From positions 1,711,343 through 1,775,342 of the forward strand of contig JAAVTG010001003.1 of assembly GCA_011947345.1 (NCBI GenBank): a stretch of 64,000 nucleotides of DNA, given 5' to 3'. This DNA comes from Phytophthora quininea. Taxonomy: Eukaryota > Oomycota > Peronosporomycetes > Peronosporales > Peronosporaceae. The notes below the pieces were generated by a model. That model was not told where the DNA came from. It did no database searches and worked only from the letters and a program-made list of their open reading frames with translations. This document shows positions 1-64,000 of this stretch, in pieces. Made by a program: the position numbers and the translations under genes. Numbering within the stretch: the stretch's first letter is position 1; each line of letters opens with the position of its first letter.

Positions 1-849
1 GCCCCTGGAGCTGTGGTGAAGGAGGTGGAACGACTTCGAAGTCGGTGAACAGTTCATCGTCGAGCAACAGGAACGAAGGCAAGTCGACCAAGTCCAAGTC
101 AAGAGAAACCACTGCCATTGTGCTCTGAAGGGGGAATGCACCACCACGCCAGCGGACAACGTCAGCAACAACTCAAATTGAGGACTGAAGTGCAGACAGC
201 AACGACTTTCAGGGCAAGGCGTCCTCGCGTTCTTAGGAGGTGGGTGAGTGTATGGGAAATATTGAGAGGTTTTATTAAATAGGTTAAATAATAGACACAG
301 CAGACGTAGAGCAGTTGTGGAGGCCAAGTGGCCTCCATCTGCTTGAACTGCTGGGGGACGGCACTCTTCAATTCGCCGCCCTCCCCAAGAACTGATAAAA
401 TTATGTGCTTCATGGTGGGCCACTCCAAGGAGAACACCCAGAACAAGTTGGTATCTCCAGTCTACGCGACGACAAGCTCACGGAGCTTCCGGCTGAAACG
501 GGCGACATTGCTGCTCGACGCTCGAACTGCGACGAGATGCGACGCTACTTCAACGCGCTCTGGAAGTCCGCGACTTCAATACGTTCAAGGGAAGCATTAA
601 CCTTCAACAGGTAGAAGAAAAGAAAAGATCAGCCTCGAAGTCCGTAATTGCTAGTGGGTCGACGCAAGTGCAGCAGCAGAAATGACAGTAACAACAAGGA
701 CAACAAGCGAGCAGACAATGAACATCCAAATGCGTTAATTCTGAATGAAACACGTACAGGCATTTTAACTGCCATCGTCGAAGGTGAAACTGGAGGCTGA
801 CGTTCCTGTGCAAACCGATACTTGCTGCTCCGCTGAGCTGAAATAACCT
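1..849. other. No gene recognised (left edge)
   Basis: Only short overlapping open frames occur on both strands and none carries a family signature. The minus-strand frame across 604-850 could be the far 3' end of the methyltransferase-like gene to its right, but its last part is cysteine-rich low complexity and not convincing. Confidence 0.4.
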
Positions 850-1823
850 TGCTTCTTTCCCCGATACCTTTGACAAGAACGCATCAGACACATCAGGGCC
901 AGAGAATCCTTTCTTCACCACACCGTCGCTACCTTTGGAGGCTGGCTGTTGCTTCTGGGGATCCGCGAAAATCTCATCAAATTCATCGTCATATTTTTCT
1001 GTTCCGTGGTGAGAGCATGACAGTGCTGCTGATTCGTGTGTCAAATCGGCATGAGCGACTTCCCGCCGAATATGCCGTCAAAAATCATCTGCACCAATTC
1101 TGTCTGGTTCGATACACATCACCGTCGCGCTCTTCGTTGGCGCACCGATGTCTTCCTCCGTTGTGATTTCCGGTTTGGTTTCCGTCGCGATGTGTACACC
1201 TCCGGCCTCACCGGCGTCCCAGATAGGGAAGGATTTCTTGTCCAGCACCTTCTTGTTGGTGTAACCTGGATACAGACAGCGGTCGAAGACGACGGACTGC
1301 TGGTGACGAAGTTTGTTGCTACCGGTAGCAGCAATCTTCTCGCTCCCCACTGTCCGAATGGAGCCTTGGTCTTGTGTGTCTCGCCCGTCTCCGTCAGCAC
1401 CGCGCCAACGACCGCGAAACAGTCACCTCCATCTCCTGGTCCTGTCCGTCGGCGCCGCTTTGTACTCGGACGCACGGGAAGCTCCAAATGGCGCGGTCAA
1501 CTTCTGCACCTGCTGCCAGCAGTATTGTCCACTTGGTGCAGCACCGTCACGTGCGGCATGGCGTTGAGCTCCTCCAGGATCTTCTCTCCGTCCGGATACG
1601 TCTCCAGCACCGACAGCTTACTCTCGTGGGACGTGGCCACCAACTTGACGTCTGGGAGGTCTCTGGCCAGCGCCAATGAGTACGAGAAGCTTCCATCGCC
1701 CATGGTGTCGACATTGTGCAAGCCGATGGTATTTTGGTTGGAAGCTTCTTCTGTGGACTTCATCCTTGGACACATCTCCGGCCGTACGTTGGGCACACCG
1801 CTCGGCGTAAAGCCTGCGACCAC
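850..1823 (-). CDS. BMT5-like (DUF2431) rRNA methyltransferase domain protein, decayed or indel-bearing
   Basis: Family knowledge: BMT5-like/DUF2431 proteins are Rossmann-fold methyltransferases; the yeast member makes m3U in 25S rRNA. The N-terminal half (1823-1497) shows the SAM-binding-like loop MGDGSFSYSLALAR, then KLVATSHESK, and VTVLHQVDN where the family has its conserved V-D-x-T. A second frame at about 1500-1440 continues with DRAIWSFP, where the family has a phenylalanine-proline motif. A third frame ends with LYPGYTNKK and SFPIWDA (about 1270-1215), which matches the family's C-terminal YPGY-NK signature. An in-frame TGA follows GADDF at 1078, after which the same frame reopens with an acidic stretch (EKYDDEFDEIFADP) to about 850. 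So all blocks are in the right order but spread over at least three frames. It may be a pseudogene next to retroelement debris or a real gene with assembly indels. The start at 1823 is the first ATG of the frame. Confidence 0.55.
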
Positions 1824-2199
1824 ACCCGAGCCGCACGTCGTTGACTCACTCCAGCGAAGTCCAAGCGAATTGACGCTTTAGCCCCGCTAGTTCTATATGT
1901 ATCCGCGCTAGGCCTAAATATAGAAATAGCGTGGATAAAGTAGACGGCTGCAGAAGGCCGAGACGGAAGCCCGCAACGAGCACGCCGTGGATTACCACTC
2001 TGCGAGCCGGATGTGCGTTGCCCGTACTGCGCTGCCGCATACCACCCGGAAGGCAAGGGCACTCTCTCCGAGGTGTGTGGCATCTCGAAGGTCGGCGAGG
2101 AGACCACCGGCCTGGTCGTCATGTCACGCGTTGGGTAGGCTACTGTGATGTTGGTGGTAAAATGGCAACTGAATTGGATTTGGCCTTTAGAAGTTAACA

Positions 2200-3372
2200 A
2201 ATTTTCTGCTCTACTTGCCCTACTTCCACCATAACCATATGTAGGCTCTGCTTGAGAGCTTGTACTTCGAGCTCACCTGTTGAATGTTGATCGTGGCTGC
2301 CTTCGTCCAGCAGCCTGTCGACAAGAGGAGCTCATGTTGTCTTGTCGGCACGTCACACCTTGCGTGCATCCTTACAGTCTCCTCCACGTTGTGTCTTGAA
2401 AGGGCGAACACGACGAAGGTTGACCTTCTTGGTGTATCGCCCCTTGTCAAGCGTCAACGTTCCTCGTGTCCTGTACTACAATGACCTCGTACGGTTCGCA
2501 CCTTGTCGCCCGGTGTACTCCCAGTCGACACGCTTGTAATTCTCACGATCGTAGTTTTTCTTGATCTGGTCTGCTTTGCGGCGGTGCCCATCGACCCAGT
2601 CCGTCTTGTGCTTCATGTCGAAGATCATGTCTCTATCAAATGCTTGTTGAATAGGAGAAGCTTTCATCATGGAGTGATCGGCCGCTCGTAGCGCAAAGAT
2701 GGTGTTGTTGAGGAATTACTCCCAGTCCTCAAAGGTTTTGATCGTCTTCGTGCGCATTTTGTCTCCGATCACGAGATGAATGCACGGCGTTGGCTTGTAG
2801 ATTCCTCACTGTAGTCGGTGAATGCTCAATCCCATAGCTGTCTAATAGTGCAAAGAACCCCTTTTGAACTCGCTTCCTGCGTCGTAAATGCAACGCACCG
2901 GTCGTGGAAAACGGTTGAGCTAATGTCGGTCGAGCAAAAATGCCACCTCTGTGCTAGTCCCGTCCTGCGCCGGAAGAATTTCAGTCAGCCTGGTCGTGGT
3001 ATCGATAATGGTGAGCGCTCGAAACTTCTGTTCACCGTAGGGACCAATCGAGTCTACTGCAATCTCGTACCAAGGCCAAGCAACGGCTTCCTAGGCAGGC
3101 AACTTGCCGTAGCGAACCGTCGGGTGCTTTGACTTGCTGCAGAGTAAGCACGCTTCCACTAGTTTTGTCACGTCATTGTCCAGGTTGGTCCACGTAAATA
3201 CCTGGTTGATCATTGCTTTCATGGTGCTGGCGCCGGGGTGAAATAACCATTCATGATATGTTTGCAGCAGCCTGCAACGAAGTGCTTTAGGCTTGAGCAC
3301 CTTCTTCGACTGAGGGTCCACCCATAGCTGCACATCTCCCAGTTCTCGTCGACGACGGCAGCAGTGTCCCAT
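2200..3372 (-). mobile_element. Ty3/Gypsy-type integrase remnant
   Basis: Read on the minus strand from 3372 downwards, this shows an integrase HHCC zinc finger (HEWLFHPG, then CLLCSKSKHP, about 3260-3130), a core-domain stretch with IIDT near 3005 and a second acidic residue in IYDAGSEF (about 2890-2870), and a post-core segment with SPIQQAFDRDMIFD and WVDGHRRKADQIK (about 2655-2575). Order and spacing fit the pol integrase of a Ty3/Gypsy LTR retrotransposon. The reading frame changes and stops several times, so it is inactive. I saw no reverse transcriptase or matching long terminal repeats nearby. Confidence 0.75.
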
Positions 3373-4352
3373 GTGCTATGTCAAGTCGCCTAAGCTATCA
3401 AGCGAAACCCGAGAGGGCAAGACGAGCGCGGTATCGTCAGTGCTGCGCGTCATGGTACGCCATTTCGACAAGAACTGTGCAGAAGCGCCAGCGCAAGTTT
3501 CTTCAAGTCGAAAGAGATCAGTAGGATATTGGGGTCAATTTCCCTTTGGCTCAGCTGGAACCGGACAGAGTGCGGCAAGACATTCGCGACATCGAAACTC
3601 AACAGTTTCATCACGGACGTGCAATCGAGAAGCTGGAGATCCAAGTCGAGGCCTCTGAAGACATAGTTCTGGAGCGACAAGCGAACTATGCTGAGCTGCG
3701 CGAGGATCTGGCTGGTTACCTGTAAAACTGCATATAGTCTCGGGTCTTAGGATTGTCGTTTGATAGCCATGTTGTCGCAAGATACTTCCACAATCTAATC
3801 CAGTTGACCTCAATATTCGCTGCATAACTTCTTCGTGTGTCGCTTGGGCAAAGATCCCAACCAACGCATCGCTTCAGCTAAAGATCTCAAAGATCTCAAA
3901 CGACCCTTCGTTCATAGCCAAAGATCTCGTTTCCTGTCGGATACATTCTGGCGGAAAGCGTCCACCTGAAATGTCACATTACCGGTCGAAAATTGATGTG
4001 CGCCACACAACTTGTAGCCATCATGTCGCAACCTGATTTTTATGACACTATCTCACAAAAAAAAACAAGATTTATACATTAAAGGTGGATAGGGAACTCA
4101 AAGAATCGTATGTAATTTCGCTGGTGGTCGATGGCAATAACATGAGGATAGGTAAATGTGTCGGAGAAGACGGGGATGGGGAAATTCCTTCGTCACGAAT
4201 TGTGTGCGAAACGCGATGTCGGTATTTTGTGGCGGTCAGACCATCCATGCGTTTGGTGGTGAAAGACGCCGACATCAAAACAATTGAATATTATTATTGG
4301 CTACACTTACTTATTACTTACTACATCAGAACGCAGCTCGCGACCTAGGGCG
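3373..4352. other. No gene recognised
   Basis: Short frames only. A small direct repeat of AAAGATCTC occurs three times around 3882-3930. This may be flanking debris of the integrase remnant. Confidence 0.4.
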
Positions 4353-4925
4353 GAACCTATGTGATTGACGCAAATATTTTTGGAGACATGTACACCGAGT
4401 TCAAGCTCGCAAACCGAAACATAAAAATACATACACAAAATGTCGTGGTGTCATGGCAACATTTCCGCAGAAAGACTACGACCATGTGATCGTACTAATT
4501 TGCATGGGTTTTCACTGGACGTTCGCCATCGTACAGAACCCAATGCTGACTAGAGAAAACCTGCTTTACGTATTGTACATGTGGATTCTTTCGGTTTTAC
4601 CAGGACGGTTAAGAAGATTGTGGCGAATGCCTTGATGCAGAACTGAAAGCAAAGAATCCACAGACAAATGTGTCGTGATTTAAATCGCGAGCAATTCGCG
4701 CGAGCTCGATGCAGAAGAGCATGGATGATTGTGGGGGTGTTTGTACTTTATCTCATCAAACGCGTCACGAAAGAATTCCTTAGAGAAAACCCACTACTTT
4801 TCAGCAACATTCGCGATATCCGCATCGCTCCAAGACCTGCGCGCTTTTCTGCGAACATGTTTCGGAAGGAAATCCTAGACAAACTAAAACAAAAACGATT
4901 CGTGATACATAGTCGTGGTGGTAAC
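4353..4925 (+). pseudogene. Ulp1-type (C48) cysteine peptidase fragment
   Basis: Ulp1/SENP-family peptidases cleave SUMO or related modifiers with a His-Asp-Cys triad. In order one sees DYDHVIV, then ICMGFHWTFAIVQNP with the family's H-W (His codon 4513-4515), a shifted frame giving YVLYM followed by DSF (candidate Asp, 4584-4586), and MDDCG (candidate Cys, 4730-4732) followed in another frame by VFVLYLIKRVTKEFL. The Cys segment has the usual D-C-G-V-F shape if one G of the G run at 4733-4737 is disregarded. At least three frame changes and an internal stop separate these blocks, so it is either a pseudogene or indel-damaged. The N-terminal boundary is uncertain. Such domains are known as transposon cargo in several eukaryotes, which fits the repeat-rich setting. 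Confidence 0.6.
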
Positions 4926-6634
4926 GTGGATCAATTATACTTTGCCCAGTTTTCTCAATTGGTTCTCCAACCCACATTGACCCCAGCGTACCTTACGCCG
5001 GACGCCGTTAGGGTCACCACATCCGCTGCGCACCACTTGCTGGAGATGATGTGCAGCACGACCGCTGCTCCGCACAGCTCGCTGCGGCCTCCTTGCATCA
5101 CAGCCGCGCCATCTATCTGTATTATTTACGACTGCTGCTGTTGTACACCATATCTTCACGTGGATGCATCGAGGCCTCGCTGTACACCCATTCCTGCAAT
5201 CTGCATACTACAACATCCCTGCATCTTGCGCGCAGCACCTATTTCAAACGCACGCAGACCACGTCACACTCACCCTCCTCCCGCACACGCACCACATTCG
5301 TTGCTCTCTCAGTTGAACGATGGCGTTGAGTCACGCTGCTTGCCACACGTCTTTCACAGCGTGTTTGTCGTCCGCTAGATCTCCACCCAGAAGTAATGGC
5401 GACGGCAGGTATTGGTTCTGTTCCTTAGGGTGTGTGCCCTGCGCTAAACCTTTGAGCTTCGTCGTCAGAGGTGTTGGATGGGTGGAGGCCCTGGAGGTCT
5501 GTGGGGCTCAGCCGAAAATATAAAGACTGAGACGCAACCGGTCGTGTGGAGCTGCTATTGGCTGAACTAAAACATTGCTGAGTTTTTAGTGTGTGGCTGT
5601 AGATAGGTTATCCCTATAGTGACTTGTCACTGTTTGCCTTTATATTGCCCCCCCAACGCCCTGACCCTCACTTATGAATATGCAGGCTAGAGAACACATC
5701 GGTAATAAGTTAGCGTTGGTATGTAAAACCGATAAGGCCAATTCTCTCGGCCTACAGACCTCTACAGCCGATTCCTTGCGCCTGTAAATTCCTCATGACA
5801 GCTGACTGGTCTCATCGTACATAGAAAATATTGCGTAGGCGCACATGACCCTACACCTGTCTTTTATGGGAACCAATGTGTCGGAAAGTATTAGACTGTC
5901 GGAACCGTCGCAATATGGTGGCGGTGAAAACTTCCACCAGATACGTATGTTGTTTGACCTCACCAAACTATCGGCAATTTTCGAAGATGCCAGAGGTAAA
6001 AATGACTAAGGCAGGCGGTGGTTCGCAAAAGAACACCTCTCTGGAAGCTGGATATGACGTCGGAGGTCCAGGCAAATTGCCTCGAGAGGGTGTGTGTGCT
6101 CAATAACAAGGTCCAGTCCACCGACTTCATAACCAAGTCAAAGCGGCCATTGGAAGTGGAATTTGTGATCCATGGGTTCTGTTTGACCCTGTTAGGTTGT
6201 GTAGAGAATCTGATACAGGGTGTTTTGGCGAACATGTGTTTGACCGTGAGGACCAAGGGGAGTGGCTTGAGGGAGACGGGACATAAAGAATTCTTTGCTA
6301 CTCAAACCGGTGAGAGATAACTCGCGCACTTGTCGAACCTGTCCTTCTCATTAGCAGAGAGGAGCTTCAGGGCGTCGATGATGCAGCCGAGAATGTGGGA
6401 TAGTTGGCCATTGAAGCGTGGGGTTCGGCAACGCGTTTCGAGCAGGAACAGGCCTTTGGGCTTCCGCGATGCGTCAGCGACGAAGGCGGAGAACGCTGAT
6501 GCGGAAGCTTAAACGTTTTAAGCTGCGACGCAAGCCATGTATGATATAGAAGAGGGCAAAGCGAGGGTCGCCTCGCGAAAAAATAGATCTTTCTTAGCTT
6601 TTACCGTTGATGCCGCTATCATTTCTTTGTTTTT
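4926..6634. other. No gene recognised
   Basis: There are only short frames. One plus-strand frame at 6330-6512 ends in a charged stretch but has no family signature. This may be older retroelement sequence upstream of the integrase at 6.7 kb. Confidence 0.35.
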
Positions 6635-6699
6635 GTGTTGTTGACAAAGTTGGGTGTTTATTATTCATCTCCATTTTTCCAAAGTATTCGATCGGATAT

Positions 6700-7465
6700 C
6701 TTTAAAATTGTATATGACACAGCCAGCGCCTGCAATAAAATCAAAGATGACGGCTTATGGAGGGTGAAGGATAAGCGGATCTGGATTCCGGAGAGCGCGT
6801 CGGAGCTGCATTTACGGATCTGCGTGGTCGGCCACTTTGGCGCCGCGGGGCATCGAGGTTCAGCAGCTACTCTGTTGGCGATTGCAGAGACTTTCAGCTG
6901 GGAAAACAGGAGGACAACGTGCGCTATTTCGTCGGCCGCTGTTTGTACTGTGTAAGTTCCATCGGTGGACCTCCGCAACCACTGCCACTTGGGGAGGCAA
7001 TTCCTGCAGACAAACCAAATGAAGTGATACATTGGGATTATTGTATCTGGGCAAAAGTGAATCGAAATTGCAGTACATCCAAGTGATCAAAGATGATGCC
7101 TCCAAGTTTGTTTTGCTCATGCCGTGTGAGTCAGCAACCACTGGCAATGCCTTTGACTTCTGATGGATTGGTTTGCCAGCTTTGGGGTGAGTCGCTTATG
7201 GATAAGTGACCAAGGTACACATTTTAAGAATAGAGTGATCGAAGACTTGCAATACGCACTAGGAGCTCACCACCATTTTACCACCCCGCGATGCCCATGG
7301 ACCAATGGTACGGTTGAGGTGATGAATCGAGAAGTCCTGCGGTGCTGTCGCGCGCTGTTATCGGAGTGGCGGTTGGAGCCGACCGAGTGGCCACGCGCAA
7401 AACCGATGGGTGGTTTTCTCTATAAGCGGTATGCGCGTAGGGCTCGTAGGTCGAGGACATTCTAA
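6700..7465 (+). mobile_element. Ty3/Gypsy-type integrase remnant (second copy, opposite strand)
   Basis: The plus strand reads IWIPESASELHLRICV, then an HHCC finger (GHFGAAGHRG at about 6833-6862 and RCLYC near 6940-6955), HWDY (first catalytic Asp, about 7031), ISDQGTHFKNRV (second Asp, about 7203-7238) and PWTNGTVEVMNREVL (catalytic Glu region, about 7298-7342). This is the standard D-D-E order of an LTR-retrotransposon integrase. The blocks lie in at least three frames (changes near 6900, 7025 and 7150), so the copy is dead. It is on the opposite strand to the 2.2-3.4 kb copy and differs in sequence, so they are separate insertions. Confidence 0.8.
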
Positions 7466-7825
7466 AAGCTCAATATACTTACTTCTATTTTTCGTTGGGG
7501 CGACAACATTATACTTGACCTTAAGATAGCAATGCATATACGCTAGTTTTTTACATTAGAAGTGGTATAAACGTGTAAAGCCTGGATAGATACTTCAGAA
7601 AGTCTACAAGTCGAGGTGAACATGAAGTCATTTGTCGACTATTTTCTGTTATGTGTTAGTAACATATGGTATTTCATATGAACGAAAGATATCACGGACA
7701 AATCGCAATCTCATTTGGAACAAGCCTTGCAGGTCTGCTGCTGGTATCCAACACGCAGTGAAGGCACAGGATAATAGCCCGAGCCCCGTGTCCTTTTTTT
7801 TTTCGTGGATAACTGTTGGTACTTA
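7466..7825. other. AT-rich interval without a gene
   Basis: No coding signature was seen; there are scattered short frames and a T tract at 7792-7803. Confidence 0.4.
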
Positions 7826-8055
7826 GAACACCAGCTTCATTCAATGATTAGCAGTTTTATTCTTGATGAATATTCTCACGACGAAGCAGATAGCTTAAAC
7901 GTTAAACCATATGTTACGTTCTAGTTTAAATTGTCTTCTCGAACATCAACTTCATTCGATGGTTAACAGTTTTTTTCTGGATGAATATCGTTATGAAGTA
8001 TTAGATAGCTCATACGTACAACCATATGTTATGTTCTTTTTCATTTGTCTTCACG
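7826..8055 (+). repeat. Imperfect 115-bp tandem duplication
   Basis: Unit 1 (7826-7940) and unit 2 (7941-8055) share their order of motifs: GAACA-C-A-CTTCATTC, AGTTTT-TTCT-GATGAATAT, TAGATAGCT or AGATAGCTT, ACCATATGTTA-GTTCT and TTGTCTTC. The copies have diverged by many substitutions but few indels, so this is an old head-to-tail duplication. No function is evident. Confidence 0.75.
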
Positions 8056-8219
8056 CGGTATCACAACAAGTCAGTGACAGCGTGCAGTTGCACTGCTTTT
8101 ACTTCCGCACTGTTTGAATGACTGTCTTGACCCCACGGGCTTTAACATTCAGCGCACACGCTGTCATCCCCAGCCAAGCGGAACAGCCCAACCAAAACGC
8201 TCAACCCGATGGGGTCGTC

Positions 8220-9404
8220 GGCTCTCCTGGAGACTGAGCCCGCTTTTTAGAACGTTTCAGAATTTAGAAAGGCTGTTTATTCATTTCTTAAAATGGCAAA
8301 AACTAGTCCGTTCAGGAGGTGACCGGCTTGTGGTCGAGGCGAAAAAAACAACTGCGCCACATATACTCGTCAAGGTAGGCATCGAGGCGGTCATTCCGCA
8401 TTCCGCGCATCACTTTAATGTGGCGTTTTATACGCGTCTCCCACAGGCCCCCAATAGAGTTAGTGTGCGTTCCGGTAAGAGGGTCAACAAAGTTTTCTGT
8501 GTGGTTCACCCAGCTGTGGGAATACCGCATGCTTCGAAGCGTGCGGTTATTCTCAAGCGTGTGCCATTTGTCGCCCCGCTCGCATACGTACGTAGCAAAC
8601 ATATCTGACTTGATTTGGGTACTAGAAAAGAAAGTTAGCAAAAATAATGCATAAATAAAAGCAATACTCGCCCTGGCCTAATAAACTCCTTGATAAGTGG
8701 GAGTAGCGTTTGCTTCGTGCGCTTGTCGTACGCGATGCGGCCAAACCAACGGCCGCTTCCTCTTTCGACGCCGCCAAAGAGCCAGAACTCCTCATAGCTC
8801 CTTCTCCGGTTGTATTTCGCTTCTTCGCCAAACTAGTCTCATCTATTTCGACTATTTGGCCCTCTCGTCCGATCTAAACATTCGATACCATTGGGTCGGA
8901 AGCACACGGGGCAGTACTTCTGCCTGTCGATCAGGCCAACCTCCTGACACCACCTGATGCATAGAGTCTCATCGCTCGTGACCTTGAGTACGTGGTCTAG
9001 AGCGAAGAGGCTCTCGGCCTCTAGATGGTACAGGTAGGGAGAGGCCGGGGTCTGGTTGTCTGGCTGTCTACTGCTGGCTGGCTGGCTGGTGGGGCTGGTG
9101 GAAGTCATGGGGAGGGGCTGGTGTAGTGGCTGGGTGTTGGCGGCGCAAGTAAGACAATGATTGAGTTTGAGCCACTCGTTTGGCGGGCTCACACTGTGCG
9201 ACCTATACAAAAACCAAGTAGTATTAGTTTCTCCGTGATTGCGAATTTCGCCCAAAAGCGGGCTCAGGTCGCGGAAATTGAGTGGGTGAGGGACGTCGAT
9301 TCAATGCGGTGTGGCTCCACAAAATGGGTTTATCTATGCGTTTGACTTCACCATTTTTAGGTTTTTCTAGATTTAGAAAAGCGGGCTCAGTCTTCAGGAG
9401 AGCC
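8220..9404 (-). mobile_element. Merlin-like (IS1016/ISXO2-related) DNA transposon with terminal inverted repeats
   Basis: The left end (8220-8247) begins GGCTCTCCTGGAGACTGAGC and the right end (9377-9404), read inverted, begins GGCTCTCCTGAAGACTGAGC. The 28-bp inverted repeats differ at one base. The flanks GGGTCGTC (left) and AGGTTGTC (right) match at six of eight positions and may be a worn 8-bp target duplication. The element encloses a minus-strand IS1016/ISXO2-type transposase, so ends and content agree. It is 1,185 bp long. Confidence 0.8.
8312..9108 (-). pseudogene. Merlin/ISXO2-type DDE transposase, frame-disrupted
   Basis: The N-terminal part (9108-8840) has a low-complexity Ser/Thr/Pro lead, then CIRWCQEVGLI and YCPVCFRPN, a zinc-ribbon-like pair of cysteine motifs typical of ISXO2-like transposases. 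The middle, seen in shifted frames (8830-8690), contains EIDETSLAKKR (candidate first catalytic Asp region), EEFWLFGGVERGS and FGRIAYDKR. The C-terminal part (8600-8312) has YSHSWVNHTENFVDP, GTHTNSIGGLWETRIKR and AYLDEYMWR, the family's C-terminal signature. There are at least two frame breaks. The expected catalytic Glu or Asp near HTNSIGG appears as Gly (families usually have E-x-x-W), which suggests true inactivation. The start is the ATG at 9108; an open frame extends to 9255. Confidence 0.75.
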
Positions 9405-10620
9405 AGGTTGTCGACTCGACACATGCACCAAAGTTCGCTGATGATGGCATTTAGAATGATGGAACTGGAGTGCTTATTCGATTATTACGGGACCAGCACA
9501 CACCCATTGCGGGCAATGTTTTCTTTCATAATCAGCAAGGCCACTCGCCCACCAACGCTTTTCAGCCAGCGACGTATCCGCTTGATTGTGGTGTTTACGT
9601 TGTGGGTGTGGCATGATAAGATCTAAACGATCGACATTTTTCACCGATAGCTTTCCGTTAGCGACATGATCGATCGGCACCGACGAGGACGGCAATAAAG
9701 ATGCGAAGTCATGGTTCATCAATACTTTCTAATGCAACGACAACAAATAGGAACCGGTTATTTATGTTACCTATAACAGCGAGTATTTTGTTATTCGATT
9801 AGCTTTCAATAAAATTTAATCAGAAACATGTTTTACGTTTGATTATATCCCATTACATTCGTTTGAAGTGTCAAACCTCGCATTATCTGCCAGTTTGGTT
9901 TTGCCCATTCTTTAGGAATCTTAATTCCATGATTACAACCACCGCCAGGAAGACAGCGACAACAACTATATGACCGTCTTATCGACAGTGAATGAGGAGC
10001 CGCACTAGGAAACCAAGGATCGTCAACTTACGATGCGAAGTGAGATGACACGTTATTAATGAATTATTATAATTAGTTTATGACGGTATAGGGTGCGCCC
10101 AAATTAAGTTATGTTGAGTAAAGTCTCAATTTAGGCATACTCACATAATTAAACATAATAACTGCATGCATTTTTTTTATTTCCGGGATTGGGTCGTAAT
10201 AAGTAGCGCCTTCTTCATACCGCTTCATTGCTTTAGCCACGGTTGCCGATAATGTATTATCCATACTCACACAAACACGGCTCCGGGTGACCGCTGGGCG
10301 GCGTTCGGTCACTTGCGATTCCATCGGTCATGGCACTGTATCGGGATGATTGTCTTTGACTTCTCATTGTCGTTTCTAACATTTTGTGTATTTATTACCA
10401 CCTCCGTTTCATAATACTTGTCCTCTTTGGAGAAGTGATTCGGAATTCGTCAATATTAATGCAACACGGCTGAGATTGGTCTTAGTAGAACACAGACGCT
10501 CTGACGGTTTGAATGGCGAATAGACGTCCACAGAGCTCTCAAAATCGACGGCATGATGGCCGTAAACGATATTTTGCGCCTGAATCGTCTACAGATGTCG
10601 CCTAGCCTTTCTCTCGCACC
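9405..10620. other. AT-rich interval without a recognised gene
   Basis: The sequence is AT-rich with only short frames, such as a minus-strand 71-codon frame at 10109-10324 with no family signature. Confidence 0.4.
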
Positions 10621-11999
10621 TCAAATCTCATGGATGAACGTCAAGAGCTTCAAGAGAGAACTTACTGTGATCGAGCGTCGACAGACAATCAGCTCGGTTC
10701 TCGTCCGTTCAAATGAGGGATAACCACGTCGAGGAGCGCTCCATAAAGTGTCTGGCATCTTTAGCGCCCGCAAAAGGACGATTGCGCGGCTGTGGAAGCA
10801 CGCCAAGGCGAATTTTGAGCTTTTGGGAGTCTACGAGACGCCGTCTTTGAAGCACCGCTGTGGTAGGAAGTCGTGCAATTTGGCTGCCGCGTTCGATCGC
10901 CTCTGGAATGTCTGCCCCATCCCCCGTGAACGGATAACGCTTCGCTCGGCCGTAACGGCCGGCTGCGACATTGTTCCGTCGTCTCAAGCAGGGCAAGTTG
11001 CGTTCGTGCACAAGTGTAACTCGCCCGCTGCTTACTTTCGACAACTTGGAGACTAGGGTGAAGTTCTGTCTCGACCAAGTGGACACGTCTGTTTACAAGT
11101 ATAAGGACATGATGGACGTGATTCATGTAGACGAGAAGTACGTTTCCCTTACTGTCATGAAACATCGCTTTATCTTGCTGTTGGACGAACCAGAGCCCGT
11201 CCGCCAACTGAAGAGCAAGCGCCACATCATCAAAGGCATGATGTTGGCAGCTGTGGCCCGCCCACTCTACAAGCTGCTGATGAATGCGTTATCGATGGGA
11301 AGTTAGGAATATGGCCATTTAATGGCCATATTCCTAACTTCCCATCGATAACGCATTCATCAGCAGCTTGTCCTTTGTGGAGTAAACGGTGACACAAAGG
11401 ACAAGCAAAAATAAGTCTGTAACGACAACCAAAAAAACTACCGCGAGATGCTTATCGAGAAGTTGCTGCCAGCGATAAAGAAAAGTGGCCGGGAGGAGGA
11501 CAAGGTGTGCGCATCACAGTTCAGCAAGACAACGACTTCCCGTACATTGACCGTAACAACTCTGAATTTTGCACGGTTGTCGACGGTATTGGCCTTGCCA
11601 CAAGTATTATGAAACGGAGTAGGATTATTTGCGTGGCGTTAGGAGTCGCGTCTCCCATTGCCCGCCAGAATCGGGATCTTCTGCCGGATTTCTATTCCAC
11701 TTAGGTAACACTGCACTGGATGACATCAACTTTAGCTCAGTGTTGCTGAAGCGACTTAAGAAGTTCGCTCCTATTAGTGGCCACGGCAATGCTCGACTCG
11801 GAGACAACACTGCACACGCTCTCCATCTCGCTAATCAAGCGAGACAGGAGCTTGTGACATTAAAACCCCTCCAGCTGCGCCCACTTTGCCAAGGTAATTC
11901 GGTGCCGAGAGCGCTCCCTACTGGAGATAAGTGGGGACATTTGCAGCAAGAGTGAACGTGGCATTGATTGACCGTGAACGAGACGATGAAATGACTCTG
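10621..11999 (+). pseudogene. Tc1/mariner-type transposase, disrupted
   Basis: In order on the plus strand: a helix-turn-helix region at 10846-10990 (RRCGRKS, then IPRERITLRS), KQGKLRSCTSVTRPLLTFDN, the first catalytic Asp in VIHVDEKYVSLTVMK (about 11117-11161), DEPEPVRQLKSKRHIIKGM, and AAVARPL (about 11251-11270). After a perfect inverted duplication (11269-11371) the protein resumes with MLIEKLLPAIKK (about 11448-11484) and VQQDND (second Asp, about 11517-11534). The expected third Asp block downstream is unrecognisable. The blocks lie in several frames. This is a defective copy; I could not define its terminal repeats. Confidence 0.7.
11269..11371. repeat. Perfect 51-bp inverted repeat with a 1-nt spacer
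   Basis: The left arm is 11269-11319 and the right arm 11321-11371; they are exact reverse complements around a single T at 11320. The left arm is the transposase's own coding sequence (a frame reading VIDGKLGIWPF). The right arm is an inverted copy of it inserted before the sequence that should follow (CCTTTGTGGAG). Confidence 0.95.
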
Positions 12000-12120
12000 A
12001 TTGGAGGTCGATAGCTCTTTCTTTGCAAACAGTGACGCGAAGCTATGATGTTATTGAGCATGTAGATGGACTGACTGTATGCCTTGCATGTATCCCTCGG
12101 CGTTGATAGACATCTTCGGT

Positions 12121-12175
12121 TAGATCCAAATAGGATCGTATACGGAACTGATCTGGTTTGTGACCAGACTTGTGC
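12121..12175 (-). repeat. Left arm of a degenerate MULE inverted repeat
   Basis: Read on the minus strand this contains ACCAGATCAGTTCCGTATAC followed by GATCC. The plus strand at about 13797-13830 has ACCTGATCAATTCCGCATAC followed by GATCC. The pair lies on either side of the MULE transposase and looks like part of long degenerate terminal inverted repeats. The outer boundaries are not clear. Confidence 0.6.
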
Positions 12176-12243
12176 GTCGCAGATGATCTGAACTGGGATC
12201 TGAAAACCATCTGTGGTAGTATAAGGCAGGGAAGCGGTGATAG

Positions 12244-13690
12244 GTGCACGCTCGGTCGAGAAGTTGCATCAAGGGGCTCAACTGGTACAGACTAAGGAGG
12301 CGGCGGTGCCACCGAAGAGAAGTGGGCGAGGCCGTGGTGGTGGAAGAGTGGTCAGAACGTGAGGAGGCAACCAAGGAAGAGGGAAATGATCTGCGGGTAG
12401 CACAAGATGAAGGAGATCGCAGCATTACTCCTCGACGTGCAGAGTGCACCACTTGTTACTTCAAAGGGTACAAGTACACTCGTGCGTGGTGCTCCTCACG
12501 GAAGATTGTTTATCGCTATTCTAATTTTCGAGCGGGTTGTCGCGGCAAGATGGAGTTCACGAATGCTTCTATGGTTTATACTGGCGTACAAGCACACACT
12601 TTTCGCGATGGAGTTGCTGCCAGCTCCATCATTAATGTTGAAGCAGAAATGAAAGCTCAAGCTGATCTACTTGCGATTGATAACGTTGATATGCCTGTGC
12701 GTCGTTTTTGGGAAGAGCTACAACGTCGGTTCTATAACCCCGACGTCGCCCGCGGCCTATCTGAGCAGCAAGTCGCCCGTCGCGTGCATCATGCACGACG
12801 TCAACATTACTCCGGCAACGTACATGTCACCGTTGAGATTTCGCCGCTGTCACTATCGCTTGATGAGGCAGTGACATTCTTTCAATTTCACTTTGTTTCT
12901 GCGAACCAAAATGACTTGGCTAAACCTACACGCCTTCTGGGTTGGGCTCATCCAGCTTTAGTAGCACTGCTACGTTATCATGGTACGACGTTGTTCGTCG
13001 ATGGTACTTTTCGGTGTGTCCCAAGTGGCTACGCACAGTGTGTTATCTTCATGGTTCATGATCGCACGTCAGGAGTGGTCTCTCACTCGAATGCAATTGT
13101 TATTGGTTGCCTGTTTCACTTGAAACAGGCGCTTCGCCGCGCAATAAAGCGATATACTATACCGGAGGACGAGTGTCTAATTGCTTTGGCGCGTGGGGTT
13201 GTAGACATACTAACTGTGATTGGGCATAATCATGTTGAAAGAGGCATCAAGTGGGTGAAACGTGAGGTCTGACAGCGCTGCGCTGCACCAGGAGTTGTCT
13301 ATTCTGCAGAGAAATGGGCTGAGTTTTGGGGTACTTTGAGCGCACATGGCTTGAACAGTACTCTATCGAGTTGTAGAACGTCTTTGGTTTAGACAACGAG
13401 TTGATTGCAAGAACAAACAACACTCTTGAACGACTCAATCGCGAGCTAAACGGCAGGTTTCCGACGCCGCATCCATCAATCGCAACATTTGTGACTGTGA
13501 TAAAAACTATTTCACAGGAGTTCGTACAGTCGCCGATGTTCCGCACGGTCGTGCTCATAGAGTCCACCGCGAAGTGATCCAGCTTTCCGCACCCGTCGAC
13601 ATTCCTGCCGACATCACGAGCGGCTTGGAGGAAACGGAGGTGTAACTCGACCTGGCCGCGACACTTGCTTCGCCACGAGTACAACAAGTT
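12244..13690 (+). pseudogene. MULE transposase with internal deletion
   Basis: The N-terminal half includes CTTCYFKGYKYTRAWCSS (a FLYWCH/WRKY-like Cys-rich lead), GLSEQQVARRVHHARRQHY and the first catalytic Asp in LFVDGTFRCVP (about 12988-13022). The frame then runs straight from HDRTSGV (about 13059-13079) to AIVIGCLFHLKQALRRA (about 13093-13143). Normal MULE transposases have several dozen residues between these blocks, including the second catalytic Asp, so an in-frame internal deletion is likely. The C-terminal part continues in shifted frames with KWAEFWG and ARTNNTLERLNRELNGRFPT (about 13410-13460, the family's N-N-x-x-E motif region) and runs to about 13690. This copy cannot be autonomous. 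Part of the 5' end may be non-coding, since the first 60 codons are highly charged. Confidence 0.75.
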
Positions 13691-13796
13691 AGATCTTGTT
13701 ATGTCACACCTTAGTACAGCAACTTCTCCACCATAGTGCAGCTTTGGCTCACCTACGCAGCGACCTGTTCACATTTCCGATCTACAGTCCTGATCC

Positions 13797-13830
13797 TCAA
13801 CCTGATCAATTCCGCATACGATCCAAAATA
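13797..13830 (+). repeat. Right arm of a degenerate MULE inverted repeat
   Basis: This is the partner of the repeat at 12121-12175 in inverse orientation, sharing GATCA-TTCCG-ATACGATCC. It lies just beyond the end of the transposase-like sequence. Confidence 0.6.
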
Positions 13831-13849
13831 AAATCTTCCACATCTTCGA

Positions 13850-14526
13850 CCTCTCTTTCAGCTTTTCGTTTTTATAGCGTAATCCTTCTCAATATAACCT
13901 TACTTTAGTTTGACCCTTCAATCGTCCGTGTCAACTATCAACATAATGAGGTGTACCGACGAAAACGATTTTTGCAGCGCCTTTAATAAGTTGGTTATGT
14001 CAACATATTCGCTTATTGTCTGAGGTTTGTATTGGATTTTGGTCCTTACAAACTGGAAGAGTGAACGAAAGAGGTGACACACAGATGTAGGGGTGGCACT
14101 GCTGCTCTTTATTCTTCTGAACACATTGTGCTGGCGTCATTGCACTTGGTATCGACGTTGCGACAACAGCCGTCCGTGTCATCACGATATTGACATGTTT
14201 GTCGACTTCATTCTCGGGCTCCAACTGCACGCCTCTGCGGCGTGCGGTCCGTTGGGTAGTGGTAGGACCTGAGGAATGACACGTGCGCTATTAACAGCTC
14301 AGGGATTTCACTGTCTTCGTGCTTCGGTAAGTAGTTTACAATCTCGATGCCCCAGCGATTTTAATAGGCCTGATCCACGCATGCACAAACTGGTGACTGA
14401 TACAGGCACACCCGATCGTCCTTCATGTAGCGTCTTTCTTTTTTGTTGTTCTTGGTGAACCGTTCTTGTCGCTCCTGCTTCTTCTTTTCATCGGTCGTCT
14501 TGGGTTCTCCGCATTTCTGCCAGAAG
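13850..14526. other. No gene recognised
   Basis: Short frames only, with no family signature on either strand. Confidence 0.4.
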
Positions 14527-14718
14527 TTATTCATGGAAAGCCGACAACTCGGTCACTTCCGTTAGCCCTGCGCCTCGAAGCCGCTCATTAGGGGCCCTCA
14601 ACCGACGATCTATCATCAACTCATTGGGCGTCCGACCCAAATTGTACCCATACACCACCCAGTCCACCCACGTATCCCAGCTGTTCTGCTCATCCGTGTG
14701 CATGTAGGCGACCTTCAA
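14527..14718 (-). mobile_element. Retrotransposon integrase C-terminal scrap
   Basis: The minus-strand frame reads HTDEQNSWDTWVDWVVYGYN, then TPNELMIDRRLRAPNE. This is the stretch that follows the catalytic Glu in LTR-retrotransposon integrases (a W-D-x-W-V-D-x-x-x-Y-x-Y-N type pattern, then P-x-E-L). It is only about 60 codons long and has no upstream core in frame, so it is a dead fragment. Confidence 0.6.
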
Positions 14719-14999
14719 ATCTTTCCCAGTACGGTAAAATAAAGGCTGTTTTGGTGATCATCTACAGCACAGATCAACTTCTGTGCAGAAATACGGTATG
14801 CCCCAGATCCCATGATTCGATGAAGGCCAGCATAGTTAGCAAACTCACGCTTCCCTGTGCGATCACTACCATGAACCAAAGGCCCGCCGTACCTACTACC
14901 CACCGCCGCACGCGCTAAATTACCGCCAAGGTGATGGCGGTTACTCTAACCCTCGACGACTTTCGCTACAGCACCAGCCAACACCCGAAGACGCTGCCT

Positions 15000-15900
15000 C
15001 GAATTCGTCTGCAGCAGCACGCGCCTCAACCGTGGTGACAAGGCACCGACCTTAGCAACCATCAAGCCCCCAAAGCCCGTGAAACTTCTGCGGCCAGTTA
15101 CCCCCGCGAAGCCGACAAAGGAGACACCAGCTGAATCACCGACGCTTCGTGAATCACTCTCGACCAGTACGGCAAGCACGTCTACCGCTGATGTGGTGAA
15201 GTCGGACAACACAGTGACGGCGGCAATCGTGACAGTATCACTGCTGTCAACGCCTCCACTCCAGTTCGAACTGATACTACCACCAAGCCTAGTCTCAACG
15301 GTGGCTGTAGAGGAGTGGTCGGAGACTTCCAACTACGCTACAGCTACATATGCAGTTGTAGTGGGCGAGGACGAGGACCAGTCGAAACATCGTGTTGCGA
15401 TGCACAAAATGAAGACAGTTATCACCGCGAACGGTTACCTCAATTCGCGCTTCCAAAATTGGCGCAGCAACCATTTCTATTGGTGCAGTTCTTTCATAAC
15501 CTCTCAATGTAAGGCGAAGGTGCATTTCATCGTGGCGGCAACTAGATAGGACTTGGTTGGCGGACACACATGCAATAGCAAAGTTGACGGAGGATCGCCC
15601 GCCTTGGACGTTGGTATCCACATGCGTGACGCCACTGACAGGCTGGCCGTGACCGACATGAGCATGCCTCCTGAAGTGATTTGAAGTGTGGTGAGGGAGC
15701 GATGTTATCTTGTCAGTACTGACGAGGTGCTGCTTGGGTTAACGCTTGAGCAAGTAAAGCGGCGTGTGCATTGTGTGAGACGTTTGAATTTTGGCTGCAA
15801 TTACCATGGCGTTGTCGCAGTTCCTCCGCTGGCGTCGGGATTCTTCGATCTTCTAACAGTAAGTCCACGATGTAATATCGGTGGATCTGGCACTAGGTAT
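15000..15900 (+). pseudogene. MULE transposase N-terminal remnant
   Basis: The frame at 15079-15549 contains VEEWSETSNYATA and SSFITSQCKAKVHFIVAA. A second frame near 15650-15830 has MSMPPEVI, then GLTLEQVKRRVHCVRRLNFG. The latter aligns by eye with GLSEQQVARRVHHARRQHY of the MULE at 12.2 kb, so it is a related but distinct copy. No catalytic block follows; only the 5' third remains. Confidence 0.6.
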
Positions 15901-18546
15901 GTCACAAGAATAATTGAAGCAAGGTGTTTGGAGATGTCGGTTGTGTACTCGAGCATGAAGTGTGAGAAGTTACGGCGCTACCTAGGAAGACGTGGGCTAA
16001 GAAGTACAAGCCACAGGGCTGGCATGTGCACGATATCGAGAAATCGCTAGTTGGCCACACCAACAACCCCTAGAGCGGTGTAATCACGAAATTAACGCTG
16101 GTGCTGGTATCCTACGCCCGAGATTGCCACGTTTCGTTAGTGTGATCGATGGGTTAAAAACGCATTTGGTAAAAGCGCTCGACCTGTCCGATCATTTGTA
16201 GGGAGTTGGGAACTGATCTCCATCCGTCAGGAGCTCACTAAAGGCTGCAGTGCAGAACCACGTTCTTCATCAGAAACACCGTCACTTGCTGGCAGTGGGC
16301 CAGCAACGTCTAAGGCCCATCGCATGGCGATGTATAAATGAGCAGGAAAGAGCTATTTTGTGACGCAAAAGTACTTCTGACACTTTTCTGTCAGATAGTG
16401 ACTACCAGCAAACAATTTTCTTGTCATTGCTTGAATATTTTCATAGCGGAAGATTTAAGTACAAAGCTGTCGAAATTTCAATAAAAGGACCTTTTATGCC
16501 TCTTTTGTCCAACCGATCTTAAGCTACACTAACTCAAAGACAAATATAGGTCTCATTATGTTGTTTGAGCATAACTATGCATAGTTGAGCGAATGGCTTC
16601 GCCTCGCGGAGGATGAATAGGACTTCACGATGAATTACGTGATCCTCCGATGTTGCCGAGTAAAAATGCCGTCAAGTACACGACACAAAAGGCTAGAAAT
16701 TTCCTTATGAAGTATGAATCTTGCCCATCATTTAGGCAATCGAGCAAATTCCATCGACGTGACTACTCACTGGTAGAGCTCGCCATGGGCTCAGCCCTTG
16801 CGCACGGGGCTCGAATAACGCCTGAAGATGTGCTAAAAGTCCACCACGCTTGGACATTTTAAATAGAGGCGTAGAACTAAACGTTAACTCACGGAATACT
16901 CCAGCTTATACTTAGACATTGAGCAGGATTGTTGATATGTAACACTGATGATATAACATTTTGCTTCGACAAGAAATGCAAGCTACGCGACGTGGATAAC
17001 ATTCTCCAGCTCCAAAATAGACATAGCAATCCATAGAAGTCATGTGAGCATGTTGTGACGCTGTGTTAGATGAGTTTCGAGAGAAGGACATCGGAATGTC
17101 GACTCAAACTATTGTGGATTCAGAGTCACAAATGCTTTAGCGAGTCGTGCAAACTTAATCATCACATGTGGATTCGGTAGGAAGCGCAATAACAGTTTTT
17201 CAGACGGAGGAAATTTTGGAGTCATTGGTGGCGGCGATACCGAGTGAGGTATTCGGGATTACTTGCTCACCGCGAGGTCGGTCATCGGTACCCCGCGATA
17301 CTACTCTTGTTCATCAAACCCTGTAGCGCCTAACACTGTAGTGGGCATGTATCGCGCGAACAGCACTATTCGCTTGAAGGTAAGTTAGAAAGTGAAACGC
17401 ATTGAGGTGAACAAACAAAACAACTAGCTAACTGTCTCCCTGCAGCCAAGGGGGCTCCTTGTGTCTTGCTACTCTGCCTGCTCACACCGCGGCCACTCCC
17501 ATGTGGCCATGACACCGAATGATGCTCAGTGAGACCCTCCCGAGGCCCGTCCTCCAGTCAACGCTCGCCAAGTGTCTCGCCGCCGCATCCAGCGGTAAAG
17601 GCATGCAACCAGCGGCTATAAAGGACTCTGGTGATGATGATGCCACGTAGAACTTGAGCCAGTACAGGTGCACTCGACAGCATGCTTGACGTGTCAAATT
17701 AACATCTAGTCGACAAAACACAGGATGGCACCCTGGAATTGATAAACACCTGCGACCCAAAATTCTCACAATATAGAAAATTGTCTAGAAACTTTGTCTC
17801 TCAGTATGACCGACATCTCTATCGTTGGCAATTCTAATTATCTGGATAATTGTAGTGTCCGTAATATAGACACTGAGAACTCACCACATATACGATGGAT
17901 ACTCCATTTATATCCACTGTGTTGAAACACTCCTGGTACTGCTGTCCGCGGTCAGATTTTGCTTCTTATCGTTGACCGATGCGATGACTAAAGCTGTTAC
18001 AGTAGTAACGAAGGTTTTCATGGAGACATTGCTCCTTAGTGATTGAGCGCGTGTCTATGGCCTAAACGTGATTGAATCGGGCCGTCTGCAGCTTCACAGC
18101 GTGAATTCCCTTATTCTCCGGACTACTGGAAGCCTGATTGTGATATGCTCTCTGGTCGAAATGGGTGCGTTAAAATGCTTAAACAGTAGCAATGACTGCA
18201 GGTAGCGTGCCATAATACCTCAAATCCTGAGCGAGTTTAAAACATTTGTAATATTAAAATTATGCTTTTATTGTTTTAAACAGACTAAGTCTCGTACTAT
18301 TAAAGAGTACACATTACGAACTGTCGACTTATGTGACTTACTGAGGTGTTTTAAACGAGTGTCTCTCAAAAATGCTGCTCTCACTGAGGAATCGCTGAGG
18401 AACAATAAATAGCAAGGGCGGCAACTCATACTAATCAACTCACTTTCCCTTTTTCTTTTTTATTTTACATCATGCCTCTGCACCAAGTGCAACACGAGTG
18501 ACAACATGCCCTAACCTTTCAAAGTGTCCTTTCGCCATCATTTTGC
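15901..18546. other. Long interval without a recognised gene
   Basis: About 2.6 kb with only short frames on both strands and no repeat that I can define. The last 200 bp before the glycosyltransferase start include a pyrimidine-rich stretch (about 18438-18475), which could belong to its promoter or 5' leader. Confidence 0.45.
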
Positions 18547-21286
18547 GTGTCAAAATCGATGAGTCGCCTGCAAGCGAAGTGGCTTTGGATTGGCCTGGTG
18601 CTGTTGATATTCGTCGGTAGTGGAGTGTGTGGTGATGAAGACCCGTCGCTTATGGACTGGATGGAGTTGCAGCAGCGACTGCAACGTCAGGATCTTCTTG
18701 ACCGACTTGGATCCGACAGACCAAGTCTCTTCGACCCGAGTGATCCAAATCCAGTGCTGCTGGTGGGGGTCAGAACGGCAGTGGTCTCCCATTTCCCATT
18801 CCGACAAGCGATCCGACAAACTTGGGCTAGTAAAAACGCTTTACCACCTGGAGTCAAAGTGTTGTTTTTAGGATGCAGACCACAAGTGCCGCCTGATAGT
18901 TTGTCGCCGACGGAATTAAAAGAATTTGGAACGCCGTGGCTCTGGAGAAACTCGTCTACGGAGATTTACTGGCGGACGAATTGGACTGCGATGACTCGTA
19001 CTTTCGACTGGCAGACAAGACCAAACAGTTCTTCCACTTTGCAGCGGAGTATTACCCAAACGCTCGCTATGTGATGATTGCAGACGATGATCTCTACTTG
19101 CGGCTGCAGAACGTTACTGAGAAGTTACTTGATGAGCGCAGAGAGCGATATTACGCAGGTCATGTCCGGGCGTTGATCCCCAATGCCAAAAAGAAGGCCC
19201 CGACCGAAATCCTTGGTCAATCAACTACCTCTCGGAAAGGCAGTACCCACTCGGTGAAATGATGCCGTTCACTCTTGGAGCGAGCTTTTTACTGTCGATG
19301 GACTGTGTTCAATTCGTGTCCAAGAACCGGAACAAGTTACGTGATTTGGGAGGCATGGATGACATCTCGATAGCTCTGTGGATGCTCATTAAACAAATTC
19401 ATCCGGAACATTATGCTGGCATGAGGTACCTGCGGAAATCTCCGTGTGAAGATGATGTTGTTTCTCTAAGTGATGTGTCGGTGATTGGAATCCGTGCAAT
19501 CCACGCGAATATTCAATCTGGACGCCGGCTTTGCGATGGATATACTACTGGGGGAGCGTGGCTACGGCAAAATATTGGAACTCAGGTAGCAGACCATTTC
19601 CAACACTTATCGTTCCCCTTGATCCGCTTCGCCTGGAGTTTTCGGTGTCCAGACCTAAAGAGATCGTAATCACGGCTATAATCTCCACAGGTCGACATGA
19701 TGGAGTAGAGATCACATATTCTCCGCTTAGAGAGAAATTTGCAGTGTTTTTACGAAGAATATGTGGACAAATCCGGTTATTCTTTCCAAATGCTGAAGAA
19801 TCGCGTTCCTGTTCAAACTGGACGGACCGAATACGCGCTGGTCTCCATTCGCTTTATGGCAACCCCGAAAAATCGGAGATGTCGCTGAGGGGACTCTTGC
19901 ACGCTTGAATGATGCATTGTCCTTTACACAGGAACTTGAGACGGATGATGAAAGTGATTTCTTAGACCCCGTGACGGCTTTGATGATCGAGTATCCTCTT
20001 GACGGCGCTGTGGTGCGACAGCCTGTAAAATTTTCAGCGTCGATAAGAATCCGAAGTGGTGGCATTGAATTGTTCAGAGAGGTTTATGGAGGAATGGCCA
20101 TTTGTTTTGAGGTCAATAACGCTAGTCGTGGCTGTTATGGTCTCGATATGAGCGTGCTTAGCATCGCAGGGTTGGACCCAGGCACCAACACAGCACGGAT
20201 TTACTTCAGTGAGCTTAGCTCTGACCAGAATCCGATTGGCAAGCGCTACGGCAAGTCGCTTCCCACTTCATTCATCGTCGTCGATGACACGGAGCTCGAT
20301 GCACGGGCTTCTGCATTTATTCAAGACAAGCAAACAAAGCACAGAGCAGGATATGACCTCCCACTACTCAAATGGGCATCTCAACCGCAGCACGAACAGA
20401 ACAAAGAACTATGGGAACTGCTTGGACAAGATAAAGTCGAAGCCATTGCGGAACTCGTCCTTTTGATCGGAGTGAAGACAGCAATCCACTCAAATTTTGC
20501 TCACCGCCAAGCAATTCGCGAGACGTGGGGTAGTAAAGCTGTGTTACCCCAGAGGCCAAGGTCGTATTCATAGGATGTCGACCATTCCCGTCGGCCGCTA
20601 CTGATAATGAGACCCTGGAAATAATGATGCCAAACTACGACAAGCCATCGAGTTGGAAAAGATGGTGTATGGCGACATATTGACTGACGAACTTGACTGT
20701 GATGACATCTACGCTGATCTCGGGAACAAGGTGAAAGAATTCTTACACGTTGCTGCAACACAGTATTCCCACGCCCACTACGTCATGATCGCAGACGACG
20801 ACATTTACTTCCGTGCGGACGAATTGGTCAAAGAATTCAAGCGCCTTGGTCCTCAAAAGGCTATTATCTTGGCCAGGCGCCGTCAATACAGCACGGCCGA
20901 AAAGATCGACCCATGCGAGCGGGAACTCTCAGCTTGTCGAGATTTCAATATCCCCTGTCGGAACTCCCGCCACTAGCACAGGGGCATATTTCTTCCTGTC
21001 AATGGACTGCGTCCAGTTTATCTCGAAAAATCGCCGTCGACTTCGCGATCTCGGTGGAATGGACGATATCACGGTTGCACTTTGGATGTTGGCTATCCAA
21101 GTCCACGTTCAGCATGATAAACGACTGGGATTCCTTCGCAACTACCCTTGTGAGGATCACTTCGTGGCATTCGGCGACTTGTCAGCTTTAGCGATTCGTG
21201 AAGTTCACAGCAATATTCAGGAGGGGCGTCCATTCTGTCACGGCTTTGACCAGCATTTGTGGGCTAAACGGTCAACATACGCATAA
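18547..21286 (+). CDS. Protein with two tandem GT31 glycosyltransferase domains
   Basis: GT31 enzymes (beta-1,3-galactosyl/GlcNAc transferases) act in the secretory pathway as type II membrane proteins. The N-terminus has a hydrophobic anchor or signal (WLWIGLVLLIFVGSGVCG). Domain 1 shows VGVRTAVVSHFPFRQAIRQT, then YVMIADDDLYLR (metal-binding D-D-D, about 19066-19101), SFLLSMDCVQF and DLGGMDDISIALWM. A linker of about 330 residues follows, including DPVTALMIEYPLDGAVVRQP. Domain 2 repeats the layout: IGVKTAIHSNFAHRQAIRET, YVMIADDDIYFR (about 20779-20814), YFFLSMDCVQF, DLGGMDDITVALWM and the stop at 21286. At least six frame changes occur (near 18930, 19190, 19550, 19890, 20550 and 20960), yet every conserved block is intact and the order never breaks. 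I therefore read one gene with assembly indels rather than two decayed ones. Two adjacent genes remain possible, because no second signal peptide precedes domain 2 and the linker frame is also shifted. Confidence 0.8.
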
Positions 21287-21631
21287 CCGCACCTCCGAGC
21301 ACACACGTCGCGAATATGTTCAAAGGTTTCGATCTTTGGCGAGTACAACACGTCTTGGGAAGATGTCGACATGACGTGATCTCAAGTGATCCCAAAGTAT
21401 CCGCTTTTGAGATGAAAAACTTCCCAAGTGGCTGGGAAAATGCTGTCTTTCCTCACATTGTTTGTGGGATGTCTTGTCGGCATCTTACTGCACTCCTGCT
21501 CCAACTGTGGAAACACATTTTTTTAGTATAACTCCATTCATAACTTACTGGGAGTTTCCATTTTTCCATAACGTTAAGTAAATTCTTTAAAAAGTGCTGA
21601 TGAAGCGGCGCGACGCTCCATTCCGGCCGCG

Positions 21632-24600
21632 ATGCCTCGCGACGCGTCTTCCGAGGAAGATGAAGCCACTCCGCGCTCCACTGCCGGCTCGCTGACGCCT
21701 GAACAGCAACTTCTGGCGCGCTTCAAGCTCCACAAGCAGCACCGCAAGGACAAGGAGAAGCGACTGCAGCAGACGCGGCTGGCAGCGGCCTCCAGGGCCA
21801 GTCGCCAGGCCCAAGGCAACCACAAGACTGCAGACCTGACCAGAGTAGACCATAACAACCGCCCGCACCGATGGAAGGCGGCCGACGAGCTGCTGAGAGA
21901 GCAGGACAAGAGAAGCCAACAGAAGCTGCTAACTAGCGCCGCTAATGTGCGGCCTTTCCCCGGTAAATTACGGACCCAAACAATGGAGGCTGGTCCTAAA
22001 AGAATCTAGGATCTGTCCAAGACAAAGACCAGGACGACGTGCTGCAGCTGGATCAGAGTCAATTCCCTCTGCACTTATTTGATAGTGACGAGTTTGAAGC
22101 CCACACGCCAGCGGAATGGCTGGAGAAGGAGAAGATTGCGGCCTGTCCGTATTTTTTCCAAGGAGAGTGGAGGTACAGGAGCTGTGCAGTGTTGAGCTAT
22201 GACGCAGCGAAGGAGCAGTACCTGGTGCAGTTCCAAGGCTCCGACAGACAAAAATGGGTGCGACGCATCAACTTGCGCTTCGAAAGCGAGAGCCCCGTCA
22301 TGTTTGAGCGGCGAGTGGCAGCGGCCAGAGAGAGGAGAGAGGAGGTCAAGGCGATGCTGCGCTTCGACGACTTCTTAGCCAAACAAGACGCCACGCAGTT
22401 GAAAGCCATGGGACGCCCGACTTTGGAGAAGGTACATGCGCGAGTGGTGGCGGGGCTGCCGGAGCGTGTAGCGTTGCTAGATTCGCAGCCTGCAGCTTCG
22501 CTTCTTCGTCAATTGACGGATACAGCGATTCAGGAATACATGCGTAGCATGAAGAAGGCAGCACTGCTAAATCAACTGCGCAATGACCCGGAGCTGCAAG
22601 CTCGGTTCCAAGGAATGGATCTAGTACCTGGTGCTCACAAGAAAATTCGACCTGGAGAGATCACGTATGGAAAGGTTGAGATTCCAGCTCATCATTTCGA
22701 CCGGAACCGTCGGCGCGTTAATACGGTCTGCTATACGAGCTCTCCGCAGCTGCTTGCTGTGCTGCGGAGGATGTACGCTGGGTGGGAAAAGACCTTCCAG
22801 AAGTTGCTGTTGGTTCAGGTGGATGAGAACCCTGCTTCTGGAGGACATAGTACTGGTGCTACTGCGTCGACTTTGTCGCAAGTAAGTATGACTTTGGCGT
22901 CACAGATGCCGTTTCGAGTATTGGATTTTCAAGCTCTGCAAGCGGCACATGCCAACAAAGTAGCAGAGATCTTGCTTGTTGACTGGAGGCGCGCACTCGT
23001 GGAGAATGTGATCGACAATCTACAAGACCATTTTGATCTATTTCTCTCTGACCGCGCAGTTTACGATGCTAGTAGACTCAAACGAGTCCTGACTGGACTC
23101 GAGCTGCGACTGGGTGCCCAGCTACGCGAAATTGCCCACCGTACCGTGAACGAGTGGGTGCATTTTGTTCGCCACCATTCCGAACGCACCAAGCCTCCAG
23201 CAGCTAGACCAGAGACATCTGCCAAGTCAGAAAACGGCTCAAACGTAGATACTAGTGCTAATGCAGACACTAATGACGAAGGCGAGCCTGCTCAACGACC
23301 TAGGAAACGCTATACCCAGCTGCTCCAGGAAAAAGAACTTCGGGCGCCTCGCAGCTCGCTGTTCAGTGTTCAGCTTTCCTTCGTCAACGATCAAGTGGTT
23401 GTGGAGCCATCCGCACAGGAAGTGACGGCTGCCTTGCTGGAGCCCCTAGATGCGGTGGTGTCGGCTGTGCAGGAAATCGACCGATTGGATTGCGACATTA
23501 TGGGACTGTTGTCACTCGATCGACGCCCTCTCTTAGACTTTGGCATCGACATACGCGCGGCAGAAGATAAGACTACCAACGGCAGCTTCCACGGTTCTTT
23601 GGGTACGGATGTACATAAAGTGAGTCAGCGTGCAGTGATAGCGGAGTGTTTGGATGCGATACAAGCTGCTAAAGTGGAGGTTTGTGAGTGTGTCGACCGT
23701 GCCATGCAAGCGGCCCATGCCCTTGCGGCTCAATTCGCTGCTTACACAGACTTCGTGCATTTCGATGCTCCAGCTTTTATCACAGAGCTTCTGCCACTTC
23801 AGCAGCAAGAACAGCAATTGCTAAAGGAAGGGAAATCTTTGCCAACGGATGACCAGGCTTACTTGCCACGCTTGTGCTCCCAGATCCGGCGGTTCCATGA
23901 GCTAGCATTCCAAGTGGATGTTATCGCTTTTGACTTCGTCGCACTTCCACTGGTTTGTGTTCACACCGGTGCATTGAAGAAACAGCTGCGCACCCGATCG
24001 TTAGAGCTACGTGATGCGCTCATTTCAAGCTTAGTGCGCGATGCTAGAGCACAAAACTTGGCAATTACGACTCGTTACGCCGCTATCCTGGCGCGCATCA
24101 ATGAAAAGCCAACGAACGAGGCACAACTTGCGAAACTGAAGCAGTTTGTAGGCGAGAGTAAAGTGGTCATCGCTGGCATCCAACGCGAAGTTGCGGCGAT
24201 TCATGTGCGGCTGGATGCGCTCAACGAGTTTTCTCACAAGATTTCAGCTGAAGACTTCATCCTGGCTCATTCTACGAAAGAGTGGCCCCTCAAGGTAGCC
24301 CACGCTGCCGATTCTTGTGACTCAGCACTCGAAGAAGATAAAGTTCGAATGATGGATCGTCTTGCTCTCGAAAAAGAGGCCTTTGAAGTGGATATGGAAC
24401 GGTTTGAAGGTGAAGTTCAGGCTTTCACTCGATACGGAGAGGTGGAACATACAGATAAGTATGTGGAGCTGGCCGTCACTTTGTATGATGCTTTGCAAGA
24501 TGCGCGCGCCAAAGCACAGGATTTTAACGCCCGCGAGGCCGTGTTTGGCTTTCCTCCTACTGAGTATGCGCCTATGTTGACCAAGTTAGAGAGCGACTTT

Positions 24601-27600
24601 GCACCGTACTACAAGCTGTGGACTATGAGCTCCGAGTTCCATGTTAGTCGCCAGGCTTGGCTCAATGGACCTTTCTTGAGCTGAAAGGAAGCGCAATTGA
24701 AGCGCAAGTAACGGAGTGGTGGAAGGCTTCATATAAGCTAAGTAAGTCGTTGGTAGACGATGCGCCAGGGTCAGCAGAGGTGGCACTGATACTGCGTGAG
24801 CGAACGGAAGAGTTCAAGGCATATTTGCCTGTGATTCAATCTCTGGCGAGTCCTGCGCTGCAAGAACGCCATTGGGAAAAGCTGCGCCATACCATTGGCT
24901 TTGAGGAGTCCGAGGAGGAGCTAACGCTGCAGCTTCTGTTAGATCGGGGTATCACCCAGCACTTGGAGACAATCCAAGAAGTTGGGACCTTTGCTGAAAA
25001 GGAATATTCTTTGCAAAAGAATTTAAGCGCCATGATCGCCGAATGGGAGAAGGTGGAGTTCCAGACGGCGCCGTATCGCGAGACAGGAACATACTTGCTT
25101 CGTAGTACAGATGATATTGTAGCATTGCTAGACGACCATTTGGTTAAAACACAGACGATGCGCGGGTCTCCGTATATCAAGAGCATCGAAAAGGACTGCA
25201 AGGCTTGGGAGAAGAAGCTACAGTACTCGCAGCAGTTGTTAGACGAGTGGATGGCGTGCCAGCGCACCTGGCTGTATCTCGAAGCCATCTTCAGTTCTGA
25301 AGACATCATGCGCCAAATGCCTACAGAAGCCCGGCGATTTGCAAGTGTGGATGCGTTGTGGCGCAAGACCATGGAGGATACTGTGGCCGACCCGACATTT
25401 CTTACTGTTATTGCATTGGACAAACTACTGGCAAAGTTCCAGCGAGCCAACGAGAAGTTGGATGAGATTCAGAAGGGTCTGAATGACTATCTGGAGATGA
25501 AGCGTCTGCATTTCCCCGCTTCTTCTTCCTCTCTAACGACGAACTACTCGAGATCCTCTCACAAACGAAGGAACCTCGGGCTGTCCAGCCTCACCTTGGC
25601 AAGTGCTTTGAAGGCGTCTTCAATGTGACTTTCCAAGATGGTCCCCCTTGATGATTACTGAGATGCGCTCTGCAGAGGGCGAAGTAGTGCCCCTGCGTTT
25701 GCCTGTGAGCCCGGAGAGCAACAAAAATAAAGGTAATGTGGAAATGTGGTTGCTTGAAGTCGAGCAAAGCCAGTGGGATAGTGTCCGCGATCAGACAGAG
25801 CGATCAATCGCGGCGTATCCGCTTGAACAGCGTGAGTCGTGGATGTTGAAATGGCCTGCTCAGGTCGTCCTGGCAGCCTCGCAGGTATACTGGACGCAGG
25901 ATGTAACCCGCGCCTTGAACCTCGGCAACGGCGTTAATGGGATCAAAGCTTACGTGGAGGTTCTAAACGCTCAACTGGATAAGATTGTCATGCTAGTTCG
26001 TGGCAACCTGACAAAACTCGAGAGAACGACCATTGGAGCGCTTGTGGTGATCGATGTTCATGCGCGCGATACGATCTCGCATATGGTAGAAAAGGATGTA
26101 GAGAGCGATCAGGACTTTGAGTGGATATCTCAGCTCCGTTATTACTGGTCGGAAGGAGTCAAAACTGCAGGAGTGTGCGACCTGCAGGCGCGTATTGTTA
26201 ACGCTCGTGTCCGATATGGCTACGAGTATCTAGGAAACACCATGCGCCTTGTGATCACACCACTTACGGATAGATGTTACCGTACAATGATGGGTGCTGT
26301 AGATTTACTGTATGGTGGCGCACCAGAAGGCCCAGCTGGTACGGGCAAGACGGAAACTGTCAAGGATTTAAGTAAGGCTATTGCCATTCAGTGCGTCGTG
26401 TTCAACTGCTCAGATGGCTTGGACTATCTCGCCATGGCCAAATTCTTTAAGGGCCTCGCTGGCTGCGGTTCTTGGTGCTGCTTTGACGAGTTTAATCGCA
26501 TTAACATCGAGGTGTTGTCGGTCATTGCGCAGCAAATTTTGACGATCAACGAAGGTAAGAAGGCTGGAGTTGACAAGTTCTTGTTCGAAGGGACATTTAT
26601 CAAGCTGAATGCCAGCGCCAACGTGTTCATCACGATGAACCCCGGGTACGCCGGACGAGCCGAGCTACCTGATAACTTAAAGGCGTTGTTTAGACCGTGT
26701 GCCATGATGGTGCCCGACTACGCCTTGATTTCCGAAATTCGACTCTACTCATTTGGTTTTGCAGGCTCGAAGCAACGCCAGGAAACTCACTCAAGTGTTG
26801 CAGTTGGCTTCTGAACAACTTTCTTCACAGAAGCACTACGATTACGGTATGCGTGCGGTCAATTCCATCCTTGTCGCCACTGGTGCGCTGCGTCAGCAAC
26901 TCGGCAATGATCCTTTTTGGACGGAAGATAAAATTGTGTTGCGGTCTGTTCAAGATGTGAATCTCCCTAAATTTACGTCTGACGATCTGCCACTGTTCCG
27001 AGGAATTACTTCGGATTTATTCCCCGATGTGCTCCTGCCGCTCCCGGATCATGGCGCTCTACTTCGCCATATCGATGAGACCTGTGAACGCGGTATTAGC
27101 ATTGTCCCGGACGAGAATATCCCGCTTGAGTGCAAGCCGGAGTTTAAGATGAAAGTTGTTCAGTTCTACGAGACAGTCCAAGTGCGCCATGGACTCATGA
27201 TCGTAGGCACAACGGGATCAGGGAAGACCTGTGTTGTGCACGCACTATCGACTGCTATGAGTGCATGTTACAAAGAAGAAATTGACTTACAAGAGCAAAA
27301 TGGTACTCAGGAGCACCCACTCTACAGCAAACCGTGAACATCCACACGATGAATCCAAAAGCCATTACGAGTGGGCAGCTTTACGGTAATTTTGATGAAA
27401 ACACGCACGAATGGTCTGATGGCGTGCTGGCATGCACCTATCGTAACTGTGCCGTGACACCACTCCAGAGCTGCAGTGGGTTATGTTTGATGGTCCTGTG
27501 GATGCAGTCTGGATTGAAAATATGAACACGGTACTAGATGATAATAAAAAATTGTGTCTAATGAGTGGAGAGATCGTGAAAATGACAGACCGCATGCGGA

Positions 27601-30600
27601 TGGTGTTTGAAACGGAGGATTTGGAAGAGGCTTCTCCTGCTACAGTCTCTCGAGTTGGTATGGTGTTCCTGGAAGCCAAAGTGCTCGGGTGGGAAGTTCT
27701 CATGCGGACATGGCTTCGCACTCGTCTACCAGTCGTCTTTTCCTCTCACGTCGAGTTTCTGGAGGACTCTTTCCGGTGGATAGTGCCGCCGATGCTCTAC
27801 TTTGTCGAGAAGCACTGTGCGGTCCCAACGCCAGTGACGTTCCTGGAACACGCAGCCTCACTCTTACGGCTTTTCGAGTGCGCTCTGCGTGACGGATTCC
27901 CGGACCCCCAGCTGATGGGACGACACCAGCACAAGCCGCTTCAACTTCTGCACCAACTGGTGCTGATGCACAACGTATTCTCGAGTGCGTGCTTATTAAA
28001 ACAGTTATCTGGTCCATTGGAGCCTGCGTCGATGCCAAATCTCGTCGCGTTTTAGACCGATATTTACGTGACTTCCTCTCTGGCGAGCTAGCGGTAGCTG
28101 TTGCTACTGCTGAAATGCAAAATCAAGTCAGTGAAGAAATGGAAGATGACGTCGGAGTGCCCATTTCACCATCGCTGGAGTATTTTAAAGATTTTGTCGC
28201 TAAATCCCCGTCATATGTGCTTGTGCCTGATCGTACTGCGATGCTTGCAATGCCGGAGGAGGGGCTTGTGTACGATTATCGTTTCGATACGCGACGTAGT
28301 GTCTGGGTCAATTGGATGGAGGCATCTGGTGCTGGTGCATTTGTTATTCCGCGTGACGCTCAATTCACGCAAGTGTTAGTACCTACAATCGACTCGGAGC
28401 GCAACGCTTGGCTCTTGGACACGCTTATTCGACATCATTTCCATGTTCTTTGCACTGGTGATACAGGTACAGGAAAGTCCGTCTCGATCAAGAAGAAGCT
28501 GCTTAGCGGCTTGAACGAGCCGGCGGGCTCTGATACTCCACCCAAGTTCGCTCCGTCGATCTTCCTCAATTTCTCCGCTCAAACAAGTGCAAATCAAACG
28601 CAGGATTTGATTGAAGCCAAGTTGGATAAGCGTCGCAAAGGTGTCCTCGGACCGCCGCTCGGTCAGAGTTGTGTGATCTTCGTAGATGACTTAAATATGC
28701 CCGCGAAAGAGACGTACGGCGCACAGCCGCCTATTGAGATTTTGCGACAGTGGATGGGCCATGGCGGGTGGTATAATCGCAAGGATAACTCGTTCACACA
28801 GCTCGTGGATATTCAGTTTATTGCTGCGATGGGCCCCCAGGCGGTGGCCGCACTCGCATCACTCAACGATATGTGCGTTACTTCAATCTCATCAACTTTG
28901 TACCATTCGACAATGAATCGCTTAGGGCAATCTTCACGCGGATCACGGATTGGTTCCTTATGAACTTCCCTGGCGGCGTCAAACAGCTCGGTGGGGCCGT
29001 CGTCAGCGCCACAATCGACGTCTACAACACCATTTCTCAAGCTCTACTGCCCACTCCAGCCAAGTCCCATTACACTTTCAATTTACGAGATCTATCAAAA
29101 GTTTTCCAGGGCGTCGCACAGGCGTCCAGCGATACCATCAAGGATGGAAAGATTTTGTGCGCTTGTGGAGCCATGAATGCTTACGTGTGTTTTCGGATCG
29201 CCTGATTGACGATAAAGATCGCTCTTGGTTTGCCGATATCTTGGCGAAAACAGTCCAGGTGCACTTTGACCTTCAATATGCGTCTACAGACGTGCGGGGA
29301 CCAAATGATACGCTCATTTACGGCAATTTTGGCGGCGCAGGTGATGGAAAAAGCGGGGTCAAAAACTATGCCGAGCTTCGGGATCGCGATAAGCTTCAGA
29401 CTGCCATGCAGGTGTTCCTTGAAGACTATAACAATATGAGCTCAGCTCCGATGCGCCTCGTGTTGTTTCAAAACGCTATCGAACACGTAGCGCGCATCTC
29501 TCGAGTGATCCACCAGCCTTTGGGAAATGCACTGCTTGTTGGTGTGGGTGGTAGTGGCCGCAAGAGTCTCACGACGCTAGCCGTCTTTATGGCCGAGTAC
29601 AAGCTCTTCCAGATTGAAATTTCCAAATCCTATTCACGTACAGAGTGGCGGAATGATATCAAGAAAGTATTGCAACTGAGCGGCCTTAACAACCAACCCA
29701 CTGTGTTTCTCTTTTCAGACACGCAGATTGTGGAAGAAGCGTATCTGGAGGACATCAACGGGCTACTGAACACTGGGGAAGTGGCCAATCTTTGGGCCAA
29801 CGACGAACTGGTCCAAATGAACGAAGCGCTGGAACCGGCTGCCACAGCGTCTGGTGTTAACGCGGGAAATAGTGCCGAACTATACAACTTCTTCGTAAGT
29901 CGCTGCCGCACAAACTTGCACATTGTGTTGGCCCTTTCACCTATTGGAGAGGCTTTCCGTCGCCGCTTGCGGATGTTCCCGTCGCTTGTAAATTGCTGTA
30001 CTATTGACTGGTTTGCGGAATGGCCAGATGAGGCGCTCCGTTCTGTAGCTGACTACTTTCTCGTAGATATTGAGCTACCTGCTCAAGTTAAAGTCGGTAT
30101 TGTGGATGTGTGTGTTGGCATGCAGGAGAGTGTGAGCGCACTTACGCATGACTTCTTGCAATCTCTACGCCGGTACTACTATGTGACGCCAACATCCTAC
30201 CTCGAACTTCTTAATACGTTTAAAAAGCTGCTGAACAACAAGCGCGTGGAAGTGATGACCATGAAACAGCGGTATGACAATGGCCTGACAAAGTTGATGG
30301 AGACGGCCGAGCAGGTTGAGAAAATGCAAGTCGAGTTAGAAGCCTTGCAACCTCTGTTGAAAGTGGCTACCATCGAAACAGACGCGCTGTTGGAAACGAT
30401 CTCACGTGAGCAAAAGGAAGCAAACGCCACAAAAGATATCGTTGGTGCGGAGGAAAAGCTATGCAATGAACAAGCCGCCGAAGCCAATGCCATCAAAGAG
30501 AGCTGTGAAGCAGAACTCGCCGAAGCGATTCCAGCGCTCGAAAATGCCGTCAAGGCTCTGCAGACGCTGACGAAGGGCGACATCACGGAAATCAAGGCCA

Positions 30601-33600
30601 TGAAGAAGCCTCCTGATGGTGTTAAACTCGTCATGGAGGCCGTTTGCATTATGATGCGTGTTCCTCCCGTCAAGATCAAAGACCCAGCCGGAGGCACCAA
30701 AAGGTAGATGATTACTGGGGACCGGCACAAAAGTCCTTGCTAGGCGACACTCGCTTCCTTCAAAACCTGCTCGAATACGATAAGGACAACATCCCGGTGG
30801 AGGCTATGGACAAAGTTCGACCATATACGGCAAATCCCGATTTTCAAGCCGATAAAATCCGCAAAGCCTCAGTCGCAGCTTCTGGTCTGTGTAGTTGGGT
30901 GCACGCTATGGTCGTGTATGATCGAGTAGCGAAGGTTGTGGCACCGAAGCGTGAAGCCCTTAAAGCTGCTACAATGGCTCTGGAGAAGGCGCAAAGCGAG
31001 CTGAAAGTGAAACAAGACGCGCTACAAGTTGTATTAGATAAGGTTGCACGTCTCGAAGAGGACCTCGCCGCTGCTTACAAGAAGAAAAGTGATTTGGAGT
31101 TTCAGGTAGACGACTGCTCGAAGAAGCTTGTCCGAGCTACACAGCTGATTGGCGGTCTCGGCGGCGAGAAAGCACGTTGGAGTGATATGTCTGCACAGTT
31201 ACAGATAGTGTACGATAACGTTGTTGGTGATATTATGTTGGCGTCTGGGGTGATAGCTTATCTCGGCGCTTTTACCAGCGTATACCGAGAGCGTGCGGTG
31301 GCACTGTGGTGCACCGAGTTGACGAAACAGTCCATCACGTGCTCTAAAACATTTACGCTTACAGAGACTTTAGGTGAAGCTGTGCAGATTCGTGCGTGGA
31401 CGATTGCTAAGCTTCCGAATGATTCGTTCTCGATTGATAACGCTATTATGCTGCAGCGGAGTAATCGCTGGCCGCTGATGATCGACCCGCAAGGGCAAGC
31501 AAACCGCTGGGTAAAGAACATGGAAGAAAGTAACAACTTGAAAGTAGTTAAACAATCTCAAGCTGGCTTTGTCCGCATGCTGGAGAACTCCATTATGATC
31601 GGAGCGGCCGTGCTGATTGAGAATATGCCAGAAGAGATCGACCCGATGCTGGAACCGATTTTGCTGAAGCAAGTAGTAAAGACCGGCGGCGTTGCCACCA
31701 TTCGTCTTGGCGACAACACTGTCGAGTATGATATTAATTTCCGCTTGTATATGACTACAAAGCTTCGGAACCCGCACTACCCACCGGAAACGTGTGTGAA
31801 GGTGAACTTGCTGAACTTTATGGCCACGGAAGAAGGTTTACAAGATCAAATGCTCGGAATCGTTGTGGCAAAGGAAGAGCCTGTGCTCGAGCAACAACGC
31901 GAGAAGTTGGTGCTAGAGGATGCCGCTAACAAAAAGACCTTAAAGGAGATAGAAGATCAGATCCTATATCTGCTACAAACGGCGAAGGGAAACATTTTGG
32001 ATGACGAGCGGCTGATTGAAACGCTAGGTGCTTCGAAAATTACGGCTAATAAGATCGAGGAGAAGGTGCGTGAAGCTGCAGTGACTCAGCAGATGATCGC
32101 CGAAAAGCGCCAAGGATACTTGCCGGTGGCGTTCCGGTCCTCTCAGCTCTTTTTCTGCATCGCGGATCTCACTGTCATTGACCCCATGTACCAGTACGCA
32201 CTCGAGTGGTTCATTAACCTGTTTGTGTTTTCTATTGGTCGTGCTGAGAGCTCCTCTGTGTTGGCCACGCGACTGGATAATCTGAATGACGCCTTCACGT
32301 ACATATTATACCAAAACGTCTGCCGATCTCTTTCGAAAAAGACAAACTGCTGTTTGCTTTTTGCTGGCAATCAAGATTATGGTAGGCAACGGAAAGATCG
32401 ATAGCAGCGAGCTGCGGTATTTCTTCACAGGCAACACGCAGATGGATTTACAAAAGCCCAAGCCGCCAGGCTCCGAAGGGTGGCTCAACGATAAGACCTG
32501 GGCCAACATCGTTGGACTGGATGCACTGCCGTCCTTTGCAGGTTTCAGCGATACTTTCGCCGCAGAGTTAAGTCCATGGGAAGTGGCTTACAATTCCACA
32601 GACCCAGCAGACACCATGACCAATATTTCCGCAATGATCACTCTGGATGCGTTCCAGCGCATCATTGTGTTAAGGTGCTTGAGACCAGACAAGGTAATCC
32701 CAGCAGTAATGTCGTTCGTGGCAAGTGAGATGGGTCAACGATTCATCGAGCCTCAGCCGTTCGATCTTAAGGCTGGCTTTGACGACTCGAATTGCTCCAC
32801 TCCATTGATTTTTGTGCTGACTCCGGGAGCAGATCCAATGTCAGAGCTGCTGAAGTTGGCTGTAGATTTAGGATTTAACAAGAAATTCGTGGCTATCTCG
32901 CTTGGCCAAGGCCAGGGACCACTTGCGGAGAACGCAATTGCAGAAGCCATTGACAATGGCACATGGGTATGCTTGCAGAACTGCCATCTCTGTTAGTTGG
33001 CTCCCAACCCTCGAAAAGATTTGTGAAGAAATCACTCCGGATCGTGTCCATGCGAGTTTCCGGCTGTGGCTCACCAGCGAGCCGACTCGTGCCTTCCCTC
33101 CTACATTTTGCAACACGGCGTGAAAATGACCAACGAACCGCCCAAAGGTATGAGGGCCAACTTGAAGGGCTCTTACCTGACCATTGACGAAGGCTGGGTT
33201 GCTAGTTGCAAGCGTCCTCGTGAGTTCAAGAAGCTTCTATTTGGTCTCTGCTTTTTCCACGCCGTCGTGCGAGAGCGGACCAAATTCGGACCGTTGGGAT
33301 GGAACATCAGCTATGTGTTTTCATCTTCTGACTTGGCGATATCGAAAGACCAGCTCAAGATCTCTCTAGATGACTTACAACCTGATGATCCTATTCCGTA
33401 TGCTGCCTTGGCCTATCTGGCTGGCGAATGCAATTACGGTGGTCGTGTTACAGATGACAAGGATCGCCGTTGTCTGATCACGATTCTCTCGGATTTCTAT
33501 GCACGCGACATTCTATCTGACAGCTACACGTTCTCTCCTTCTGGGCTCTACTACGCACCATCAGCAGATGGCCCTCTGTCCGTCTTCTTGAGCTACATCG

Positions 33601-34640
33601 ACCAGTTACCGATGAACGAAGGCCCCGAGGTGTTTGGCCTTCATGACAATGCCAATATCTCGACTGCTATCGCCGAAACAAATCTGCTGCTAGAATCAGC
33701 ACTGTCATTGCAGCCACGCGGTGCCGCTGGAGCTGGAGGTGGCGCAGCAAAGTCGTGGGATGAAGTGTTAGATGAAACAGCTCGCGATATCGCGGCAAAG
33801 CTGCCGCCATTGTTCGATCTCGAGAAGGCTGAGCTGGCGTTCCCAGTGTCGTACTCCGAGTCGATGAACACCGTATTAACCCAAGAACTAGGTCGCTTTA
33901 ATCGCTTATTGGCATTGCTGCAAGTATCGCTTGTGGAAATTCAAAAGGCGATCAAAGGACTTGTAGTAATGTCTGCAGAACTGGAGGCAATGGGCAACAG
34001 TATGGTTAATGGACATGTTCCCGCGCGATGGTCGGCAGTGGCCTACCCTTCTCTTAAGCCCTTGGGCAGCTGGGTAACAGATTTCTTGGCTAGGTTAGCA
34101 TTCTTGCAGAATTGGCTCACGCGTGGCGCAGCACCACCTGTGTATTGGATTTCGGGCTTCTTTTTCACACAGGCGTTCATTACAGGAACCCAGCAGAATT
34201 ATGCGCGCAAGCACAAGCTGCCCATCGACCAAGTTGGCTATGACATGGCGGTTCTTGCGCAACCAGCGTCAGAGCTCACTCTACCAGCCGAAGATGGCGC
34301 TTATGTGGACGGCTTGTTCCTCGAAGGAGCGCGGTGGGATGCGAAGGCACACGCACTCACTGAATCGAAGCCACGCGAGCTGTATGTTCCTCTTCCTGTC
34401 TTGCACTTGTTGCCAAAAGCTCGAGATCAAATCGAGCCCATTGAAGACACTGACCCGAAAGGCACGGCACACGTGTACCTCTGTCCGGTGTACAAGACAT
34501 CAAAACGACAAGGAACTCTGTCGACTACAGGACATTCCACCAACTTTGTGATGTCCATCCGTCTACCTATGAGTGCGCAGCACCGCCAGAAACACTGGAT
34601 CCGCCGGGGTGTGGCGCTGTTAACCCAACTAGACACTTAG
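21632..34640 (+). CDS. Axonemal inner-arm dynein heavy chain, DNAH1-type
   Basis: This is a motor ATPase of the flagellar inner arm, which slides axonemal microtubules and would serve zoospore flagella. Order seen: a short charged N-terminus, tail, linker ([19 protein letters not shown] near 25250; [18 protein letters not shown] near 25530), AAA1 P-loop GPAGTGKTE (about 26329) with [11 protein letters not shown]2 GTTGSGKT (about 27206), AAA3 GDTGTGKS (about 28457), AAA4 GVGGSGRKS (about 29541), a coiled-coil stalk (about 30240-31150), AAA5/6, and the C-terminal domain ending [14 protein letters not shown]. The length, about 4,330 codons, suits a dynein heavy chain. The linker and C-terminal wording resemble animal DNAH1 more than other DNAH types, by recall. 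At least thirteen frame changes occur (near 22000, 24650, 25515, 25645, 26760, 27315, 27450, 27985, 28875, 29150, 30700, 32320, 32990 and 33105). None looks like an intron, and most are explained by one missing base in a homopolymer. The start ATG at 21632 is joined to the main frame by one such indel at about 22000. Confidence 0.95.
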
Positions 34641-34742
34641 ATAACACTTTTCCATTTTACTTATACATTTTCGTGGCGTGGCTGGGACGGGGCATCTGAC
34701 GAGAAGGATTTTGTTCACAAAGCCTTGTACTGCTTGAGGAAC

Positions 34743-36813
34743 ATGACGAAGAAGAAATCTCTGCTTGAGAGCGCCAAGGAAATGCCTACGGACACCACGC
34801 TGGAGGAGGGTGACCAATGGTTTGCAATTGCGACGTCTTGGTGGGAGAAGTTCCGCGCTTGTCAGCCAGCAGAAACTGCGACCAGCGTGCGCAACGAGCC
34901 TTTAATTGACAAGCAATTCAGTTCTAAGAGTCGGAAAGTAGCGATATTGAAGCTCAAACTCGAAGAAGGAACGGACTTCGTGTTTGTCCCCGAAGCAGCA
35001 TGGGAAGTGATCTCCCGCGAGCTGGGCTTTGACTGGGAAATTCGGCGCGAAGTGATTTACCAGCGCAGCCACCAAATGCTTCAGATCGAGCCGTATCCAT
35101 TCGCGTTCCAGGTATGTCGACAAGCTGCTTCACGCTGCTTTCATACTAATATTCCTATCGTATAGATATACCACTGGAACGATGAATCGGACGACGCCGT
35201 GGAACTGGTGGATGACTCCAATCGCCTCGTGGTTGTTCTGGGCAGTCGAGTGCATACACTTGACCAACTCTTAGGCGAAGTGTGGCTTGCAGCTCCCGAT
35301 GACTTCCGCCGCCGCTTTCCCCAATTCCTCGGTGGCATCTCGTCGGATGCGAAAGCAGACTCGAGTGAGTCGACTCCAATGCGTGTGAGTTATCGCACGG
35401 TTCGAGCTCTCGACGGAGAACCACACTGGACTCCAGTCGATAAGCTTGTTAAACGTAGTCGCACTAAACGTCCGTCATTAAAACTAAAGCCTCGCAAGCG
35501 CCACACCGTTGATAAGAAGACCGTAGACGACGAAGACGACGAGGATAGTGACAGTGACAGTGACAGTGAAGCCGAGTTTGACGAACACGCAGATCAACTA
35601 AATGACCCAAACGGCTTGGGTGAGTGTGGAAACGTCAAGCTGGGAGACCTTCGCCTTGATGACCGCAGCGAGACCGAGAGTGGCAAGGCCAGATTACATG
35701 AATTGCTCGTCGAGCAGAGCTCTACGACTCGGGCCAGCGTGTCCCCTCATTCGCTTGGGCGACCTAGTCAAGATCGCGAATTTCGGTGGCGATTTGGACT
35801 CGCCAAAGACGACGATTTGGATGCTCTAGATACAACCAACCGCTGGTTTGAAGCGCGCGTCTTGAACGCACGCCGCAACAAGGTCTACGTGCACTACCGA
35901 GGATGGGACTCAAAATGGGACGAATGGATCGATCGAACTTCATCGAGGATTGCACCGCCACACGCGCACGTGGCGCCGTGGCGTGGACATCTCCAACCGG
36001 GTTCGCCGGTGCAGGTTGGACTGCAGGTCCCTGGACTGCGCCACACGAAATGGCGCAATGCCAAAGTGCTCCAAGTCGTCAAAAGTACCAACAAAAGACA
36101 CGCTCAAGAAGGCAAAGAGGACGACGAAGACGACGACGACGACGACGAAGATGGCGATGGAAGTTCACGACTTCGAGTCCACATCCAGGTCGACGACGAC
36201 GATCTGTGGATGCCCGCTCGAGACGATTTGCTATGCCAACCGAACACGCACAACGTCTCCAAGGCCCTATCAAGCCGCGAGCGACGTCTGCTAGCGAATG
36301 ATGAAACACTCGCTGCAGAGACCTCTGACGTGGTCGATATGTCCAAGGATGCAGAAGAGTCAGGTAGCGAAAGCGATGCATTTGAAGTAGTCGAGGTAGA
36401 GTACGATGAGGATGGCAGCGATGTCGAACTGCTAGAGCACGAAGGGGGCACTTCGCCACCGGCGCGTCCACCAACTACAACTGCGGAGATGGAGAATGCG
36501 ATTGAGGCCCAGGAAGATGAGGTGTTGACTCAAGAGACAGAGGAAGGTGGACCGACACTCAACTTGAACGCCATGTTTGACCGCATCCGCGGTGCGAATC
36601 GACATGAGCCTGAAAATCGTGAAGAGCAAGTTGCAAACCACGACCATGAAGCCAGTGACTGCGCGACGAATGCTCAGGCCGAGTTCCGAGCGCTGTGGAG
36701 CCAAGTGGGGAAGAGCTGCACGCAAGCTTTACTCGACTGGGGAAGGCATCGTGGCGCTTATCGAGGCCAGGCAAGGTTCAGCGAACCGGCTGAGCCAAGA
36801 GCGTCAGGAGTAA
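34743..36813 (+). CDS. DUSP-domain protein with a chromo-barrel/Tudor-like module
   Basis: The ATG at 34743 lies 102 bp after the dynein stop on the same strand. Residues 20-125 look like a DUSP domain (WWEKFRACQ, then EGTDFVFVPEAAWEVISREL), a fold found in ubiquitin-specific proteases. An intron at 35112-35165 (GTATGT...TATAG, 54 nt, phase 0) joins FAFQ to IYHWND. The next segment (VVVLGSRVHTLDQLLGEVW) may be a ubiquitin-like fold. Acidic repeats follow (DDEDDEDSDSDSDSEAEF), then FEARVLNARRNKVYVHYRG and WDSKWDEWI (about 35850-35935), a chromo-barrel or MBT-like module of the kind that reads methylated histones. No Cys/His boxes of a USP catalytic domain are present. The end is best explained by a G-run indel at 36739-36742, which moves the frame to one ending SANRLSQERQE at 36813; without it the frame runs to 36938 in unlikely sequence. 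Confidence 0.65.
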
Positions 36814-37125
36814 TGTGGTGGATGTCCGAATCGGAACCGAGTGGTCGAAGTACGCTGGAAGTTGGTTTACAGGAAAGAAGTAGCATGGGTCTGGCGTCGA
36901 GATGCATCGTTGACTGGAAAACATCCACTTTTTCTTAACCTCGTCGGCGCACGTTGTCGGGAGTAACACGGTTGGCACGGCGCTTGACATTGAACGCCTC
37001 CAGTGCGGCTGGTGACAAATTGCGCTTTGCACCACGGCCCAACTATTCCCGCACAAAATACCGGCACTAACGTAACAGGACGACATGGAAAAAGTTTGCC
37101 ACTGACGCGCATTCAAAACATAATC

Positions 37126-37685
37126 CTACACCATTCTCGGCGTAGGAGACATATTCTTGGCCAGCGGGAGCTCCTCGTCCGAGTCTTCCGAGCCAAAGTA
37201 CGTCCGGTCGCGCTTGAGCGAGAACGAGTCGGACAGGAAGTCCATCTCGCCCGCCCGCAGCTTCTCTTTCCGCCAGTACACGTAGCAGACCCCTAAAGCG
37301 ACGCCGTACAGCATCGCTACAGAAATCGACAACATTTCCACCCCAAAACTGTTAGCATCGTCCCCCAATAAGCAACTTCTGAGTATCCGACGCACCAGCT
37401 TCAAAGCAGGCGTTGGCCCCAGAGTTGGGCGTCTTGGCATTGTGAATATACAGCGGCTGCATCTTCAGTAGGCAGCCCACCACAATCTGAACAAATGTAA
37501 ATAGAAACACAGTCAGATCCAGCAGCGTCGCTTGCAGTCATTTATGAACCCACCAGGAAGACGAAGCCTGCGAAGCTCAGCATCATGCCGAAGAGGTAAC
37601 CTGGAAACAATCCAACAAGCACGCGTAAACGTAAGAATCGACGATGGCGGCGCTGGAGAGGAGCGCACGTACATCCGCCGCCCAT
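37126..37685 (-). CDS. Small two-TM protein, RNase kappa / V-ATPase f-like
   Basis: Four short exons can be built on the minus strand: 37685-37673 (ATG GGC GGC GGA T), 37600-37554, 37486-37396 and 37348-37126. The introns are GTACGT...TTCCAG (72 nt), GTGGGT...TTCAG (67 nt) and GTGCGT...CTAACAG (47 nt, with a branch-like CTAAC). The product starts MGGG, has one hydrophobic segment (FGMMLSFAGFVFLIVVGCLL), a loop with YIHNAKTP, a second hydrophobic segment (SVAMLYGVALGVCYVYW) and an acidic tail ending TPRMV. Size and layout resemble the RNase kappa family, which are V-ATPase-associated two-TM proteins, but similarity is only general. Exons 3 and 4 join one base out of phase, so one splice site is wrong or a base is missing. 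It begins 57 bp downstream of the aldo/keto reductase stop on the same strand. Confidence 0.45.
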
Positions 37686-37742
37686 GGTGACCGCAGCGCT
37701 GACTTCTTCCGGTGTGCGAAAATGAAAAATATCAACTGAATT

Positions 37743-38860
37743 TCAGCCAATGAGGGATACTAATGTACTGCCTGATGGAGATGCCTGCGCCTTCAAGTGA
37801 CGCTCTCGCACACGAGCCACCGGGTCCATGATTGGGACCGTCGGGACGATGCGGACGGCAGCGTCGATCTGAGCCTTCACCTGGGGCGTGATCTTGTGTA
37901 CGAGCTCCAACGCCATGAGGTTCTCCTCCAACTGAGACGGGCGAGTCGCCCTAAGCAGCACGGTGGACACGTTGTCGTTGGAGACGGCCCAAGCGATGGA
38001 CATTTGCGCCAACGAGCAGCCCAGATCCTCGGTGAGCGCCTTCAGCTTGCCGACCTTCTTAACGCGGTCCTCGAACCTAACATTGAACGGACTGCCGGGG
38101 CCAAACATTTTGCCGGTGAAACGAGAGTCTCCAAGGATGCCATCGCTGTACTTGCCGGTCAGCGTTCCGTTGGCAAGAGGTGACCACGTTGTGAGGCCCG
38201 ACTGGTACTTATTGTACAGGTCGACGAACTCAAATTCCACTTTGTTGCGCTCGAGGATGTTGTACTGAGCCTGCTCCACGATGGGACGGATCATTCCAAG
38301 ATGGTCGGCGATCTTGCACGCCTCGCGGATATCCGAGGCGAGCCACCCGCTGGCCCCCAGCAGAAGGCCCAGCCCTGGTTGGTGACGAAGTTCATTGCGC
38401 GGAAGGTCTCCGCGATGGGGGTGAATGGCTCGAAACGGTGGTAAAAGACCACGTCGACGTAGTCGAGATCCAGTCGCTGGAGTGACGCCTTCAGGCCCTC
38501 CACGATGTGCTTGCGACTGTTACCCTGGTCGTTGGGACCGCTGTCAGTGAAGCCCTTGGAGCCCACGAACTCCTTGGTGGAGATGACCAAGTCTTCGCGA
38601 CTCCAAACGCCTTCTTGGATGCCTCTCTTGATGGCGTAGCCCAGATACTCTTCGAATTGACTGTTACCGTAGACCTCCGCTGTGTCGAAGAAATTGATGC
38701 CGTTCTCGAACGCCATCTTCATGACCTCGTACCACGCGGGTATCGTGTACTTGACGTCGTCGTAGTCTGCCCAGGAGCCGAGCGAGACCTTGGACATGAG
38801 CAGGCCAGAATTTCCTAGGAAGCGGTGGGGCATCTTGGTCGAAGTGGGCGGAGACACCAT
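37743..38860 (-). CDS. Aldo/keto reductase, Kv-channel beta-subunit type (AKR6-like)
   Basis: These are NAD(P)H-dependent oxidoreductases with a TIM barrel; AKR6 members can also bind K+ channels. The N-terminal part has FLGNSGLLMSKVSLGSW, the catalytic Asp and Tyr in FFDTAEVYGNS (about 38690-38658), Lys in LVISTKEF (about 38588-38565) and His in DVVFYHRFEP (about 38455-38426), so the D-Y-K-H tetrad is complete. The second half starts IRPIVEQAQYNILER and has WSPLANGTLTGKYSDG and VSTVLLRATRPSQLEEN, which fits the cofactor-binding end. The frame shifts at about 38365-38350 (WAFCWG, then ASGWLASDI in the next frame), where one G is missing from a G run. The ATG at 38860 gives MVSPPTS; another is at 38833, and an open frame reaches 39007. 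Confidence 0.88.
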
Positions 38861-39118
38861 GGTGATCTTGGCGTGGTATATTCGAGTAAAGATCTTTGGC
38901 AGGAATGCTGAGCAACGGGTAATGATGTCAAGCCCAACCGTCGAGCTCTCGTTGACGAAGAGGAAGCCCCACGTAGTCGTTGGGTTGTGCAGATACGACC
39001 CCCACATAACCGCTCATGAGTTCAAAACCACAACTTTGTTCAACACTACACATGTGCAATCCATTTCTCCAAGGGCAACGGCATTTCGACGGTGTCCGAG
39101 CCGGTTAAGTGGTGTATC

Positions 39119-40964
39119 CTAGTGCCAGAAGGACGTGGCATCATCACTCAGAGTTGGCAGTTGGTTCGATGTGAACTTCTCTTCGACTTTCTTGACGCAG
39201 CCTCGGTGGCACATGCGCAGTTGTTCAAAACTCGGCAAATCAGGCCCAGTTGCAGTCTCGAATTTCTGTGGGGACGAGCAGTGACAAGCACTTGAGATTA
39301 CGATCTCCGCCAAACTTTGATGCAGTCGCGGCTGCAGCAGCGAGAAGAAGCTGCCGCCACGACCTGCTTGAGATCCGTTGCAGGACTTGGAGCACGGGAA
39401 TCCCTCCATGTTGAGGTCGCCGAACGTCACGTACGCGCTCGAGACATTGACAATACCAGAGCGAGGTGTCGCGATCCCCCACTTGGCTACAACAGAACAA
39501 GAAAATATGTCAGTAGTGCACAAGATCCACATTAGGTGCCGATGCCTCACCATGGTTGCCGTCAGAGACACGTCCTCCAACAAGCTGCCACGTGAAGTTG
39601 GCGCTGCCGTCGCTCGAGTGCCATCTAAAAATTGCAAACATCAGTCGGTCTTCGGTGCTCTAGCGCTATCGATCCGTACCTGGCTTGGAGAAGGTTTTCG
39701 ATGTTGTATGGTGCCGAGCCGTCCGCGTTCAACTGCACTCCTGTGGACGGGTTGTTGAGGCAGAATTCATTGGGCGTGTTGGTGAATACGTCTCCAGCGC
39801 AGATTGTTGGGATGCCGAAGCTGCCATCCCACCAAGAAGCCACGCTAACATCCGAGTGGAGCGCATCCGCTACCATCGCCCAAGGAGGTACAGCAGCTCG
39901 TGGGCTCTTGACGAGCACCAGCACTTCGTCATCGTCGGACTGTGACTCAGTGTCATTGATCAGATCAGCAAAGCGGTGAGCATCTGCAAGCGGCTCGAAC
40001 ACGCGTGTTTTGCTAACCGTTCGAGTATTGTCTTGACCCGACAGCTTGAGCTTGAACGCACTCTTCATCGGGTTGGTAGGGGTCTGCACCGGGAGGCTCG
40101 GATCCAGTAGCGCATGGTAAAATGCAGAGACGGTGGTGTTGTCTTGGCTGGCTCCGTCGGTGTAAAAGGAGGCGCTTGCTAGCAGATCGTGCAGACTCGA
40201 CTTTTGGTAGAAGTTTCCCGAGCACAATCGTGCCAGCTGCAGTTCCTGTCCAAGTGTACGCAGTTCGCTGTCTTCAAGTGACAGCGCCAACAAGTGCTGC
40301 GCGAAATGCACGTTGTTGTCCTTCTGACAGCCCAGCCGCACGAACGACTCGTTGAGTGTCGGGTCTGGGAAGTTCGGCGTCGAGGTTTGCAGGAAGTACC
40401 CTCCACTGCCGTCCTCACTGAAGGCCACCGCGCCCTTGGCGTGAGCACTGAACAAGTCCCCGCCGCCGCAGACGCCCTGATCTGGCCGACTACGTTGAAG
40501 TTGGTCGGTTTGCCTATCTGAGTCGTTTGATTTGGGGCCGGCGATGCCGTAGAGCTGGTCGTTGAACAGCGCCCAGTAGGGCTTCTCCTCGTTGTCCTTC
40601 TGCTTGAGCGTGTGGCTCACGGGGTCGTTGCCCCCTTGCCCCAGACAGTCGTAGCCCAAGTCTCGGAAGTGTCGGAATTCCGGGTGCTTGGCGTCTGCGT
40701 AGAGGTAGCAGAGTCCCGGGGCGCGATCCTTGAGATCCGGCGACCCCGCCGTCCCGACATTGCTGCAGTCGGGCGGGGGCAGTCGCACGGCGTGGGGACC
40801 ACTTCCGACGTCTGCACCTGCGACGGCAGCTTGAGCACGGCCCACCATGCCACAGGGTGGCCCTGGCCGTCCAACGCTCGCACGGACACACCGCAAGGCA
40901 CTCTGCCGACCACCAAGAAGGCCACGATGACGTGAAGCAGCACGATGTTCGTGTTCGACCTCAT
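39119..40964 (-). CDS. Secreted DNase II-family acid endonuclease
   Basis: DNase II cleaves DNA at acid pH without metal, in lysosomes or outside the cell. The ATG at 40964 starts a signal peptide (NIVLLHVIVAFLVVGRVPCG), then GHPVAWWAVLKLP, which parallels the family's P-V-D-W-x-x-x-Y-K-x-P. Further on are YWALFNDQLYG and HAKGAVAF (about 40447-40424), where the family has H-T-K-G with its catalytic His, followed by GGYFLQTSTPNFPDP. Near the end NHAKW replaces the family's H-S-K-W and spans an intron, then YVTFGDLNMEGFPC. Introns: 39625-39679 (55 nt) and 39487-39550 (64 nt), both GT-AG. A C-run indel at about 40768 links the signal-peptide frame to the main frame. The stop at 39119 is tentative, as the last 30 residues are not family-like. 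Confidence 0.82.
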
Positions 40965-41336
40965 CAACACCCTGAGAATAGTGTCTTGTCTCGATTTGAA
41001 GCCAAAACTCCCAGCATACGCACGAAGACATTGTAGACGAAGAAGAACAGCAAGCCCATGTGAAAACAATAAATACCGAGACTTTATTTGACGACGGGGT
41101 CCTTACATGCGGACCGTTGTGCTTGGCTTTTCATCACTCAAAAAATCGTATCTACACAGCACCTACGGGGCTGGTAATGTGCACAGCGTGGCGCTGCCCA
41201 GCGAGCACTCTTACTCCCTGAGCGCTCGCTTCATACCCGGCAGCGCCTGCAGCGAACGGCACGCTCATAAAAAGGGAATTCTGCAAACTGGATAAAGAGC
41301 TCAGTCGCCACCACCACTTCACTCGTGGCCGTGTCT

Positions 41337-43097
41337 TTAAGTTGGCACGGACTGCGGGACACCGCCCATGGGCTTGAGCATCTTGCTCGGACGATCTGTG
41401 GGGAACGCCGGACGCTCGCTGCTCATCTTGCGCTTCTCCCCAACCGAGGTCTGGGGCTGCGGCGGTTGGGGTTGTAGCTGTTGAGGTAGTAGTTGTTGTT
41501 GCTGCGGCATCGAGTAGTGCATCTCTGGCTGCATGGGCTGCTGCAGAGGCATCTGGGTCATCATCACCTGCGGGTGTGGGAAGGTCGGAGGCAAGCCCCG
41601 GTTGGAGTTGTCGTGGTGGATCATCGGCGGCGCGTACATGGGGTTCGACATGGGGTGGGTTGCCATCATGCCGTGCATGAGTGCGGGGTTTGCACCATGC
41701 ATAAACTGCTGCGGCGCGGCGGACTGCAGCACCGACACGTCGGCCTGCGCCGCCTTTTTGTCTGGTGCATTCGACGCGGCCTTGCGCTTTTGCCGCGCCA
41801 GCACGCGACTGGACCCCACCTCGAACGACGTCGACATGCCTGAGCCAATGCACGCGTAGTAGCGGTGGTCGCCGTTCAGGACCTGCACAAAGGCCTCGAA
41901 CTGCACATAGTACTTGACGTTGCGGCGCTTGCACTTGCCCTGCGCCATGTCCTCCGTGTACTTCCAGACCTTGGGCTTGAACTCGAAGCACGCGACGTTC
42001 GAGTCTTGCTGCACAAAGTCCGGCAGCCGCTCGCCGGTGATCCACGTGTCCTTCATCGTGTCCATCTCGTCCGCCTCGATGTTGCGGCCCAGCATGCACT
42101 CGCGGATCACGGCCTCCTCGAAGGCCACGGGGATGTTCTCGAGCGAGTGGACGCGGCCCAGCAGCACCAGGTCGTCGAACGTCACGTTGCTGTTGAGCGT
42201 CACCTCGGTGACGAGGCTGCCGCGGCACTTGCCCCACATGAAGTCGTGCTGCTTGAGGTCCTCAATCTTGATGGCCGAGTAGTCGCCGAAGACCTTGCAG
42301 CTCGGGAAGCACTGCAGGTTGCGGCGGCCGTTGCGCCAGTACTTGAGCTTAAGTGGGGTCTTGACCTTGATCATGGCCTCCTGGGCGGTGCCCGTGGCGG
42401 TCATGGGGCCGCGCGGGATCTCGGCGCCGTAGACGGACGTCTGCGGTTGCGGATATGCGTCCACCTCCTTCTTGGTCACGTCTAGTAGCGGCGGGAACGA
42501 GTGGGCCGGCAGCGGTAGCATACTGTTGGGCATGGGGTTGTACATGGGCTGGCTGCTGGGCCGCGAGAAGTGCGGCTGCATGTCGTGGTGGTAGGTGGGC
42601 TGGCTGCGGGGCTCCGGATACTGCTGCGACTGCGCGTACGGACTCAGCCTCTGCCCGGGCGGGTACACGGCGTTGTGCGGCGCGTACGAGTCGGCGTAGT
42701 GCTGCGCCGAGGACGTGGCGACGGCGGAGACCGCGCGGTCGTCGCGGGCGCTCCTCCTGTACTCGAAGGGCAGCGGGTCGGCCGCGTAGTCCTCGGAGGT
42801 ACTGGGGCCGGGCTTGGTCAGCGGCGGGTACTGCAGGTTGTTGCTCGGGTGGTAGGCCGGCGTGTACGGCTGCGGCTGTTGCGTGTAGGGCATCTGGTAG
42901 ATGCGATCCATCGGCGTCTGCAGCGAGAGCTTGGCGGCGGCGGCGTTGGCGTCGACGGGCTTGGGGCTGCGACCTTGCGGCGGCGTGGTGGGGGCCGAGT
43001 CGGAGGACGCGGGCGCGTAGAGCTGGTTGAGCGTCATGCCGGCGGCCATGGCAGCGTCCGCTTCAACGTGCGCGGGCGTGGGATGCACGGGGTCCAC
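41337..43097 (-). CDS. Putative DNA-binding protein with Pro/Gln-rich tails
   Basis: This is an uninterrupted 586-codon frame. Residues 1-230 are rich in Pro, Ser, Tyr and Gln. The middle, roughly residues 240-460, is well-ordered: AMIKVKTPLKLKYWRNGRRN, LQCFPSCKVFGDYSAI, DTWITGERLPDFVQQ, CFEFKPKVWKYTEDMAQGK, FVQVLNGDHRYYACIGSGMS and SFEVGSSRVLARQKRKA. The last motif, a beta-strand followed by S-S-R-x-L-x-R-Q-K-R-K, resembles the DNA-contact end of beta-sandwich transcription factors. The C-terminal third has Met/His/Gln/Pro repeats (QQQQLLPQQLQPQPPQPQ) and a basic cluster (GEKRKMSSERP). I do not recognise the family. The composition argues for a transcription regulator, and that is an inference. 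The intact frame contrasts with its frame-shifted neighbours. Confidence 0.75.
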   Translation of the reverse strand: MDPVHPTPAHVEADAAMAAGMTLNQLYAPASSDSAPTTPPQGRSPKPVDANAAAAKLSLQTPMDRIYQMPYTQQPQPYTPAYHPSNNLQYPPLTKPGPSTSEDYAADPLPFEYRRSARDDRAVSAVATSSAQHYADSYAPHNAVYPPGQRLSPYAQSQQYPEPRSQPTYHHDMQPHFSRPSSQPMYNPMPNSMLPLPAHSFPPLLDVTKKEVDAYPQPQTSVYGAEIPRGPMTATGTAQEAMIKVKTPLKLKYWRNGRRNLQCFPSCKVFGDYSAIKIEDLKQHDFMWGKCRGSLVTEVTLNSNVTFDDLVLLGRVHSLENIPVAFEEAVIRECMLGRNIEADEMDTMKDTWITGERLPDFVQQDSNVACFEFKPKVWKYTEDMAQGKCKRRNVKYYVQFEAFVQVLNGDHRYYACIGSGMSTSFEVGSSRVLARQKRKAASNAPDKKAAQADVSVLQSAAPQQFMHGANPALMHGMMATHPMSNPMYAPPMIHHDNSNRGLPPTFPHPQVMMTQMPLQQPMQPEMHYSMPQQQQLLPQQLQPQPPQPQTSVGEKRKMSSERPAFPTDRPSKMLKPMGGVPQSVPT

Positions 43098-45403
43098 GTG
43101 ACAGACAGCGAGCTCCTACTATGGAGGCGATGAAAGCGGAAATGAACCAAGGGCACTCGATGGCAACGCGAGCTGTCAAGGAGTGGGCCGGTCTCTTGTG
43201 CCACAGTTGGGTGAGCGCAGAGCCCGGACGGCGGACCCATCCTCCTAAGAAATGCCCAAATCTTTTGGCTGCGTCGACGTGACTGTCGGTTGGAAGGGCG
43301 GCTCGGTGGGCAACCGCACTGTGTGTCCACACATACAGATAGCCCGCAACGACGAACGGGACAACAAGAAACCCTCGTCGGAAACGCCCTTGCCGTGCAG
43401 TCAGAGAGAGACTTGCATCGGGGGCACCGTCGTTAGGGGCGCTTTTCGTCTTAAAAGGCTTGTGCCCCGTCTCCCACTGACGTGTGCGGGAGGGCTAGGG
43501 TGATCCTCCCACAGTGATGCGTGATAGATTGAAGCTCTTCCGGGGCGGGGTGTCATGCGCGAATACGAGTGATACTGCAGTATGTTGCCAGGACTGCGGG
43601 CGTGACGCCCCGCCCGAGTTGCTTCGATTTTTAATGACAAGAGTGCGACGCGTGCACGACCACTGTTTTCGAAGCGAGCCGGCTTTTACAGAAGTGCAGG
43701 CCGCCAGCAGCAAGCCCGGCCCTGCATGCACGCCAACGTATTCGTGAGCCCCAGCAGTGAAATGCTCTCCCCTGCTGAGGACACTGCTGTCGCGGGTGTC
43801 GACGTGACCTGCGGCAGATGGAGGCGTGTGCACGGCGCGCCACGTTCAGCCGCTTCGTCACGCTGCGGTCCGGACGATGTCAAAGCCCCGCCTGCTGTGG
43901 AATCGGACTACCGAAGCGACAGTGGGAGCGCGCGACCCAGTGTCGGTTGTCCGATTGCTACGATAGCTAACAAAATGCGCGCTGGCGCTTGCCGTGCAAG
44001 TCTCCCCCATAGAGCCCAACGGCGACTTGCCGCCGACACGCCCGCCACGTGCGGCTGGAGGGCGTCCGCTCCACTTTGATTTGACTTGGCAGCGGGACTG
44101 CTCCTGGCCTCGGCTTCCTCGCTCGGCGAGCGGATATTCCCTCCCGAGTTGGCCTTGGCCTTGGACATCATCACTTCAAACCCGAAGAAAAAGGGCTGCG
44201 CGAGGTCTGCCGTGGCGATCGTCGTCGGTATGTGAGCTTGCACTTAGTCGGCAATCCAGTCGCACGATGCCTTCCACTTTCTTGCCCGGCGGAGGTGGCG
44301 GTGAACTAGCACCAACAGAGCCCTTGTTCGTGAAAGCCATGGCACGGATGCGAAAGCTGCTAGAGCCCCCATCGTGCAGCAAGAGCCTACATACACCGCT
44401 GCTCGATAGTCGTGCATTAGCTGCGTCCCACCCGCGCATTGCATAGACCCAAGACAGTAGGATTCCCCGCCTAAAGCTCGTTTACAAGTCGCACCAGCGC
44501 GGCGAAACAAACAGCACTTGCCCGCAGTGCTTGTCGTGCGAATGCTACGACGACCAGAGGCGGCGACAAGACGCCAAGCAAGGCCTCGAGCCCTGCCGGG
44601 ACGCACTTGACGGCGAGCTCCCGGCTGGGGTCTCCGATTCACGTTTTGCCCACATTTTCGGCCGCGTTCCGGCTCGGCTCGGCCCGGCTCTTGTGGGCGG
44701 CGACTGGCTTCACAGTCACATCCTCGTCACTACCGATGGCGTTACACACATTCGCGGATCTCTGCGCCAGCCGCGACTCGAGCAGACCTGCAGCAAGGCA
44801 TCGATCTCGGCCTGCACAGCCTTGCCTGTGTGGACTTGCTTGCTTGCTAGTGGTGCACATACTCGCGAGGTGCTGAACTCGATGGCGCCGCCAGAGTGGC
44901 ATGCGGCCCTTTGGACTTGCATGCCACGCCGCGGACCCAGGGGCGGAACGAACCGCAGACAACAGTGGGCGAGCTGCTGCCTGGCTGGTCTATTTTGCTG
45001 CGCGCGAAAAGTTGTGAACATGTTGAACGCCGAGACTGCTGTAAAATTGCTGCGGAGGTGACGCCGTTCACGCCGCAGTGGCTGTCATGCCTGTCATGCC
45101 TGTCATGCTGCCGCCTTCCGGCACGTGCTCGCGGACCAAACCACCGGCAGCGACGCAGGACTCGGACGAATCACCCGCGCGATGCAACGAGCAGTAGTCT
45201 CTCCTTTGCTGGTGCCCCGATCATCGGTCGCGTGCCGCCCACACGTCAGCCTGGTCAACACGCCGATGCTGAAGGGAGCCGCCGTGCTTTCCGACCTGCA
45301 CGGGCCACGTTTCTCCATGACTCACCGAGCAACACACGAGCTAATAGTCACTCTTACAAATAAATATTGATCAAAAACTCCACCTGCACCTGCACCATGC
45401 CGC
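43098..45403. other. GC-rich intergenic interval without a recognised gene
   Basis: About 2.3 kb. Open frames occur in many phases on both strands, as expected from GC-rich sequence, and none has a family signature. A minus-strand frame at 44174-43908 beginning MMSKAKANSGGN is the only one that looks mildly protein-like. A 9-bp unit, CTGTCATGC, is repeated three times at 45082-45108. The interval upstream of 43097 would include the promoter of the putative DNA-binding protein. Confidence 0.45.
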
Positions 45404-45900
45404 CTACACCTGCATCGCAGCCTTGTATTCGCGCACCTCGCGCTCGTGCTGCTCGGCCTCGAGTCGCAGCTCCTCGCGGCGCTTGGCCTCCTGCTCTTCC
45501 ACCTCGGCGCTGTGCACGCGGTGGTAAATGGTCGAGATCGGGATGTCATCGGCGCTGAGGACGACTTCCGCGGCGCCAGCAGCGGCGGCTGCTGCGAGTG
45601 GATCGACACGGCCTCGGGCACACGTAGCACCTCGTCCGGCGCAACGCTCGCTGCTTGGTTCTCTGGCGGCAGCTTCAGCTTGAGCTCCAGAGGCGGCGAA
45701 ACGCTGTCTCCCACTGGTTCGAATGTCGGCTCGTCTTGGTTATCGCCCTCGCTTCGGTCCATTAGCATGTCCTGGGCTTCATTGTCTACGCCCACGCGGT
45801 GCTCCACGAAGTCCGAGGGCACCACAACATCGACATCGTCCGGGGCTGCAACATACTCCTTGTCGGCAGACCCGGCGGACTTGGAAGGGCAGCAGCCCAT
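45404..45900 (-). CDS. Small dually acylated coiled-coil protein (MGCCPS N-terminus)
   Basis: The ATG at 45900 gives MGCCPSKSAGSADKEY. Gly2 followed by two Cys is a classic N-myristoylation plus palmitoylation signal, so membrane anchoring is likely. The middle is acidic (DDVDVVVPSDF, EGDNQDEPTFEPVG). At about 45580-45575 the original frame turns into Ser/Arg-rich nonsense, while the next frame continues with VVLSADDIPISTIYHRV and a charged helix (EVEEQEAKRREELRLEAEQ) ending YKAAMQV at 45404. The helical, low-Gly frame is clearly the coding one, so one base is missing or extra in a GC-rich run. The product would be about 165 residues. The layout resembles the human LAMTOR1/p18 scaffold of the lysosomal Ragulator complex in general design (MGCC start, acidic middle, helices). 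That similarity is a suggestion only. Confidence 0.7.
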
Positions 45901-46531
45901 GCAAGCGCGTGGATTGACTTGCTCAGTGGGAGAACGAAACTGCCAAACTGCCGCCAAGCAGCAAGGCAAAGTCACCAAACGTCCCCGAGTAATGAGACCA
46001 GTCAGACGAGGCGATCATTTACGGCCTTTCCTCTGTGCCACCATATGGTTGATGAGTCGGACATAAAACGAGCATATCAATCGATTGGCCAAAAACATTT
46101 CGACCAATGAAAAGAAAGCGGTTTTGGGAAGAGGCATCAAAGTTACTTAGAATCACTGACACATACAAAACGCTAACTCTTGGTATTGTCATTTACTTCC
46201 CATTACATAACGATTAAGCTGACCACGTGATTTTTCCAGCAAACACAAGCTTGTGTGTTTCAGCACAAATTTCCTCTAACATCCATTCAGATATCTGCAT
46301 GATGGTCGCCTTTGTCTAGTCATCACCAACGGCAATGACTGGCAGTAAATATCATCTAATTTTCGTTGTTGTTATCCACTTTAAAAGAAACTCGCCACCT
46401 AAAACACTACGTTCGTCCTCCCACCCCAAATGCCCTTCTCCCGTTCATTGGACCTGCTCTGTAGCAACTTGAGAAACGAAGACGCAGCGTTGCTACTCCG
46501 AGGAATGTAGACCTGAAAGACTGTCAAGAGC
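45901..46531. other. No gene recognised
   Basis: Upstream region of the small acylated protein and AT-richer sequence towards the MULE relic. No signature was seen. Confidence 0.4.
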
Positions 46532-47346
46532 ATGCCCATGCCTTGCATGACTAGCTGCGCGAGAGCCCTCTCTCTCTCTCCCCATTTTATACGCTACAAC
46601 CTTCTATGCAAAACGCTTGAGAACCTCATGCCGCAGCGCATTTTGCATGCGCTAGGACATCGGTTCGAACGGGGTGCGATCTCAGATCTCTCAAAGTTCA
46701 CCACCTATGCAAAAAAGCAACGGCTCCATGGCAATTAATTTAACTGGCAATGCTTTCACTCGCCCACTGGATTCACGACTACCAACAACCCCGTTGAACA
46801 ATTTAACGGGGCGCTGAAGAGAGTTTACACTCGCCATCGGCAACTGAAGATGGTGTTGTTGCTTGTCCAGCAGCTAGCATGTTGTGGCCCTTCCGCAATC
46901 CTACTACGTCCGACATGCACCACTACCTTGCGAACGCGCAGAACTGACATGCGCCGGCGCGGCCTGCTAACGGAAAATGTCGTCACTCCGCAGCAGTATC
47001 AAATTCTTGCTAGGTAACGCCTATCCCGGCCTGATTTACATCCGTGCTGTGCCTCCACCGCGCACCTTCATCCCCGAGCTCCACCACGCCAGCGAATCTG
47101 TTGCTATCTCTGCCCACTTTGGAGTGCACTATGTCCGCATGGAGATTAAGGTCAGCCGTTGACAGGGTCGCCGGTCAACTTGACGTCAATGCATTACCCC
47201 ATCTATTTCAGGATGGGGTTCTGCTGTCACCTTCTCTTCGCGCTGCAATCTCGAAGTGTCGTAGACGAATCTGGCGACAACATATTAAAGAATCGCAAGT
47301 GGCTCACAAAGGCCGGACGTCCGCAGACAGTCGGTCACGCGCTATA
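46532..47346 (+). pseudogene. MULE transposase C-terminal relic
   Basis: After a frame break at about 46740 the sequence reads WQCFHSPTGFTTTNNPVEQF followed by NGALKRVYTRHRQ (about 46744-46840), the N-N-P-x-E block holding the third catalytic residue of MULE transposases. Downstream are LTENVVTPQQYQILAR, GVHYVRMEIK, and LTGSPVNLTSMHYPIYF followed by RMGFCCHLLFAL (about 47164-47255), where a SWIM zinc finger would be; only part of its Cys/His set remains. GRPQTVGHAL ends the recognisable part. It lacks the 5' catalytic core and lies in several frames. Confidence 0.65.
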
Positions 47347-47525
47347 ACGCCTGCGAACTCTTATGGTCCTTGACTCAAGTTTTATATTCCAGCAGCGCAA
47401 GTTTCTCTAGTGTTCGTGAATCGAAGGTCATTTAACTTCAGTTAGATGGGATTTTGCCGTCAACCAGATTGGTCGTCTGTTGCTCGGGCTCATCGAGGAT
47501 CACACCCTTGAGTTACGGTATTCTG

Positions 47526-48585
47526 CTATAAACGTGAGAGCTGGAAGAGCACTGGGAGATACACATGGATAATGCATTTCGGGGACAGGGACGATGTATA
47601 AGTACAGCTAAGCGTCATTGTTTGGGTGCTTTTGCTGGTTGTGCCTGTTGTAGCTGTTCCGCTTATCAAAATGCTTGTTGTATGCCTGGCAGTATCCTCT
47701 GGGATCATGACGGGTGGGGTCTTTCGTTTCCTTTTCAGGGTTGTCTTGGGAGTAGCGCTGATGGTTGTGGGTAGCCTTCTTGGTGTCACAGTGAAGCAGA
47801 ACTTGTACAGGTACGGATTGAAGTATGATGCCTATGTTAATTATCTTCTTAAGTAATACTTTTGGCTTCAATGTAGCAGTGAAGCCGGGCATTTTCTTCA
47901 TCGTACTCAGCACCCCCATGCACCAGATTGCCCCTGAAGATCAGAATTTGGTCTTGTAGCGGAGCTGCGTAGCAGTGCACGTGCACAGAGGAAGACGTAC
48001 GACTCCCCGAGTCTGTCTCTTTAGGCGTCCCGCCTTCGGTTCTATACAAGAACCAAGTACAGTCCCGTAACTAGGACTCGCAGAGTCTGTGTCCCTTAAA
48101 ACAAGGACAACACTATTTCTTGTGACATGTGAGCACAATTCCAGCTACTGAGGGCTTTTGTGATGCCGATGGTGCCGAGAAAGAACTTCAAGCTCACGCT
48201 CGAGGAAACATCTCGTTGGTATCCACACTTCATAAACCCTCGAACTTCACCCGATATCCCAAGGGACTGCAGCAGCATGTGTAATATAAATCGGCTGCTG
48301 CATGTTTGGGCTGAGGTGCTACACCGCTGTTATATGTCGGAGTGGAAGTGTACGCCACTCCAGGCGAGTTGGGTCTAAAGGGAGCTTCGTTACAAGCCTT
48401 CACTTCACCCGATACGGAGCCGGGTCGACGAGTAGAAACCTTCGAGTTCCACTTAATATTATCCAAAATGGAGTACCAAGCGTGGTGGAGCTTTCGACGC
48501 AGGGACCTGTTTTATAAATGTGCTTCGCTTTACGTTCTTGGCCCCATGGCTTGCAAGCCATGGAAATATGGGACGTTTTAGACAC
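47526..48585 (-). pseudogene. Decayed ORF with a double-stranded-beta-helix-like block
   Basis: Minus-strand frames read, from 48585 downwards, an N-terminal part (MACKPWG..., then FLLVDPAPYRVK), a middle region (GFMKCGYQRDVSSSVSLKFF), and finally LQDQILIFRGNLVHGGAEYD followed by EENARLHCYI (47950-47870). The H-x-G...R-x-H-x-Y-I pattern after a hydrophobic strand looks like the C-terminal half of a cupin or 2-oxoglutarate-oxygenase-type barrel. Many stops and frame shifts separate the pieces. I recall similar ORFs as repeated families in oomycete genomes, but cannot test this here. Function unknown. Confidence 0.4.
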
Positions 48586-49009
48586 GCCAGTAGGATGGCA
48601 TCAGGTGTGGGGTTTCACGTGAAGACGCAACGTATTTCTTCAAGCCTTTTCAACACGATAATATTTACGATACCTTACAGCAGGAAAAATCTTCCGGGGC
48701 CGCTGTGTAGTGTTGCTTCACTCAAGAATCTCCGCAAATATCTTGCAGCTGGAGCTTATCTTATGAGTGTGCCAATGATTACAATTGTCACTGCTTCGTC
48801 GGATACATCCGATTTTGCCCTAGCCAAGCTACCGCAGGTTTGGCCAGACAGGGCTCACCCTTACATTACCGGCCATTTGCAACTGTTGTTGTATTTCCAG
48901 AAATCGACGTTGCCTATTTGCCAAAACCGTGTTTCGGAGGCCATATTGGCCTCCAGGTTCTGTTTGCCATATCACCTTTTGTTGCAAGGCGCATGAACGC
49001 CCCAACTGA
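48586..49009. other. No gene recognised
   Basis: Short frames only between two minus-strand coding-like stretches. Confidence 0.4.
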
Positions 49010-49669
49010 CTACTTGCTCGCCACATTTTTCGCTCCACGAGCTCGCTTCTTGGGCGATGGATTAAGGTCGTTGGCATCTCCAGTCGACCGCGCATCGTCA
49101 TTGCCGCTCGCAGATGATGCTGGGGTTTCGTTGCCATCAACTCTGCGGTTGCCAGCTCTCGCGTCCTCCACAGTCGACGTCAGTTCCTCAAGACCACGTC
49201 CAGCGGTCGACGAAACATCGACGGCCACCACAGAAGTGCTACTTTGGGGCTGCGAACTTCCTTGCGGCAGTTCGTAATACAGGCGGATACCGTGAACTCT
49301 CGTGAAACAGTACGCCTTGCCCACTTCGAACGCCCACATATCCGATAGCGAGCGCTTCTTCGGCTTCCATAGCGTAAGTGAGAACACGAACTTGTTTCGG
49401 CGTTGCTGATCCAACTTGTCGAGCATGCTGATGACGTCGTTGATACAGTCAGCATAATCGTAGTCGATCAGCTCAACTCGAATGTTTATGATGGTCTCCT
49501 TGATGGCGACGACGCACATCTCGATGGTGTGTTGGTTGTTGGCGGTGGATTCTCATCGGAGACAAAGGCGCGGAGCTTCGTCCATGTCGCGGAAAGCAGA
49601 GCGATCTCCGTCTTAAATATGGTCAGCCAGTTCTGCCTCCAACGCGTTCATCAGACCGGTATGGGTCAT
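49010..49669 (-). CDS. Hypothetical protein
   Basis: The ATG at 49669 starts MTHTGLMNALEAELADHI, and a shifted frame continues with EIALLSATWTKLRAFVSDEN. From 49519 a clean frame runs CVVAIKETIINIRVELIDYD, DCINDVISMLDKLDQQRRNK, LWKPKKRSLSDMWAFEVG and GIRLYYELPQ, then a Ser/Thr/Asp-rich tail ending in a basic cluster (PSPKKRARGAKNVASK) that could be a nuclear localisation signal. Residue use and the even mix of hydrophobic and charged residues look like real protein. No family was recognised. It is divergent from the SET-domain gene, with roughly 210 bp between the two starts. Confidence 0.5.
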
Positions 49670-49878
49670 TTTGAAGAATGAACACGCCATGGCCTTCCTG
49701 CAGCCTCCCCAGATCACTTGCTCCGACTGGCCGTCTTTGCTAGCATTGGACGCCATTCATCTCGCATCCAAAACCCAGACGATGTCGTCGCCTCCTCCGA
49801 CCGGTCGTATTCGCTCGCCGCTCACTTCGCATCCAGAAACCAAAAGCTGCTCATGGCCCGCCGCCGTCGTATCCTCTC

Positions 49879-51181
49879 ATGTCTGATCGCCACGAGGAGC
49901 TGCAATCCTTCTTTCCGATCCACCAGCATATTCTGAGCAGCGGTGTGGAGGCGCTTTGATCCGTCGCTATGAGAAGCACACTGAATCGTCGCCGCGTCCT
50001 CTCACCAGGTCGCCGTCCCAAAGGTTAGCTCGCACGATCCAACATGCGTAGCAGCCGCCCGGTGCAGATTCTCAAGCAAACGACGTTGTGCATTTGAGCC
50101 ACCTGGATCATTCGCAGCGACGTTATCGGCCGTTCCGACCGTTGAAGGCATGCCGCTGTGGCAAGTCGGCGGCTCGAACCCTCTGAATCCGAATCAAGGC
50201 ACGCGGTAGCTTCGTTGGCTGTGGCAACCGACAACGGGGAGGTGGGGGTGGGGGGTGGTTTTGTCGGCTGTGGCATTGCGGTTCCTGGACAGCGAAGGAT
50301 CTGCCGTGGCCGACTCTAGTTGGTGGCGTTCATGACGTCGTCGTCGTGGAACCGTGGCCAGCCGGGATTTCACCTATTCACGAGAACTTCTTTGCTGGCG
50401 TGTCCTCGGATGCACCCCGCTTCGACTATCCGCACTATGAGCACTGCGGATGCCATCACATCTGCTTCGGTGAGGGGGCTCATGCTGCATCAACTTCCGG
50501 ACAAACGCGTTGTGCCACAGAAGCAACTGCCCCAACGGCATCGGCTGCGGCAATCGCTTCATCGAAGATTACCCACTGGAGCCCATTACTTCGGCCTGCG
50601 GCATCGGTGTGGCATCCACTCGATCGATACCAAAGCACGCGTTCGTCGTCGAGTACATCGGCGAGTTGATCAATGAAGTCGAGAAGGAGCGCAGAGATTA
50701 CCCCGACTACACGATACAGATACGTCACCCCACGGCAGATGGCCGCAGCTTTTTCATCGATGCAGCCAAGTGTCGCAACATGAGTCGGTTTATCAATCAT
50801 TCATGTAGGCCAAATGCAGCCTTCTACGAGTACCAATGCGGCAACTCCACCCGCATCGGCATCTTCACGATAAACCACATCGAGCCACTTCAAGAGTTGT
50901 GTGTCAGCTACTCCCCAGTCGCCAAAAACAACCAGCTCTGGTTCCGCTGTCGCTGCGGCTGGCCAAGCTGCACCGGGAGGAAACACCAGGACGCATACAG
51001 CCACTGCGTGGTATCCACCAGCAGCGATGGCTCTGACATCGCGCGGCAAAGCCGTAGGCATGCAGGGATCTACGGATCTGAGGGTCGCATCCAACGCAGT
51101 GACGCGTTGGCCGACCACCGCGCGTCTCACAGCTCGGTCAGAGCCGCCCCAGGTCGCCAGAATCCCCACCGCTGCCGGTAG
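49879..51181 (+). CDS. AWS-SET-postSET histone lysine methyltransferase
   Basis: The catalytic part is clear: an AWS-like cysteine cluster (HYEHCGCHHICF, then CINFRTNALCHRSNCPNGIG, about 50436-50545), then SET motifs GIGVAST, FVVEYIGELI, RNMSRFINHSCRPNA (the N-H-S-C cofactor site, about 50776-50820) and LCVSYSP, and a post-SET CRCGWPSCTG (about 50951-50980). This order is that of the SET2/ASH1/NSD group, which methylate H3K36 or related sites in chromatin. A G-run indel at about 50475 joins the two halves of the AWS cluster. Upstream, a frame with VEPWPAGISPIHENFFAG leads in. A possible first exon begins at the ATG at 49879 (MSDRHEELQSFFPIHQHILS) but contains shifts, so the start is tentative. 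No PHD, bromo or other reader domain was seen. Confidence 0.8.
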
Positions 51182-52085
51182 CGGCAGACCAAGCTGTCGC
51201 GCTACTTCTGCACTGCACCACCACAACACTAACATGATAATTAGGACGAGCTTGACCGGGATACCTTAACTGTATAATGCTCGTACTCAGTACAAACGAG
51301 TTTCGCTGCAGACTCAGTCCTGACAGCAGGAGACCTTGCCTTGTGCACGGCAGAAGTGCTTGTGCGAGCGCTAACAAAATGCGGTGGGTGCGCCATGACT
51401 TTTGCACAACCCTAGGCCGGCGGAGCGTCCTGAATCTTGCGCATTCTAGACATTTTGGCTTTAACCGGCCAATGGGGACTGGTTAACCTACTATATTTGC
51501 GTTGAGGCGGCTAATGGACGCCGGGGAGCCTACACTGTGGCTGCTCCAGCCGTGATCATCACTCGGCTCGTCACTCTGCGTGAGTGATTATCACTACTTT
51601 TCTGAAATTTCGCCTCGCGACCTCTGCGACCGGTCGCCGGGAACGCGATCGACTGATGACAATACAAAACCTAGCATAAACGGGTAGTACCGTGGGCGGC
51701 CAGAGAGGTTGATTCGTGGTGACTTACACGAGATTTAGGCTTCTGAAAATGGGAAGGGGCACAGAGTGGTACCGTCGTAGCAAACGAGAGCGACGCATAC
51801 AAATGGCGAGTGTCTGCTCGAAACGGCTGGCGCCAGGACTGTTTGCAACGCATAAAATTCAATAAACAACCACCGATGACGCTGAGGACTGTTATACTCT
51901 TTGCATAGCTAAGAGAACATACTCGAGCGGTGCTCCAGAACTCGCAATATTGATAGAGTTAGACTTCCCAACGTGGGTGTGCGTAACCACTTGGCGGGCA
52001 GTGTACGTAATCGTCACAGAGCAATTCAGAGCGGAAATCAAGTACTGGATCTGCGTGTTTGCTTTGGGATGCTCACGACTGGAAT
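51182..52085. other. No gene recognised
   Basis: There are only short frames. The stretch would hold the promoter and any lost 5' end of the LRR-like gene to its right. Confidence 0.4.
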
Positions 52086-52088
52086 TAG

Positions 52089-52814
52089 TTACAACGAAAG
52101 CAGCAAAAAGCACTTTCGGTGCAGAGAGCGCAGTCGTTCCAGCTTGACAAGGTGGAGCTTGGCTGGGGTGCTATTTTGTGCCACTTGCACAATCTAAAGC
52201 GACTGGATCTGTCGTTGATGCCACCGGGGAGTCCTCACGTCAAGAAGTTGGTGGAAGCTGCAGCCAAGTACTGTGTTCATCTGGAAGCGTTGATTCTGCC
52301 CGGACAGCACTGGCCAAAGGACAAAAGGCAGCGACCGGATGCTGTCCAAGTGGAGCCGGTCCTTGAGGCAGCCTGTGAAGGGATGAAGAGATGGCGCAGT
52401 GGATTGAAGCAGCTGACGGTGCCCACGGTAAACAGCGCGTTCAGTTTAAGGATGAGCTCCAAGTTCATTGCAAACGTGGTCAAGTACTGCCCTAATGTTA
52501 AGTATCTGGATGGATACCAGCAGTCTTTGTGTGAAAGGTACTGCCTTACTTGCCGACAGTTCTGTCTGGTGACTGTGCAGCAGTGGGAAGATTTTAACGC
52601 TGCCTGTACGAACTTGAAGGAGTTCAATTGGGTGGTCGTTCCCTTCGGCGATCCGTTCTTTAGAGTGTTTGATGAGCACGTAAAACCTCAGCTGAAAGCG
52701 CTGACGTTTGAAGTGAATATGTTGTGGGGCTAGGACACCTACAGCGCTTACAACGACGAAGGTCCAAGGTCTTTTGGAGTATCGTCTGAACATCCAGGGT
52801 ACGGAACCAAGGCG
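52089..52814 (+). pseudogene. Leucine-rich-repeat-like protein, 5' part, split by a transposon
   Basis: The frame opens after a stop at 52086 and lacks an ATG, so its 5' end is unresolved. Repeats of the degenerate F-box/AMN1-like LRR kind are visible: LHNLKRLDLS, CVHLEALILPG, LKQLTVPT, CPNVKYLDGY, CTNLKEFNWV and LKALTFEVNML. An in-frame TAG at 52731 follows MLWG, where a tryptophan codon TGG would keep the frame open. The same frame then continues as DTYSAYNDEGPRSFGVSSEH and PGYGTKA to the insertion point at 52814. The 3' half is at 58780. No function beyond protein binding can be suggested. Confidence 0.7.
52805..52814 (+). repeat. 10-bp target-site duplication, left copy
   Basis: AACCAAGGCG, identical to 58780-58789. 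It lies in the reading frame of the LRR gene. A 9-11 bp duplication is what Mutator-like elements make. Confidence 0.8.
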
Positions 52815-52958
52815 GCAAATACTTAAAGTCTGTTGCGTAGGCACTACATACCTGTTCGGATGTCTCCATCTACTCGCAACCTGTTGCAACCACTGCTCCG
52901 CTGTTGGTTATCACAAGTCTGTCAGTTTTCAAACGTGCCGATATGAAATCCTGTCGTT

Positions 52959-55425
52959 GTGAAACCGACGAAACCTCTGCATATAGCAGCATCGAGTTGT
53001 GCTCACTCTCGTATCGTCAGCGGCTACATCACATCGAGGCCACCGTGGCAAAGGTCGGCATCCACCAGTGCTGAGGAGCCAGGACCTCCTTTCAGCGATA
53101 GCGACACCAGTTGGCAAGCAGAATCGTCATCGAGCGAAGACAGCAAAGACTCAGATCTCGACTATGGTGATGAAGAAGCCATTGCAGTAGAGGAATCATT
53201 TGCCGCAGCATCAACAAAAGACTTCCTTCTTGTGGGTGTCCTTTCAACGTTTCTACAGGCAAAACAGGCGATGGGTGATGTTGACGACTTCGGACACACC
53301 TACCAGACCAGATACGAAACACGGCGCCTGTTAGTACACGTCTTCAATTGCCGTTCACATGCCAACTGCACGCACCGATACAAGATCCGTAGGGTTTTCT
53401 TGGGTGTGGATGAAGCTGAATTCCATCTAGAAGAGCATGGGTCGCACTCGCTAGTTGAAACACATAAGAAAAAAGGGAATTCATCCATCGTTGCAAGAAG
53501 AAGTTGATACACTTGTCGACATGGGTTGGGGAGCTGGCCGATTGCGGTCGATGCTGCTTCGCAAGTACCAGAACGACGCCGCCAAACTTCGCAAGATTCC
53601 GACGACCAAACAATTAGAAAACAGGAAGTACTTTCTTGTGAGACGCTCTCCAGGTGGCTGGGACATCACGAACCACGCTACATTCACAGCATGGGCAAGT
53701 ACGCGGATCTGTAACTCGCGCGAGCAATTTGATGCAGTCGCTGACGCCAGCGACGGCAGACTCGATGATCTGATTGTGTTGAGCACATTTTCGTTTGCCG
53801 TTGCTGATTGCGACCTGGGATATTCTTTCGGTGTCGTTGTAACTTCACGCCGCGTTTTTAGTAACGTGAGAACCTCAGTCAGGGACCAAGATTCGACTCT
53901 TGTGTGTTGCACTGATGGAACCTACAAGTTACACTTCGGAGGTTGGACAGTGATTGATTGCGGAACTGATGGTGTGTATTGGTACCGAGGGAAGCTAGTG
54001 CATCGCTTCATTCCTTGGGCATACATGTTTGTCCGCAGCGAATCAACTGAAGCCTACACCGAGCTATTCAAAACAATTCGTGACCGAGCGCTCACGTTTT
54101 TGGCATCGATGTCAATGTTTCTTTTGGTTCTCTTGATCACAGCGAGGCAATAGCCGCCGCCTTTGAGACAGTATGGCCTGGTGTGGTCCTCCTAACATGT
54201 TGGCCGCATCTTGCCCGACAGGCAAGAAAGAAACGTTCCTTGTTGAACTGTGCGGAGCTATACGAAGACATGATTCGGCCTCAAATTCGACTTTTCAAAA
54301 GTGCTAGATCGCACGCTCAATTCGTAAAACTTTGTGAAGTGGTGCTAGCAAATTGGGAGGCATATGGAGAGCAGGAGTATGCTGACTGGTTCCGATCTGT
54401 GTACCTCGGAGTACGCTGGAGTCGCTTGCACTTGACTGGTTCAGGATCTGGGGGAATTATTTCAAGCCAGCAAGATATTGAGTCTCATCACAGTGTTATC
54501 AAGAAGACATGCGTTCCCAGTCTCCGAGCATCGACGAATGGCGTCTTGAAGGGGATCCTACCTCGAATCTTGCGCTTAGATGGAGAAAGCCTTTGCCCGA
54601 GAGCTGCGGCGCATTACACCAAGGCCCCGTCCCGCCTGAAATGCTTACTAAAGCTGGTCAACTCGTGGCATCGACCCAGAATTATAGATGTGTTCACAGA
54701 GGCCGCGGGCATTCCAAACGGCTGGTAGCGATTGTCTTTAACGCCTCAGGGTACATTGTTGGAAGCGATGGCATGTTGGGGACCAGGGTTGATGCTCGAC
54801 GCTCTCAGCAGTTTATGCGGTCGCTTGACAGGCGTTTTCCGCGAGGAATTAAAGCGAGAGAATTTCAATGTGAAGTACTTTCAATGCACCGCGTCCTGAT
54901 GTTGGGTGAGAAGCCATCTCAAGCTCTACAACTCGCTCCGATATGGTATATTGACACCATCAAACTCATTCGAGACTACGTCAGCTGCACATGTGGATCT
55001 TATATGACGTCGGGGTGGGTGTGCTCACACATCCTGCTACGCTTGTAATTCAAAAGCTACTGAATTTGGATGCTGCAATTGCATCTATACCTGTACGGAG
55101 AACTCCGGGAAGACCCCCAACACGGTGGCCGGCTCTCACATTTGAGCCATCTCAAGAAGGCTACTACAATGTGGATAGACTCATCCGACTATTCATAAAA
55201 AAAAAAAACGGGCATCCTCTCAAGTGGAAAGTTGTGGTAAGCTCAGAGGGTGAAGTTGATGAGAGGAGCGTGCACGTGGGTGAGGTGCTTGGGCTGCGAC
55301 TCTCCGACGGGGTTTTTCTTTGGAACGTGAGGTTTGGCAGTGGGGACCAACGGGAATTTGATGTGCAACAACTCGCTGAGGCTGTGAAGCGAGCTCATGA
55401 GCTTGGGGTACAAATTACGGGGTAA
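52959..55425 (+). pseudogene. MULE transposase with C-terminal SWIM finger
   Basis: The N-terminus is Ser/acidic, then comes a Cys/His region (FNCRSHANCTHRYKIRRVFL, about 53344-53403). A shifted frame from 53455 gives GIHPSLQEEVDTLVDMGWGA. The first catalytic block is VCCTDGTYKLHF (about 53903-53938), the second HSEAIAAAFETVWPG followed by LLTCWPHL (about 54140-54215, across a shift), and the third QQDIESHHSVIKK (about 54472-54510). The SWIM finger CTCGSYMTSGWVCSHIL sits at about 54988-55038, and a C-terminal tail with GRPPTRWPAL ends at 55425. The DDE order is complete, but frames change near 53495, 54100, 54515 and 55040. It is either a decayed copy or one hit by assembly indels. It differs clearly from the MULE type at 12.2, 15.1 and 46.6 kb. 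Confidence 0.8.
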
Positions 55426-55530
55426 GTCGATACTAGGAGACTGTGACGAGCAACAATAGGTACATGCATACGAAAATAGGCTACACTAAGCACAGCAATT
55501 AGTGTTAGTGGATATTTAGTGTTAGTTTTG

Positions 55531-55560
55531 TATTAGTGTTAATAACACTAATTCGTGTGT
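55531..55560 (+). repeat. Subterminal repeat with 21-bp palindrome, left copy
   Basis: It contains ATTAGTGTTA and TAACACTAAT as palindrome arms around one A. The 30-bp stretch recurs in direct orientation at 57571-57600 with one mismatch. Several single TTAGTGTTA motifs lie around both copies. Such arrays often bind the transposase; this is inferred. Confidence 0.85.
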
Positions 55561-55682
55561 TCTACGGTAGCCAGAAAAACTCACACTAATTCAGGAATTA
55601 TTGGAGCACAGTTTGCTTTCTATCCCATTCTCATTCTGACCTGACACAGACACCAGTTCACAGCAAGCCACAAAGCACGACA

Positions 55683-57504
55683 ATGTCCTCGCACGATTCG
55701 TGTACCGCTTCAACGACAACACCTTCTCCTAGAAAACCCTATCTCATCGAGGCTGCAATGGAAAGAGCACGAGTACTTGCAGCTAATAGGCAAGAAATGC
55801 GAGGTGCACAAGTTCATTCTGACGAAATCTCAACGGACTCTCCACAGCTTCCGTCCATTGAAAGCTCGTCAATGGCAGACTCGGCGTCACTCGACACCAA
55901 GAAACGGAAGCGCAAACTGCAACATGTCTCCACAAAGCAAGACAAGCTCGCCGTTCTCAAATGGATGATTGCCGCCGACAAAGTCGACTCAAAGTATCTG
56001 TTCAAGCGCACAATCGCTGCTTTTCCCGAATGCTTTCGAGCAGATTCTGACTCGGCTAACTACATGAAGGCATCGCGGTGGTGGAAAGATAGGCAGAAGT
56101 TTATTGACGCCTTTTTCGTCCTGAAAATCGGATGTCCGTCCAGGCCCTTCAGCCTGGCACTCGCAAGCATGTTATGCTCAAAGCCTTGCCTGGCCGCGGT
56201 CGCAAGCGCGATCCATGGACCGATTGGCTTCATCTGTTACTACAGGAGGAATTTCACCGGCTTCGCAAGGCTGGGTTGAAGCTCACACCCACAGTGCTTG
56301 TCTCCGTTGCTAAGTATCTACTTGCTGACTCTAACCATGAAACTTACTGTAAGACTTTCGTTCCTCCTGGCAAGGAAATTCCATTTTATGAGCAGTTAAA
56401 TGTGAGATGGATTCAAACGTTTCAGGAGCACTTTAATATTGTACAACGAAAGCAATGCGGTAAAAAGCAGCTAAGTCCGCAAAAGGAATTGCAGATTGAA
56501 CGCGAGGTAGCGTTTCACATGGGTATTTTGAAGCGCGGTTTTGACAGTGGAGAATTTACCGACACTCATATGGCTAACATGGATGAAACGCATTTCATTA
56601 TTGATATGGATAATGGCAGAACACTAAACACTAAAGGAACGGAACACATCCAATATGCTGACGTTGTATCAGGAACGACTGGTATGACAATGGTTGTACT
56701 AATCGAAGGGGAAGTTCTGCCAAAATTGGGGTGCCAATGATGATTTTTGTTAATGCTGATGGCAATTACCCAATTCGCGGCGTTCCTGACAACATACCAG
56801 GTGTGTGTTGCTATCCATACGTGAACATGGAGATGTACACTACTAACGCAAAACTGTATAACAGGTGTGACGTACCGAACAGCGCCAAAAGGCTTTATGA
56901 CGTCCTCTGTGTTTGCCAAATGGCTTGGAGAACGGCGAGTGAACAGAAGACGACGGGGTACTCGCAAAATGATTCTCTGGGCGGACAACTATAGTGGTCA
57001 TGGCATAACAGAAGCTGCTAAGGCGCAGCTAGAAGAGCTCAACATTGATTTACGCTTCTTCCCAGCAAACGCAATGCACCTTGTGCAACCGGCGGACTCT
57101 TTCGTCATCTCAAAAATTAAGGATGCATGGACTAAACGCTGGAACGAAAAAAGGTGGAAATGATTCGAAACGAGCAATGGCAAAATAACGTGAGGAGGGA
57201 TGGTTCTTGGTCCGGCGCGCTACAAAATCCAGGCAAGCGGTTTTATCTTCAGCTCGCGGCTGATTCTGTCCGAGATGTCAATGCACAAATAACAGCTAAG
57301 GACAGCATCTCATATGCACAGAAAGCTATGATACGGTGCGGATTAGCGTGTAAGAACGGCAAATGGTCAGTATCACAGCTGAGCAATGAGCTCCAGTACA
57401 TTATTGAGAAGCACTACCAGCACTTTATGGGAAAACCTGCCAACGAAGCCGAAGATGAAGACAGAGATAGCGTTTGTGGACAGACTCTAGAAGCTGTTGT
57501 GTAA
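55683..57504 (+). pseudogene. pogo-type (DDE_1) transposase, frame-disrupted
   Basis: The N-terminal region has a helix-turn-helix-like KLAVLKWMIAADKVDSKYLF. After a shift near 56115 the frame reads LKALPGRGRKRDPWTDWLHL, LTPTVLVSVAKYLLADSN and NVRWIQTFQEHFNI. The first catalytic Asp is in NMDETHFIIDMDN (about 56577-56613). A shift near 56707 leads to MMIFVNADGNYPIRGVPDN; another near 56880 leads to SSVFAKWLGERR and the second Asp in ILWADNYSGHG (about 56972-57004). The third is in VQPADSFVISKIKDAW (about 57082-57132). A last shift in the A run at about 57145-57151 opens the C-terminal tail to 57504. All three acidic residues survive, so decay is slight or the shifts are assembly errors. Confidence 0.82.
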
Positions 57505-57570
57505 CATTCATTACGCTAGCTAACACGAACACAACACTAATTGATGGTACCTTATATAGTGTTAGTGTCG

Positions 57571-57600
57571 TATTAGTGTTAATAACACTAATTCATGTGT
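57571..57600 (+). repeat. Subterminal repeat with 21-bp palindrome, right copy
   Basis: Direct-orientation partner of 55531-55560, with 29 of 30 bases identical. Confidence 0.85.
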
Positions 57601-57882
57601 ACTTTGAAAATGGAGACTCTCGCTAATAGTGTTAGTAACACTAATTGCTGTGCTTAGTGTAGATGTAGTGAGTGCTCTGGGCACTGCGAACTAGGGACCC
57701 GAAACAGGAACAAAGAGGTTGTAGATATCTATACTAAAGTACCAAATATGCAAGCTAGTCACAAGTTTACTTTGTGTACAGGATCGAAATATGGAAATTG
57801 TATACTTTAGAGAAGCGTGCGAGTTCTGCATTATGCAAAAGTGTGCTAGTTCTGCACCATACAGAATTGTTAGTGCTGAACC

Positions 57883-58203
57883 ATGCAAAACCGTGCTAGA
57901 CGTGGCATGCAGATATTTAAAAGTTTATCCATCTACAGACAAGTGATAGTTACTACTATTGTTTTCCACGCCACATGGAGATTGCGAAACGACATTCGTT
58001 TCCGTGAGACGGAGGCAGAAATGCCTAACGTTGTTAATCTGCAAAGTTCCTTTAAGATGCACTACCAATTCATTTACCAGCATGCGACGGATCTTCATCG
58101 CGATTCCCCAGCGATTGCAGAACTAGTCCGGCAATTGGGGTTTGATCCTCCGAAGGACATTCTTCTAGAAAGGCCGCAGAGTATTTTGATCCCGCAAGTT
58201 TAG
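57883..58203 (+). CDS. Small ORF inside the MULE insert, possible LINE remnant
   Basis: This 107-codon frame lies 3' of the nested pogo element and within the MULE limits. It contains VFHATWRLRNDIRFRE and IAELVRQLGFDPPKD. The first block vaguely resembles the end of non-LTR retrotransposon reverse transcriptases (H-A-x-W-x-x-R-N), but this is weak. It might also be a second MULE ORF. The frame is open with a normal stop, and no other support is visible. Confidence 0.3.
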   Translation: MQNRARRGMQIFKSLSIYRQVIVTTIVFHATWRLRNDIRFRETEAEMPNVVNLQSSFKMHYQFIYQHATDLHRDSPAIAELVRQLGFDPPKDILLERPQSILIPQV

Positions 58204-58779
58204 CTGAATTCTGAGAATGGATTCTTGATTAGATAGATTGTCTAAGCTACACCTTCCAGACGAGAAAATCCGCTAACTAGTTAATCAAATCAGCTCAACA
58301 ACCACAGACATGGATAGCTGTGCAGTTTAAAAAATGGATTTGGATTTGCCATGTGAAAAATGTTAGCTGTATTACAAGGTGCGTCGACGCTGCAGTTCGC
58401 TGCAGTTGAGGAAGTTTTAGAGATGCTAACTATGTATTTTGTCGTGCACCACACTCTTGTTTTGATTGGATTTCTTTAATACCTCGGTACAAAATGTTAG
58501 AATCGCTCTCTATATGCCCAAATACGTGGTTTCCATGATGAATTTATTTTGTAGACACCTCTATTCATACGCCATATAAAATTCGAAATGTTATTAGCAT
58601 AATTTGCAACCTGTAACACTTCAACCAGTTGAAGTTGAGTTCGTGTGTGTGTCACATCATGTTACAGCTCTACAAAAAAAGGTTCCTAACACGTTTGAAG
58701 AGAATGTAATCGTCAGGAAGGGCGCGCCAACACTACAACAGCTGTTGAGTGAAAACACGACAGCTTTTAATTAGCACCC
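58204..58779. other. 3' end of the MULE insert, AT-rich, no gene
   Basis: Non-coding sequence with an A/T bias up to the right junction at 58779. Confidence 0.5.
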
Positions 58780-59877
58780 AACCAAGGCGACTAACTCTAG
58801 CTGCGCTTTGAAAGGATGTCCTAAGCTGGAGAAGCTGGTGGTGAATCTGTATCATCCTTACCGGTATCCTCAAAGCGAGGGCTATCTCGATCCCAAGACA
58901 TTTACCGAGACTATTTCCCACGAGAGGAGGTGCTCAATATCAACATTTTCGGCGACAGGTTTTGCGAAGCTATCGTCACTGACTGTCCGAATGTGAGTCA
59001 CTTTGAAATCACCGAGATTGCAGACCGGTTTAACTACCGTTTGTGGCCCATTGAGACCTTCACGGATGCTGGTCTGGCATCTCTAGCGAAACTTGAATTT
59101 CTCGCGACGCTGAGACTTCGTGGAATCCATTGTCCGGGTAACGGACTCTTCCAGTTCCTCAATGGTTTATCTGATGAATTCCTGGGGCAACGCTTGTTTG
59201 AGCTGCACTTAGATGGTGGCCCCGAGAAGTACGGGAAGGACTTTTATAATTCGCTAGAGGAACTGATGGAATCATTTGACACGGCAAAAACAGAGGAATT
59301 GCAGTGCATCAATCACAAGTCTGTGCTTCGTGTGACTAACACGTGGCTGTGTGAGGTGAATGCTCGATGGAGTCGTGAATACGTGCGTAAACTCATGCGC
59401 ATCGTGAAGCGCGTCAAGAAGCAACACCCATCGCTGCGTGTGCGGATTGTGACCGTACAGGGCAGTCCGGAGGGGTTTCACGGGATCGTCGAGTTCGGGG
59501 TGTACACGGCAAGCGCCGAACCTCCGGCCTGGTATTGCTGGGACAAGGACCAAAGCTGTCGAACCGTGACTTTCGTCAACCGCGACTACGCGGCTCCACA
59601 ACGTTGGGAATTCAAGGCGATGCAGCAAATGGATCGCTGGGCGGAAGGCGATTCTTGTTGTGACGACCAGTACTTGTACTGCCAAGGCATGGAAAACGCC
59701 GCCAACTATTTCAGTCGAGACGTCACTCAAGACGACATTAATGGTCGAGGCTGGCTCAGTGACGACCTCGATTTCGTTCCTTACTCCCCTGCTTGCTACG
59801 ACGTCGACGCGATGGACTTGTACATTTTTGTAGTTGTTGAAATGGGAATACAATTTTGTCAAGCTCGATTAAAATAA
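58780..59877 (+). pseudogene. Leucine-rich-repeat-like protein, 3' part, split by a transposon
   Basis: It begins with the right copy of AACCAAGGCG (58780-58789). From there the frame continues TNSSCALKGCPKLEKLVVNL, then shifts by one base near 58905 (a single G missing) into LNINIFGDRFCEAIV, CPNVSHFEITEI, LEFLATLRLRGIHCPGNG and LFELHLDGG. The C-terminal 180 residues are not repeats: AWYCWDKDQSCRTVTFVNRD, QMDRWAEGDSCCDDQYLYCQ and PYSPACYDVDAMDLY, a Trp/Cys-rich domain that I do not recognise. The stop is at 59877. Joined to the 5' part the reading frame agrees exactly at the repeat, which shows they were one gene. Confidence 0.75.
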
Positions 59878-59918
59878 CTTCTTTCGGCAAGACAACCGAC
59901 CAACGCGGCTTTGGAGCG

Positions 59919-61542
59919 ATGTTTTATGGAGATGATGGCGATCCGAGTAGCGACGAAGATCTTACAGATGTACTAGAAAGCTGTACACGAAAACTAGGAG
60001 AACTTTGTGGTGGGCTCAACGTGGAGCAACTCGAGGAAAAAATTGTGAAGAAATGAACTCGGACACGATTTCGTCGCTTGAGGAAGTTAGTGATGAGTGC
60101 GCCGCTCTTCTTGCTTGTCTTGAGTCTACAGAACCCAGGTACGTTGTAGGATTTATCATCAATGTACTTTTTGAGGCTGACTGCTTTGTAACAGCACATT
60201 ATACAAGATTTGGGAGGATGACAGTACATCTGAATTTTCATACGCTATGCTCGACCAGGAAGGCGAATCGCAAGAGCAGGTAGCTATTCCTTTGAACGTA
60301 AGGATGTTCCAGTTGACTAAGAACATTTGGCTTCGACGGCAGGAACATGAACTGGCGTCGGCTTGTCAAGAAGATCTCACACACGATCTTGATACATTTG
60401 CAGACGAGCTACAGGAATTAATGTCGCGACTTGGTGATGAACACGACGGTGCAGACTATATCGGAGAAGCTCCGCTGCCTGCGCCTTCTGGGAAATCGGA
60501 AAATGAAGAGAGGAAATCAGTCCATCAGGACAACTTCCATAGAGAAGAAGACAGTAGTAAAAGTCGTGCTTTTAAGGCGGAAACAATATCGTTCGAGCAC
60601 AAGGCCGTCTACAGCAAGCGAACAGAACAAGCTGTAGCAGTGCATGTGAAGAGGCAACTGCTGAGGCGGAGTGGCTCTAGAGTACGATCTTCAGCCTCAA
60701 GGGCATCAGTTCATCGTCGATCAGAGACACATACAGAATGTGTCGCCAATGTCAAAATCGTGTGGTCAAATTTCCAAAGCTCGAGTTTCCAACGACATGT
60801 CAAGCGTCAGCAACATGCAAGATTCCGCGTCAAGCAAGCCCAAACTGCGTTAAATGAGCTAGAAGCTTCACGCTTCCAAGGAACTGGAAAGAAACCGTCC
60901 AAGACGAGTGAAATGCGAGACCCTACACCATCGTCAGCACCGTCAAAGCCACTCGTCTCGGAACCAATCCACAGATCGTACCTCGACCAGTTCAGAACAA
61001 CGTCACGACCTTCACCAAGTGACAATACGCCGAAGTTCCTCTGTGCGGTATATCTCCATGGTCTTCGACGTTTAGGAACGACGTACATCACCTTCAATTC
61101 GCTTGATCAGTTGCAGCAGCGTGTTCGTGCAAGGTTTGCGATCAGTGAAGTCGTGGGTTACTATCGAGAGGTCAACGACGGCAACTTTCCTGCTGCTGGC
61201 AATCGAGGTCAGTACCAGAAGCGTCTACAACGAATTTCGACACTGGAGCAGGTGAACGACGGCGACACGATCTGCGTGACTCAAAGCGCCTACGACGACA
61301 TGACAATTCTCTGCGGATGGATCAAACGACGGCAACGCATTGTCCACTCTTTCGAGCACAACGTTCAACAAGCTCCAATAACAAGATCAAATTCTACAGA
61401 CACGACACCACCCAAGAAGAGAATGAACAGCAATGGCACCACCAAACCACAGGTATGGGACTCAAACGGACGCAGGCTCGGTGTCAAATCGCAGCTCTCC
61501 ATTTTATCCGACGAGTTATGGGAAAGCAACGCACAGTCGTAA
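59919..61542 (+). CDS. Protein with a C-terminal doublecortin/ubiquitin-like domain
   Basis: The start ATG at 59919 (MFYGDDGDPSSDEDL) lies 41 bp after the LRR stop. The first exon changes frame in an A run at 60036-60041 and continues CEEMNSDTISSLEEVSDECA to the donor at 60139. The intron is 60139-60194 (GTACGT...ACAG, 56 nt). Exon 2 opens YKIWEDDSTSEFSY and stays open to 61542. The middle is acidic, then basic and low in order (VHVKRQLLRRSGSRVRSS). Near residues 340-430 comes FLCAVYLHGLRRLGTTYITF, VVGYYREVNDGNF and ISTLEQVNDGDTICVTQ. The hydrophobic spacing and the final L-x-x-V-x-D-G-D-x-I-x-V match doublecortin-like or ubiquitin-like folds; DCX domains bind microtubules. The assignment is a guess from pattern only. 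Confidence 0.6.
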
Positions 61543-61551
61543 CATGACAAT

Positions 61552-63990
61552 CTAAACACTCTGCACACTGTTGAGCTTGAGCTCAATTCCATCGTCATCG
61601 ACAGAGTCGCTCGAGTCAGTGACATCAGGCTTCGTCTCCTCTGTAATCGGAGGAGTGTCTGGCGACGTAACGCCAAGCGGGGAACTGTGCAGTGCGTTGG
61701 ATCTAGGAGTAAACTCGAACGTGGTCTCCTTCGAACCGTCTTCTTGTGTCTTCTTCTGTTGGCATTTTACCCTTCAGGTAGAGATAGTCATTGTAGGCGT
61801 TGCGGTATTTCCGGTGGATGATGAGGATGCCCATCATCAGTAGCAAGACCACAAAACCCACTACGACAATTGCCACATAGACCGAGTAAAGCGCTCGAGT
61901 GTCCAGAACGACCGCACTTTCAGTACATGTCGAGATGGACTGTGTGTTTTCCGACGCAGTGCCACCATAACACGCCAGTTTGCGAGCATAGGAAACCGTT
62001 TGCTCACCACCAGAACACGCCGAGCGAAGCTCGTTAAAGTAGTCGTCGTCGCATATCGGACAAGCGAGAGCTGTCTTCCAGACGATGTTCCAGTTGCATT
62101 TGTCATCGTCTTGCACGGCCGACGTTGGCTTTGACGTTGTACCTACCAGAACGAGGTTAACAAATAAGAACAGCAATTCGTTAAAATCAGTACTTACCAC
62201 TGTTGAGGTCGCACTCAAAGTTAAAGGTAGTCGACATGGTCTTGCCGTTGGCACATGGCGATCCAGATGTGAATGCTACCTTCACGCCAGCGCCTGACTC
62301 AAGAGGGAGGATATCCATGTGGCTACCTCCATTCTTGATGCTCCATTGCTGTAAAATACAAGTTAGATACATCGAATCAAACTACAATGCAGTTGAGACC
62401 AACGTACCGCTGGAGCAGAGCACATGACGTTGCCATAGACCCCACTGCTCTGTTGGTAATAGTGACCAGCATCACGTGGGTTCGTCATCGAGGCAAAGAC
62501 CACGTACGAGACCTCAGTCTTCGTATCGACTTCTTGGTCGACGATTTGGCCAGGAACCTGCTCCTTCCAGCCACTACCAAGCGGGCGGAAGAGACCAGCG
62601 AACCAATAGTTCTGCTTATCCGCCTGGAAGGCTTCCGATGACTCTACAGGCTTCATCGACTGTAAGCTGGTAGCATTTCCGTACACAGTATCGTCTAGAA
62701 TCCAACTTTCATTGCCCCATACGAGTGCCTCCAACAGTGACAAATTGTACGTCACTTGTAGACCATCCAGTGCAGTTGAAACCTCCGCAGACATCGAGGA
62801 CGACGACGACAACGTCACTGTATCCGACGACGCAGTGGCGTTCAGCGTAAGCGCCTGAGGGGCAGCGCAAGCCACCGCACCTGAGCTACTATATGTATTC
62901 TCGCCACACGCAACGCATTCAGACGCTCCCTCCTTGGAGTAAGAATTCGCTGGGCATTCAGCGCATGCTACAACGCCAGTGGCGTCCTCGGACGCAGCAA
63001 ACGTTCCAGCGGGACAAATGCGACAGCCGTACATGTTCAAGTCGTCGTCTGGGTTGACAGGTTCGTAGCCTGTTGGACACGAAGCGCAGCTCACTCCGGC
63101 CCCACCTTCAGTGCCCATGAAGCCCACGTAGAGCAACTTGGCTTCGATGGCACGCTTCGCCGTAGCGTCTGTTGCACGCACTATTAGTGCGAATTGTTTG
63201 ACTGTTGGACTCGTCACGTTAATATGCACAAGTTGACTGAATGTGCCATTTTCTCCGCCATGAAGAAGATGCACCACGTTAGTTTTGCCGTTGGCGTCAC
63301 CAGATCCGCTGCCTGCATCGTTTGAGGTCGTTCCAGCAGCGCTACTGGACGCACTGGGGATGTTCATCGTCTTGGGCTTCTTCGAGTTAGCGGCCCCAGC
63401 GTTGTGGATTTCCAACTCGAGCCAAGCGCGCGATCCTTCATTTTCAAAAGTCGGTACACCGCTGAGTTGATACGTAAAGTTAAAGAACCCAGAGTGAACA
63501 TAAGGCACTGTAAACGGTAGGACGGATCGACTCGGACGAACCCAATCCGAATTGTCGTCACTGGCTGTGTGTTGTGCGAATACGAGCCCGTGCTTTGCAA
63601 GTTTCCAGCCGCTGTACTCGGCAGCCTGTTTGTTAAAAATCTGCGGCAATGTGCTCCACGCGTCAGGAGTCCCAGCGCCGTACTCCAGCGCCTTCACGAC
63701 CACTTGACCCGCTGGACACTGCGAGCAGGTGCCCGAAGCGGTCATCGTTTGACCCACTGGGCAAGCCTCACACGAATCGTCTTGCATGAGTTGATATCCG
63801 CGCGCGCATTTAGCACATTCCACCCCTTCTTCGGAGCTGGTAGCTCAATGCTGCTAGCTAGCGTAGAATCACAAGTCTGTGGCTGACTCCACGAGTACGT
63901 AACGTCTCTGGCGTTGTTTGTACAAGCAGTGTAGTTCTCTTCAACATCGTCCATCGAACACGCGCTGTTCAACGCAAGAATCGATACCAA
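61552..63990 (-). CDS. ELAPOR-type cysteine-rich type I membrane protein (5' end outside the window)
   Basis: ELAPOR proteins (KIAA1324 family) are secretory/endolysosomal receptors. The N-terminal part in view has NYTACTNNARDVTYSWSQPQ with a following Cys, then a shift near 63828 into CAKCARGYQLMQDDSCEACP, an ectodomain with GYKP-like repeats (CPTGYEPVNPDDD, CPAGTFAASEDATG, CPANSYSKEGASEC), NYWFAGLFRPLGSGW, and beyond two introns (62349-62407 and 62143-62197, both GT-AG) CDLNSG, KCNWNIVWKTALACPIC and ACSGGEQTVSYARKLACYGG. This late domain fits a mannose-6-phosphate-receptor-homology fold. A TM helix (YVAIVVVGFVVLLLMMGILI) precedes a cytosolic tail (HRKYRNAYNDYLYLK). A shift at about 61755 extends the tail in an acidic frame (DVTDSSDSVDDDGIELKLNS) to the stop at 61552; otherwise it would end at 61703. 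Its stop is 9 bp from that of the convergent gene. Confidence 0.8.
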
Positions 63991-64000
63991 TGGATCCTTT

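What the first reader, a model, noticed from the sequence alone, without database searches (positions are those of the whole stretch)
52805..58789. A gene split by a MULE: the 10-bp target duplication lies in frame and marks the exact junction
Seen: AACCAAGGCG occurs at 52805-52814 and 58780-58789. To the left are LRR-like repeats ending PGYGTKA; to the right the same frame continues into CPKLEKLVV repeats. Removing 52815-58789 joins the halves in frame. Known: Mutator-like elements make 8-11 bp duplications, and a MULE transposase lies inside. Inference: a single insertion broke this gene, and a TGG-to-TAG change at 52731 and a frame shift near 58905 came before or after it. The empty-site allele could still exist on the other homologue or in related strains, so this may be a recent polymorphism.
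Basis: partly seen in the sequence, partly recalled or inferred. Interest (0 to 1): 0.75.

Follow-up and report, generated by a model that had tools for sequence, protein, structure and literature searches.

The report
Jumping gene split one allele
One of two versions of a gene in an oomycete (a water mould) has been cut in two by a jumping gene that was later hit by another one, while the other version in the same genome assembly still reads through; it is a clean but ordinary example of gene loss by mobile DNA.

Summary
Contig C157 carries the uninterrupted version: one copy of AACCAAGGC, the two halves directly adjoining, in one 699-codon stop-to-stop frame. 47 of 49 homologous proteins, the named ones all from oomycetes, also align straight across the junction. 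The gene belongs to an F-box/LRR-like family (weak F-box match; homologue model closest to TIR1, COI1 and MAX2). Three other full-length copies of the element, each with a 9-bp duplication, show that it starts one base earlier than stated. So the duplication is 9 bp (52805-52813, 58780-58788), the element is 52814-58779, and the tenth matching base is chance. A pogo-type transposon (55484-57659) landed inside it later. 'A single insertion broke this gene' is not supported: the allele also lacks its start codon and first ~80 codons, replaced by 3.1 kb of repeat-derived sequence, and carries an in-frame stop. Its two one-base frame shifts may be sequencing errors. Most likely this is a heterozygous null allele in a genome whose haplotypes differ by about 3-5% at two loci. 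It is a known kind of event; the order of lesions is unresolved.

The parts
52004..52813 (+). Left remnant of an F-box/LRR-like gene (about residues 81-350 of the C157 protein), with an in-frame stop at 52731-52733 and a one-base length difference near 52.1 kb
   Evidence: 96% identical to C157:19125-19936; frames; alignment A1
52805..52813 (+). Left copy of the 9-bp target site duplication AACCAAGGC
   Evidence: single copy at C157:19927-19935
52814..58779 (+). Mutator-like element, 5966 bp including the nested transposon (about 3.79 kb without it)
   Evidence: Outer ends fixed by full-length copies on C704, C714, C570; degenerate terminal inverted repeats, 16 of 25
52959..55425 (+). Decayed MULE transposase region: overlapping fragments in different frames, with a SWIM-like zinc finger towards the end
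   Evidence: frames; homologue P0050 of the sister copy's fragment carries PF10551; direct Pfam MULE 0.2 and SWIM 0.34, 0.089 and 0.014 for the C704 copy, all below Pfam cut-offs
55484..57659 (+). Nested Tc1/pogo-type transposon, 2176 bp, TA duplications at 55482-55483 and 57660-57661, perfect terminal inverted repeats of 24 bp, decayed transposase
   Evidence: inverted repeat I1; DDE_1 E 4.7e-13 at 56897-57160; single TA at this site in C704, C714, C570; five further near-identical copies
57952..58299 (+). 348-bp stretch carried by the MULE that is also listed at 34 other places at 95-96%
   Evidence: 255 candidates, 40 scored, so a lower bound
58780..58788 (+). Right copy of the 9-bp target site duplication
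58780..59877 (+). Right remnant of the same gene; frame changes near 58.89 kb; the stop codon of C157 is not present and the frame runs on to 59877
   Evidence: 97% identical to C157:19927-21025
48866..52003 (.). [not shown]
   Evidence: SET E 7.9e-20; the 368 bp of C157 occur once in the assembly, on C157

Best explanation
The window carries a null allele of an F-box/LRR-like gene in a heterozygous oomycete genome. Shown: an open frame without the insert stands on contig C157, and in the window's sequence a Mutator-like element sits in a conserved stretch of the coding sequence with a 9-bp duplication. Shown: a pogo-type transposon later inserted at a TA inside that MULE copy. Shown: the same allele lacks its 5' end, where 3.1 kb of repeat-derived sequence stands instead. 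Inferred: C157 and C3 are the two homologues of one locus. Inferred: the mechanism is transposition with 9-bp staggered cuts filled in by host repair, followed by unconstrained decay while the other homologue keeps the gene. The order of MULE insertion, 5' loss and stop codon is not resolved; the MULE insertion is younger than the split of the haplotypes if rates are clock-like.
For: Empty site with one target copy on C157, halves adjoining; 699-codon stop-to-stop frame there. C157 and C3 are 94.8-96.3% alike over stretches of 8.6 and 5.2 kb, and the geometry is a dovetail: C3 ends at window 64000 inside the shared stretch and C157 starts at window 37957. One piece tested on either side of the overlap matches only itself over its length; other matches are partial and 64-90% alike. 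A paralogue locus also shows two sets of contigs, C135 versus C868/C869/C224, 96.5-96.9% alike. 47 of 49 homologues cross the junction in one alignment. Copies C704, C714, C570 have 9-bp duplications, unrelated flanks and no nested transposon. Of 27 amino-acid differences the family favours the C157 residue at 16, the C3 residue at 9 and neither at 2; where at least 20 of 49 homologues carry one of the two residues, 9 favour C157 and 1 favours C3. C3 element private substitutions: 38 of 3761 sites, against dS 0.098 and 0.037 between the gene halves.
Against: Allelism is inferred from assembly geometry; no reads or coverage were available. Divergence is high (dS 0.095 in the neighbouring frame) and the intervening DNA is rearranged, so a diverged duplicate is not fully excluded. 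The gene was also broken by other lesions, so the MULE may have hit an already dead allele. Nine of 27 amino-acid differences favour C3, so C157 has changed too. The MULE transposase is recognised only through one homologue that carries the Pfam domain. The C714 duplication taken alone would read as 10 bp.
Confidence: 0.88

Rival explanations
1. C157 and C3 are paralogous copies from a segmental duplication, not alleles; the insertion then broke one duplicate.
For: Synonymous divergence of 4-10% is high for alleles; window 46670-47954 is inverted relative to C157 and much of the DNA between the aligned blocks has no counterpart.
Against: Dovetail contig ends and no full-length second copy of the one piece tested on either side of the overlap; a paralogue locus shows similar divergence between contigs.
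Confidence: 0.09
2. The MULE struck an allele already dead from loss of its 5' end, so it did not itself inactivate the gene. This is a variant of the best explanation, not an alternative to it.
For: The 5' end is gone in this haplotype; the MULE's terminal branch (38 of 3761 sites) is short against the haplotype divergence.
Against: Nothing dates the 5' loss; copies of its SET fragment are 95-96% alike, which bounds little.
Confidence: 0.4
3. Assembly artefact: the element was misplaced into the gene.
For: C3 and C4 differ by many small gaps, so the assembly is imperfect.
Against: Both C3 and C4 carry the same junctions, though they may rest on the same reads; the 9-bp duplication and exact element ends are signatures shared with three other copies.
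Confidence: 0.02
4. The two halves are separate genes that happen to flank an element.
For: None found.
Against: One open frame on C157 and 47 of 49 homologues cross the junction; paralogue frames on C868 and C135 cross it too.
Confidence: 0.01

Closest known systems
Mutator-like elements of Phytophthora (groups MULE-Phytophthora_1 and _2 and MuDRx-Phytophthora in PMC6446971; passages and table rows seen)
   Same: Target duplication within the 8-11 bp given there and equal to the 9 bp of several table rows; SWIM-like finger; inserted in coding DNA
   Different: Terminal inverted repeats here are short and degenerate (16 of 25) against 40-81 bp, or none, in those rows; clade not assigned; transposase frames are fragmented in this copy and in the longest frames of the three sister copies
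Tc1/mariner superfamily, pogo/Tigger type (name recalled)
   Same: TA duplication, terminal inverted repeats, DDE_1 domain
   Different: Nothing notable seen; its transposase frame is broken in this copy
F-box/LRR ubiquitin-ligase subunits (TIR1, COI1, MAX2/D3, FBXL17)
   Same: The homologue's model is helical at the N terminus and then a helix/strand series; the best-ranked PDB matches are these proteins
   Different: Identity 10-14%, TM-scores 0.21-0.34 by query length and rmsd 8-18 for the F-box/LRR rows; other LRR proteins (NLRPs, ribonuclease inhibitors) follow closely; F-box match below the Pfam cut-off; Skp1 and substrate binding unknown
Transposon insertion polymorphisms that silence genes between Phytophthora infestans strains (PMC9584435; start of abstract and passages seen)
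   Same: Element with target duplication present on one version of a locus and absent on another
   Different: The two cases described there have 5-nt duplications near the 5' end of genes and are between strains; this one is inside the coding sequence and between contigs of one assembly

Membership tests
Mutator-like element | Target site duplication of 8-11 bp | tested here: met
   9 bp at 4 of 4 full-length insertions, counting C3 and its duplicate contig C4 once
Mutator-like element | MULE transposase domain | tested here: inconclusive
   Direct Pfam match below cut-off (E 0.2; 0.089); the closest homologue P0050, 52% identical, E 4.2e-62, carries PF10551; the other 4 of 5 hits list no domain
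Mutator-like element | Terminal inverted repeats | tested here: met
   Short and degenerate, 16 of 25 positions, reached by 9 of 100000 shuffles; some MULE families lack them (PMC6446971)
Mutator-like element | SWIM or FLYWCH zinc finger | tested here: inconclusive
   SWIM E 0.34 and 0.014, below cut-off
Mutator-like element | Mobility: copies at unrelated places | tested here: met
   The 1.5-kb flanks of C704, C714 and C570 share no similarity with one another
Tc1/pogo-type transposon (nested) | TA target duplication | tested here: met
   one TA in the three empty sites, two in C3
Tc1/pogo-type transposon (nested) | DDE_1 transposase | tested here: met
   E 4.7e-13 over one fragment; three other fragments gave no DDE match
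F-box/LRR protein | F-box domain at the N terminus | tested here: inconclusive
   PF00646 E 0.0085, 16.4 bits against cut-off 20.5 on the C157 protein; absent from this allele, which lacks the 5' end
F-box/LRR protein | LRR fold | tested here: met
   Model of homologue P0001 (36 of 49 homologues aligned, pLDDT 78.3, pTM 0.80); Foldseek E 1e-13 to TIR1 but TM-scores of only 0.2-0.35; profile hits ANP32A E 0.00066, FBXL17 0.078, COI1 0.19. The C157 protein itself was not modelled, and Pfam LRR matches on homologues were below cut-off
F-box/LRR protein | Binding to Skp1 and a cullin | not testable with these tools
   needs biochemistry
Heterozygous insertion allele | Empty site on the homologous chromosome | tested here: inconclusive
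   Empty site shown at C157:19927-19935; that C157 is the homologue is inferred from geometry and divergence, not from reads

The most novel reading that the evidence does not exclude
The two haplotypes are two diverged parental genomes brought together by hybridisation, and mobile elements are now removing one parent's copies gene by gene. This locus, with separate transposon hits on the same allele, would be a snapshot of that early fractionation.
Probability: 0.15. Interest if true: 0.5.

Novelty: new member of a known kind. Interest (0 to 1): 0.3.

Why it matters
It gives a complete before-and-after of a MULE insertion in one genome: filled allele, empty allele, and sister copies that fix the element's exact ends. 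It shows that an unphased assembly can present a gene as broken although an open copy stands on another contig. If the divergence seen at two loci is general, this genome would suit a test of how transposons remove one of two allelic copies in oomycetes.

Tried and rejected
A 10-bp duplication was rejected: two of three other copies mismatch at the tenth base. A single-insertion model was rejected because of the lost 5' end. The view that C157 is a product of element excision was considered and disfavoured: its site is clean and agrees with paralogues and homologues. Pfam at E 0.01 on ten window fragments (two gene, four MULE, three nested-transposon and one neighbouring frame) gave nothing. 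Identifying the species failed: the best named homologue is Phytophthora boehmeriae at 50%, and a paper search for '993 contigs' with 'oomycete' found 0 papers. Seven further paper searches showed the top 4 to 15 rows of 4 to 235 papers; of these I saw titles and starts of abstracts, and none looked like a description of this locus. Only PMC6446971 and PMC9584435 were opened, passages only. Dating the 5' loss was not attempted. Loci L055, L056 and L057 were fetched and not analysed.
Full report
What was checked. The repeat AACCAAGGCG occurs twice in the window, at 52805-52814 and 58780-58789, and nowhere else. The window is C3:1711343-1775342 of an 87.2-Mb, 993-contig assembly, and window base 64000 is the end of C3.

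The empty allele. Searching the assembly with the right half found three places: C3, C4 and C157. With the left half the three strong matches were the same, plus 8 weaker partial matches of 72-77%. On C157 the left half ends at 19936 and the right half starts at 19927, so the two share the duplicated bases once and there is no insert. C157 reads as one stop-to-stop frame of 699 codons, 18869-20965, with an ATG at 18884. C4 is a redundant copy of the C3 haplotype: 0 substitutions and 15 gaps over 16.7 kb; it carries the insertion too.

Allele or paralogue. C157:1-8603 matches window 37957-46568 at 94.8% and C157:19927-25149 matches 58780-64000 at 96.3%, with shorter matches of 86.8-95.9%, an inversion and unmatched DNA between. 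Window 33066-36938, left of the overlap, and C157:30001-34000, right of it, match only themselves over their length; other matches are partial, 40 to about 560 bases, and 64-90% alike. One piece on each side was tested. So the two contigs overlap like dovetails, as two haplotypes at one place would. At a paralogue locus, C868, C869 and C224 are 99.2-99.7% alike and C135 is 96.5-96.9% from them, so a divergence of 3-4% between contigs is not peculiar to this locus. Allelism remains an inference.

The gene. 49 homologues were found, after scoring 7996 candidates; the named ones are oomycetes, the best Phytophthora boehmeriae at 50%. 47 of 49 align across the junction in one piece, many with a GYG...AT...ALKGCP-like motif lying across it. 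The query began one residue before the ATG. Pfam sees an F-box only below cut-off (E 0.0085). A profile of 36 of the 49 homologues matches ANP32A (E 0.00066) and, weakly, FBXL17 (0.078) and COI1 (0.19) in the PDB. The model of homologue P0001 (pLDDT 78.3, pTM 0.80) ranks TIR1, COI1 and MAX2/D3 first (best E 1e-13), with TM-scores of only 0.2-0.35, and other LRR proteins follow. The family is large in this genome: 69 matched pieces to the C157 protein, including those of C157, C3 and C4 themselves, often several pieces per gene, with clusters on C868, C869, C135, C224, C833 and C543. No secretion signal was looked for.

The MULE. Left and right parts of the element match C704, C714 and C570 out to both outer ends at 97-98%. 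Their flanks are unrelated to one another and carry 9-bp duplications. All four insertions have a G before GCAAATAC, as has the partial copy on C474; in C704 and C570 the tenth base differs, in C714 it happens to match. The element therefore runs 52814-58779 and the duplication is 9 bp, within the 8-11 bp given for MULEs and equal to several rows of the table in PMC6446971 (passages). Terminal inverted repeats are short: 16 of 25. The transposase is in fragments in C3 and in the longest frames shown of the three sister copies. Its closest protein relative carries the MULE domain, while direct Pfam matches stay below cut-off. Partial copies lie on C474, C931, C281 and C108.

The nested transposon. 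55484-57659 has 24-bp perfect inverted ends, TA on each side and a DDE_1 fragment at E 4.7e-13. The three sister MULEs have a single TA there, so it came after the MULE copy formed. Five other contigs hold copies at 99-100% as rounded by the tool, a sign of recent activity.

The lost 5' end. Homology of the C3 allele to C157 begins only at 52004. Where C157 has about 368 bp with the start codon, C3 has 48866-52003, and the 368-bp piece C157:18756-19123 occurs once in the assembly. The 3.1-kb patch is a mosaic: a 94-bp repeat, a 2.96-kb stretch with copies on C736, C375 and C116 and an open frame with a SET domain (E 7.9e-20), and an 88-bp terminal repeat of a 1.5-kb element flanked by TA in its C172 copy. 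PMC6446971 lists SET domains for 14 members of one Phytophthora MULE group; whether this fragment is one was not tested. The simplest reading, inferred, is insertion of the TA-type element followed by a deletion or rearrangement joining it to the other repeats.

Decay and timing. Between alleles, 613 comparable codons (2 with gaps left out) hold 22 silent and 28 changed codons, one of them a stop. Of the 27 amino-acid changes, homologues favour C157 at 16, C3 at 9 and neither at 2; where at least 20 of 49 homologues carry one of the two residues it is 9 to 1. dN and dS are 0.023 and 0.098 in the left half, 0.017 and 0.037 in the right half, and 0.037 and 0.095 in the neighbouring frame at 60253-61542, from which 2 codon positions with a stop were left out. 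So overall the changed-to-silent ratio of the broken gene is not higher than that of its neighbour; the sign of decay is where the changes fall. The C3 MULE has 38 private substitutions in 3761 sites; C704, C714 and C570 have 12, 45 and 18. Under a clock this places the insertion after the haplotype split, but it does not order it against the 5' loss.

Conclusion. The event is of a known kind; transposon polymorphisms that silence genes are in print for P. infestans strains (PMC9584435, start of abstract and passages). What is new is this instance and its clean anatomy.

Noticed in passing
window 46670-47954: Inverted relative to C157:9820-11134 (86.8% identity), beside stretches with no counterpart; the locus is rearranged well beyond the MULE.
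   Followed up: no
window 57952-58299: A 348-bp stretch inside the MULE is listed at 34 other places at 95-96% (a lower bound) and lies in the matched part of the three sister MULEs; perhaps a captured retrotransposon end (a guess).
   Followed up: no
window 50474-51178: SET-domain open frame (E 7.9e-20) in a repeated 2.96-kb fragment with copies on C736, C375 and C116.
   Followed up: partly
window 28950-34640: Dynein heavy chain domains in successive open frames (AAA_8, AAA_9, MT stalk, Dynein_C); whether introns or breaks separate them was not examined.
   Followed up: no
window 39625-41031, minus strand: DNase II-like open frame (E 3.1e-13).
   Followed up: no
G000:C3:810019-822192: Four copies of a relative of the nested pogo element at a constant spacing of 3328 bases: a tandem array.
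   Followed up: no
L051 (C704), L052 (C714), L053 (C570), MULE flanks: Open frames of 80-188 codons meet the insertion points, so other copies of this MULE may also sit inside genes; whether left and right frames belong together was not examined.
   Followed up: partly
G000 C3 versus C4; C868 versus C869: Redundant contigs with no substitutions but several small gaps, hinting at uncorrected gap errors in the assembly.
   Followed up: partly
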